Source of the DNA: an uncultured Methanobrevibacter sp.
GTDB lineage: Archaea; Methanobacteriota; Methanobacteria; Methanobacteriales; Methanobacteriaceae
DNA: 46,346 bases
NCBI GenBank assembly: GCA_902794475.1
Contig: CADBHR010000007.1
Span: 1-46,346 of the forward strand
Direction of reading: 5' to 3'
Part shown: piece by piece, positions 1 to 46,346 of the stretch
Layout of the letters: the number at the start of each line of letters is the position of its first letter
Position numbering within the stretch: the first letter of the stretch is position 1
Made by a program: the position numbers and the translations under genes
The notes under the pieces: model-generated
The model's database searches: none
What the model was told of the DNA's origin: nothing
The model's input: only the letters and a program-made list of their open reading frames with translations

Positions 1-1
1 A

Positions 2-532
2 GGTACAAAAACTGAAGCAAACTTACAAGCAGCTTTTGCTGGTGAGTCCCAAGCACATACTAAATACCAATACTTTGCTGCAAAAGCAAAAGAAGAAGGT
101 TACGTTCAAATCCACGATATTTTCATGGAAACCTCTAAAAACGAAAGAGAACACGCTAAAATCTGGTACAAATTGTTACACGATGAAGAAATTCCAGACA
201 CAATAGCAAACCTCAATGCAGCAGCAGACGGTGAAAACGAAGAATGGACTTCCATGTACAAAGAATTCGCAGAAACCGCAAAAGAAGAAGGTTTCCCAAT
301 GATTGCATTCTTATTTGAAAAAGTAGGAGCAATCGAAAAAGAACATGAAGAAAGATACAGAACCTTACTCGCTAATGTTGAAAACGATACAGTATTCAAC
401 AAAGAAGCAGATATCGAATGGAAATGTGAAAACTGTGGATTCGTATTTTCAGGACCTAACGCACCTGAAAAATGTCCTGTATGCGGACTTCCAAAAGCAC
501 ACTTCGAAGAAAGAGCTACCAACTTCAAATAA
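2..532 (+). CDS. Rubrerythrin, 5'-truncated by the window edge
   Basis: Rubrerythrins are di-iron peroxide-reducing proteins of the cytoplasm that protect anaerobes from oxygen. The frame is open from base 2, with no start, so the true N-terminus lies upstream. The visible part has a ferritin-like four-helix domain, with the iron-ligand segments GESQAH near the start, [23 protein letters not shown] and KEHEERY. A C-terminal rubredoxin-like zinc/iron knuckle follows (CENC and CPVC). It is closely similar in sequence and layout to the complete rubrerythrin at 975-1520, so the two are probably a local duplication. A T-rich stretch at 541-564 is a likely archaeal terminator. The family assignment is secure; the physiological electron donor cannot be read from the sequence. 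Confidence 0.95.
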
Positions 533-540
533 GCTCTTTA

Positions 541-564
541 ACTTTTTTTCTTTTTTTAATTTTT
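541..564 (+). terminator. T-tract terminator after first rubrerythrin
   Basis: Pyrimidine-rich run directly downstream of the rubrerythrin stop, mostly T with two short interruptions and no stem. This is the usual form of archaeal intrinsic termination signals. Confidence 0.45.
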
Positions 565-572
565 GTGATTCA

Positions 573-905
573 ATGAACAAAATGGTCGTATTTTTAATCA
601 GACACCCTCGCCATAATGATGTATCCATAAGAGGGCTGGTTGATGGAGACTACCTGTTTGACGAGCAGGCAAAGGAATATGCCGATGGAATAATCCAGTA
701 TTATCAGGGGGATAACCTAAGGTGGGAATTTCCCGCAAATCAGTTCATGAAGCATTCAATCAAATGGAATGCCTATGAGGAACTGAAGGATTATATCTCA
801 AGCGTTGAAGAGGATTTGGCATTGAAGATTTTCGAAGGCGACAAGAATGTTGCCTATATCTCATATGAGGATTTTAAAATCGATAGGGAAGTTCTAACTT
901 GGTGA
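573..905 (+). CDS. Small protein of unknown function between rubrerythrins
   Basis: A 110-residue soluble protein that I do not recognise. The frame is open further upstream (from 345), but that part overlaps the rubrerythrin gene in another frame, so the start is placed at the ATG at 573, with another ATG at 582. The N-terminus is hydrophobic and basic (MVVFLIRHPRHND) and then becomes acidic, with EYADGIIQYYQGD and YISYEDF. It is not a histidine phosphatase, despite the RHP motif, because the expected RHG and later His motifs are missing. No good SD is seen, only a weak GTGAT at 565-569. It sits in the same orientation between two rubrerythrin genes. Its codon use looks less A-rich than that of the rubrerythrins, which fits a low-expression gene. 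Confidence 0.6.
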   Translation: MNKMVVFLIRHPRHNDVSIRGLVDGDYLFDEQAKEYADGIIQYYQGDNLRWEFPANQFMKHSIKWNAYEELKDYISSVEEDLALKIFEGDKNVAYISYEDFKIDREVLTW

Positions 906-930
906 TTTGTAACTGATTGGTAACTAAAAC

Positions 931-938
931 TATAAATA
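931..938 (+). promoter_or_regulatory. TATA box of second rubrerythrin
   Basis: TATAAATA about 25 bases ahead of a likely start of transcription near 957-960. This leaves a short leader carrying the SD AAGGAGATGAT at 961-971 before the ATG at 975. The strong promoter and SD suggest high expression. Confidence 0.55.
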
Positions 939-974
939 TCATATAATTAATATTATACAAAAGGAGATGATAAA

Positions 975-1520
975 ATGGCAGATTTAAAAGGATCTAAAAC
1001 CGAAGAAAATTTAAAAGCAGCACTCGCTGGTGAATCTCAAGCTCGTGTAAAATATGAATTTTACGCATCCCAAGCTAAAAAGGATGGTTATGTTGAAATT
1101 AAAGAAATTTTCCAAGAATCATCTGACAATGAAAAGGAACATGCTAAAATTTGGTTCAAATTATTGAACGGTGGTGGAGTGCCTGACACTTTAACCAACC
1201 TTGCAGATGCGGCAGCAGGTGAAAACCACGAATGGACAGTAATGTACAAAGAATTCGCAGAAACCGCACGTGAAGAAGGCTTTGATGACATTGCAGCATT
1301 ATTCGATGCAGCCGGTGCAACCGAAAAGGTACACGAAGAAAGGTACAATGCATTGTCCGACAAAATCAAAGCTGACAAAGTGTTCAAGAAAGATGAAGAA
1401 ATTGCATGGAAATGTAACAACTGTGGATACATCCATTATGGAAAAGAAGCTCCTGAAGTTTGTCCATTATGTGATCACCCACAAGCACACTTCAGAAAAC
1501 AAGATACTAGTTACATCTAG
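975..1520 (+). CDS. Rubrerythrin
   Basis: Complete 181-residue rubrerythrin, a non-haem di-iron peroxidase that uses reducing equivalents from rubredoxin-like donors. Residues 1-140 form the ferritin-like domain. The Glu/His iron ligands sit in [32 protein letters not shown] and VHEERY. Residues 144-175 form the rubredoxin-like knuckle, with CNNCGY and CPLC four-cysteine metal binding. The start is fixed by a strong SD (AAGGAG) nine bases upstream and by the typical [17 protein letters not shown] opening. It is the second rubrerythrin in 1.5 kb and matches the first along its whole length. A T/C-rich terminator-like stretch follows at 1524-1548. Confidence 0.97.
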
Positions 1521-1597
1521 ATTCTTTTTTTCTTTTTTCTTTTTTTTCGTAACATTTATATTATTAAACTATATAATATCTATTAAAAAGGGATATT

Positions 1598-3007
1598 ATG
1601 ATAGAAAACAACATTTGTCTTTTAACAGACAGTTATAAGGTAACTCATCACTATTTCTATCCAAAAGGCACTGAAAAGATTTATTCATACCTTGAAAGTA
1701 GAGTAGGTGCTGAGTTTAACAAAACAATTTTTTACGGACTTCAATACATCATTAAAAAATATCTTGAAGGTCGTATTGTCACTCAGGAAAAGATTGACGA
1801 GGCAGACAACCTGATTGCCAATCATATAGGTCCGGATATCTTCAACAGGGACGGATGGCAATACATTTTGGATGAACATGACGGCCATTTGCCGATTGAA
1901 ATAAAGGCGGTCGCTGAAGGAACTCCCGTTGATGTGGGAAATGCCCTGATGACAGTCGAGAATACTGATGATAAGTCATATTGGTTGCCGAATTACCTTG
2001 AGCCATTGCTTTTGCAGGTATGGTATCCTTCAACCGTTGCAACTCTCTCTGCAGAGGTCAGAAAGCTATGCAATTTCTATCTTGAAGTGACCGGTTCTGT
2101 AAAGGATAATCTGGACTTCATGCTTCATGATTTCGGATATAGGGGAGCAACCTCAACTGAATCTTCAATGCTGTCCGGGTCTGCTCATCTGCTCAGTTTT
2201 TCCGGAACCGATACCATTGCAGCATTGACAATACCTGAAAACTATTATAATGACTCTAATTTATATGGATTTTCAGTACAGGCAACAGAACACAGCGTAA
2301 TGACTTCCCTTGGTCCTGATGGTGAAATTTCACAGATTCTTAATGTGATTGATAATGCAAAGGACGGAGTGCTTTCTATGGTTATAGATTCATACAACTA
2401 CAGGAATTTCCTGGAAGAAGCGGGAAAATCCGGAACAGAACTGAATGAAGCCATTCTGAATTTCCTGGATGGTGAGGATAACAAGATAGTATTCAGGCCG
2501 GACAGCGGTGAACCTGTATCAACAACCATTGACTGTTTGAATCTTCTTTCAGAAGGATTTGGAAGCCATCTCACCGACAAGGGCTATAAAGTCTTTGACT
2601 TGAACATAGGACTATTGTGGGGTGACGGTCTGAACTATCAGAAAATCCGTGACATCCTCTTTGCAATGAAATCCGCCGGATGGGCGGCCCAGAACATCAT
2701 ATTCGGTATGGGCGGAGGATTGCATACCGCCGTCAATCGTGACACACAAAGAAATGCCTTCAAATGTTCAGCCCAACTGCGTGACGGTGAATGGCATGAC
2801 ATATTCAAGAATCCTCTTGACTCAAGTAAAAAATCAAAGACAGGAAGATTTAAGCTAATAAAGGATAACGGTTCATTCAAAACAGTTTCAATTGACAGTG
2901 AAGGTGAAAATTACCTTCAGACTGTATTTAAAGACGGAAAACTGTTGGTTGATGATACATTTGCTGATATCAAGCAAAGGGCATTGAACTATTCAAATTT
3001 CTTATAA
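1598..3007 (+). CDS. nadV: Nicotinamide phosphoribosyltransferase (NAMPT/NadV type)
   Basis: 469 residues, the usual length of the NAMPT family, which joins nicotinamide to phosphoribosyl pyrophosphate to make NMN in NAD salvage. The sequence follows human NAMPT closely. TDSYKVTH opens the active site (Tyr13). HDFGYRG carries the Phe179/Arg182 equivalents of human Phe193/Arg196. GTDT carries Asp205. TEHS carries His232, which matches the autophosphorylated His247. RPDSG carries Arg300/Asp302, which match Arg311/Asp313. A GDG phosphate-binding segment and GMGGGL follow. Automatic annotation may call it nicotinate phosphoribosyltransferase, but the Asp205 equivalent favours nicotinamide. The start is the ATG at 1598 behind a weak GGGATAT. 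The next gene follows after nine bases, so the two are probably co-transcribed. Confidence 0.93.
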   Translation: MIENNICLLTDSYKVTHHYFYPKGTEKIYSYLESRVGAEFNKTIFYGLQYIIKKYLEGRIVTQEKIDEADNLIANHIGPDIFNRDGWQYILDEHDGHLPIEIKAVAEGTPVDVGNALMTVENTDDKSYWLPNYLEPLLLQVWYPSTVATLSAEVRKLCNFYLEVTGSVKDNLDFMLHDFGYRGATSTESSMLSGSAHLLSFSGTDTIAALTIPENYYNDSNLYGFSVQATEHSVMTSLGPDGEISQILNVIDNAKDGVLSMVIDSYNYRNFLEEAGKSGTELNEAILNFLDGEDNKIVFRPDSGEPVSTTIDCLNLLSEGFGSHLTDKGYKVFDLNIGLLWGDGLNYQKIRDILFAMKSAGWAAQNIIFGMGGGLHTAVNRDTQRNAFKCSAQLRDGEWHDIFKNPLDSSKKSKTGRFKLIKDNGSFKTVSIDSEGENYLQTVFKDGKLLVDDTFADIKQRALNYSNFL

Positions 3008-3016
3008 GGTGATAAA

Positions 3017-3988
3017 ATGTGCACAGCAAGCAATTATATAACTGATAATCATTATTTTGGCCGTAACTTTGACTATGAAATATCATATAATGAAAGGGTA
3101 ACGGTAACTCCAAGAAACTATGAGCTTAAATTCAGAAAAATAGATGATATTAAAACCCATTACGCCATGATTGGAATAGCTGCAGGCATTGACGAGTACC
3201 CCTTATATTATGACGCATGCAATGAAAAGGGATTGGCCATTGCAGGTCTTAACTTTGCCGGAAATGCAGTCTACAGGGAATTTGAAGAGGATATGATTAA
3301 TATAACTCCCTTTGAGCTGATTCCATATCTGCTTGGTACCTGCTCCAACGTGTCTGAAGCCCGTGATGCATTGGGTAAAATCAATCTTGTAAACATTAAC
3401 TTTGCCGACGAGCTTCCATTGTCCCCGCTTCACTGGATGATTTCCGATGAAGTCGAAGCTATTGTCGTTGAACCGTTGGCAGACGGTCTTAAGGTCTATG
3501 ACAATCCTGTAGGGGTCTTGACCAACAATCCTCCCTTTGACAAGCAGCTGTTTTACCTGAATAATTACAGGGGTTTGTCTAACAAAAATCCTGAAAACAC
3601 ATTTGGCGTTGATTTGGAGGAGTACTCAAGAGGAATGGGTGCAATAGGTCTTCCGGGTGACCTGTCATCTGCTTCAAGGTTTGCAAAGGTTGCATTTACC
3701 CGTGCAAACTCCTATTCTGATAATGATGAGGCAAGCAGCGTAGGCCAGTTTTTCCATATTCTGGGTTCTGTTGAACAGCAGAACGGCTGCACTTTCATAG
3801 ATGACCCTGATTTGTATGAGTATACCATATACACCTCATGCTACAACACCAACAGGGCAATTCTCTATTACAGGACCTATCATAACTCACAAATCACAGC
3901 AGTCGATTTGAATCGTGAAAATCTTGATTCATCTGACTTGATAAATTATATGTTAATTAATGAAGAGCAATTTAACTTCATTAATTAA
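3017..3988 (+). CDS. Choloylglycine hydrolase family protein (probable bile salt hydrolase)
   Basis: 323-residue N-terminal-nucleophile hydrolase of the linear amide C-N hydrolase family. In gut microbes these enzymes cleave the amide bond of taurine- or glycine-conjugated bile acids. All the expected catalytic residues are present. Cys2 becomes the nucleophile after Met removal. The others are Arg16 and Asp19 in FGRNFDYE, Asn79 in GLNFAG, Asn171 in LTNNPP and Arg221 in LPGDLSSASRF. There is no signal peptide, so it acts in the cytoplasm. The SD AAGGTGAT at 3007-3013 sits four to nine bases ahead of the ATG. Methanobrevibacter smithii is known to carry such an enzyme. Penicillin V acylase or acyl-homoserine-lactone acylase activity remains possible, because the family overlaps. 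It follows the NAMPT gene in one unit. Confidence 0.92.
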   Translation: MCTASNYITDNHYFGRNFDYEISYNERVTVTPRNYELKFRKIDDIKTHYAMIGIAAGIDEYPLYYDACNEKGLAIAGLNFAGNAVYREFEEDMINITPFELIPYLLGTCSNVSEARDALGKINLVNINFADELPLSPLHWMISDEVEAIVVEPLADGLKVYDNPVGVLTNNPPFDKQLFYLNNYRGLSNKNPENTFGVDLEEYSRGMGAIGLPGDLSSASRFAKVAFTRANSYSDNDEASSVGQFFHILGSVEQQNGCTFIDDPDLYEYTIYTSCYNTNRAILYYRTYHNSQITAVDLNRENLDSSDLINYMLINEEQFNFIN

Positions 3989-4038
3989 AATTTCTTTTTT
4001 TTTAGCAAGTGATATATAATATATAAAACAAACATATG

Positions 4039-4048
4039 CTATATAAAT
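4039..4048 (+). promoter_or_regulatory. TATA box of first surface peptidase gene
   Basis: CTATATAAAT about 55 bases ahead of the start region at 4086-4098. It is preceded by a T-rich tract that ends the previous unit and by a second AT-rich TATA-like stretch at 4010-4026. Confidence 0.5.
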
Positions 4049-4085
4049 ACATTTTATATTATTTTAATTGGTAATCGGTTAATGT

Positions 4086-6542
4086 TTGGTGAATATTTTG
4101 AAAAAATTAACAATCATTGCACTCGTCACATTGGCTATTCTGATAATGATTCCATGTTGCTTTGCGGCAGATAATGACACAATGGTTGATGATGCAGATA
4201 ATGGAACGGATTCTCAAAATCCTGTTGATTATTACTTTGATGTGAATCTTGAAACTGACGGCAACGGATCGGCTGACAGTCCCTACAACAACTTCACAGA
4301 TGAGAGGATAAATGACGATTCGGTTATCCATTTGGCCAGTGGAGATTATGTTTTCAATAATTCTAGAATATTTTCAAACATCTCATTTTATGGTGCGAAT
4401 GCACAGGATACAGTACTTGACGGTAACGGTTCTAATTTAACCGTCAATGGTACAGTCAATTTCAGAAACATTACATTAACCAATTTCATGATTATCAATT
4501 GGGGTTCACTTAACGCTTCAAACGCGATTTTCAAAAATATGCTTCCGACTCATGTTAAGGACGATTCATATGGGGGTGCAATCTATGCGCCGTCAAACAG
4601 GGATATCCATTTGGATAACTGTATCTTCGTTGGCAATCAGGCGGAATACGGAGGCGCAGTCTATGTCCGGGGAGGCAGCCTGACCATCGTGAATTCACTG
4701 TTTTACAATAACCTTGCATACAACTACGGCGGGGCAATAGCTGCCGAATCAAGGGTTAAAATCATCATAAACAATACCCGCTTTTCAAACGTTTCATCAG
4801 CAAATGATGCTGGAGGGGCCATTTATCTGGTGTCTTCAGGCCTAACCGCTTCCAATATGAGTGTTTTTAACTCTTCAGCCACATTCGGTGCTGCAGTCAC
4901 TTCGATTAATTCTGATTTGGATTTGAATAATGTGACTTTAATGGACAACACCGCAAGGTATGAGGGTGGAGCAATCTATCAGATTTACGGTTCAATCTAT
5001 TTGAATTCATCCAGACTAATCAATAACTCTGCTAGAAACGGAGGGGGACTCTTCATTGATGATGTAAATGTGCATAACATAACATTCAATGAATTTACAA
5101 GCAATTTTGCTTCAAATTATGGCGGTGCTGTCTATTCTCTCCTTTCACACTGCAATATGACAACAAACACCTTTTTTAATAACTCCGCATTTCTTTTTAA
5201 TGATACATACTTCACTTCAGGCATCAATCTGACACTTGGCAATGGAAATTATTCAATGTATGTCTTCAATCAGACATCCGTATCAGCATTGCCTTCCCAT
5301 TATGATCTGCGAGATGACGGTTATGTCACTCCGGTCAAGGACCAGGGGGATGGGGGAAACTGCTGGGCTTTTGCAGCACTGGCCTCCCTGGAATCATGCA
5401 TACTGAAGGCATCAGGTGAAGTTTTGGATCTGTCTGAAGAGAACCTGAAGAACCTGATGGCACACTATTCCGATTACGGATTTAAAGATTGGATGCCTAA
5501 CGACGGTGGAAATAAAGGGATGGCAGTGGCTTATCTCGTAAGCTGGCTTGGTCCTTTAAACGAAAGCGATGACATGTATGATGATTTGAGTCACATATCT
5601 CCTGTTTTGGAAAGCATTATGCATGTCCAAAACGTTTTGTATCTTAAAAGGGATAATGCAACAGACAATGATGCAATCAAGCAGGCCATTTTGGATTATG
5701 GGGCCGTTTCAACATCAATGTATTATGATATTGCCAGAGTTTATGACGGAAAGATATACCATTACTACACAGGCGATGAGAATGTCAATCATGATGTGGC
5801 AATTGTCGGATGGGATGACAATTTTTATATTCCTGGAGCGCCTGGAAGAGGTGCATGGATTGCAAAAAACAGTTGGGGCGAATCATGGCTAAGCCAATAT
5901 CACACAGGAGGATATTTCTATATATCCTATTATGATAAGGCATTTGCAAGGCCTGGAACCTACTCCTCACTCACATTCATATTGAATGACACTATCCATT
6001 TCGACAGGAATTATCAGCATGAAGTTTCAGGACCTACTGATTATTTTTATAATACTGTCAACACCGTCATGTATGAAAACGCATATTATGCAATGGATAA
6101 TGAGTTTTTGGCCGCCGTTTCAACATATTTCAATACAGACACCCAATGGGAGGTTCTCGTTTATGTAAACAGCCTTCTTCAAATAGTCCAAAACGGTTCC
6201 GCCACTCCGGGATATTTCACTGTAAATCTTGACTATCCGATTCCTTTGGCTAAAGGGGATTTGTTTGAAATAATATTCAGAATTGCCGTCGACGGCGATG
6301 TGGGATTTCCGATTTCAGAATATATGTCTCTCAATAAGCTTACATATTCCCCGAACATGTCATTTGTCAGTTATGACGACGGCAAGACTTGGTATGACCT
6401 GTATGATTTGATACATTACTATCCTTCCCCTTATTATTTTAATCATCATTATAACTCCCAGGTAGGGGTTCACTCAATTCATTACCCTAAACTCAACAGT
6501 CCAATCATTGAACGTTACCTACGACAGGCTGGATTTCTATAA
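4086..6542 (+). CDS. Adhesin-like secreted cysteine peptidase, N-terminal part (frameshifted gene)
   Basis: First part of a gene that continues in another frame at 6508-8808. Order of domains: signal peptide ending near CCFAAD; a right-handed beta-helix at about residues 50-395, with GGAIYA, GGAVYV and GGAIAA rungs and many NNT/NNS sequons; a papain-family (C1) peptidase at about 400-620, with Gln in VKDQG, Cys426 in GNCWAF, His569 in NHDVAIVGWDD and Asn595 in KNSWG; then a lectin-like beta domain to about 790. After SQVG the frame diverges from its three paralogues and ends after about 25 unrelated residues. The likely start is the TTG at 4098, five bases after GGTGA at 4088-4092, which gives MKKLTIIAL. 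The protein is exported; its substrate is unknown. Confidence 0.85.
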   Translation: MVNILKKLTIIALVTLAILIMIPCCFAADNDTMVDDADNGTDSQNPVDYYFDVNLETDGNGSADSPYNNFTDERINDDSVIHLASGDYVFNNSRIFSNISFYGANAQDTVLDGNGSNLTVNGTVNFRNITLTNFMIINWGSLNASNAIFKNMLPTHVKDDSYGGAIYAPSNRDIHLDNCIFVGNQAEYGGAVYVRGGSLTIVNSLFYNNLAYNYGGAIAAESRVKIIINNTRFSNVSSANDAGGAIYLVSSGLTASNMSVFNSSATFGAAVTSINSDLDLNNVTLMDNTARYEGGAIYQIYGSIYLNSSRLINNSARNGGGLFIDDVNVHNITFNEFTSNFASNYGGAVYSLLSHCNMTTNTFFNNSAFLFNDTYFTSGINLTLGNGNYSMYVFNQTSVSALPSHYDLRDDGYVTPVKDQGDGGNCWAFAALASLESCILKASGEVLDLSEENLKNLMAHYSDYGFKDWMPNDGGNKGMAVAYLVSWLGPLNESDDMYDDLSHISPVLESIMHVQNVLYLKRDNATDNDAIKQAILDYGAVSTSMYYDIARVYDGKIYHYYTGDENVNHDVAIVGWDDNFYIPGAPGRGAWIAKNSWGESWLSQYHTGGYFYISYYDKAFARPGTYSSLTFILNDTIHFDRNYQHEVSGPTDYFYNTVNTVMYENAYYAMDNEFLAAVSTYFNTDTQWEVLVYVNSLLQIVQNGSATPGYFTVNLDYPIPLAKGDLFEIIFRIAVDGDVGFPISEYMSLNKLTYSPNMSFVSYDDGKTWYDLYDLIHYYPSPYYFNHHYNSQVGVHSIHYPKLNSPIIERYLRQAGFL

Positions 6543-8808
6543 TGTTACTGCAAATGTTTCGGATGAGAACGGCAATGCTGCAGGCAATGGAAACGTAACA
6601 TTTTATGTTAATGGAGCAAACTACACTGCTGAAATATATAGGGGCATTGCATCAGTTCAGGTTCCTTTGCCTTTAGGTTTGAACAGCATATCTGCTGTCT
6701 TTGAATCTCCAAACTATCATCCATCAAATTCAAGCACAACCTATGAGGTTTCACCGATTGCATTGGATGTGAATATTGTTGTCGTTCAGGATTTAAAGGA
6801 TGCATATCTCACATTCACCCTTTCACAAATGATTAACGAGACAATAATGATTGACATTAACGGCCAAAATCAGACTGTTAAAACCGCAGATGGAGTCTAT
6901 CGATTGAACCTGACAGATTTGGACTATGGCGATTACGTTGTCAATGTAACCCTCATAAGCGATTATTTCACAGCCGATAATTCAACCGGTTTCTTTGTTG
7001 ATGTCAAAAGGACATATCTGACCGTCAGTGATGTGGCAACATTCTACAACAGCGGTGATGCCATTGAAATTAATTTATATGATGAGCTGGGACATCCGTT
7101 GAATGATGCTCAAATCAAAATAATTCTGGATGGCGCAGCTTTCCAAAATGGCACCGTCCAGGATGGCAGCTTTGTCCTTCCGGTTCGATTCAATGTGGGA
7201 AACCACACTCTTGAAGCAGTCTTTGAAGGTGACCAATCATATATTGCCTCTAAAAACTCTTCTTGGGTCAATGTGACAAAATCTCAAACTCGAATCAACA
7301 TTACACGCATCAGCTACAATTCTTTCAATCTCTTTGACATTGAGGCTGATGTTTTTGATCAGCTGAACCAAACTGTCAGCGAGGGGACAATAACTTTCAT
7401 AGTCAACAATGTCGAGTATGATACTGGCAGGATGATATCGCTTGCAGTGGGCGGGAATAACATTTCCGTTTCATTCAATGCTTTAAATTATTGTCTTTCA
7501 ACAAGTCATATCTCCTATGAGGTTCTGCCGGTTGATTTGATGTTGAACATCTCCGTTGTTCAGGACTTCAACAATGCCAATATTCATTTCAAATCTTCCC
7601 AGAAGGTAAACGAAACTATTATAATCCTTATCAACAATCACAGTTCAAGCGTTAAGTTAACAGATGGACAATATATGTTAAATTTTACAGGTCTTGATTA
7701 CGGAGAGTATGTTGTTGAAGCTCAAATGGTCAGTGACTTTTACACATCAGCTAATTCGACTTCCTTTTTTGTAAATGTTAAAAGAACATCCATTCAGGCA
7801 GATGACATGACAACTACTTATAACAGCGGTGAATTTTTAGAAATCAGATTGATCGACCAGTTACTCCAACCGGTTGTCGGTCGTGAGGTCAAATGTTCCC
7901 TTGATAATAATATATATTATACTGATGGAAACGGAACCGTACTGATACCTGTCAGACTAATGGATGGAGTTTATCAGGTTACTGTCAGTTTTGAAGGGGA
8001 TGACATTTACATAAACTCCTGGAACACATCAACAGTAACAGTCAAATCAACAATTGTGTTGCCTGAAATTAAAAATTATGCCCTGAATTCAAATTATGAT
8101 GTTTACCTATTGGATAGGGATGGCAGTGCATTGGATAATGCCGTTGTCACATTCACTTTCAACAATAGGGATTATGATGTGGTCAGCGACAATAACGGAA
8201 AGGCAACATTTATCATTCCTGCCGATTCGGGCAGCTATGACATTTATGTTTCAAATCCTGTTTCCGGTGAGAAATTGTCCCAAAAAGTCAATGTCATAAA
8301 AAGGATTACTGAAAACAGGGATGCCTCATTTTATTACGGCAATTACCTGACTTATAAAATCCGCGTCTGCAATGATGACGGTGAATTTGCAGGCAACCTT
8401 GAAGTAAGGATTACTCTCAATAAGAAAGTGCACCTCCTGCACACAGATAATTATGGCTATGTTTCACTTAAAATAAAATTAAATGCTGGAAAATATGTGG
8501 TCACTTCAGAATATAAAGGATTTAAGGTATCCAATAAGATCACCGTTAAGCCGACTTTGATTACCAAAAACGTTAAGGCTAAAAAGGGCAAGACTGTCAA
8601 GTTCACAGCCAAGCTTCTGAGTAAGAACGGCAAGGTTCTTAAAAGTAAAAAAATCATCTTCAAAATCAAAGGCAAAACCTACAAGGCCAAAACCAACAAA
8701 AAAGGCATTGCTTCAATTAAAATCAAGAACCTCAAAGTGGGCAAATACACTATCACTGCCAAATACGGCAAGCTTCAAAACAAAAACAGGATAACCGTTA
8801 AAAGATAG
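6508..8808 (+). CDS. Adhesin-like secreted cysteine peptidase, C-terminal part (frameshifted gene)
   Basis: Second part of the gene begun at 4086. This frame is open from 6466, directly after a TAG at 6463-6465. Its first residues (FITLNSTVQSLNVTYDRLDF) line up with the segment that follows the peptidase and lectin-like domains in the three downstream paralogues. The TTG at 6508 is therefore probably not a real start. It encodes a string of Ig-like beta-sandwich modules of 80-100 residues with repeated GNVTFxVNGxxY cores, then YYGNYLTYKIRVC, then a lysine-rich last module (KAKKGKTVKFTAKLL) that ends in RITVKR. There is no membrane segment, so the basic C-terminus may hold the protein to the cell wall by charge (inference). 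Joined, the two parts encode about 1570 residues, similar to the 1495 and 1496 of the paralogues. Confidence 0.82.
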   Translation: MNVTYDRLDFYNVTANVSDENGNAAGNGNVTFYVNGANYTAEIYRGIASVQVPLPLGLNSISAVFESPNYHPSNSSTTYEVSPIALDVNIVVVQDLKDAYLTFTLSQMINETIMIDINGQNQTVKTADGVYRLNLTDLDYGDYVVNVTLISDYFTADNSTGFFVDVKRTYLTVSDVATFYNSGDAIEINLYDELGHPLNDAQIKIILDGAAFQNGTVQDGSFVLPVRFNVGNHTLEAVFEGDQSYIASKNSSWVNVTKSQTRINITRISYNSFNLFDIEADVFDQLNQTVSEGTITFIVNNVEYDTGRMISLAVGGNNISVSFNALNYCLSTSHISYEVLPVDLMLNISVVQDFNNANIHFKSSQKVNETIIILINNHSSSVKLTDGQYMLNFTGLDYGEYVVEAQMVSDFYTSANSTSFFVNVKRTSIQADDMTTTYNSGEFLEIRLIDQLLQPVVGREVKCSLDNNIYYTDGNGTVLIPVRLMDGVYQVTVSFEGDDIYINSWNTSTVTVKSTIVLPEIKNYALNSNYDVYLLDRDGSALDNAVVTFTFNNRDYDVVSDNNGKATFIIPADSGSYDIYVSNPVSGEKLSQKVNVIKRITENRDASFYYGNYLTYKIRVCNDDGEFAGNLEVRITLNKKVHLLHTDNYGYVSLKIKLNAGKYVVTSEYKGFKVSNKITVKPTLITKNVKAKKGKTVKFTAKLLSKNGKVLKSKKIIFKIKGKTYKAKTNKKGIASIKIKNLKVGKYTITAKYGKLQNKNRITVKR

Positions 8809-8855
8809 AATTTCATGCCATATTTTCTATTTTTCAATTCTTCTGATGATACTTA

Positions 8856-8882
8856 TTTATATTATAAAAAACTTATATAACT
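8856..8882 (+). promoter_or_regulatory. Promoter region of the three-gene surface peptidase operon
   Basis: AT-rich stretch with two overlapping TATA-like elements (TTTATATTATAAAA and CTTATATAAC) in the 118-base gap before the gene at 8927. Transcription would begin near 8905. This is the only gap among the last three peptidase genes large enough for a promoter. Confidence 0.5.
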
Positions 8883-8926
8883 ATATTCTATACATTTAGC
8901 CAATTTTTCATGTTCAAATTGGTGCG

Positions 8927-11900
8927 ATGGGGGTAAATCGTTTGAGGAATATAAAATTTATCGCATTAACAACAATATTGATTTTGTCATTGATTGTGAT
9001 TCCAACATGTTTTGCTATGGATAATGAGACTGCTTTTGCGGTAAGCGATGATGATGATGCATTATCTGGTGTTGATGGAGATGTCCTTGGTGAAGACTAT
9101 TATTTTGACGCTAACGCTCAAAATGATAATGGAAACGGTACTCAGGACAATCCATACAGGAACCTTACATCAAACAGGGTTAAGGACAACTCCATTATTC
9201 ATCTGAAGGATGGGGAATATCCGTTGAATGCCCAGGTTGGCAGTAAGAACATAACTCTGATAGGTCAAAATCCCCAAAGCACAATAATCAAATATACGAA
9301 TCATGTTGGATTTATTGCAGAAAGTTCAATCACTCTTAAGAATTTGACCTTGGTTGGCCTTTCCATTTCAGACCGTTCCAATTCAATTATTAATGCTACA
9401 AATGTCATTTTCAAAGATTCCACAGTCGGTTCAATAAGTTCTACCTTTTCCAATACAAAAGTATATCTGAAAGACTGTACCTTTTTGAATTGTAGTGCAA
9501 TATCAGGCGGTGCAGTCAGCATTACAGGAGGCAGTCTGGAAATCGTTGATTCATTGTTCGTGAATAACTCTGCAGAGAGATATGGTGGAGCAATCTATCT
9601 TCGTCAAGCCAAATTTGTTTGCAGAAACATGGAGATAATCAATTCCACATCCAAAATGGGCGGAGCGATAACTGCACTGTATTCAACTCTGAATTTGAGC
9701 AATGTCACTGCCAGAAACAACACTGCAAGGTATAGCGGTGGTGCAGTATATGCGCTTTTCGGTTCCTTTTCACTTCAAAGCTCTGCTTTCTATAACAATG
9801 CTGCAAAAGACGGAGGAGCACTCTTTATTGATGAGGTGAACGCTTTCATACCGTTTAACAATACATTTGCAGGCAACACTGCTGTAAGCATTGCAGGTGC
9901 AGTCTACTCAGCAATCAGCAGAAATCTGAACCCCATATCCATTTTGAATGAGTCATTAATGAATTCATTTTTCAACAACGTTGCAAGTTTTGAAAATGAC
10001 GTTTATGAATGTGAAGCAATTAATCTTAACTATAACTCTTCTCAAAATTACCTGCTTATACAATCAGGTTCATATTATGATTCCGATTTGCCTTCCAGTT
10101 ATGATTTACGGGATTATCATATGGTAACTCCTGTTAAAAGTCAGGGATCCAATGGAAACTGTTGGGCATTTGCATCATTGGCTTCACTTGAGTCATGCAT
10201 CCTGAAGGCTACAGGAGCCACATATGATCTCTCCGAAGAGAATATGAAGGATCTGATGGCCACATTTTCAAGCTATGGGTGGCAAATGGAAACAAACGCC
10301 GGAGGATATGACCGTATGGCTCATGCTTACCTTGCAAGCTGGCTGGGTCCGGTCAATGAAACTCAGGACGTTTATATAGTCGGTGAGGTATTGTCTCCGG
10401 TCATGAATAGCATTTTCCATGTTCAGAATATTCTGTTTTTAACAAGGTCAAGCTACACTGACAATGATGAAATCAAAAGGGCAATAATGAGTTATGGTGC
10501 CGTTTCAACAACAATTCACGTGTTTCAATCTGCGAAAGATGGGGGGACTGATTTATACAGTAAAGGGAAAAATCTTTATTGGTATAGGACAGATAAGGGT
10601 GCAAACCATGCAGTTGCAATTGTCGGATGGGATGACAACTATTCAAAAAACAACTTTAAAACAACACCTCCTGGCGACGGTGCCTGGATAATCAAAAACA
10701 GTTGGGGTGCCGGCTCAGGGGATCATGGTTATTATTATGTTTCATATTATGATACCAGATTGGCACAGTTAAACAGTCCCTTTTCCACATACGTTTTCCT
10801 TTTCAACGATTCAATAAAATACGATAAGAATTACCAGTATGACGTAAGTGGAAGGACTGATTTCTTTTTAAACGAATCAAACACTGTCTGGTACAAGAAC
10901 AGATTTACAGCAACCGACAATGAATGGTTAACTGCAGTTTCAACCTATTTTGAAAAGAACACTGCCTGGAACCTGTCAATATATGTAAATGATGTTTTAA
11001 GACATGTCCAGTCAGGAACTGCAACTCCTAGCTATTCAACAATCGAGTTGAGCAGCTTCATTCCACTTGCCGTTGGAGATGTCTTTGAAGTCGAATTCAA
11101 AATCACCACAGATAAGGAGGCAAGCGTTCCGATTTCAGAAGAGATAATCGCCACAGATGTTCCAATAAATAAGAAGCTGTTTTATGAAAACATCTCATTC
11201 ATAAGCTATGACGGTGAAAACTGGACTGATTTCTATGGTCTTGAATGGGAATATTCATCACATTCCTATGCAACACAAGTTGCATGCATTAAGGCATTTA
11301 CAATATTTGATATAATAAATACAACCACCAAATTATCAGTTGATGTCACTGACGTATTTGAAATAAGGGCTTATGTTTTAAATCAGTATAATCTTCCTGT
11401 AACTGGTGGTGTCGTCACTTTCACTGTTAACGGCAGCAGCTATTTCATTAACGTTGCTAATGGTTTGGCTACACTTAAAATACCTTTAAACATCAGTGAG
11501 TATGAAGTTTCAGCAGTATTTGATAATGCAGGCTACATCTCATCAAATGATTCATTCAAATTCAATACGGAATTATTGAATACCAGTATTTCTCTTGTAA
11601 TCAACGAGAACAATCCGATTAACATCACTGCATTTGTATATAATGAATATGGATATCTTATAAATTGTGGAAATGTCACATTAACTGTTGATGGCATTCC
11701 ATATACTATAGATGTCATCAATGGTACTGCAACACTGACAAAAGTGCTTGAAATAGGTAAACATAATGTTTCAGCAATTTTTAATCCAATCTATTATTAT
11801 AATATATCAAGCACCTACCAGGACTTTGATGTCAGTTTGGTAAAGACAAATGTTTCCCTGTCAGTTTTGAACGGGTATAATCCTATTGTTATCATGGTTA

Positions 11901-12871
11901 ACGTTACCGACCAGTACGGAAATGCCCTTGATGTTGGCAATGTCACCTTTACAGTTGATGGAACACAGTATGTTGTTAAACTCAGCAATGGCACTTCACG
12001 GTTGGATTACTGCTTTAAGAATTTAGGCATCAATAATGTCTATGTGACATATAACGGATTGGACCGCTATTATGACTTGTCAAACGCATCAGCTAACCTC
12101 TGCGTTAATACTACAATATTATCAAATGATGCGACAAGGACATATGACTCTAAATATTCATTTACCCTATTGGACAATTATGGAAATCCTCTGAATCAGA
12201 CAGCAGTTTTAGTCACTGTGGGATCTAAGAATTATGAGGTAATCACCGATGAAAACGGTACAGGCATTATCGACATTACTTTAAGCCCTGCCACTTATTC
12301 GGCTAAAATCACAAATCCGATAAACAATGAGGTTAAGGTTCAAACAATCAAGGTATTGCCGAGAATTAATGAAAACAAGGGTTTGACAATGTATTATGGT
12401 GCCGGCAAATACTATAAGGTTCGCGTATTTGACGATGAAGGAAATGTCGCCAAAAAGGTTAAGGTGACCTTTACGATAAACAATAAAAAGTACACAAGGA
12501 CAACCGATGATAAAGGATATGCATCATTTAAAATCTCATTGAATCCTGCAAAATACACAATAACTGCAGAATATAAGGGATTCAAGGTATCAAATAAGAT
12601 TACAGTCAAATCAACAATCATAACCAAAAACATCAAGGTTAAAAAGGGAAAGACCATCAAGTTCACTGCAAAGCTTGTAAATAAAAACGGCAAAATCCTT
12701 AAAAATAAGAAGGTTACTTTTAAATTCAAAGGCAAAACTTATAAGATTAAAACCAATATGAAAGGCAAAGCCATCTTGAAGATTAATAAGAAGTATAAAA
12801 AGGGAAAATACACTATTACTACTAGCTATGGTAAACTGAAAATAAAGAATACTGTTAGAATTGTCAAATAG
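8927..12871 (+). CDS. Adhesin-like secreted C1 cysteine peptidase
   Basis: 1314-residue surface protein and first gene of a three-gene operon. Signal peptide through PTCFAMDN; beta-helix at about residues 60-370 with GGAVSI, GGAIYL and GGAVYA rungs; C1 peptidase from SYDLRDY, with Gln in VKSQG, Cys412 in GNCWAF, His561 in NHAVAIVGWDD and Asn591 in KNSWGAG; lectin-like domain ending near QVACIKAF; then three to four Ig-like modules with GNVTFTVDGTQY cores, and the lysine-rich C-terminal module (VKKGKTIKFTAKL). It is about 180 residues shorter than the two following paralogues because it lacks Ig-like modules in the middle. The ATG at 8927 is only two bases after GGTG; the TTG at 8942, behind GGGGGT, is an equally good start and aligns better with its paralogues. 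Confidence 0.92.
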   Translation: MGVNRLRNIKFIALTTILILSLIVIPTCFAMDNETAFAVSDDDDALSGVDGDVLGEDYYFDANAQNDNGNGTQDNPYRNLTSNRVKDNSIIHLKDGEYPLNAQVGSKNITLIGQNPQSTIIKYTNHVGFIAESSITLKNLTLVGLSISDRSNSIINATNVIFKDSTVGSISSTFSNTKVYLKDCTFLNCSAISGGAVSITGGSLEIVDSLFVNNSAERYGGAIYLRQAKFVCRNMEIINSTSKMGGAITALYSTLNLSNVTARNNTARYSGGAVYALFGSFSLQSSAFYNNAAKDGGALFIDEVNAFIPFNNTFAGNTAVSIAGAVYSAISRNLNPISILNESLMNSFFNNVASFENDVYECEAINLNYNSSQNYLLIQSGSYYDSDLPSSYDLRDYHMVTPVKSQGSNGNCWAFASLASLESCILKATGATYDLSEENMKDLMATFSSYGWQMETNAGGYDRMAHAYLASWLGPVNETQDVYIVGEVLSPVMNSIFHVQNILFLTRSSYTDNDEIKRAIMSYGAVSTTIHVFQSAKDGGTDLYSKGKNLYWYRTDKGANHAVAIVGWDDNYSKNNFKTTPPGDGAWIIKNSWGAGSGDHGYYYVSYYDTRLAQLNSPFSTYVFLFNDSIKYDKNYQYDVSGRTDFFLNESNTVWYKNRFTATDNEWLTAVSTYFEKNTAWNLSIYVNDVLRHVQSGTATPSYSTIELSSFIPLAVGDVFEVEFKITTDKEASVPISEEIIATDVPINKKLFYENISFISYDGENWTDFYGLEWEYSSHSYATQVACIKAFTIFDIINTTTKLSVDVTDVFEIRAYVLNQYNLPVTGGVVTFTVNGSSYFINVANGLATLKIPLNISEYEVSAVFDNAGYISSNDSFKFNTELLNTSISLVINENNPINITAFVYNEYGYLINCGNVTLTVDGIPYTIDVINGTATLTKVLEIGKHNVSAIFNPIYYYNISSTYQDFDVSLVKTNVSLSVLNGYNPIVIMVNVTDQYGNALDVGNVTFTVDGTQYVVKLSNGTSRLDYCFKNLGINNVYVTYNGLDRYYDLSNASANLCVNTTILSNDATRTYDSKYSFTLLDNYGNPLNQTAVLVTVGSKNYEVITDENGTGIIDITLSPATYSAKITNPINNEVKVQTIKVLPRINENKGLTMYYGAGKYYKVRVFDDEGNVAKKVKVTFTINNKKYTRTTDDKGYASFKISLNPAKYTITAEYKGFKVSNKITVKSTIITKNIKVKKGKTIKFTAKLVNKNGKILKNKKVTFKFKGKTYKIKTNMKGKAILKINKKYKKGKYTITTSYGKLKIKNTVRIVK

Positions 12872-12880
12872 GTGATTTAA

Positions 12881-15800
12881 ATGCTTAAGAATAAATTATT
12901 GCTATTGTTTTCAATAGTTTTTATTTCTTTGCTGCTTATTCCTTCAGTATTTGGAGCGGATAACGAAACAGACATCTTGGATTCCAGTTCGGATACCCAA
13001 CCTATTGGCAATGATATTTATTTTGACGCCAATGCTTCAGATGATGAAGGCAATGGAACAATAGACCATCCCTATAAGAATCTTCGCGATGGCGAAATCA
13101 CCGACAACGATGTAGTTCATCTCAAGAACGGAAACTATGACTTTTTGCAATTCAGCACTTACAGGAACATTTCAATCATTGGTGAGGATGCATCAGATAC
13201 TGTTATCAGAGGTAGTGGCGGTGTTTTGATTGGAAATTCCCGCTTGTTTTTGGCAAATGTCACTATCTGCAAGTTGAATATATTGAATCAGGGAGATTTG
13301 ATTGCTTCCAATGTCATTTTTACCAATTCTTCTGCATTATCCAACAGTCAAAAGGGCACAAGCTGCGGTGGAGCCATTTACTGTGCACGTTCTAATTACA
13401 ATGTATATCTGACAAATTGCTCATTTGTTAATAACCGTGCCAGTTGCGGAGGAGCCATTTATTTGAATGGAGGTATTCTGGAGGCTACCGATTGCAGTTT
13501 CATTAAAAACACCGCTTCAAATTATGGGGGTGCAATTGCATGGGAGGCCAATTATCTAAATGGTAACAGGATTATACTTAATCGTTCCAGATTTTCGAAT
13601 GATGTTGCGCTAAATGATGCAGGGGGAGTGATTTATCTCAAGTATGGACAGCTGGTGGGAGATGATTTAAACATTTCCAATTGCAGAGGCAGTTTTGGAG
13701 GAGCATTCACTCTTTTAAGTTCTAATGTCACATTGACAAATGTATTGGCATTCAACAATTATGCACAATATGATGGGGGAGTGATCTATCAGATTTACGG
13801 CAATCTGACATTGAATAATTCTTTCTTATCACACAATCATGCTAAAAATGGGGCAGGATTATTTATCAGCGATCTGAATATGCTTTCCGTCAATAACGTG
13901 TCTTTTGTAAATAACACAGCAGATTTGCTTGCAGGAGCATTTTATTCTCTTGTAAATGATTTATATGAATTTGAAAATATCACATACATAAACAATTCAG
14001 CTTTTGAGCATAATGATTTGCTCAGGCAGGACAATATGACAATTATATTCTCAAGCGGAAATTATTCGATGTACAATCATATTATTTCCAATTCCACTCT
14101 TCCGAGCTATTACAGTTCATTGGATGAGGGTTATGTAACTTCAGTTAAGGACCAAATGAATGGAGGTAACTGCTGGGCTTTTGCTGCATTGGCTACCCTT
14201 GAATCAGCAATATTGAAGGCTTCCGGTACTGAGCTTGATTTGTCTGAAGAGAACATGAAGAATTTGGCATCCATCTATTCCCATTATGGCTGGTCAATGG
14301 ACACCAATTGGGGTGGTCGTGGCAATATGGCATTCGGATATCTTGCAAGCTGGCTGGGGCCGGTTCTTGAGAAGGATGATAAATACAATGACATAAGCGT
14401 ATTGTCACCAGTATTGGATAGCATCTTACATGTCCAAAACATGCTGTTTTTAAATAAAACCTCTAATGATGATTTGGATTCAATTAAAAAGACCATTATG
14501 GATTATGGAACAGTATACGCTCCGATTTATATGTATTCTCATTATGATTCTACAGTTAAGAGATATGTCCAGTACTATAACGGATTTTTGCCTGGCAATC
14601 ATGCGGTCGCTCTGGTTGGCTGGGATGATGATTTTTTAATTCCGGGAGCTCCGGGCAAGGGCGCATGGATAGCGAAGAACAGCTGGGGAGCTAACTGGGG
14701 TGATGATGGTTACTTTTACGTTTCATATTATGACAACTCATGCCCTGCACTCGGCGATGGCGAAGGGGCAATCGCATTCATATTCAATGACACCATGAGG
14801 TATGACAAGAACTACCAGTATGATATAGCCAAAACGGATTACCTTTTCAATACCACCAGCACAGTTTGGTATAAGAATATTTTCACCGCAACGGACAGTG
14901 AATATTTGGCCGCCGTTTCAACATACTTCGAAAAGGCCACCCACTGGGATTTGACAGTCAACGTCAACAACGTTTCAAGGGCGATGAAATCAGGATTTTC
15001 ACTTCCAGGATACTACACCCTTAATTTGGATGAGTTGATTCCCCTTGATTTCGGGGATGTATTTGAGATTATCTTCAAAATAACCGTAGACGGCGATGCG
15101 GGAGTTCCTATTTCAGAAATCATAAGTCTAAACAACATTTTTTATGGAGAAAATATCTCATTTATAAGTCATGATGGCAGTTCATGGGAAGACCTGTTCA
15201 ATTTGACTTGGGAATATCCTGACCATACTTACAACTCACAGGTTGCATGCATCAAGGCATTTACAGTTTTAAATCCAATAAATACTACACTGGAATTGTC
15301 CATTGAAAACAGGACTGACTATTCTGCAGATATAATCGCCCATGTATTGAATCAGTGGGGATATCCGTGCTCAGGAAATGTCACATTCAATGTTGGAAAT
15401 CAGACATATGTCATCAAATCAGTAAACGGAATAGCTAAAAAGCATATTGATTTGATAAATGGAAGATTGTCTGCCGAATTCAATGCAGTAGGCTACATTT
15501 CATCAGGGGTTGAACTTGAATTGCACAATCCATTGGTTGAAACAAACATAGAATTAATCATTGATGATTATTACAATCCTCTCAACATTACTGCCATCAT
15601 ACGCGATTCCAACAGCGATTATGTGAAATTCGGCCATGTCACTTTCATCATTGATGGTGAGGAGTATACAGTAAAGGTATCAAACGGCACTGCAAAACTG
15701 GAAAACATTAATGTTTTGCCGCTCAAATTGAATATTTCAGCATTCTACGCCGATTCGTTTTACTATCAATCCTGCAATATCACCCAACCGATTGAAATGT

Positions 15801-17368
15801 TGAGAATCAACACAAAAATTAAACTCAATATAACTTCACTAAATGAGGCCAACAATCCGGTAAACGTTAAGTTAATGGTCCTTGATTTGGATGGCAATCC
15901 CGTTAAAAGCGGATGGATCAATCTGGATATGAACGGGGATTTATATGCTGTTGAGGTTGCAGATGGTATGGCAGAAATCAATCATACCTTCTTAAGCACA
16001 GGATTCAAATCAATCAATGCAATCTTTGATGACGTATACCTCTACAATTCATCAAGCGCTGCTGAAACCTTGAACGTTTCAAAAATCAAGGTCAACATGT
16101 CCTTAAAATATGTTGTTGATAAAACATCTGTCGCTTTTGGAATTAATCTTGGAGATGCAGTCAAGGAATTTGAGGTAATCATCCATGTAAACGGCACAGA
16201 TTACAATGCCACATCAAGAAATGGGCTTGCAGTATGTGAAATTAAAGACCTTGATTATGGCACATATGAATATAATGTGAAGTTCATAAGCGATATCTAT
16301 GAGGCCAGCGAATGCAACGGCGAGTTTAACATCACCGTTCACAAAACCCAAATAATCGTTTCGGATGTTGATGTGTATTATAATGGAGGTTATGTCGTCG
16401 AGCTGAAGGATATGTTTGGGGATGCAGTTCCTAAAAGACAGCTTAATCTTACTGTAAATGGAAAAACTTACAGCCAAACAACAGATGATTGCGGAATTGC
16501 CGTTTTCAACATTGCTTTGCAGACAGGAGAATATTCGGCTAAAATCTCATTTGGCGGCGATGATGATTACTGCAAGTCACAGCTGACAACTGTTCTCAAT
16601 TCCAAATCAACAATAGATTTAAAATCCAATGTCTATGCATTCAATTCCAGATATATCGTTGTTGTTTATGATTCCAATGGGAATGTGCTTGCAAACATGA
16701 ATGTTCAAATAATTTTAAACGGAGTCAATTATGAGATGTATAGTGATGCCAATGGCCAAGTTTCATTTAACATCAATTTAAGTCCGGGCAGTTATGGGGT
16801 TAGGATAACCAATCCTACTTCCGGCGAGGTCAAAACTCACTCAATTAATGTCATAAAGAGAATATCTCAGAACAGCGATTTAAAAATGTATTATGGGGCA
16901 GGAAAGGTTTATAAGGTTAGGGTTTGTGATGATAACGGCAATTTCAAAGCGGGCCTTAACGTAAAGTTCACTGTTGGCGGCAAAAATCATTACTTAAAAA
17001 CCGATAAGAACGGTTTTGCATCATTAAAAATTAACCTGAAGCCTGGAAAATATAAGGTCTATGCAGAATATAATGGATTTAAGGTATCAAATAAGATAAC
17101 CGTCAAGTCAACACTGATTACTAAAAACATCAAGGTCAAAAAGGGAAAAACCATCAGATTCACTGCAAAACTTCTAAACAAGAACGGAAAAATCCTTAAA
17201 AATAAAAAAGTCACATTCAAGTTCAAAGGCAAAACTTATAAACTTAAAACTAATAAAAAGGGTATTGTTACTTTAAAGATTGCCAAAAAATATAAGGTGG
17301 GAAAACATTCCATTGTCACCAGTTATGGCAAATTAAAGATTAAAAACATTATTCGAATTAAAAGATAG
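12881..17368 (+). CDS. Adhesin-like secreted C1 cysteine peptidase
   Basis: 1495 residues; second gene of the operon, nine bases after the previous stop, with the SD GGTGATTT just ahead of the ATG. Signal peptide through PSVFGADN; beta-helix to about residue 400 (GGAIYC, GGAIYL, GGAIAW); C1 peptidase with Gln in VKDQM, Cys431 in GNCWAF, His574 in NHAVALVGWDD and Asn600 in KNSWGANWG; lectin-like region to about 805; about seven Ig-like modules; and the conserved lysine-rich end (VKKGKTIRFTAKLL). The disulphide Cys that precedes the catalytic Cys in papain is replaced (NGGNCW), as in all four copies, so the family is adapted to lack that bond. Most similar to the gene at 17370. Role inferred: exported, wall-associated protease or adhesin. 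Confidence 0.93.
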   Translation: MLKNKLLLLFSIVFISLLLIPSVFGADNETDILDSSSDTQPIGNDIYFDANASDDEGNGTIDHPYKNLRDGEITDNDVVHLKNGNYDFLQFSTYRNISIIGEDASDTVIRGSGGVLIGNSRLFLANVTICKLNILNQGDLIASNVIFTNSSALSNSQKGTSCGGAIYCARSNYNVYLTNCSFVNNRASCGGAIYLNGGILEATDCSFIKNTASNYGGAIAWEANYLNGNRIILNRSRFSNDVALNDAGGVIYLKYGQLVGDDLNISNCRGSFGGAFTLLSSNVTLTNVLAFNNYAQYDGGVIYQIYGNLTLNNSFLSHNHAKNGAGLFISDLNMLSVNNVSFVNNTADLLAGAFYSLVNDLYEFENITYINNSAFEHNDLLRQDNMTIIFSSGNYSMYNHIISNSTLPSYYSSLDEGYVTSVKDQMNGGNCWAFAALATLESAILKASGTELDLSEENMKNLASIYSHYGWSMDTNWGGRGNMAFGYLASWLGPVLEKDDKYNDISVLSPVLDSILHVQNMLFLNKTSNDDLDSIKKTIMDYGTVYAPIYMYSHYDSTVKRYVQYYNGFLPGNHAVALVGWDDDFLIPGAPGKGAWIAKNSWGANWGDDGYFYVSYYDNSCPALGDGEGAIAFIFNDTMRYDKNYQYDIAKTDYLFNTTSTVWYKNIFTATDSEYLAAVSTYFEKATHWDLTVNVNNVSRAMKSGFSLPGYYTLNLDELIPLDFGDVFEIIFKITVDGDAGVPISEIISLNNIFYGENISFISHDGSSWEDLFNLTWEYPDHTYNSQVACIKAFTVLNPINTTLELSIENRTDYSADIIAHVLNQWGYPCSGNVTFNVGNQTYVIKSVNGIAKKHIDLINGRLSAEFNAVGYISSGVELELHNPLVETNIELIIDDYYNPLNITAIIRDSNSDYVKFGHVTFIIDGEEYTVKVSNGTAKLENINVLPLKLNISAFYADSFYYQSCNITQPIEMLRINTKIKLNITSLNEANNPVNVKLMVLDLDGNPVKSGWINLDMNGDLYAVEVADGMAEINHTFLSTGFKSINAIFDDVYLYNSSSAAETLNVSKIKVNMSLKYVVDKTSVAFGINLGDAVKEFEVIIHVNGTDYNATSRNGLAVCEIKDLDYGTYEYNVKFISDIYEASECNGEFNITVHKTQIIVSDVDVYYNGGYVVELKDMFGDAVPKRQLNLTVNGKTYSQTTDDCGIAVFNIALQTGEYSAKISFGGDDDYCKSQLTTVLNSKSTIDLKSNVYAFNSRYIVVVYDSNGNVLANMNVQIILNGVNYEMYSDANGQVSFNINLSPGSYGVRITNPTSGEVKTHSINVIKRISQNSDLKMYYGAGKVYKVRVCDDNGNFKAGLNVKFTVGGKNHYLKTDKNGFASLKINLKPGKYKVYAEYNGFKVSNKITVKSTLITKNIKVKKGKTIRFTAKLLNKNGKILKNKKVTFKFKGKTYKLKTNKKGIVTLKIAKKYKVGKHSIVTSYGKLKIKNIIRIKR

Positions 17369-17369
17369 G

Positions 17370-20300
17370 ATGGGTTTTGTGTTAAAACGTAAATTATTGC
17401 TTTTATCAGCAATATTCTTAATTTTACTGGTTATGCCATCAGTATTTGCACAGGAAAATGCTACTGACTGTGTTGAATCCAGTGTGGATGCTCACACAGT
17501 TTCCAGTGATGTTTACTTCGACAGCAATGCCACAAATGACCATGGCGAGGGAACAGCAGATGACCCTTATAGGGAATTGCGTGACGGCAGAATACTTGAC
17601 AATTCGGTTATTCATCTTAAAAATGGTGAATATCAGCTTTCTCAAATCACTTCCCATAAAAACATTTCAATCATAGGTCAGGATGTCACAAAAACAATCA
17701 TCCGGGGAAATGGCGAAAGATTGACTGTTGATGAGCGTTTTGTTATAGCGAATGTTACATTCTGCAATCTGAACATAATGAATCAGGGAAATATGTTTGC
17801 TACAAATGCAATTTTTGCCAACTCTAGCGCAATCGAAAAGGGTCACTACGGAAACAGTTTGGGAGGGGCCATTTACTGTGTAAATGACAATCACAATGCT
17901 TATCTGACAAACTGCACATTTGTCAACAACAATGCGGGATGCGGTGGTGCGATATATCTTAACGGAGGAATTCTTGAACTCACCGATTGCGTTTTCATAA
18001 ACAACACTGCAATGAATTATGGCGGAGCCATTGCAGGTGAGTCAAAATATTCCAAAGGCCCTAAGCTTACAATAAATCGCTCCCGATTTGTCAATGACGA
18101 TTCGATTAATAATGCGGGAGGTGCGATATATTTAAAATCCGGAACCTTGGTTGCAGATGATTTGAATATTTCCCGTTGCGACGGCACTCTTGGAGGTGCT
18201 TTTGCCTTTCTGAAATCTTATGTCAGTTTGAATAATGTTTATGCTTTTGATAATTCTGCAAAATATGAAGGCGGAGTTATATATCAGATTTATGGTAATT
18301 TGACACTCTCCAATTCGCAATTTCTGAAAAACAATGCAAGAAATGGTGGAGGTCTCTTCATTGATGGCTCCTATCTTTTGGATGTCATCAACGTTTCATT
18401 CCAAAACAATTCAGCCACATTGCTTGGAGGGGCATTCTATTCACTCACTAACGATTATTTTGATTTCGAGAATGTCACTTACATAAACAATACTGCTTTT
18501 GAGTTTGATGATTTGTACAGGCAGGATAATATGTCCGCAATATTTTTAAGCGGCAACTATGCATTATACAATCATATAACTGATGATTCTCCACTTCCGG
18601 CCTATTACAGTTCTGTTGATAATGGATATGTGACTCCAGTTAAAAATCAGCAGGATGGGGGCAATTGCTGGGCCTTTGCTACATTGGCCACTCTCGAATC
18701 AGCAATCTTGAAGGCTTCAGGGGAGGAAATTGACCTGTCCGAAGAGAACATGAAAAACTTGGCATCCCTCTACTCCCATTACGGTTGGTCAATGGACACC
18801 AATGAGGGAGGTTATATTAATATGGGATTAAGTTACCTTGCCAGCTGGTTGGGTCCTGTTTGTGATTCTGATGAGGAATACCATGGATTTACGGTATTGT
18901 CTCCTGTGCTGGATGGAATCATGCATGTTCAGAATATCATGTTTTTGAAAAGATCCAGCTATTCTGATAATGATGAAGTAAAAAGGGCAATCAGGGATTA
19001 TGGTGCGGTATACGCTCCAATTTATATGATGGCTTATTATGATTTCACCGCTAAGAAGTATGTGCAGTGCTTTAGGGGAAATCATGCCGGCGACCATGCC
19101 GTTGAGCTGGTTGGATGGGATGATAATTTTCAAATTTCCGATGCTCCCGGCAAAGGTGCATGGATAGCAAAGAACAGTTGGGGCACTGACTGGGGCAATA
19201 ATGGTTACTTTTACGTTTCATATTTCGATAACTCTTGCATTAAACCTGGCGAAAATGAAGGCGGATATGTATTTATATTTAATGATACAATGAAATATGA
19301 TAAAAATTACCAGTATGATGTAGCTAAAACAGATTACTTTCTCAATTCCACAAAGACTGTTTGGTACAAGAACATTTTCACCGCAACAGACAGCGAATAT
19401 CTGGCTGCTGTTTCAACATACTTTGAAAAAAGCACCAATTGGGAGATGACCGTCAAAGTCAATGACGCTTTGAAGACAGTAAAATCAGGAAATTCTCATG
19501 CAGGATACTTCACTCTGGATTTGGGCCAGCTGATAGCGATGAATGCAGGTGATGTTTTTGAAATAATGTTTAAGATTACTGTCGACGGCGATGCAGGCGT
19601 TCCGATTTCAGAAGCCATCAGCTTAAATAATCGTTTTTATCATGAAAACATTTCTTACATCAGCTATGATGGCAAAAACTGGAAAGACATGTTTAATATT
19701 AGCTGGGAATATCCTGACCACATCTATGAATCACAAGTGGCATGCATAAAGGCATTCACTATCTTAAACCCGATTAACGCAACAATCTCATTGACCTATG
19801 AAAACAAAACATCCGACAGGATTACAATGGTTGCGAATATCGTGAATCAGTGGGGTTATCCTGTCAATTCAGGCAATGTGAAGTTCAGGGTTGGTGATGA
19901 AACATATGTTCTGGCAATAAATAACGGTGTTGCCAAAAAGGAGATTGTCCTTCAATCAGTTAATGTCACAGCTGAATTTAATCAAGTCGGATATAATCCT
20001 GCCATGGCTCATGCCGAATTGATAAATCCTATGGTCAATACAATCATGACACTGAACGTCACAGGCGAGCACAATCCGATAAACATCACTGCAACTGTTG
20101 TTGATGAATACGGCAATCCAGTTAAATGCGGCAATGTTGCTTTTGACATTGGAGGCATCAATTATATTGTTGATGTCGTGAATGGAACTGCTAAGCTAGT
20201 GAATATAATAGCGTCCCCTTTAAAATTAACCGTACATGCTATCTATAATGATTTGTTCCAATACAATTCCTCCCGTGCTGATGAATCTGTTGAACTGTCA

Positions 20301-21860
20301 CTTATCAGTACAAAAATTTCTCTTGACATAATAACCAATGAATTTAACAATCCGGTTAGGATCATTGCACATGTCATGGATTTGAATGGCACTCCTGTGG
20401 AATACGGAACAATTGCATTTTACATGTCAAATGAACTGGTTAAGTTAAGTGTGGTGAATGGAACAGCAGAAATTAACCACACATTCAGGCAAAGCGGAGA
20501 CAATACAATTTATGTGACATTCTATGACAATGCTATTTATAACTCCTCCATTTACAGTGAAACCATATCAGTTTCAAAAATGAAAGTAAACTTGACTTTC
20601 GACATTTCAATTGATGAAAATAATGCTTATATGTCAATTGGAATTAAAGATTCTGCTCGGGGCTTTGTTGTTAAAATTAAGGTCAATGATGATGATTACA
20701 CCTATTCATCAACAGAATCATATGTGAGATGTGAACTTAAAAATCTCAAAAAAGGTTCTTATAACTATATCGTTGAATTGGTCAGTTCAATTTATGAGGC
20801 AGATAATCTTGTGGGTACATTCAACATCACTCATCAAAAAACCCAGATTGTTGCATCCAGCGCTTCACTTTATTATAATGGTGAATACTCATTAATTTTG
20901 AAGGATGAATCAGGAAACATTATTGCTGACAGGGATGTCTATTTGACAGTCAACGACCAGACATTCAAAAAGAGAACTGATGGTCAGGGAAAGGCAGTAT
21001 TCAATATCGCCGCTCCAAGTGGAAGCTATGCGATTGACATTGATTTCATTGGTGATGACGAGTACATTAAATCATCAAAAAATACATATGTGACTGTCAA
21101 GTCAACCGTTGAATTCAAGACAAATAAATATGCGCTCAACTCTAAATACTCAGCAACATTGAGGGATTCAAAAGGCAATCCGTTGAAGAATAAGCAGGTT
21201 CAGATTGTTTTAAATGGAGTCAGCTATAGATTGAATAGCGATGCAAACGGGCAAATCTCACTAAATGTCAACTTGAATCCTGGAACCTACACAGCACAAA
21301 TCACAAATCCCGGTACCGGTGAGGTCAGGACTCAAAAGATAAGTGTGGTCAAAAGGATAACTCAAAACAAGGACTTGACAATGTATTATGGTGCAGGCAA
21401 AGCCTATAAGGTCAAGGTGGTTGACGATTATGGTAAAGCCGCTAAAAAACTCAAGGTGACATTCAAAATCAGCGGCAAAAAGCATTATGCCTACACAGAC
21501 ACTAACGGTTATGCTTCCCTGAAGATTTCTAAAAAACCAGGAAAATATGCCATAACTGCAGAATACAAAGGATTTAAGGTGTCAAACAAAGTAACCGTCA
21601 AGTCAACAATTGTTACAAAGGACATCAAGGTCAAAAAATCAAAAGCAATCAAGTTCAAGGCTAAACTCCTCAACTCCAAAGGCAAGATCCTGAAAAATAA
21701 GAAGATAACCTTCAAGTTCAAGGGAAAAACCTATAAGGTCAAAACCAACAAGAAGGGCATTGCGATTTTGAAAATCACTAAAAAATACAAGAAGGGAAAA
21801 TACACAATAACTTCCAAATATGGAACACTGAAAATAAAAAATAGTATAAGGATTGTATGA
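17370..21860 (+). CDS. Adhesin-like secreted C1 cysteine peptidase
   Basis: 1496 residues; last gene of the operon, one base after the previous stop. The GTG at 17379 gives MLKRKLLLLSAIF, which aligns with MLKNKLLLLFSIV of the preceding paralogue, and is a good alternative to the ATG at 17370. Signal peptide through PSVFAQEN; beta-helix with GGAIYC, GGAIYL and GGAIAG rungs; C1 peptidase with Gln in VKNQQ, Cys433 in GNCWAF, His576 in DHAVELVGWDD and Asn602 in KNSWGTDWG; lectin-like domain; Ig-like modules in the same order as the preceding gene; lysine-rich C-terminus (VKKSKAIKFKAKLL). Its stop lies three bases from the stop of the opposing thymidylate synthase gene, so there is no room for a separate terminator. 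Confidence 0.93.
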   Translation: MGFVLKRKLLLLSAIFLILLVMPSVFAQENATDCVESSVDAHTVSSDVYFDSNATNDHGEGTADDPYRELRDGRILDNSVIHLKNGEYQLSQITSHKNISIIGQDVTKTIIRGNGERLTVDERFVIANVTFCNLNIMNQGNMFATNAIFANSSAIEKGHYGNSLGGAIYCVNDNHNAYLTNCTFVNNNAGCGGAIYLNGGILELTDCVFINNTAMNYGGAIAGESKYSKGPKLTINRSRFVNDDSINNAGGAIYLKSGTLVADDLNISRCDGTLGGAFAFLKSYVSLNNVYAFDNSAKYEGGVIYQIYGNLTLSNSQFLKNNARNGGGLFIDGSYLLDVINVSFQNNSATLLGGAFYSLTNDYFDFENVTYINNTAFEFDDLYRQDNMSAIFLSGNYALYNHITDDSPLPAYYSSVDNGYVTPVKNQQDGGNCWAFATLATLESAILKASGEEIDLSEENMKNLASLYSHYGWSMDTNEGGYINMGLSYLASWLGPVCDSDEEYHGFTVLSPVLDGIMHVQNIMFLKRSSYSDNDEVKRAIRDYGAVYAPIYMMAYYDFTAKKYVQCFRGNHAGDHAVELVGWDDNFQISDAPGKGAWIAKNSWGTDWGNNGYFYVSYFDNSCIKPGENEGGYVFIFNDTMKYDKNYQYDVAKTDYFLNSTKTVWYKNIFTATDSEYLAAVSTYFEKSTNWEMTVKVNDALKTVKSGNSHAGYFTLDLGQLIAMNAGDVFEIMFKITVDGDAGVPISEAISLNNRFYHENISYISYDGKNWKDMFNISWEYPDHIYESQVACIKAFTILNPINATISLTYENKTSDRITMVANIVNQWGYPVNSGNVKFRVGDETYVLAINNGVAKKEIVLQSVNVTAEFNQVGYNPAMAHAELINPMVNTIMTLNVTGEHNPINITATVVDEYGNPVKCGNVAFDIGGINYIVDVVNGTAKLVNIIASPLKLTVHAIYNDLFQYNSSRADESVELSLISTKISLDIITNEFNNPVRIIAHVMDLNGTPVEYGTIAFYMSNELVKLSVVNGTAEINHTFRQSGDNTIYVTFYDNAIYNSSIYSETISVSKMKVNLTFDISIDENNAYMSIGIKDSARGFVVKIKVNDDDYTYSSTESYVRCELKNLKKGSYNYIVELVSSIYEADNLVGTFNITHQKTQIVASSASLYYNGEYSLILKDESGNIIADRDVYLTVNDQTFKKRTDGQGKAVFNIAAPSGSYAIDIDFIGDDEYIKSSKNTYVTVKSTVEFKTNKYALNSKYSATLRDSKGNPLKNKQVQIVLNGVSYRLNSDANGQISLNVNLNPGTYTAQITNPGTGEVRTQKISVVKRITQNKDLTMYYGAGKAYKVKVVDDYGKAAKKLKVTFKISGKKHYAYTDTNGYASLKISKKPGKYAITAEYKGFKVSNKVTVKSTIVTKDIKVKKSKAIKFKAKLLNSKGKILKNKKITFKFKGKTYKVKTNKKGIAILKITKKYKKGKYTITSKYGTLKIKNSIRIV

Positions 21861-21863
21861 TCC

Positions 21864-22574
21864 TTATTTGTTTGCTTTGATTAGTTGGCGTGCTGCCTTT
21901 ATGTCTGTATTGTAGATGTGTCCTGAAGTTGAGTGGTAATGCACGCCTCCGAAGTTAAGTTTTTCACCTACAATTTCCTTATTTACTTCCTCTTTCATCT
22001 TAAGTCCCAGATATGCAATGAAAAACATGTTTGAGTAGAATGCTCCGAAGATATCATTGCTTCTGAAGATGCAGTGGATTGTAAGTTCATTGTCACGGAC
22101 AAGGCATTGAAGGAACTGGAGGCATGGAATGTCTTCCTCTTCGGCATCCTCAACAGGGTTGATTGTAACCGCAACTGCACGGTTTGAACCGGTTGCATTT
22201 AAAATTCTTTTTTTCATGGTTTCAAACTGGTCAACATCAAAATGAGCGAAGATACGATTAGGGTATGTATATACGAATCCTTGGGTGTTGTTGATGATGG
22301 AAGGGTCTTCTACAGATTGCACATAGTTGTATAATGCATCGCTTTTAATAGGATTTCCTTCCATATCGAATTTACCTGCTTTGATGTCTGCAAGCATCAT
22401 GTCAGTGGTGTAGTTTTGGTATTTTGCCCTGAACTTTAGGTTGAGAGGGTCATCGATTATATAGAAATTTCCCAAGCTTTCCAACAAGTGATGATTGGAA
22501 TCCTTATATGTTTCCTTTCCTGTCTTTAGGATTTTGTCGACAAAATCCAAATAGCATTGATTAATTGTTAACAT
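21864..22574 (-). CDS. thyA: Archaeal-type thymidylate synthase
   Basis: 236-residue protein of the short archaeal thymidylate synthase family, which methylates dUMP to dTMP. The nucleophile is Cys151 in IPCLQ. Arg132 in GSNRAVAV, RSND at 171-174 and HIY at 219-221 match the phosphate-, base- and sugar-contacting positions of the ThyA fold. QCLVRDNELTIHCIFRSND is the most diagnostic stretch. As in other archaeal members, the residue after the nucleophile is Leu rather than the bacterial His, and the chain is shorter than bacterial ThyA. The methyl donor in methanogens is probably a methanopterin derivative rather than folate (family knowledge). A TATA-like element lies near 22620-22630 on the minus strand; no strong SD is seen. 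Convergent with the surface peptidase operon. Confidence 0.88.
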   Translation of the reverse strand: MLTINQCYLDFVDKILKTGKETYKDSNHHLLESLGNFYIIDDPLNLKFRAKYQNYTTDMMLADIKAGKFDMEGNPIKSDALYNYVQSVEDPSIINNTQGFVYTYPNRIFAHFDVDQFETMKKRILNATGSNRAVAVTINPVEDAEEEDIPCLQFLQCLVRDNELTIHCIFRSNDIFGAFYSNMFFIAYLGLKMKEEVNKEIVGEKLNFGGVHYHSTSGHIYNTDIKAARQLIKANK

Positions 22575-22754
22575 AATAAAACAGTCCTTTTTAAATTATA
22601 TTTTACTATGTTTTGCATAATATATAATCTTTAATTAATCCTGATATTGTAATTTATTTAATTCATAGATATTTTTTATGAATATGTCATATTTTTTGTT
22701 CATTAATGTGGGGGCATATTCAATTATTTTTTGATGCTCCTTGTAAATGTAAAG

Positions 22755-22764
22755 TTTATATAAT
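22755..22764 (+). promoter_or_regulatory. TATA box of first thioester-like adhesin gene
   Basis: TTTATATAAT about 85 bases ahead of the GTG start at 22841. This leaves a leader of about 50 bases that ends in a very strong SD (GGGAGGTGA at 22826-22834). Confidence 0.5.
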
Positions 22765-22840
22765 GGATTTTATAGATATAATAAAGGCTATATTTTGTCG
22801 TGATTATAGTTTACAAATAAAAAAAGGGAGGTGAAAACGA

Positions 22841-25519
22841 GTGAAAAAAGCGACGACTTTGATAATATTTTCCATTTTTTTTGTTTTGATGTCAATGGCG
22901 GCAGTTTGTGCCAATGAAAATACTACTTTTGACGATACATTAAGTGTTGATGATGGCATAAATGATGATATTGTTGCTGATTCTGAAATTGGAACCTTTA
23001 ATGAGCTTTACGATTTGATTAACGGTAATGATGATGTTATTGAATTAAATAAAGATTATAAGTATTCTTCTACGGATACTGTTGCTAAGGATGGAATTGC
23101 TATTAACAAGCCTATAACGATTAATGGTAATGGCCGTACTATTGATGCTTCAAATTCTGTCAGAATATTTATTGTCAATTCATCCAACGTCATTTTGAAC
23201 AACATTAATTTCATAAATGGAACTGCATCAGAGGGTGGAGCGATTTGCGCCAATAAATTTGATAATTTTACTGTAAACAACTGTAATTTCTCAAATAATC
23301 ATGCCGATGAGTCCGGTGGGGCAATTATGAGCCATGCGGACAATACTAAAATCACTGACTGTAACTTTGACAACAATCAGGCGGGGGCATACGGTGGTGC
23401 AGTAAACTTCAAAGAGTGTTATTATCCAACAGTTAAAAACACTACATTCACTTCAAATAAGGCGTCAAATTCAGGTGGAGCAATATACTCTGACGGTGAT
23501 TATGATGTATATGAAAACGTTACCTTTGAAAATAATGAAGCTTACTATTTAGGTGGCGCTCTTGCATTGAATGGTGTTCATAATCCTAAAGTCAATGACT
23601 GTCACTTTGATTCCAATAGTGCTGATCACCTCGGTGGGGGAATCTATTCAAACTCTGAGGGATGTGGGATAAGCAATTCCACATTTGTCAACGGTTATGC
23701 CGCATCAGGTGCAGGAGTATATATGTCTTTCGATGAATTGCATCCTGACAGGGATTCTCATGAATATATCAGGGATTCAAAGTTCATCGGGAACAATGCC
23801 CGTTATGGAGGTGCCGGAGTCACTGCAACTTCCCATGCAAAAATCAGCAATTCTGAATTCAGGGACAATAGTGCAGGAAATTACGGTGGTGCAGTGGATT
23901 TGGACCATGCGAGTCTGATTAATTCCACACTTGAGAACAATAGGGCCATATATGGTGGAGCCATCTATATCCATGATTCCGATATCATAAACTCAACATT
24001 CAGGGATAATTCAGCAGAAGTCGGAAATGCAATCTATATTCTTAATTCATCAAATCTCAAAAACAATGATGTGTCCGACGATGACATATTCTTATATGAC
24101 GATGACTTCCCAGGCAATGTGGTAGGAGATGTACATGATAGTGATGATTTAATGCAAACTGACAACGGATATTGGGCATACTGTTCAGAAAAATATGCAT
24201 TAACTCCATATTCCGGTGTCTATGACACTTCCATGGAGAAACTGAAAAATTCAATCAACCACAAGCCTATTAAAGATTATCTTAAAATCCTGATATATTA
24301 TTATGTTGATGTTTTTGAGGATTTGGACAAGTATGACTTCGCTAAACATGTATGGGAATTCACTGACGGAGAATATTGGAATTCAAATGATGCTGTTGTA
24401 CGTGAAGTGATAAGATTATATGATTCCGGACTCAGAGTATCCACCGAAAACGGATGCAAAGTCTTGGCGAACGGTACCCTGATGTATTTCAATTTCTCAT
24501 CAATGGTGACACCGTCAGGTGAGCAGAACCTGTTCCTGTTCAAGTTCTCACAGGAGAATGTCCTCAATGAAACCTTGACCAAGGAAGCATTGATAAACAA
24601 AACTGTTTGTCTTGGAGATACCGTTGAATACAGGATTGTAATCAACAATAAGGGTGCATCTCCTGTTTATGGCAATTGGATTGAGGATAAGGATTATTCC
24701 AAAGGTTTAATATATAAAACCTGGAGAGCGGAAGTTGGAAACTGGACCTATAACGAACAGACCGGCCGCTGGACTTTGGATGTTTTGGAGCCGGGCAAAT
24801 CAGCGTCAATTATCGTTACATTCGGTGTGACATTGGAAGGTTTGCTGTACAATAACGCCACTTCTGGTCTTGGTGTAGTCAATGTTTCAGAAAGCGGTGC
24901 AGGATTCACTGCTCATAAGAGGAATATGACTGTTGAGAAGAAATCATTGACCTCACAGGTTAACGTTGGTGATCAGGCTATATTTGAAATAGTAGTCAGA
25001 AATACCGGTGATGTGGACCTGGAGGATGTTTTCGTATGTGAAAGCGACTATGGATCAGGACTTGTTTATGTGGATTATGTATCCAAGGTTGGGACTTGGA
25101 AGCATAGCGTAAATAATGAGGGCAAGCATGTGTTTACCTTAACTGATTTGCTCGAAATAGATGATTCAGCAAGTTTCAGAGTAATTTTCAAGGCTACTCA
25201 GACAGGTAACTTTTCCAATACTGTTGTAGCGGGTTTCAATGATACTGAAGTTGCAAATTCCACTAATGAAACCGAAGTTCTAGAAAATAATACTGAAGAA
25301 GATTCTAATAATAAAACCAACAAAACAATTGTTGTTAAAATCAACGTGACAACTGATATCCATATGGTCTCCGATAACATCACTGATGAAAACAATACTG
25401 TCGATGAAAAGCAAAAAGAGGTTTTAAAAACTGCAATGGATGAGAAAGCCACAGGTAATCCTTTGATGATTTTGATTTTGGCTTTGATATTGATTCCTTT
25501 AAGAAGATTTAAAAAATAA
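22841..25519 (+). CDS. Adhesin-like protein: beta-helix, thioester-domain-like module, DUF11-like repeats, C-terminal anchor
   Basis: 892-residue surface protein. GTG start, with the SD GGGAGGTGA ending seven bases upstream. Signal peptide (VLMSMAAVCANEN). Beta-helix at about residues 60-430 with many GGAI/GGAV/GGAL rungs. A module at about 440-565 resembles the thioester (TED) domain of Gram-positive adhesins: YC at 447-448, VWEFTDG with Trp505, and a closing EQNLFLF. The Gln expected just ahead of that Trp, which would form the thioester with the Cys, is Ala here. Two DUF11-like repeats follow (TVCLGDTVEYRIVINNKG; VNVGDQAIFEIVVRNTGD). The end is ATGNPL, a hydrophobic segment and RRFKK, a tripartite anchor or sorting signal. 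The gene at 25739 is its paralogue. Confidence 0.9.
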   Translation: MKKATTLIIFSIFFVLMSMAAVCANENTTFDDTLSVDDGINDDIVADSEIGTFNELYDLINGNDDVIELNKDYKYSSTDTVAKDGIAINKPITINGNGRTIDASNSVRIFIVNSSNVILNNINFINGTASEGGAICANKFDNFTVNNCNFSNNHADESGGAIMSHADNTKITDCNFDNNQAGAYGGAVNFKECYYPTVKNTTFTSNKASNSGGAIYSDGDYDVYENVTFENNEAYYLGGALALNGVHNPKVNDCHFDSNSADHLGGGIYSNSEGCGISNSTFVNGYAASGAGVYMSFDELHPDRDSHEYIRDSKFIGNNARYGGAGVTATSHAKISNSEFRDNSAGNYGGAVDLDHASLINSTLENNRAIYGGAIYIHDSDIINSTFRDNSAEVGNAIYILNSSNLKNNDVSDDDIFLYDDDFPGNVVGDVHDSDDLMQTDNGYWAYCSEKYALTPYSGVYDTSMEKLKNSINHKPIKDYLKILIYYYVDVFEDLDKYDFAKHVWEFTDGEYWNSNDAVVREVIRLYDSGLRVSTENGCKVLANGTLMYFNFSSMVTPSGEQNLFLFKFSQENVLNETLTKEALINKTVCLGDTVEYRIVINNKGASPVYGNWIEDKDYSKGLIYKTWRAEVGNWTYNEQTGRWTLDVLEPGKSASIIVTFGVTLEGLLYNNATSGLGVVNVSESGAGFTAHKRNMTVEKKSLTSQVNVGDQAIFEIVVRNTGDVDLEDVFVCESDYGSGLVYVDYVSKVGTWKHSVNNEGKHVFTLTDLLEIDDSASFRVIFKATQTGNFSNTVVAGFNDTEVANSTNETEVLENNTEEDSNNKTNKTIVVKINVTTDIHMVSDNITDENNTVDEKQKEVLKTAMDEKATGNPLMILILALILIPLRRFKK

Positions 25520-25536
25520 ATCTTCTACTTTTTTTT
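25502..25536 (+). terminator. Hairpin terminator overlapping the last codons
   Basis: Perfect 10-base stem, AGAAGATTTA (25502-25511) with TAAATCTTCT (25517-25526) and loop AAAAA, followed by a T run. The left arm is the coding sequence for the end of the RRFKK tail, and the loop and right arm span the stop codon. The same structure ends the paralogue at 28660. Confidence 0.7.
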
Positions 25537-25651
25537 TATTACATTTTGATTTTTTCTAATTTTTATAAATTTTCTTCATGATTATTCATTATTTATTTTA
25601 AAATTTGAATAATTGAAAATAGTTTTAGTTTTTTATAAGTGCTATGTTAAC

Positions 25652-25660
25652 TTTATATAT
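25652..25660 (+). promoter_or_regulatory. TATA box of second thioester-like adhesin gene
   Basis: TTTATATAT about 80 bases ahead of the GTG start at 25739. The spacing is close to that seen for the paralogue at 22841, so each gene of the pair has its own promoter. Confidence 0.5.
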
Positions 25661-25738
25661 GATGTTTTCTAAAAATATTAATACTATATGTTTTTTGTCT
25701 TGAATATAGTTAAAAACTTAAATGGAGGTGAAAAACAA

Positions 25739-28660
25739 GTGATTAAAAAGACTAAGCTAATGATAATTGCTTTATTGGTATTGTTCATTTCAGTAGGGGC
25801 AGTTTGTGCTCAGGAAAATATTACTGCAGAGAGCATTGATGATGCCGAGGGTATTGATGATGTAGCTGATGTTGAATCTCCTATTTTAGGCCAAGAGGAA
25901 ACAGCAGAGGTTTTATCGGATGATTCTGTTGGAAATTTCACTGAATTGTCTGATTTAATTTCTGGTAGTGTTGCAGGCAGCACTATTAACTTAACTAAGG
26001 ATTATAAATACGTTCCAGGAGATAATGTGTATGGTAGTGGAATTTCTATTAGTAAGAAATTAACGATTAATGGTAATGGCCACACTATAAACGCTTCCGA
26101 CCGTGTTGCAATTTTTAGTGTTAGCGGATCTGATGTGGTCTTGAAGAATATAACTTTCACAAATGGATATTCCAGTTATATTGGGGGAGCAATTTCAGCA
26201 TCCGGAAGTAATTTTAAGATAATGGATTCAGTATTCAAAGACACTAAAACTTGTCTTGGTGTCGTATACGCTTCTGGGACAAATGCATCAATTATTAATT
26301 CCACATTTATCAATAATAAAGGAGAGGGTGCCGTTGCACTATATTCGAAGGGATATGATCATAATGTTATAGATTGTAAGTTCATTGATAATGTGGCGAC
26401 TAAGCAGTATGCGGCGGCAATATTTCTACAGGGAAACCAAGGAAGGATTATCAATTCAGAATTCATTCACAATGTTGCCTATACCGTTTCATCACAAATG
26501 TATAACGATGGTGGGGCAGTATATGTTTATGGTAAATATGCTGTAATTGACGGCTGTAATTTTACAGACAATATCCAAGTGAATACTGGCGGGGGAGCTC
26601 TTTACTGTGGTGGAACTGATGGAACCTTAAAAAACTGTAATTTCATCAACAATTCCGCTCCAAAGTCTCATGGAGGTGGAGCCTCTATTTTAGGTGGAGG
26701 ATGGACCATTTCCAATACCTATTTTGAAAACAATACGGCCGCCACTGCCGGAGGAGGATTGTATCACAATGCAGTATGGGGAACATTATACAATTTGACA
26801 TTCGTTAACAACTCTGCCCATATGGGTGGTGGAGCGCATCTTTCCTATGATTATTATCGCGTAACTGACATGAATTATGCTTATACTACCTTATCTGATT
26901 CAAGATTCATTAATAATCATGCGATATATGGTGGAGGGGCACTCAATACAATTTCCCATGTCAATGTTGACAACTGTGAATTTATAGATAATTCAGCGAA
27001 TAATTATGGTGGTGCATTAAGCATCGGGTTTTCCAACATAACAAATTCAAGGTTTATAAATAATACAGCCCCATATGGCGGAGCGGTATTTTCATATGCA
27101 TCAGGGGTGACAGATTCCAATTTCACTGACAATAACGCCAATTTTGGAAATTCCGTTTATGTTGTCACAAAATCATATCTGAATAATAACAGTGGTGATG
27201 ACGACGCTTTCAGCAAACCAGCTATCGATGGTGGTCAAATTACAGGTTCACACGATGTTGAACATATGCTTGAAACGGAAGCGGGATATTATGGATTCTG
27301 TTCTGAATTATATAATTTCAATCCTTATACCGGGGTGTATGATGATACCATGGATTTCATAAAGAATTCCATCAACGGCGAGCCTGTCAAGGAGTATCTG
27401 AAAATTTTGATCTACAGATTCCTCGATAACTTTGAAGACTTGAAGCAGACAGGATTCCACAATTACGTTTGGGCATTCACAGATAGGGAATACTGGAATT
27501 CAGATGACCCTATAGTTCAAAGCGTAATTGAGCTTTATGATTCAGGATTCAGGGTTCCTAGCGCCAATGCCTGTAAGGTTCTTCCAAACGGAACATTGAT
27601 GTACATCAATTATTCCTCAATGGTTACACCGTCTTCCCAGCAGAACCTGTTCCTTTTCAAGTTTGCATACGGTGAAGAAATCAATCAGGTTTTCACTAAG
27701 GATGCCATAATCAACAAGACAGTCTACATTGGTGATACAGTTGACTATAGGCTTGTTATCAACAACAAGGGTGTCCTTCCGGTATATGACAACTGGGTTG
27801 AGGACAAGGAACATTCCGACGGTCTGGTCTATCAGTCATGGAGGGCCGAAGTTGGAAACTGGACTTACAATGAGCAGCTTCACAGATGGTATCTGGATGT
27901 TCTGGAACCGGGCAGGTCAGCTTCCATTGTTCTGACATTCGGTGTCACTTTGGAAGGTTTGTTAGTTAACAATGCTATCTCCGGTTTGGGTGATAAGAAT
28001 GTTACCAACAGTGGAGTAGGATTTGAAGCTAAAAATCCAAATATGACCGTTGAAAAGAAAACCATAACTCCAATCGTCAATGTAAGTGATCAGGTAATTT
28101 TTGATATAGTTGTTACAAATACTGGTGATCTGGATTTGGATAATGTTTTCGTCTGTGAAAGTGAATTTGACTCAGGACTTGTCTATGTGGATTATTTATC
28201 CCGGAAGGGAACATGGAAGCATAGTGTAAATAATGAAGGTAAGCATGTGTTTACCTTGCAAGAAGTGCTTGAATTGGATGAGTCTGCCAGTTTAAGAGTT
28301 ATATTTGAAGCCATTGAAGCTGGAAACTTTTCAAATACAGTTACAGCAGGTTTCAATAATACGACTCTTTCAAATTCTACCAATACGACTGAGGTTATAG
28401 GAAATAATACTCCAAACATTCCTGAATACGATACAAACACCTCAATCAACACAAGCGTTACTATTAAGAAATTGCCTAAAAAGGACCATGTTCCTAAAAA
28501 TCATAGAGAGGTTGATGATAAGAAAAAAACAGTTTCAAAACCTCATGTAGATAAGAAAGCTGTTTCGAGACCTCATTTGGATGAAAAGGCAACTGGAAAT
28601 CCGCTGATAGCTTTGCTGTTGGCTCTGATATTGATACCGATCAGAAGATTTAAAAAATAA
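25739..28660 (+). CDS. Adhesin-like protein: beta-helix, thioester-domain-like module, DUF11-like repeats, C-terminal anchor
   Basis: 973 residues from the GTG at 25739, chosen because GGAGGTGA at 25724-25731 sits seven bases ahead and because MIKKTKLMIIALL opens a normal signal peptide ending at VCAQEN. The frame is open 17 codons further up, without SD support. Beta-helix at about residues 80-500 (GGAVYV, GGGALY, GGGASI, GGALSI). Thioester-like module at about 515-640, with FCSELY (Cys521), YVWAFTDREYW and QQNLFLF; the thioester Gln position is His. Two DUF11-like repeats follow, then a charged spacer rich in Lys and His (KKLPKKDHVPKNHREVD), which its paralogue lacks, then ATGNPL, a hydrophobic segment and RRFKK. 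Exported and probably anchored by that end; the ligand is unknown. Confidence 0.9.
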   Translation: MIKKTKLMIIALLVLFISVGAVCAQENITAESIDDAEGIDDVADVESPILGQEETAEVLSDDSVGNFTELSDLISGSVAGSTINLTKDYKYVPGDNVYGSGISISKKLTINGNGHTINASDRVAIFSVSGSDVVLKNITFTNGYSSYIGGAISASGSNFKIMDSVFKDTKTCLGVVYASGTNASIINSTFINNKGEGAVALYSKGYDHNVIDCKFIDNVATKQYAAAIFLQGNQGRIINSEFIHNVAYTVSSQMYNDGGAVYVYGKYAVIDGCNFTDNIQVNTGGGALYCGGTDGTLKNCNFINNSAPKSHGGGASILGGGWTISNTYFENNTAATAGGGLYHNAVWGTLYNLTFVNNSAHMGGGAHLSYDYYRVTDMNYAYTTLSDSRFINNHAIYGGGALNTISHVNVDNCEFIDNSANNYGGALSIGFSNITNSRFINNTAPYGGAVFSYASGVTDSNFTDNNANFGNSVYVVTKSYLNNNSGDDDAFSKPAIDGGQITGSHDVEHMLETEAGYYGFCSELYNFNPYTGVYDDTMDFIKNSINGEPVKEYLKILIYRFLDNFEDLKQTGFHNYVWAFTDREYWNSDDPIVQSVIELYDSGFRVPSANACKVLPNGTLMYINYSSMVTPSSQQNLFLFKFAYGEEINQVFTKDAIINKTVYIGDTVDYRLVINNKGVLPVYDNWVEDKEHSDGLVYQSWRAEVGNWTYNEQLHRWYLDVLEPGRSASIVLTFGVTLEGLLVNNAISGLGDKNVTNSGVGFEAKNPNMTVEKKTITPIVNVSDQVIFDIVVTNTGDLDLDNVFVCESEFDSGLVYVDYLSRKGTWKHSVNNEGKHVFTLQEVLELDESASLRVIFEAIEAGNFSNTVTAGFNNTTLSNSTNTTEVIGNNTPNIPEYDTNTSINTSVTIKKLPKKDHVPKNHREVDDKKKTVSKPHVDKKAVSRPHLDEKATGNPLIALLLALILIPIRRFKK

Positions 28661-28677
28661 ATCTTCTGCTTTTTTTT
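28642..28677 (+). terminator. Hairpin terminator overlapping the last codons
   Basis: The same stem as at 25502, here 11 base pairs (C28642-A28652 with T28658-G28668, loop AAAAA), followed by a T run. It overlaps the codons for the RRFKK tail and the stop. Confidence 0.7.
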
Positions 28678-28835
28678 ATTTTTTTGATATGGATTGACCT
28701 GTTCAAACCATTGATATTTCAACTTCCTTTTTAAAATTCATTATATAGATATTATTATTTCGATAGAAATTCATTAAATGTTATTTTAATTGAATCTTTT
28801 TTTAATTATATTGCAGGTGATGGAAGTGGGATTTG

Positions 28836-29402
28836 CTATTCGATTTTTTTGATTAGTTTTGCCGGAACGCCGCCAACGATTGTTTTGGCATCAACGTCTT
28901 TGGTGACAACTGCTCCTGCCGCAACGATGGCGCCTTCGCCAATTGTGACTCCCGGTAAAATTGTGGCATTGGAGCCTATCCATGCCTTGTTCTTGATATG
29001 TATGGGGCTTGGATGCAGTTCAGCTCTTTTTTCAATCTCAAAATCATGATTCAATGTTAAAATGCAAACGTTATGTCCAATTAAAACGTCATCACCAATA
29101 TATACTCCTCCCTGGTCCTGCATGGTGCAGTTGGAGTTGATGAATACGTTTTCTCCGATGTGTATGTTTTTTCCGCAATCCGTGTGGAATGGTGGAATGA
29201 GATTCAATGTTTCATTGACGTCCTGTCCGGTTAGCTCGGCCATAATCTGTCTGATTTCCTCTTCAGTATGGTACTCGCAGTTTAGCTTCATCTTGATTCT
29301 TGTAGCTTCCCTGAGCAATTCGTCACATAATTCCTGCGCTTCGGAGGGGAAATGAATTGTTTTTCCACTGTTTGCATGTTCTAAAAATTCTTCTAGATTC
29401 AT
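28836..29402 (-). CDS. Sugar O-acetyltransferase, maltose/galactoside acetyltransferase type
   Basis: 188-residue acetyl-CoA-dependent transferase of the left-handed beta-helix (hexapeptide repeat) group, about the size of LacA and Maa. Residues 1-60 form the N-terminal helical part (EAQELCDELLREATRI). From about 78 on, hexapeptide turns run IHIGENVFIN, YIGDDVLIG, AWIGSNATILPG and VTIGEGAIVAAGAVVTKDV. The catalytic His is His119 in LTLNHD. The end VGGVPAKLIKKIE is typical. It is cytoplasmic and would acetylate a sugar or nucleotide sugar; the true acceptor cannot be told. No SD is visible ahead of the ATG, so it may be translated from a very short leader. It faces the adhesin gene at 25739 and is not clearly linked to it. 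Confidence 0.93.
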   Translation of the reverse strand: MNLEEFLEHANSGKTIHFPSEAQELCDELLREATRIKMKLNCEYHTEEEIRQIMAELTGQDVNETLNLIPPFHTDCGKNIHIGENVFINSNCTMQDQGGVYIGDDVLIGHNVCILTLNHDFEIEKRAELHPSPIHIKNKAWIGSNATILPGVTIGEGAIVAAGAVVTKDVDAKTIVGGVPAKLIKKIE

Positions 29403-29535
29403 ACTGTATAATTTATCTTAATTAATTAATAATCATTATCATATTCATTATTTAATTCATGATAAGTGCTGTTTTAAGACTTAGTAGGATAAGATGATGG
29501 TTAATATTTCCAATACAAAAAGAGGAGGTAAAATA

Positions 29536-30222
29536 TCAGCTTGTATATCTTACCATCATGCCGAACAGATCCTTTGTCCTGTCGGTTGAATTCTGTGCGG
29601 TAATGTTTTCAGGTATTTCGTATACGAATGTAGGATAGCCTGCCTTTGCAATAGGGCGTGAGATGAGCTGTGCTGATGTTGAATGGTGTGATTCATTGCC
29701 TGATTGTGGGCATTGTTCAAAATCGCTTGTTGCATAGATTTTTTTGGCTATTTCCACTGATGCGTCATCCATTTCAGGAGTGGCAAGATAGTATCCTTCA
29801 CTATTGCCATCATCATGTGAATGGCTGAGGATTACGCAGTTTGCACCTGATTTTGTCACATCAGGGTTTACATAGTCATGAACAAGCTTTTCCCCATTTG
29901 CTCTTTCCTTGTCATTGGAGTCTTTTGTCACGTTGACCTGGTAATGTATGATATTGACTTCGGAATGGTCGTTGGCATATTCCCTTGCCGCTTGAATTTC
30001 AGGATTTATTGAAATCTTTTCTCTTGGATGGATTCCTGTAATCAGCGCAATTGTTTCTTCGGAAGTCTCACATCCGTAAATCATTCTCTCAACAGTGCCT
30101 AAATCGTTGTTTGCAAGAACCTTATAGGAGGTATGCTTGTCATTATGGTCTTGATAAGCCATTGTTGCTCCAAGAGCCAATAAAATTACAAAGATTAGAA
30201 TGACTTTTGTTTTTCTTTTCAA
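29536..30222 (-). CDS. Secreted protein, possible M14-like zinc metallohydrolase
   Basis: 228 residues that begin with a basic and hydrophobic segment (KVILIFVILLALGATMAY), so exported or membrane-tethered. The start is TTG, with GGTGA five bases upstream. GIHPRE at 63-68 has the HxxE zinc-ligand pattern of carboxypeptidase M14/aspartoacylase-type enzymes. LSHSHDDG at 132-139 could supply the third ligand, and Glu202 in VYEIPE sits where the M14 catalytic Glu is expected near the C-terminus. The chain is shorter than classical M14 peptidases. The assignment rests on motif order only. If correct, an outside-facing amidase or peptidase acting on wall peptides or extracellular peptides would be likely. 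Otherwise it is an uncharacterised methanogen envelope protein. Confidence 0.6.
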   Translation of the reverse strand: MKRKTKVILIFVILLALGATMAYQDHNDKHTSYKVLANNDLGTVERMIYGCETSEETIALITGIHPREKISINPEIQAAREYANDHSEVNIIHYQVNVTKDSNDKERANGEKLVHDYVNPDVTKSGANCVILSHSHDDGNSEGYYLATPEMDDASVEIAKKIYATSDFEQCPQSGNESHHSTSAQLISRPIAKAGYPTFVYEIPENITAQNSTDRTKDLFGMMVRYTS

Positions 30223-30539
30223 TGTTTCACCTAATATAATTTTTTAATTTTTAGGTAATAATTTTTTGGTGAAATTCCCTAAATCAAAAAAAAGAATAAG
30301 GCCGGATTGCTCCGACCTTATACGCCAATTTTATTTTCTCGTCAACTAATATGTTTCTCATAATTTATTGTAAAGAATGGGGAAATTCTTCACGTTATAG
30401 TGTTTGTTCTTGAACTATATATTATTTTTCTTTGCTTTGATGCTAATTTTGCTGTTTTAAAGCAATTTTGGCAAGTTAGAACTATTTTTAATAGTTGAAA
30501 TGTATTTCATAGAATTTTCTAAAACTCTGTAATGGAGGC
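30223..30539. other. 317-base gene-free interval with a minus-strand terminator hairpin
   Basis: No convincing protein gene. It holds a stem-loop with a T run on the minus strand (separate entry) and TATA-like sequence near 30415-30427. The minus-strand TPR gene ends at 30540, more than 200 bases before the hairpin, so either that gene has a long 3' untranslated region or a short untranslated RNA is made here. A 25-codon minus-strand reading frame that crosses the hairpin has no SD. Confidence 0.5.
30286..30321 (-). terminator. Rho-independent-like hairpin with T8 tail (minus strand)
   Basis: ATAAGGCCGGA (30296-30306) pairs with TCCGACCTTAT (30311-30321) around the loop TTGC, with one C-A mismatch. 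On the minus strand the hairpin is followed within a few bases by eight T (the A run at 30286-30293). This shape is uncommon in archaea, where a bare T tract is normally enough. Confidence 0.6.
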
Positions 30540-31682
30540 TTAAAATAATGGGACATTCATGAAAGACTGTATCTTATCGAGTATTTCCCTTTGATAAGGC
30601 TTTACTATTTCAAATGATTGAGGGTCTTTGAGCATTTCGTCATAGATGTCTAATGCCTTCACCATATAATCATAATCTCCGGTAATCATTGCTTTTCTTC
30701 TGAATGCAAATGCCTTGTTGAAATCTGCATAGAACATATAGACTCCATTTCCTGATTTTGAAACCATTTCAAAACATTCAATTGCTTCATCTATATCATC
30801 AAAATAGAAAGATAATGCTCCCTTATAGTTTATGGCATCCAGATCATTTTCATCAATTGTTGTTAGGATTTCCTGTATTGCCATTGATGCTTTTGCGTAG
30901 TTTTCATTGGCCATGTACATCATGATGTTTATTTTGAGGCTGTCGAGTTTTCTTTCGGGATTGAAATCGTCATTCATGGTTATATTGAAAAACAGGAATT
31001 TAGATAACAGTTTGGCCTTAATCTCATTGATGCCTGATGTTGCCAGTGTTTCGCATTTAGGGTCTATTTCTATTGCATCTTCATACAGCTCCCAGGCATC
31101 CCATTCAGTCACCTTTCGGAACTTGGGCATGTCCGGCTGGATTTCTGAGATTAAGTCATTTTCCCAAGTTTCATCTTCATCCTTTAGTGCGTTTGCCTTG
31201 TCAATCAACTCTTTTGCTTTGCTGTTTATTTCACTTGAATCATTGTCGCTATTTTTAATCCTCTGTTCGGTAAAATTGTGTTTTAATGTTATGGCCATAT
31301 CTTTAAGGTGGGGATATAACTCAATTATCTTATCGCAGTATTTCATGGCATTTTCATAATCACCGGTGTTTCCATAGATTATGGCCTTATTCAGGTATGC
31401 CATTTCGTTGTCTTTTATTTCTAATGATTGGTTGAATATATTTTCGGCTTCATCCAGGCGGCCTGATTGCATTAGTCCTGAACCTGTCCCGTTCAGTGCA
31501 TGAATATTTTCAGGCTCTGTTTTTAGGATTTGGCTGAATAAGGTTATTGCTTCGTCATTTCTGTTTTCCTGCAGGCATTGGGTTGCTTTGCTAAAAAGTA
31601 TTTCATTTTCTATGCTGTTTGTGAATTTCAAGTCGATGTCATTATTTTTTTCCTTCTTTTTGAATCTATCCAAAAATCCCAT
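30540..31682 (-). CDS. Tetratricopeptide repeat protein
   Basis: 380-residue cytoplasmic protein built mainly of helical TPR units. The clearest are ILFSKATQCLQENRNDEAI, HALNGTGSGLMQSGRLDEA, MAYLNKAIIYGNTGDYENA and AINYKGALSFYFDDIDEAI, with the usual small-residue and Ala/Tyr spacing. The N-terminus MGFLDRFKKKEK is strongly basic and amphipathic and may touch membrane or nucleic acid. The region at 130-190 is charged and acidic and probably links two TPR blocks. The ATG start has the strong SD GAGGTGA. TPR proteins are scaffolds; no enzyme domain is present. It is divergently oriented from the HTH-cupin regulator, with a 280-base shared upstream region. Confidence 0.88.
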   Translation of the reverse strand: MGFLDRFKKKEKNNDIDLKFTNSIENEILFSKATQCLQENRNDEAITLFSQILKTEPENIHALNGTGSGLMQSGRLDEAENIFNQSLEIKDNEMAYLNKAIIYGNTGDYENAMKYCDKIIELYPHLKDMAITLKHNFTEQRIKNSDNDSSEINSKAKELIDKANALKDEDETWENDLISEIQPDMPKFRKVTEWDAWELYEDAIEIDPKCETLATSGINEIKAKLLSKFLFFNITMNDDFNPERKLDSLKINIMMYMANENYAKASMAIQEILTTIDENDLDAINYKGALSFYFDDIDEAIECFEMVSKSGNGVYMFYADFNKAFAFRRKAMITGDYDYMVKALDIYDEMLKDPQSFEIVKPYQREILDKIQSFMNVPLF

Positions 31683-31793
31683 GTTTTCACCTCTTTGAAA
31701 ATGATTGGATGAATTTCCAACTTATTTGCTTAATTATATTAATATTTTTGTTTAAAAAACTTTGCATGAGGTGATGTTTTTTTTAAAAAAAGT

Positions 31794-31811
31794 CAATTGC
31801 AGGCAATTGCA
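31794..31811. repeat. Tandem CAATTGCA direct repeat
   Basis: CAATTGCA at 31794-31801 and again at 31804-31811. The ten-base period, one helical turn, would place two protein subunits on the same face. It lies in the divergent promoter region between the TPR gene and the regulator. Confidence 0.45.
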
Positions 31812-31856
31812 TGAATCCAATCATTGAATGAACAACTACTTTTTTTCAATTACTTC

Positions 31857-31888
31857 TCCTAAAATTAAATAAACTCCCAATTTTAGGA
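31857..31888. promoter_or_regulatory. Perfect inverted repeat, probable operator of HTH-cupin regulator
   Basis: TCCTAAAATT (31857-31866) and AATTTTAGGA (31879-31888) are exact reverse complements separated by 12 bases. The right arm ends three bases before the TATA-like element at 31892. A dimeric HTH regulator encoded just downstream is the obvious candidate ligand. Confidence 0.6.
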
Positions 31889-31891
31889 TAC

Positions 31892-31903
31892 TTTTAAATA
31901 TAT
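31892..31903 (+). promoter_or_regulatory. TATA box of HTH-cupin regulator gene
   Basis: TTTTAAATATAT with transcription expected near 31925, directly downstream of the inverted repeat. A protein bound there would touch the site of TBP and TFB. Confidence 0.5.
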
Positions 31904-31965
31904 TATAAAATATAATTATTAATACTTAAATCTTTTAAGTGACAATTCAAAATTGAGTGAAAAAT

Positions 31966-32538
31966 ATGACAAACGAAGACTTTGCAAAAAAGATAAAAGA
32001 CATTAGAGAAAGACAAAACATGTCAATTGAAGACCTGGCCGAGAGAAGCGGCGTAAAGCTTGAAGTATTACAGGCCATGGAAGATGGAGAAGTTATTCCA
32101 TCCCTTACTCCATTAACAAAAATGGCAAGGGCATTAGGCGTAAGGCTGGGCACATTCCTGGACGACACACCTGAACTCGGACCTGTTGTCACAAGAGGTG
32201 GCGTAACCGAAAACTCACTTTATTTCTCTGGAAGGGAAGACGTGACCAACGCAACCAACCTTGAGTTCCACTCTTTAGGGGCAGGAAAGATTGACAGAAA
32301 CATAGATCCTTTCTTAATCGACATTGAGTTTGAGGAAGGCGAAAAGGAACTTTCATCTCACGAAGGAGAAGAGTTCATCTATGTTTTAGAAGGCGAAATC
32401 GAAGTAATCTATGGAAAGGACACATTCACTATAGGGGAAGGCGACACAATATTCTATGACTCAGTAGTGCCTCACCACCTACATGCTAGCGGCAACGACA
32501 AGGCAAAGATACTTGCTGTGCTCTACACTCCATACTAA
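31966..32538 (+). CDS. HTH (XRE family) transcriptional regulator with cupin domain
   Basis: 190 residues from the ATG at 31966, preceded by GAGTGA five bases upstream; a GTG nine bases earlier (31957) is also open. Residues 1-65 form an XRE-type helix-turn-helix (FAKKIKDIRERQNMSIEDLAERSGV, then PLTKMARALGVRLG). Residues 110-190 form a cupin_2 barrel (SSHEGEEFIYVLEGEIEV, GEGDTIFYDSVVPHHL), with His residues that could bind metal or a small ligand. Such proteins sense a metabolite through the cupin and often regulate a neighbouring operon. The nearby broken acyl-CoA synthetase is the natural candidate target, and the inverted repeat upstream suggests autoregulation (inference). Confidence 0.93.
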   Translation: MTNEDFAKKIKDIRERQNMSIEDLAERSGVKLEVLQAMEDGEVIPSLTPLTKMARALGVRLGTFLDDTPELGPVVTRGGVTENSLYFSGREDVTNATNLEFHSLGAGKIDRNIDPFLIDIEFEEGEKELSSHEGEEFIYVLEGEIEVIYGKDTFTIGEGDTIFYDSVVPHHLHASGNDKAKILAVLYTPY

Positions 32539-32560
32539 ATATAATTGAGGGCTTGATAAT

Positions 32561-32674
32561 ATGTTTGAAATATCACAAATGACAAAGGACAATGCTGTAA
32601 TTAAATTTTTCACTCGTGATTTGGGATTGTTGCGTTTGCAAAACTATTATTTGAGCCAAAATTTGTTGAATTAA
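32561..32674 (+). CDS. Possible 37-residue small protein
   Basis: Short frame from ATG 32561 to TAA 32674 ([20 protein letters not shown] at the start). A GAGGG about 11 bases upstream could serve as SD. It fills the gap between the regulator and the acyl-CoA synthetase and would be part of the same transcript. No family is recognised; it may be a leader peptide, a remnant of a gene, or chance. Confidence 0.3.
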
Positions 32675-32696
32675 AAAAATTAAGGAGTTAATTATT

Positions 32697-33209
32697 ATGA
32701 GTGAATTATTTACAGAACTTCCATTAGGAAAGTTTTTCGAATCAATGGTTGAAAAACAGCCTGACCATGAATTTATCGTTTATCCGGACAGAAACTTAAG
32801 ATTTACATACAAGGAATTTGATGAAAGAATTGATAACCTGGCAAAGGGAATGCTGGCTATTGGAATTGAAAAGGGAGACCATGTGGGCATTTGGGCAAAG
32901 AATGTTCCCGAATGGCTTACCTACATGTTTGCAACCGCAAAGATCGGTGCGACAATAGTGACAGTCAACACAGCATACCAGTCCCATGAGCTGGAATATG
33001 TGCTTAAGCAATCAGACATGAAGGCATTGGCAATGACTGACGGTTTCAGGGACACCAGCTATTTTGATATCATAAATGAGCTTGTTCCAGAACTTAAAAG
33101 CTGTGCAAGGGGCCATCTTGTTGCTGAAAGATTCCCTAGATTGAAATTCATTTTCCATGTCGGCCAGGAAAAGCATCCAGAGAATCAAGGATTCTGTTAC
33201 ACAGCATGA
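32697..33209 (+). pseudogene. AMP-forming acyl-CoA synthetase, N-terminal part (broken gene)
   Basis: Start of an acyl-CoA synthetase/AMP-ligase, which activates a carboxylic acid as its CoA ester via an adenylate. It covers the N-terminal alpha/beta region ([53 protein letters not shown]). The family sequence is followed up to FHVGQEKHP near residue 158. Then the frame runs into a short unrelated tail and stops. The remainder is in another frame from about 33175. ATG start with AAGGAG at 32681-32686 upstream. Regulator, small ORF and synthetase probably form one transcript. Confidence 0.85.
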
Positions 33210-34299
33210 CGTAATCAACATGCAGTACACATCAGGAACCGAAGGTTTTCCAAAGGGAGTAATGCTAACTAGCCGCAACATCGTAAACGACGGCTACTAC
33301 ATCGGAGAAAACATGAACTACACCGCCAAAGACAGGTTGCTCCTGCAGGTGCCGCTGTTCCACTGTTTCGGAACAGTTTTAGGGGTAATGGCAGTTATCA
33401 CCCATGGGTCAACCATGGTGGTTCTTGAGGAATATGATCCATTGCTTGCGATATCCTCAATCCAGAAGGAAAAGTGCACCTCAATCTACGGTGTTCCTAC
33501 AATGTTTATCGGAATGATGAACCATCCTATGTTTGATATGTTTGACATGAGCTCACTGAGAACAGGTATCATGGCAGGTTCCACTTGCCCTGTTGAAACC
33601 ATGAAGGATGCAATTGAAAAAATGAACATGAAGGAAATCACCAGTGTTTATGGTCTTACCGAAGCCGCACCGGGTTTCACACAGACCAACGCCGCCGATT
33701 CATTCGAGAAGAAAATCAACACTGTAGGACGCAAATTCCCTAATATCGAAGTCAAAATCGTTGATCCCGAAACCGGTGAGGAACTTGGTCCAGGAGAAAC
33801 CGGTGAGATAATGTGCAGGGGATTCAATGTCATGAAAGGATACTACAACATGCCTGAAAAGACCGCCGAAACAATCGAGCCGGACGGATGGCTTCACTCA
33901 GGAGACCTTGCAACAGTCGATGAGGACGGATACTACTCCATTGTAGGCCGTATCAAGGACATGATTATCCGTGGCGGAGAAAACATCTATCCTCGTGAAA
34001 TCGAGGAATTCCTCTTCACCCATGAATGCGTACAGGACGTGCAGGTTGCAGGAATTCCTGATGAAAAGTACGGTGAAATCGTAGGCGCATTCATCATCAA
34101 GGAAGACGGGTTTGACGATGTCACCGAAGCTGATATCCGTGACTTCTGCATAGGTTCCATTGCAAGATATAAGGTGCCTAAATACGTGTTCTTTGTTGAT
34201 GAGTTCCCGCTCACAACCAGTGGAAAAATACAAAAGTACAAACTCGGCGATTTGGGCCTTCAGCTATTGGAGGAGCGCCGTGAAAGAGGGGAATTATAA
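33157..34299 (+). pseudogene. AMP-forming acyl-CoA synthetase, C-terminal part (broken gene)
   Basis: Rest of the synthetase. Homology begins at about [14 protein letters not shown], so the ATG at 33157 is incidental. It keeps the adenylate-forming P-loop [11 protein letters not shown] (the usual second Thr is Glu), the [11 protein letters not shown] motif, [22 protein letters not shown] with the ATP-ribose Asp, the hinge [16 protein letters not shown] and the C-terminal catalytic Lys in LTTSGKIQ. By comparison with the family, about 20-25 residues between the two parts are missing, so this is a deletion whose length is not a multiple of three, not a simple one-base slip. The region is probably not functional as one enzyme unless the assembly is wrong here. 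A T-rich terminator follows at 34311-34322. Confidence 0.85.
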
Positions 34300-34741
34300 T
34301 TCTCCCAAATCTATTTTTTTTTATCAAAAATTTTTCATATTATCTTATCAAAATTGCTCTTTTTTCATCAAAAAACAAAACATTTATATATGATATGCAA
34401 TATAAATTATTATGCACTTTAAAATGTAAATATAATTTAATCACACCATAATTATTGAATTTGAATTTGGACTCTATACGAACTCTTTGACATTGGAGGC
34501 TGATAAAAATGACACCACAGGTAAAATCAACTACTGCATGGAGCGTAGTGTTCTTTTAGACTTATTTGGTTGTTTGGTCATAAATGACATTTCAACCCAT
34601 GACTGGCAACCGTATTATCAATTGATTACCATTTCCCAGACTATCTTATCGAATATTGACACCAGATATTCTCGATTTGTAATCCACACACAGGCCGAAA
34701 GGTCTCTAAAATTTAAACTATCATCATTTAGAGGAAATATA
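34300..34741 (+). other. 442-base interval with promoter, tiny ORF and open leader
   Basis: Holds a T-rich end of the previous unit, a TATA element (TTTATATAT, 34383-34391) and a tiny frame at 34509-34559 (MTPQVKSTTAWSVVFF) preceded by a near-perfect SD, GGAGGCTGAT at 34495-34504. In another frame the sequence is open from a TTG at 34487 straight into the gene at 34742, so an N-terminal extension of that gene is possible. The interval could be a decayed gene start, a leader peptide, or untranslated leader. Confidence 0.4.
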
Positions 34742-35266
34742 ATGGAAATTAAGAAAAATATCAATTTAAACATTAAAAAGACTGTCGAAAACTCCGTATC
34801 TGGAAATGACGAATTTCATTTCTTTGTAGATGAGCTTACATCTGCTGATTACATGCCGACTTATGCCGGCAAGGCGGATGAAAAATATGAATTTAATGAA
34901 ATGGGCGATGAATTCTTTGAATTTTTAGCCAGAAAAGCCAATGAGGATGGAATATACATACGACTTGTATATGCAACTGCCAGTGAAACAGACGGTGAAG
35001 CTGTATTTGAATTGGAATATGGTGGAGCCAAAGATGAATACAGGACAAGGGACATCGATGATGTTCTGGCGTTTGAATTTGCCGACTTTGGAATCAAGGT
35101 AAAGGGAAGCGAAGTGACTTTTGGAGCAACTATTGAAGGGGGTTGCGGGCATACTCCATACTTTGCCGAATTCGGGTCAAATAATGCAAGTGAGAAATTT
35201 ATTTCACTTGAAAATCCTTTAAACAAAAGGATAATATCCATTATGGAGGAGATGATATATGATTAA
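34742..35266 (+). CDS. Protein of unknown function
   Basis: 174-residue acidic, soluble protein from the ATG at 34742, chosen because AGAGGA sits six bases ahead. The same frame is open further upstream to a TTG at 34487 without matching SD. Visible segments: FHFFVDELTSADYMP, a helical FEFLARKANEDGIYIRLVYA, and beta-rich GEAVFELEYGG and GIKVKGSEVTFGATIEGGCG. No signal peptide, membrane segment or catalytic motif is recognised. The last codons overlap a small membrane protein gene at 35259, which is translated from the SD within this gene's end, so the two are translationally coupled and probably functionally linked. Confidence 0.65.
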   Translation: MEIKKNINLNIKKTVENSVSGNDEFHFFVDELTSADYMPTYAGKADEKYEFNEMGDEFFEFLARKANEDGIYIRLVYATASETDGEAVFELEYGGAKDEYRTRDIDDVLAFEFADFGIKVKGSEVTFGATIEGGCGHTPYFAEFGSNNASEKFISLENPLNKRIISIMEEMIYD

Positions 35267-35414
35267 CAGTTTCATTTCAGTTTTGCAATTGATCTTGATA
35301 TTGATTTTAGCCGCCATACTATTGTACATATTGCTGGTTAAGGGAGACAACAATAGGAGTTCCTATCTGATGTTTCTAATAGATTTGTGCATGTTGTGGA
35401 TGGTATTGATTTAA
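35259..35414 (+). CDS. Small membrane protein, 51 residues
   Basis: ATG at 35259 overlaps the stop of the preceding gene by eight bases and is preceded by an excellent SD (GGAGGAGATGAT at 35246-35257). The product is a strongly hydrophobic peptide. LQLILILILAAILLYILLV forms one membrane-spanning helix, a short polar turn KGDNNRSS follows, then a second hydrophobic stretch (YLMFLIDLCMLWMVLI) that could return through the membrane. No family recognised. The strong SD, the stop-start overlap and the next gene nine bases later (35424) argue that it is real. Confidence 0.65.
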   Translation: MINSFISVLQLILILILAAILLYILLVKGDNNRSSYLMFLIDLCMLWMVLI

Positions 35415-35423
35415 AGAGGTTCT

Positions 35424-35786
35424 ATGCAGCTTAATTGGGTCAGATATTCAGAAGAGGTTGTTGAATTTTTAAATGTTGATACATTAAGAGAAATTGACTA
35501 TGGGATTTTGGATTTGTCCAGAATCAAGAATCATGAGCTTAGGGAAGTTCTTCTGTTTTTCGAAGAGCTTTTAACTATGGAATTGAAGGTTAATTACTTG
35601 GAAAATGACACAGGACTTTTCAGGGTTCAGGTTGTTGAAGGCAAATGTTATTATAAGGAATTCGGATATGTTATTGAAGCTGATTCCGTCTGCGAGCTGA
35701 AGGAATTGGTTTTGGAAGAAGACAGAATATGGTATGTGTTTGATGAGATTATGGCATGCAATTATTTGGGGGGTGGTACTCCTTAA
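35424..35786 (+). CDS. Protein of unknown function with a shared ~50-residue domain
   Basis: 120 residues, ATG start with GAGG six bases upstream. The N-terminal half is leucine- and glutamate-rich and probably helical (HELREVLLFFEELLTMELKV). The second half (about 65-113) has GLFRVQVVEGKCYYKEFGY followed by IEADSVCELKELVLEE and a closing WYVFDE. The same pattern, a beta-rich stretch, then K/E-A-x-S-x-x-E-L-x-x-x-V, then a Trp about ten residues later, is seen in the genes at 35850 and 42814. Function unknown; no signal peptide and no membrane segment. Confidence 0.65.
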   Translation: MQLNWVRYSEEVVEFLNVDTLREIDYGILDLSRIKNHELREVLLFFEELLTMELKVNYLENDTGLFRVQVVEGKCYYKEFGYVIEADSVCELKELVLEEDRIWYVFDEIMACNYLGGGTP

Positions 35787-35849
35787 ATAATCAATGTTTT
35801 TGACTGTTGTGTATTTCGACCTTTTAAAATTTAACAATGGAGGTGTGCT

Positions 35850-36221
35850 ATGAAAACATGTCCTAATTGCTCTAAAAAATTAAATGAGACTTTTAAATAC
35901 TGCAATGAATGCGGATCTATCATTGAAAGTGAAGTTGTAGGAGACTTCAAAACAGATTACCTAAATGTATTTGAGATTGAAGATGAATTTGTCTACCTTT
36001 TTTCAGTTAAGGGAAGGCAAGTTGTATTGAAGGCAAATTCCATTGAGGAGTTAAGGGAATTTGTCAAAATCAGAAAGTTCCCATGGAGGGAACCTGAAAG
36101 AAACTTATTGAGCAATGAAGTTTTGCTGACAAAAACGACAAATGACAATTATGGGATAATCGGCGTTTCAACGCTCGAGAGAAATCCTGCATATTCCAAT
36201 TTGGATAAGTTATTCAAATGA
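35850..36221 (+). CDS. Zinc-ribbon protein with a shared ~50-residue domain
   Basis: 123 residues. The N-terminus is a zinc ribbon, with CPNC at 4-7 and CNEC at 18-21 (four Cys, spacing of the zinc-ribbon_2 type found in many archaeal proteins). From about residue 33 follows YLNVFEIEDEFVYLFSVKG, LKANSIEELREFV and FPWREPERNLL, the small domain also found at 35424 and twice at 42814. The strong SD GGAGGTG at 35839-35845 fixes the ATG. The ribbon probably serves protein or nucleic-acid binding; nothing points to an enzyme. Last of the four small genes that begin at 34742. Confidence 0.75.
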   Translation: MKTCPNCSKKLNETFKYCNECGSIIESEVVGDFKTDYLNVFEIEDEFVYLFSVKGRQVVLKANSIEELREFVKIRKFPWREPERNLLSNEVLLTKTTNDNYGIIGVSTLERNPAYSNLDKLFK

Positions 36222-36233
36222 TCACGTTGACTG

Positions 36234-36314
36234 CTGTTTAAGTGGGTTTTTTTTGTTCGTTCATATAATTTCACCTTTAAATCACTCCTTAAATTGCTTT
36301 TCCCACTTAAACAG
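36234..36314. promoter_or_regulatory. 13-base perfect inverted repeat flanking a promoter region
   Basis: CTGTTTAAGTGGG (36234-36246) and CCCACTTAAACAG (36302-36314) are exact reverse complements 55 bases apart. The left arm is followed by a run of eight T, which could end the upstream transcript; the right arm lies about 45 bases ahead of the helicase operon's first start. Either two operator sites for one regulator or the arms of a long RNA stem. Confidence 0.5.
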
Positions 36315-36358
36315 TACAAAATTATTTAACTAATTTTAAACAAAAATTATGAACAGTT

Positions 36359-37207
36359 ATGATTACCGAAGTTATGATAAACAGACTGGATGAACTTATT
36401 GGAGATTACAACACTCCTTTTTTTAATTACCTTCTTTATTCATATGATTTGACTTTGAATGAATGTGAATGTATAATAAATGAGTTGAAAGATGACATCA
36501 GCTCAAATAGGGTTGTATCAAGCAATATGGTGTCCACCCTGGATGACTATTTCAAATCCAAAGTTGCAGATTTGGAAAAGCAGAAAAAGATGGACTATCT
36601 TTCCGGTCTAATCAGTGAGGATAATGACTTTTACATCAAATACTTGAAAAAATATGATTTGTCCTCTGAGGACATTGGCCTGATATGTCAAAGGGTCGAA
36701 TCCAAAATAATGATGGATAACATAAGTGATTTTGAAATAAAGAGATATCTGGAGTATTACTTTTCAAATTCCCTAAAACAGATTACTTACATTAACGATT
36801 TGAACGGCATTGTAGGCAACAATTACGACACTCTGTTGATTCAAAGCCAGAAGAGGAAGTATCCCATTTTAAGGGACAGAGACATTGTCGACATTGTTTT
36901 CAATATTCATGGTGAAATCATAGAAGCAAAGGAATTCAAAAATGGCATTAAAAATGAATTCAAAAGGCAATGCATGATTCGAAGTGAGGACAAAAAGGCG
37001 AAATGCAAAAAGAATCTCAACAGATTTGTCGAAGGCTGTGGGGACTCCTTTTCAAAGCTGACCAGATTTAAGGGGCTGGACAAAAGGGACGGTGAAATAA
37101 TTGTTTCACAAATCCTGGATGACATATCACAAGGCATGATTCAGCCTGAAATGATTGACGGTGTTTTTATAACCAGGCGTTTCAACGATTACAATGAGAG
37201 ACAGTAG
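36359..37207 (+). CDS. Helical-repeat protein of unknown function, partner of downstream helicase
   Basis: 282 residues, no signal peptide, rich in Asp, Lys and Ile. I read three to four imperfect repeats of about 45 residues, at 21-66 (FFNYLLYSYDLTLNECECII), 91-137 (FYIKYLKKYDLSSEDIGLIC), probably 167-203 (KYPILRDRDIVDIVFNI) and 231-274 (LTRFKGLDKRDGEIIVSQI). Each has a short helix, a K/S-x-D-L turn, and a helix ending in basic and aromatic residues. The pattern suggests a helical solenoid or an array of small helical modules. No SD precedes the ATG and an A/T-rich box lies near 36321-36330, so the mRNA may be leaderless. Its end overlaps the start of the helicase gene by 14 bases, so the two are coupled. 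Confidence 0.72.
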   Translation: MITEVMINRLDELIGDYNTPFFNYLLYSYDLTLNECECIINELKDDISSNRVVSSNMVSTLDDYFKSKVADLEKQKKMDYLSGLISEDNDFYIKYLKKYDLSSEDIGLICQRVESKIMMDNISDFEIKRYLEYYFSNSLKQITYINDLNGIVGNNYDTLLIQSQKRKYPILRDRDIVDIVFNIHGEIIEAKEFKNGIKNEFKRQCMIRSEDKKAKCKKNLNRFVEGCGDSFSKLTRFKGLDKRDGEIIVSQILDDISQGMIQPEMIDGVFITRRFNDYNERQ

Positions 37208-40200
37208 TGTTTTTACCTTTCTTAAAGGCAAATATGATGATTTATATGGCCTGTGCACGGTCATGGAAAAACTGATTGTTTTAAAAAGATACAATCTAGC
37301 CATGGCTGTGGCCAAGGTGATTCTGGATTTGTTCTGCCGCCAGACCAAAAGGGAACTCGTATTTACAATCGACGTTTTCAACGACCCTTCATTGAAGTTG
37401 ACGCAAGATGATTTGAAAAGCGTTCATGAAATACTTTTTGGATATATCTATAATGACTATTTTGTCGGACTGGAAGAGTTTTTGAGGGTTGACTATGAAT
37501 TCGACTTCAGCTTTTTGGGCAAAAATCCCCTAATCACCAATGATGATGTTTACATGATAGCGGATAACCTTGAGGTAAACTCAATTGCACCGTCACTTGC
37601 AGGTAGGGACGGCGACGACTTGATATCCATTGATGATTTGGACGCAGATGAAAAGGAAGATGTTTTAAATCTGGTGGAGGAGAATCTGAACCTATTCATT
37701 AAGGAGCACATGCTCACCCTTGAACTCTTTGACAGTGAAGGAAATCCATTATCGAGGAAGCTCAACTTCGAAGCGGTCAGAAAAACTGACAGATGTGTTG
37801 TTCGAGAGATTCCTCCGGATGTTGAACTTGACGATTTTCAAAGGGGTGCTGTCGAATACCTTGGAAAGCCGCTGGTGATTAATGCGGGCCCAGGTGCCGG
37901 AAAAACTCGGGTTATAATTGAAAGGGTGCTTTACCTGATTGATAATGGAGCGGCGCCGGAGTCAATACTTGTAATCACATTCACAAACAAGGCCGCAGAC
38001 GAATTGAGGGAGCGCTTCAAAAAGGACACCAAACTGGAGCTCAACGTCATAAACCAGATGAGGATAAGCACAATCCACAGTTTCTGCAGGTCTGTCCTTT
38101 CCGATTTTTGCGACATTCCATATAATCTGCTTAAACGGGAATCCGAAAGGAACCTGTTTTTCAACAAGCACAGAAAGGATCTGGGCTTCACAGGCCCTGC
38201 ATTTTTAAGGAATTACGAATCAGGCCAGGTTCTGAAAAAGTATGACGAGTATGCTCTTTTTGAAGTCGATTCACAGGCATTGATTGAACATATCGAGTCA
38301 AAGTACCGGCCAAGCGAGGAGTACCTATCATACATTGACGAGTATTACAAGACACACTCAGACAACCAGTATCCGACAAAAAAGGAAATCAAGGCCCTGC
38401 ATTTCTCATGTGATGTCTACAAGGCACGTTACCTGCAGATTGCCAAATCCTATAAAGACTGGATTGAGCTGATGGAATCGGAACATGTCTGTGACCAGAA
38501 TTATCTACTCATCAAGGCATTGGAGATACTTTCCGATGGGGATAACCTGAAGCAGGTCCAGTACCGCAACGTCTTGATTGACGAGTTTCAGGACACCGAT
38601 GCAATTCAGATGCAGATATTCGAGCACTTGAGAAGCGTTGCCGATACATTCACTGTCGTAGGCGATGCGGACCAGAGCATATACTCATTCAGGGCAGCCA
38701 ATCCAAAGTTCTTCAATGACTACTCCAAAAGCGATGAGTTCGAAAACAGGATACTTGTCAACAATTACCGCTCTACATCGGATATAGTCGATTTCAACGA
38801 AAGATTCATAAGCCAGAAGCGTGCAAATCCGAAGGACCTGAAGGCGGTCAATGAATCCAAGATGCCCGTTTACATGCTTGAAAGCAAAAGGGACGATGAG
38901 GAATACCGTGGACTGGCATATATCATCAAGAACCTGAAAAGCTCAGGCAAAATAGCCAAATACAGTGATGTCTGCATCCTCTTCAGAAGCCATAAGGACA
39001 AGAAGGACATATTGGAGGAATTCGAAAGACAGGAAATTCCATACTACCTCAAGGGAATTGACGATTTGATTTATCAGGATGAGGTCAAGGCGGTTCTTGC
39101 CCTCATTTGGTATATGCTGCCCTTCGACCCGACCCGAATTGCATATTATGGGGATGGAGGCCAGTGGATCAACCTGTCGTCATTCACAGACACATATTAC
39201 GAATCCTCAAAGGTATTCAGGCTGTCGACCAAAACACAGGACATCCTCAATGACATCGAAAGGAGGCATCATGCAAACGTTATAAATATAAAAAGCAGCT
39301 TCAAGCCCCTTGACTCATCGGCAAAATCAACTTCAATAATGGATGTCGTCAGGGATTATGCCGACGACACATTGGAGGAGATGTTCCGGAGGGTGGGAAC
39401 GGTCGATTTGAGCACATATTCACGGGATGAGCTGAAGGGAATCGGAATATCAGACGAGCATGACCTGGACTTTTTCACCAGTCTGAACGAATTGAAATCA
39501 TCATTGGGTGCAGCAGGAATGACCTGCCTTGAGGTCTTCTATGAACTGGTGAGGATAACTGGATTTGCCGATGAGCTTTTCTCAAGAAGCGATTTTGAGG
39601 CCAAGAAGGCAGCCCTTAACCTTGCTTTGATATCTGAAATCATCTCTGATTATGAGAATATCATGGGAAAATATGACCTGGTCGGGCTTTTCAATTATCT
39701 GTACCGTTCCCTCAAGTATTACTCATGCCCAATCAACGAGGAGGAGGACAACTCCCAGAAGGTCCACATTATGACTGTCCACAAGGCAAAGGGACTCGAA
39801 TATCCGGTTGTAATAACCGCATCAATCAAGGACAGGAGCTTTCCTCTGAAATTCTCCGCCCAAAGGAAGGCCCACGTCTTCAACAACTATCCTGTCTATC
39901 CGACCCCCAACAGATTCCTGAAATATAAGATTTCCGAGGACAGGGAGCCTTTCGAGTTTGACCGTGAGGAGGAGAGGGTTGTCTATGTTGCAAACACCCG
40001 TGCCGAAGAGCTTTTGATTCTCTCAACTGTGCTTCCAAGAACTGGAAGCAAGACCCCGCAGGTCCTGAAGGACTATGAGAACGGACTGGTGAAGATTGAG
40101 CCTTTTGACGTATTCAACATGAAGAAGGTAAACTCCCATATGATAAGGGACACCACACTCTTCAACCAAATAGATTTCGAGGACATTCTTGACGATTACC

Positions 40201-40868
40201 TGTTCTGCCCTTTGAGATACAATCTTGAGTGCAACCTCAAGTTCAAAAATCCCAAAAACATAAACAAGTTCATAGACTCCAAGCTGAGGATAATTGTAAA
40301 TCGCCTGCACAACGACAAGTTCGGCACCGACTGGGACAGGGACAGCATTGAAAATCTGGTTTCTGAAGTCATCCGCTCATACTCCTTTGCATCAGGTGAA
40401 AGGAATCTCAAGAAACTATTCAACCATTTCGCTGATTATTGGACAGACTATGGAAAGAACTTTGACGTTTTAAGGACATCCCATCCTGTAAGCCTGGAAG
40501 TTGGAGGATATGACATTAACGGAGTAATCGATTTGATTGTCAGCGACGGCGAAGCGGTGAGCCTTGTCCACTTCATCCGCACACGTGATGAGATGAAAAA
40601 CTACCATTCATTTTATATGGATTTGCTTAGCTATTATGCAATTGCCCTAAAGGAAAGGGAGGATATGGATGTTGAAAACCTGATGCTTTACGTCCTGGAC
40701 GAAGGAAAGCTCTATGAAAGGGAATTCGTTAAGGATGAATTAACATTGGATTATCTTGCCGCTGTGGTTGAGAGGATTTCAGAGGACAACTACTCAAGGC
40801 ATCATGTAGGCTGCGGCGAGTGCGAATTCAACGGTTTGGTCTGTCAAGGCGACAATCCATTTAATTAG
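37194..40868 (+). CDS. UvrD/Rep-type superfamily 1 helicase with degenerate PD-(D/E)XK nuclease domain
   Basis: 1224 residues. The N-terminal 215 residues are helical and not recognised. The SF1A helicase core has Walker A GPGAGKT (Lys237), TFTNKAADELRER, STIHSFC, motif II DEFQD (Asp463/Glu464), GDADQSIYSFRAANP, NNYRS, VHIMTVHKAKGLE and EEERVVYVANTRA. All ATPase motifs are intact, so a 3'-5' DNA translocase is expected. The C-terminal 220 residues match the Fe-S PD-(D/E)XK nucleases of AddB/Cas4 type: CPLRY (Cys1005), GVIDLI (Asp1113) and CGEC plus C at 1207, 1210 and 1217. Where the active site should read D-F-K the sequence is VHFIRT (His1126, Ile1128), so the nuclease is probably inactive. 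Related to DNA repair or defence helicases; which one is open. Confidence 0.9.
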   Translation: MRDSSVFTFLKGKYDDLYGLCTVMEKLIVLKRYNLAMAVAKVILDLFCRQTKRELVFTIDVFNDPSLKLTQDDLKSVHEILFGYIYNDYFVGLEEFLRVDYEFDFSFLGKNPLITNDDVYMIADNLEVNSIAPSLAGRDGDDLISIDDLDADEKEDVLNLVEENLNLFIKEHMLTLELFDSEGNPLSRKLNFEAVRKTDRCVVREIPPDVELDDFQRGAVEYLGKPLVINAGPGAGKTRVIIERVLYLIDNGAAPESILVITFTNKAADELRERFKKDTKLELNVINQMRISTIHSFCRSVLSDFCDIPYNLLKRESERNLFFNKHRKDLGFTGPAFLRNYESGQVLKKYDEYALFEVDSQALIEHIESKYRPSEEYLSYIDEYYKTHSDNQYPTKKEIKALHFSCDVYKARYLQIAKSYKDWIELMESEHVCDQNYLLIKALEILSDGDNLKQVQYRNVLIDEFQDTDAIQMQIFEHLRSVADTFTVVGDADQSIYSFRAANPKFFNDYSKSDEFENRILVNNYRSTSDIVDFNERFISQKRANPKDLKAVNESKMPVYMLESKRDDEEYRGLAYIIKNLKSSGKIAKYSDVCILFRSHKDKKDILEEFERQEIPYYLKGIDDLIYQDEVKAVLALIWYMLPFDPTRIAYYGDGGQWINLSSFTDTYYESSKVFRLSTKTQDILNDIERRHHANVINIKSSFKPLDSSAKSTSIMDVVRDYADDTLEEMFRRVGTVDLSTYSRDELKGIGISDEHDLDFFTSLNELKSSLGAAGMTCLEVFYELVRITGFADELFSRSDFEAKKAALNLALISEIISDYENIMGKYDLVGLFNYLYRSLKYYSCPINEEEDNSQKVHIMTVHKAKGLEYPVVITASIKDRSFPLKFSAQRKAHVFNNYPVYPTPNRFLKYKISEDREPFEFDREEERVVYVANTRAEELLILSTVLPRTGSKTPQVLKDYENGLVKIEPFDVFNMKKVNSHMIRDTTLFNQIDFEDILDDYLFCPLRYNLECNLKFKNPKNINKFIDSKLRIIVNRLHNDKFGTDWDRDSIENLVSEVIRSYSFASGERNLKKLFNHFADYWTDYGKNFDVLRTSHPVSLEVGGYDINGVIDLIVSDGEAVSLVHFIRTRDEMKNYHSFYMDLLSYYAIALKEREDMDVENLMLYVLDEGKLYEREFVKDELTLDYLAAVVERISEDNYSRHHVGCGECEFNGLVCQGDNPFN

Positions 40869-40878
40869 AGGTGTATTA

Positions 40879-41769
40879 ATGAGCTTAAATATTTCTGATG
40901 AACTTAATATGGAAACTCATGAGAACCTGGTGAGATTCAGCGTTGAAGGCACATCCACAAACTGGATGGCCAGTGACGATTTGTTTATCAAAAGGATTGA
41001 TGAGGACAATTTGAACAGGGACCTTTTAGTTGAACACATGAAAAAGGAAATTCAGATCAAGAATCTTCTTGATGAGGCAATCTCCATTTTCAAAACCCAA
41101 AAATTTGCCAAGGCTATTGAAATGCTTGATGAGGTGCTTTTCTATGATCCGGAATATGGTGAGGCTTTGCTTTTTAAATCCTACTGTTTGAGGGGACAGG
41201 GGCATTTTGTAAAGGCCCTTAGGCATTATAAGCGTGCAGTAAAATCCGATGAGTCCCTAAGGGATAATGAATATCACATGGCAATTACTCGCCAGGCCAA
41301 TGAAGAGAGGTCAAATTTCCCAAAACTGAAACTGAACATCTACGCAGGCGATGAGCATTTTGCCCGTGGGGAGTTTGAAATGGCAATTGAAAGCTATGAC
41401 CGGGCACTTGAGGATTCTTCAAAATTCAAGCAAAAGATACTTTCCAAACTCCTCAATAAGAAAGCCACAGCATGCATTAAGTTGAATGATTACGGTGATG
41501 CTTGTGAGTGTTTTGGCAAGTCTCTGGAGGTTGACGGCAATGACTATGCGATTTTTGGCAAGGGCGTTTGTGAATATGAATTGGATTTGGATATTGATTC
41601 AGGATTCAGGAGATGTCTTAGGATTTCAAAGCGCCAGATGCTTCAACAGGCTTTGATTTTAAATGATATGGGGTATCATGAAGAATCGTCAAGGATTGCA
41701 GATTATCTGAGGAAAAACCACTTCAAAAATGATGACATTTATGAGAAGTTGCAGGCACTTATAGATTAA
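40879..41769 (+). CDS. TPR-like protein downstream of helicase
   Basis: 296 residues, ten bases after the helicase stop, with the SD GAGGTG ahead of the ATG, so it belongs to the helicase operon. Residues 1-60 are acidic and not recognised. From about 65 it is helical, with TPR units LDEAISIFKTQKFAKAIEMLDEVLFYDPEYGEALLFKSY, YAGDEHFARGEFEMAIESYDRAL and LLNKKATACIKLNDYGDACECFGKSL in order. It probably acts as a scaffold for a protein complex. It shares TPR style with the gene at 30540 but is not evidently a paralogue. A tightly linked helicase, helical-repeat protein and TPR protein suggest one machine (inference). Confidence 0.85.
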   Translation: MSLNISDELNMETHENLVRFSVEGTSTNWMASDDLFIKRIDEDNLNRDLLVEHMKKEIQIKNLLDEAISIFKTQKFAKAIEMLDEVLFYDPEYGEALLFKSYCLRGQGHFVKALRHYKRAVKSDESLRDNEYHMAITRQANEERSNFPKLKLNIYAGDEHFARGEFEMAIESYDRALEDSSKFKQKILSKLLNKKATACIKLNDYGDACECFGKSLEVDGNDYAIFGKGVCEYELDLDIDSGFRRCLRISKRQMLQQALILNDMGYHEESSRIADYLRKNHFKNDDIYEKLQALID

Positions 41770-41878
41770 CCCTTTCAGTTATTGATTTCTTCAATGCAAC
41801 TTTCATTATTTTAAATATAGCCTTCATTATTTTAATAAAAAATCTATTGTATATACTTTTAATTAAACGTTTCTTTAA

Positions 41879-42298
41879 TTATATTGGCAGTTCAAATGTT
41901 TCCCCCACATCCTCGATTTCGATGTCAATATCAAAGGAGTCATCATCGGATTCGATTTCAATCTTTGCGATGTTTTGTTCAAGACCACTAAATTTTGCCA
42001 TGAAATCGCACAGCTCTTCCCTTTTGATGGTGCGGGAATATGTTTTAACGGATTTTGAATTCTCACTTTCCTTTTCGTCTTCCTTCAGATATTGGGACAG
42101 GAAGCTGCTGCATGTGAAAATGTCGGTGAGGTAATATTTGCCTGAAACCTGATTTTTTTCTATCAGTTCATGTTTTTTTAGAGATTCAACCACTTCAAAA
42201 GGATTTTCAAAATGATTTGCAATCTCTTCAGGTGTGAATTCACATCCAAAACCAAAAATGTCAATCAATTCGTTCAATTTAATTGCTAATCCATTCAT
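41879..42298 (-). CDS. Small protein with winged-helix-like N-terminus
   Basis: 139 residues. The first 60 (FGFGCEFTPEEIANHFENPFEVVESLKKHELIEKN) look like a winged helix-turn-helix, followed by the beta-hairpin-like VSGKYYLTDIF. A basic linker (KSVKTYSRTIKREEL) then leads into an acidic C-terminus (EIESDDDSFDIDIEIED). No SD precedes the ATG, and TATA-like sequence lies close to it, so translation may be leaderless. Convergent with the helicase operon. A DNA-binding role is plausible but unproven. The acidic tail could mimic DNA or serve an interaction. Confidence 0.6.
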   Translation of the reverse strand: MNGLAIKLNELIDIFGFGCEFTPEEIANHFENPFEVVESLKKHELIEKNQVSGKYYLTDIFTCSSFLSQYLKEDEKESENSKSVKTYSRTIKREELCDFMAKFSGLEQNIAKIEIESDDDSFDIDIEIEDVGETFELPI

Positions 42299-42538
42299 AT
42301 TATAATATATGTTGGGTGATTTAAAAAGATGTTTAATATTTTAGATGAATCCTACAAATTTAAATAGGATTAAAATATATTATTAAATAGGAAAACATTG
42401 TATGTTTTTCTAAAATTTGTAAAAAACACGTATGTTATCAGTATTAAATGGATTATTGCCTGGTTTTACATGATTGGCTGGGCAATATTAATACTGTTTT
42501 TGGAATTCTTTTTTTTTAAAGCGGCTCAAGGCGATATT

Positions 42539-42808
42539 ATGGATGATGAGACATTGAAGGTATTTGCATATGTTAACATTTCCACATATAGGGTCAGGGC
42601 GGTAAAGGCTCTTGACGGCGAGGTGAAAACTCCAACTAATATTGCAAAGGAAGCCGATATCAAGCTCAATCACATTTCCAAAACCCTTCATCAATTGAAG
42701 GATTGTGGAGTTGCGGTCTGCATTAATGAGAATGTCAAGCGCGGAAGATTGTATAGGCTGACCAGCGTTGGAGAGGAAATTGTAGATTATTTGGACAATA
42801 TGGGGTAG
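42539..42808 (+). CDS. Winged-helix transcriptional regulator (ArsR/MarR-like)
   Basis: 89 residues from the ATG at 42539, chosen because AGGCGAT precedes it. The frame is open upstream from 42398, but that part is a hydrophobic stretch with no SD and is probably not translated. NISTYRVRAVKAL, TPTNIAKEADIKLNHISKTLHQL and RGRLYRLTSVGEEIVDYL have the order helix, recognition helix, wing and C-terminal helix of small archaeal winged-helix regulators. No ligand cysteines of the classic ArsR type are present. Five bases separate it from the gene at 42814, so the two are co-transcribed and the regulator may control both. Confidence 0.75.
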   Translation: MDDETLKVFAYVNISTYRVRAVKALDGEVKTPTNIAKEADIKLNHISKTLHQLKDCGVAVCINENVKRGRLYRLTSVGEEIVDYLDNMG

Positions 42809-42813
42809 TTTCG

Positions 42814-43188
42814 ATGAAATTTTCAGGATTCATGAATGTGTATCTTCTGGATGATATGAGCTGGGAATATCAGTTTGGCGACAGATCACTCAAGGCAGCA
42901 ACATTGAAGGATTTGGAGTTGCTGGTGAATCTCTATGGTCTTAAATGGAATATTCTTGATGATGATTTGGCAAGAAGATCTCGGGAAATCGACAAGAACA
43001 ATGTCACAGGTTTTCTGAATGTATACCTTAAGGATGACTACTGGCATTACAGGGGTTCTGATTTGAAGGCCACAAGTCTTCAGGTTCTAAAAAAGAAGGT
43101 CTTGGCAAATGGCCTTGAATGGAAAGAGACCAATAATGATCTGGCATATAAGAACTGGAAACTGGACATGAGAAGGTTCAAGAAATAA
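42814..43188 (+). CDS. Protein with two copies of a small unknown domain
   Basis: 124 residues made of two tandem copies of one domain. Copy 1, at about 4-53, runs GFMNVYLLDDMSWEYQFG, SLKAATLKDLELLVNLYGL and KWNILDDDLAR. Copy 2, at about 67-115, runs GFLNVYLKDDYWHYRGS, LKATSLQVLKKKVLANGLEW and KETNNDLAYK. Each copy reads beta-hairpin, then a K-A-x-S/T-L helix, then G-L-x-W. The domain is also present once each in 35424 and 35850. There is no signal peptide; the C-terminus is basic (RRFKK). That is the same five residues as the anchor tail of the adhesins, but with no hydrophobic segment before it, so probably chance. No function can be given. Confidence 0.7.
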   Translation: MKFSGFMNVYLLDDMSWEYQFGDRSLKAATLKDLELLVNLYGLKWNILDDDLARRSREIDKNNVTGFLNVYLKDDYWHYRGSDLKATSLQVLKKKVLANGLEWKETNNDLAYKNWKLDMRRFKK

Positions 43189-43233
43189 TTAACGTTTCAG
43201 TTTTCTTTTTTAAAATCAATATTCAGGTAGCAA

Positions 43234-43243
43234 GTTATATATA
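43234..43243 (+). promoter_or_regulatory. TATA box of small envelope protein gene
   Basis: GTTATATATA about 55 bases ahead of the ATG at 43290, with transcription expected near 43265. The leader then carries the SD AGGAGGT at 43278-43284. Confidence 0.5.
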
Positions 43244-43289
43244 CTGCTTTGACATAATATCCTTAAAAGATACTTTAGGAGGTATAATT

Positions 43290-43820
43290 ATGGATAAAAA
43301 CAAATTAGTTTTTGGCGGATTGGTTGCGATAATTGCAATTATATCAGTCGGAATGGTCATGGGAGTATCCGATACCAATAAAACCGAAACCAAACTGAAG
43401 GTCAAAGCCAGTTCCCCGTTCCATGATGGGGACAGTATTAAAATTAAGCTGATGGATGCAAACAACACTCCAATTTCAAACAAGACTGTCAATGTGACTG
43501 TGACAGATAATAACAACGATTCATCTAATTTTTCAGTGATGACCAACGATAAGGGAGTAGGGAAGTTGAAGCTTGATAAGGATGCAGGCGAATATGAGGT
43601 CAAATGCAACTTCACAGGTGACGACAAATATAATCCATGCAATAAGACCATTAACTTAACCATTGAAGAAGAAGTTGTCGAGGAAGAAAGCTCTGAAGAT
43701 TCTGGTGCATTTTACAGTGCACAGGAAGGCAGGGTAATCTATACTGGCGAAATTCATGACGCTCCCGACGGCAACAGATATGAGCACGTTGGAAATAACG
43801 AATGGGTCATGGTCGAATAG
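43290..43820 (+). CDS. Membrane-anchored protein with one Ig-like domain
   Basis: 176 residues, strong SD (AGGAGGT) before the ATG. The N-terminal hydrophobic segment LVFGGLVAIIAIISVGMVMG is a signal anchor. It is followed by one Ig-like (Big-type) module at about 35-125: KLKVKASSPFHDGD, KLMDANNTPISNKTVNVTV, KGVGKLKLDKDAGEYEVKCNF and YNPCNKTINL, with many NNT/NNS sequons. A short acidic linker (EEEVVEEESSED) leads to a C-terminal GRVIYTGEIHDAPDGN and EHVGNNEWVMVE tail. The Ig-like module has the same style as those in the large adhesins but stands alone, so this may be a small accessory wall protein. Confidence 0.75.
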   Translation: MDKNKLVFGGLVAIIAIISVGMVMGVSDTNKTETKLKVKASSPFHDGDSIKIKLMDANNTPISNKTVNVTVTDNNNDSSNFSVMTNDKGVGKLKLDKDAGEYEVKCNFTGDDKYNPCNKTINLTIEEEVVEEESSEDSGAFYSAQEGRVIYTGEIHDAPDGNRYEHVGNNEWVMVE

Positions 43821-43835
43821 AATTTTTTTAATTTC

Positions 43836-43861
43836 TATTGTAGGATGATTTTCCTACAATA
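43836..43861 (+). terminator. Hairpin after small envelope gene
   Basis: TATTGTAGGA and TCCTACAATA form a perfect 10-base stem around a six-base loop, 15 bases after the stop, with T-rich sequence on both sides. Likely terminator for the plus-strand gene ending at 43820. Confidence 0.6.
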
Positions 43862-43887
43862 TACCTGTTTTTAAAAATAGAAAAAGG

Positions 43888-43906
43888 GTTTGATTTAAAA
43901 TCAAAC
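43888..43906 (-). terminator. Hairpin and T run after minus-strand zinc-ribbon gene
   Basis: GTTTGATTT and AAATCAAAC face each other around one central base, just past the stop at 43909. On the minus strand a run of T follows (the A run at 43881-43885), which gives a terminator for the gene starting at 44778. Confidence 0.55.
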
Positions 43907-43908
43907 TT

Positions 43909-44778
43909 CTAAATTATTGCACCGACGCTAACTAAACCATATTTTTCGCTTGTGCTTTTTGAGTCCAGAACGTCACCGTCCTTGATGATTTGTACTTTAA
44001 GCTTGTCTGAACTTCCGTCCATTTTCTGCACTGCAGCTGCAATCACCTCATATTTTGATTCATCAATTTTTATGGCATCGTTTCCGGTTCCTGAGTAGGA
44101 TATGCTTGTGCTTTCATCTCCAACCGTTGCTGACCATTCTCCAGGGTATGTGATTTTAATCTGCACGCTGCCGTCTCCGGTAGATCCGGAAGCATCCTCG
44201 ATTATCACATCATCGGCAAGGCCTGTTGGGGAGGCATCGTCTAGGGTTGCAGTTGATGCAAATGCAACGAATGAAATGATTAAAATCACCAAGGCAATTA
44301 CCGCTATTCCGGCCGCTTTTCCTTTTGAAATTGATTCTGGCCTAAATCCTCCAAATATTGTCGGAAGTTCACGGCCCTCATTGATAGCCTGGCTGCATCT
44401 GTATCCGTCATATGTCGCATAGACTGTAATTCCTATTCCTATTGCTGTAATGAGTATGGTAATTGCATAAGTGTCATAGAAAATGGAAATCACCGTGAAG
44501 ATGGCTGAAAGCAGAAATCCTATTGCACCGAAAATAGCTGCCCTGTTGAACAGTCGAAGGTATATTGCATGACCTATTCCGCAAAGCCCATACAGAATCA
44601 TTCCACCAATGAAATTCAATATTGGGGCTATCCATTTGTTTTTTTGGCCGTTGTACTGGGGAGTTTGCGCATCTGCTTTTGGCTGTGATGAGGATATGTC
44701 CTGAAGTTCATACCCGCAATCGACGCAAAACTTCGCTTCATCCTTGTTTTTGGCCCCACAATTTGGACAAAATTTCAT
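43909..44778 (-). CDS. Zinc-ribbon membrane protein with exported C-terminal domain
   Basis: 289 residues from the ATG at 44778, fixed by GAGGTGA upstream; the frame is open further up, but without SD. Residues 1-20 are a zinc ribbon (CPNCGAKN and CVDCGYEL). About four or five hydrophobic segments follow (FIGGMILYGLCGIGHAIYL, IFGAIGFLLSAIFTVISIF, ITILITAIGIGITVYA, GIAVIALVILIISFVAFA). The C-terminal 85 residues lie outside the membrane: VQIKITYPGEWSATVG, YSGTGNDAIKID, YEVIAAAVQKMDGSSDKL and KDGDVLDSKST. That outer domain recurs in the gene at 45820. Zinc-ribbon plus membrane proteins are common in methanogens, but their role is unknown. Convergent with the gene at 43290, with two hairpins in the gap. 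Confidence 0.75.
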   Translation of the reverse strand: MKFCPNCGAKNKDEAKFCVDCGYELQDISSSQPKADAQTPQYNGQKNKWIAPILNFIGGMILYGLCGIGHAIYLRLFNRAAIFGAIGFLLSAIFTVISIFYDTYAITILITAIGIGITVYATYDGYRCSQAINEGRELPTIFGGFRPESISKGKAAGIAVIALVILIISFVAFASTATLDDASPTGLADDVIIEDASGSTGDGSVQIKITYPGEWSATVGDESTSISYSGTGNDAIKIDESKYEVIAAAVQKMDGSSDKLKVQIIKDGDVLDSKSTSEKYGLVSVGAII

Positions 44779-45014
44779 CTTTTCACCTCTTTTTTGAATA
44801 AGAAAAAGTTCCTGTGATTGATAATCTATTTTTGAAGTTATATAATGATATCCATTTCTTGTTTTAATTTGTTTAGGAATATGCAAAACAATTTCAAGGT
44901 TTTCACTTTTCAATATATTCATTGAATTTTGCACAATGTTAATCAATAATTATTTAACAGTATAACTACAAAATTCCTATTATAGTTTAAAAAAATTATA
45001 TTTGGATGATAAAA

Positions 45015-45680
45015 ATGAATAAGAAAATATTGAAAATTCTAATAGCTACGATTGTTCTTCTTGTGGGAATCGGCGCTGCCAGTGCAATGGAGTCCAACTC
45101 CAGCGATGATGCAGTGGCAGTTGATCAGGCAGATGAGATTTCAGTTGACGAAGCCAGCAATGTGGCAAACGTTGAAAAAAGCAATGATGAATCAGATGGG
45201 GATGTTTTAGCACTCAGTGACAATGATGAATTGTCTATGGCCTCTGATGAAGATAAATTGGCATCAGATGATAGTTCAGACAATGGTTTGGAATATAAGA
45301 CCTTTGCTGTAGGCAAGCTCAAAGTTTCTAAGAAATATGCTAAATTGATTCCTATGGAAAAGAAGATTGACAAGTATAAAAAGAATATTAAAAAGGCTAA
45401 AACACTGTACAAGGAAACCCATGCAAATAAATTTAAAAAGAAAGTAAAGAAATTGAAGGTTAAATACAAAAATTATGTTAAGAATTATAAAAAATTAGCG
45501 AAGGAATTCAAAAAGGCCTTCAATAAACAGATGGATCCACTCAAAAGCCAGGTTGTTTATATCACAGAAAAATTGGCTAGATCCAATTGGAAGCCTTGCA
45601 GTAAGGCTAATGCAAATGCAGTGATTAAAGGCAAATACATGGTTTTCATATTTAAAATGAAATTCTGCAGAGGAGCATAA
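45015..45680 (+). CDS. Secreted protein with acidic region and lysine-rich coiled coil
   Basis: 221 residues from ATG 45015, placed by GGATGAT at 45004-45010; an ATG at 45006 is open but overlaps that SD. Signal peptide (MNKKILKILIATIVLLVGIG) ending at about ASAM. A 75-residue acidic, Ser/Asp/Asn-rich spacer follows (SNDESDGDVLALSDNDELS). Then comes a strongly basic, probably coiled-coil segment (KKIDKYKKNIKKAKTLYKE, KFKKKVKKLKVKYKNYVK). Two Cys occur in the last 30 residues (KPCSK, KFCRGA). The split into acidic and basic blocks suggests binding to a charged wall polymer or to another surface protein. I do not recognise a family. Confidence 0.7.
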   Translation: MNKKILKILIATIVLLVGIGAASAMESNSSDDAVAVDQADEISVDEASNVANVEKSNDESDGDVLALSDNDELSMASDEDKLASDDSSDNGLEYKTFAVGKLKVSKKYAKLIPMEKKIDKYKKNIKKAKTLYKETHANKFKKKVKKLKVKYKNYVKNYKKLAKEFKKAFNKQMDPLKSQVVYITEKLARSNWKPCSKANANAVIKGKYMVFIFKMKFCRGA

Positions 45681-45819
45681 CGCAGAGTAGATAATATATT
45701 GGTATTTTTAGAATGCTCATGCCTCTGTAGGAGGATAGGTTCAATTGAAAAATATTAATTAACCGGAAATTCATATATGAAATTAAATAACTTAAAATGG
45801 AGGGTTTGAACTGGGATTA

Positions 45820-46236
45820 TTGGACTTTTTGTTAGGATTATTTGTGGCCGACAAAATCGTGACTATTGTAATCTTTTGTATAATGTTTTTAATTATGATT
45901 GGAGCAGTAGTTGGTTTTTTCATGTTAGACCCAAATGCTTTTGCTAATTCGAATGCAACAGCATCGGATGACAATCCCCACCATTATGAAGTAAAAATCA
46001 TAACTGATGGAAAATGGGAAGGCAGCATCTCATCTAAAGATGTCAAGATGGAGGACATTTCAGGAACTGGAGATAAGAAAATTGACCTGGGCAAGTCAAA
46101 GGCCAGCGATGTACATGTCGATCTTTCAAAATCAGATTCGTCTTCTAAGAAACTAACCGTTAAACTGTATAGTGACGGAAAAGTCGTTGACAGCGATACT
46201 GCTGAAATGCCAAATGAAAAAATTTTATCAAATTAG
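45820..46236 (+). CDS. Small membrane protein sharing an exported domain with 43909
   Basis: 138 residues from the TTG at 45820. A better SD, GGAGGG at 45799-45804, would fit a CTG start at 45811 (GLLDFLLGLF), six bases downstream, so a non-standard start is possible. One membrane segment (IVTIVIFCIMFLIMIGAVVGFFM) is followed by an exported part: YEVKIITDGKWEGSIS, ISGTGDKKIDLGKSKAS, SSKKLTVKLYSDGKVVDS. This matches the C-terminal domain of the zinc-ribbon membrane protein at 43909 in order and in the conserved G-x-W, SGTG and DGxVxDS positions. Function unknown; a small envelope protein, probably monotopic. Confidence 0.7.
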   Translation: MDFLLGLFVADKIVTIVIFCIMFLIMIGAVVGFFMLDPNAFANSNATASDDNPHHYEVKIITDGKWEGSISSKDVKMEDISGTGDKKIDLGKSKASDVHVDLSKSDSSSKKLTVKLYSDGKVVDSDTAEMPNEKILSN

Positions 46237-46246
46237 TGAAAGAATA

Positions 46247-46269
46247 CTCCGACCTCTTTTAGGTCGGAG
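46247..46269 (+). terminator. Perfect 9-base hairpin after last gene
   Basis: CTCCGACCT (46247-46255) and AGGTCGGAG (46261-46269) around the loop CTTTT, eleven bases after the stop at 46236. There is no T run directly after it. The nonamer CTCCGACCT also occurs in the hairpin at 30310-30318, so it may be a recurring terminator element of this genome. Confidence 0.55.
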
Positions 46270-46302
46270 ATGAATTTCACAAAAAAGACACAGAGTCATT
46301 TT

Positions 46303-46322
46303 TTTCAAATATATATTTGAAA
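46303..46322. promoter_or_regulatory. 20-base perfect palindrome with TATA-like centre
   Basis: TTTCAAAT-ATAT-ATTTGAAA reads the same on both strands. A symmetric TATA-like centre could be a promoter operated on by a dimeric regulator, for a gene beyond the window end. Confidence 0.4.
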
Positions 46323-46346
46323 ATTACTTTTCAAATCCTCTTTCAC

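Follow-up and report, generated by a model that had tools for sequence, protein, structure and literature searches.

Does the gene for a long UvrD-type helicase in an uncultured Methanobrevibacter sp. form one machine with its two neighbors, and what would such a machine do? The window, the whole stretch of 46,346 nucleotides that was analyzed, encodes three closely spaced proteins on the + strand: a 282-residue protein A (36359..37207), the 1224-residue helicase B (37194..40868) and a 296-residue TPR protein (40879..41769). The A and B reading frames overlap by 14 bases, and 10 bases separate B from the TPR gene; these coordinates are confirmed by the list of open reading frames. The original prediction, made from the sequence alone, placed the three proteins in a DNA repair or antiviral complex, with A as a putative substitute for the customary nuclease partner. 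The question has a practical side: rumen methanogens are a target of methane control, and the limits on their viruses are little known.

A and B form an optional two-gene cassette

A and B are adjacent in all 20 genomes with both genes assembled. The pair is carried by 22 of the 67 Methanobrevibacter genomes. A was not found outside the genus in the 151 genomes of the order, barring weak matches (E above 0.001), and a B orthologue without A was seen once, at a contig edge. Thus, the homologues are linked rather than scattered, and the helicase is not conserved alone. Several relatives cleanly lack the pair, and in them the TPR gene lies only 72-206 bp from the upstream resident gene. On the tree of an adjacent gene, the presence and absence of A-B correspond to 8 changes, 6 of which are forced by well-supported branches. 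The strict adjacency and the clean empty sites show that A-B is an accessory, optional two-gene cassette of rumen Methanobrevibacter, and that the unit is a pair and not a trio. The resident upstream flank (31957..36221, + strand) is common to genomes with and without A-B and encodes an XRE-cupin regulator, an acyl-CoA synthetase that is frameshifted in the window, two small proteins and a zinc-ribbon protein. An 81-nt hairpin upstream of A (36234..36314), with a 13-bp covarying stem, is likewise a resident element.

The third gene encodes TPR repeats as proposed (PF07719, E 2e-17), and no CSD/OB match was found in its product. A three-protein complex with the TPR protein as the scaffold would agree with the position of this gene immediately after B in the window and close to the pair in many A-B genomes, and with its presence in 17 of the 22 A-B genomes versus 14 of the 45 without A-B, counted as raw genomes with kinship ignored. 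However, in several of these 14 genomes the TPR gene occupies the same site with A-B cleanly absent. Conversely, no TPR gene follows A-B in G057, the two are on different contigs in G097, and about 1 kb with another gene lies between them in G059. The empty sites and the independent TPR distribution rule out the trio as the unit, and a three-protein complex is unlikely. The TPR gene is part of the resident locus, a neighbor rather than an obligate member of the cassette, contrary to the original prediction.

Protein B retains the helicase and has lost the nuclease

Protein B matches the Pfam UvrD family (PF00580, E 5.9e-57) from residue ~213 onward. The helicase core (residues 210-960, 37821..40073, + strand) has all of its motifs intact, namely GPGAGKT, DEFQDTD, NNYRS, HKAKGLEYP and ANTRAEE. 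The core is preceded by the anticipated extra N-terminus of ~210 residues (residues 1-209, 37194..37820, + strand), a degenerate domain that remotely resembles the N-terminus of the helicase of a sister locus (L032). The latter matches the HEPN-like DUF4145, the R..GN...H motif of which is not kept in B. The C-terminal Cas4/RecB-like domain (residues 975-1224, 40116..40865, + strand) shows a weak PDDEXK_1/Cas4 match at residues 999-1218 (2.5e-4 for PDDEXK_1 and 7e-7 for TIGR00372 cas4). This domain retains the invariant Fe-S cysteines Cys1005/1207/1210/1217 together with D1113 and H1039. B therefore has the SF1 UvrD core and the Fe-S Cas4/RecB-like domain of a UvrD-Cas4-like fusion, with H1126-F1127-I1128 (40569..40577, + strand) in place of the catalytic D-F/Y-K. 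The PD-(D/E)xK site is lost in every aligned orthologue, which bears out the proposal of a dead nuclease.

Comparison of the wider family showed that D-x-K is gone from all 18 A-linked helicases examined (16 aligned orthologues and those of the sister loci L031 and L032) and present in all 18 other paralogues examined. The dead-nuclease helicases form one clade (SH-aLRT 100). The nuclease was retired on the same branch where the new partner A appears, and the role of the partner is therefore directly testable. Within the UvrD-Cas4-like helicase-nuclease family, B would represent a diverged lineage that lost the metal site and gained a partner, a case of a family changing its job.

Loss of the nuclease site and of the N-terminal HEPN-like motif could also mark a decaying, nonfunctional remnant of a helicase-nuclease restriction gene. 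This is highly improbable, because the frames are open in nearly all copies, and the Walker motifs and Fe-S cysteines are invariant among sequences of 60-87% identity. The dN/dS of A-B is about 0.05-0.14 (few unsaturated pairs) and that of the dead nuclease domain alone about 0.1, all well below 1 and indicating purifying selection. Recurrence in 20 genomes under purifying selection shows that the pair is more than a chance association.

Protein A is a helical-repeat protein without a known counterpart

The AlphaFold2 model of A (mean pLDDT 87) consists of four units, each composed of a short helix, a 16-residue helix and a long helix, in accordance with the predicted helical-repeat protein. 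Searches with A gave no fold match among PDB structures (best E 0.6) or viral structures (best E 0.7), ruling out a known fold. No match was found among PDB sequences or PADLOC models either; thus, the neighbor of B is A and not GajA, and the view that A differs from AddB, Gabija and other known partners holds by both sequence and fold. Other candidate relatives were rejected: the match in G118 is an unrelated 352-residue protein, and those in L110 and L111 are one A-like unit inside otherwise different proteins of ~530-600 residues.

RNA polymerase A' fusions in sister loci

The sister members of the dead-helicase clade (L031 and L032) occur in two MAGs from two genera. In both, the gene directly upstream of the helicase gene encodes RNA polymerase A' with an in-frame C-terminal tail, a connection that the original prediction did not anticipate. 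The helicase gene is followed by a TPR-cold-shock (TPR-CSD) gene in L031 and by a GajA-like ATPase gene in L032. The tails comprise 436 and 887 residues and share conserved ends (33% identity); among 152 genomes searched, convincing tails were found only in G073 and G030. The fusion MAGs are incomplete, and one also carries a normal rpoA1, which fits a duplicate, a strain mixture or the native gene. In the G073 assembly, in which a normal rpoA1 was sought, rpoA2 is missing too.

Along the full length of A, the tail shows remote similarity to it. Alignment of A with the C-terminal part of the tails gave z scores of about 3-7 against shuffles. The A profile scored the tails at 26.5 and 21.3 bits, more than any of 400 shuffles or 131 control proteins; the top-scoring control, an unrelated helical protein, reached 18.5 bits. 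The standard HMMER domain E is about 0.01, the hhalign probability is 2% (with two tail sequences only), and single repeat units of A compared with the tail are not convincing alone. In separate models, A and the tail have nearly the same helix order, the tail model having a mean pLDDT of 77 (two sequences) and low confidence in places. Homology between A and the A' tail is thus supported but not proven.

The RNA polymerase link may possibly be incidental, arising from a mobile element that inserts at the 3' end of rpoA1 and the first gene of which is read through. In both fusions the junction lies at the final residues of A', and the A' portion is similar to the rpoA1 of the respective host, as would be expected of fixed-site insertion or of recombination there. 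However, an in-frame tail with conserved ends has been kept directly before the helicase in two lineages of different genera. As a tentative alternative, A and its relatives may form a new adaptor-repeat family through which a UvrD-Cas4 helicase with a dead nuclease is tethered to archaeal RNA polymerase, with A' itself bearing the adaptor in some strains. The result would be a system of transcription-coupled immunity or surveillance that differs from known ones. If the link is functional, the archaeal transcription machinery would incorporate or recruit an immune or repair helicase. In bacteria, such coupling is known for UvrD/PcrA during repair; no description of it in an accessory conflict system was found in the literature searched, and the same holds for the dead-nuclease variant, partner A and the RNA polymerase link.

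Genomic context and possible roles

UvrD-Cas4 fusions have been inferred to be defense components (PMC5704561). Paralogues of B have type IIG and LlaJI restriction genes, Cas10, CARF-HEPN and GajA/AriA/PtuA-like ATPases as neighbors, and one paralogue has a caspase domain. The scanned neighbors in the window encode surface proteins, metabolic enzymes and small proteins, and PADLOC hits downstream of the A-B loci are few. Thus, the related helicases lie amid many anti-phage genes, whereas the locus in the window is not a dense defense island; to that extent, the context would suit the antiviral function in the original prediction. A virus origin was discarded after one IMG/VR scan detected no B on virus contigs.

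We consider it an even call that A-B is an accessory conflict module, probably antiviral, derived from the UvrD-Cas4 family by loss of the nuclease and addition of a repeat adaptor, and perhaps linked to transcription. B would probably load on DNA that is single-stranded or partly unwound and use ATP to move 3'-5', and its dead Cas4-like Fe-S domain would grip rather than cut DNA. A would dock on B and connect it with a further component. In the sister loci, the RNA polymerase A' encoded immediately upstream of the helicase ends in an A-like repeat; the most likely role of A is therefore that of an adaptor, either recruiting B to transcription complexes or coupling it to some other effector. 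Such a module would probably serve in conflict, by recognizing or disrupting invading, actively transcribed DNA. We infer the antiviral role, the binding of A to B and the RNA polymerase tethering alike.

A less favored possibility is that A-B serves as an accessory motor of DNA repair or recombination, without an antiviral role, and might clear stalled RNA polymerase or process breaks with a separate nuclease. The retained helicase, the lost nuclease, the RNA polymerase link in the sister loci, the purifying selection and the sparse defense context in the window would all suit such a motor, and UvrD/PcrA helicases work both in repair and at RNA polymerase. However, a repair gene would not usually be so patchily distributed and leave clean empty sites, and the wider family lies amid anti-phage genes and itself carries caspase and HEPN-like modules.

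Comparison with known systems

Like A-B, Gabija (GajA-GajB) has a UvrD-type helicase beside a partner gene, and GajB models match the helicase core of B. However, the window has no GajA (OLD ATPase-TOPRIM), and B is about twice as long, with a Cas4-like domain. AddAB, RecBCD and AdnAB resemble B in joining a helicase to a RecB-family nuclease domain, whereas in B itself this nuclease is dead. AddB and AdnA likewise contain inactive domains. In contrast to AddAB and RecBCD, A-B has no second large helicase-like subunit, and A is all-helical without similarity to AddB or RecC. TOTE (TPR, OB, TBP, Effector) resembles the sister locus L031 in the TPR-cold-shock protein after the helicase and in the link of the helicase to a transcription protein. 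However, that protein is RNA polymerase A' in the sister loci, and no cold-shock/OB or TATA-binding protein was found among the window neighbors scanned. Hachiman (HamAB) is also a two-protein system of a helicase, which senses DNA, and a partner. Its partner HamA is reported to be the effector nuclease (PMC12278908), whereas no nuclease match was obtained for A, and B belongs to the UvrD-type helicases.

The UvrD-Cas4-like fusions (pfam12705 branch) of the 2017 study of Cas4 phylogenomics have, like B, an SF1 UvrD-type helicase and a C-terminal Cas4-like Fe-S nuclease domain (PMC5704561). The neighboring type III restriction or Dcm/Vsr genes common in that family (PMC5704561) were not seen among the neighbors scanned in the window. 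Within the same archaeal family, the D-x-K of the paralogues is intact and their genes have anti-phage genes nearby, whereas the catalytic residues of B are lost, and A-B adds a dedicated helical-repeat partner and a HEPN-like N-terminal remnant.

Gene layout and distribution of the A-B pair

Three linked open reading frames lie at the places first noted, on the forward strand: a helical-repeat protein (A, 36359-37207, 282 aa), a UvrD-type helicase with a Cas4-like C-terminus (B, 37194-40868, 1224 aa) and a TPR protein (C, 40879-41769, 296 aa), with a 14-base overlap between A and B and a 10-base gap between B and C. The host is a rumen-type Methanobrevibacter: a scan of named genomes gave 17 loci, all of them from Methanobrevibacter MAGs. 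Comparison of 139 genomes of the family showed that the orthologues of B, 61-87% identical and full length where the contig allows, are confined to the window's genus, and that A is distributed likewise. The two genes are adjacent in 20 of 20 genomes having both assembled; two further genomes (G084 and G046) have a single member of the pair, lying at a contig edge. Among the genus genomes of at least 90% completeness and low contamination, A is present in 11 of 37.

Where the contig shows it, the site of the pair is constant, downstream of an XRE-cupin regulator, an acyl-CoA synthetase and small genes. The empty sites (L070-L073, L081, L082 and L093) have the same gene order, with 72-206 bases from the last small gene to the TPR gene. 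On the tree of the neighbouring synthetase gene, the presence of A-B needs eight changes, six of them forced by well-supported branches; even so, its distribution is more clustered than that of shuffled labels. The pair is accessory rather than housekeeping, and a helicase conserved alone as a housekeeping gene was not what the distribution showed.

The proposed trio is reduced to a pair. Because the empty sites keep the TPR gene in place without A-B in several relatives, this gene belongs to the site itself, and it was found in 14 genus genomes without A-B. It is commoner alongside A-B (17/22 vs. 14/45 without), an excess that common descent may explain and that is compatible with an optional role.

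Other features of the site and window

A hairpin of ~80 nt (36234-36314) lies upstream of A and occupies the same place in L051-L056, L060, L061, L063 and L021. All pairs of its 13-bp stem are kept in 11 genomes, with five pairs changed on both sides; the RNA fold has a z of -5.2, and the long loop carries CACCTTT...CTCCTT, the reverse complement of Shine-Dalgarno-like motifs. The hairpin has no Rfam match and no other occurrence in the 1.6 Mb of DNA searched; some sites without A-B have similar stems with other arms. The acyl-CoA synthetase (32697-34299) is split by a frameshift into two overlapping frames, where relatives have one intact gene of 554 aa, and may be a pseudogene or an assembly error. 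In a genome without A-B (G074, L085, reverse-complement 6275-9344), a broken UvrD-Cas4 paralogue directly follows the same synthetase. Three consecutive very large open reading frames (8927-21860; 1314, 1495 and 1496 aa) lie beside other surface-type proteins.

The helicase and its dead nuclease domain

Pfam and NCBIfam place the UvrD-type helicase of B from about residue 210, with a weak Cas4/PDDEXK match at the C-terminal end. Alignment of 16 orthologues and two sister proteins showed intact helicase motifs and, invariant in all 18, four cysteines of a Cas4-like Fe-S cluster, H1039 and D1113. Where the catalytic D-x-K would stand, the window has H-F-I, and none of the 18 proteins keeps either the acid or the lysine, bearing out the predicted dead nuclease. 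Elsewhere in the family, all 18 paralogues examined, ~33-39% identical to B over the helicase region, retain D-F-K or D-Y-K. Since the nuclease-dead proteins form one clade (SH-aLRT 100), the loss is best read as a single event. The dead domain is under purifying selection (dN/dS ~0.1, resting on few pairs since synonymous sites are mostly saturated), and therefore probably retains a role in DNA binding or structure.

The N-terminal extension of B resembles that of the helicase at the sister locus L032 (z 5-7), which matches DUF4145 (E 1.4e-6, above the curated cut-off). DUF4145 is a HEPN-type domain with recorded fusions to UvrD helicases and restriction enzymes (PMC3710099). The R..GN...H motif is present in L032 and lost in B.

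The repeat protein and the RNA polymerase fusions

No family match for A was found in Pfam, NCBIfam or PADLOC. Its AlphaFold2 model (18 sequences, pLDDT 87) consists of a first helix followed by four three-helix repeat units, with no Foldseek match among PDB or viral structures. One A-like unit was seen near the N-terminus of proteins of ~530-600 aa at L110 (1929-3722) and L111 (3126-4715), which by eye also carry a zinc-ribbon-like CxxC pair and a SAP-like segment.

A few bases upstream of two sister helicases, RNA polymerase A' (Rpo1N) is encoded with an in-frame tail. The fusion at L031 (2-4246, forward strand; G073, the window's genus) has a tail of 436 aa and that at L032 (4957-10173, reverse strand; G030, another genus) a tail of 887 aa, each directly before a nuclease-dead helicase. 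Each tail begins right where A' ends. The final ~270 residues of the two are 33% identical and align with A over its full length. Eight orthologues of A compared with this part of the two tails gave z values of 2.9 to 7.1 against shuffles. The A profile scored 26.5 and 21.3 bits with composition correction off, exceeding 400/400 shuffles and 131/131 control proteins (best control 18.5); under ordinary settings the matches are weak (HMMER domain E ~0.01, hhalign probability 2%). The tail model (two sequences, pLDDT 77, one poor stretch) has nearly the same helix order and lengths as A. A and the tail are probably homologous, though this falls short of certainty.

In each fusion the A' part is most similar to the rpoA1 from its own genus, implying that fusion happened twice, or happened once and the host gene later recombined with it. 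An ordinary rpoA1 with rpoA2 is present in G030 as well; the fused and normal copies share 92% DNA identity and their contigs are broken at an identical point, which would fit a duplicate or a strain mixture. One rpoA1 was found in G073, but rpoA2 is missing from the assembly, making the copy count uninformative.

Proposed function and relation to known systems

B would travel 3'-5' on DNA, with its dead domain holding the DNA, and A would couple B to another component, for which RNA polymerase is the leading candidate because of the sister fusions. The accessory distribution and the company kept by the family favour a use against viruses or plasmids; the main rival is that the pair serves repair. 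Genes up to three places from the paralogues include hits to type IIG and LlaJI restriction enzymes, Cas10, CARF-HEPN and GajA/AriA/PtuA-like ATPases, among others; next after the L032 helicase comes a gene for a GajA-like ATPase. Genes downstream of the A-B loci give few defence matches, and the scanned part of the window neighbourhood holds surface proteins and metabolic genes. One paralogue of 1988 aa (G103, L044, reverse-complement 5256-11219) carries a caspase domain at its N-terminus (Pfam E 2e-16), together with a long extension at the C-terminus.

In the open-licence papers searched, no description was found of the helicase branch with the dead nuclease, of the repeat family of A or of the RNA polymerase fusion. 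The helicase family itself is already known, and a case for UvrD-Cas4 fusions as defence components has been made (PMC5704561). A TPR-cold-shock gene lies after the L031 helicase and before the helicase at L046, and this gene is a part in common with the TOTE conflict systems (PMC12458937).
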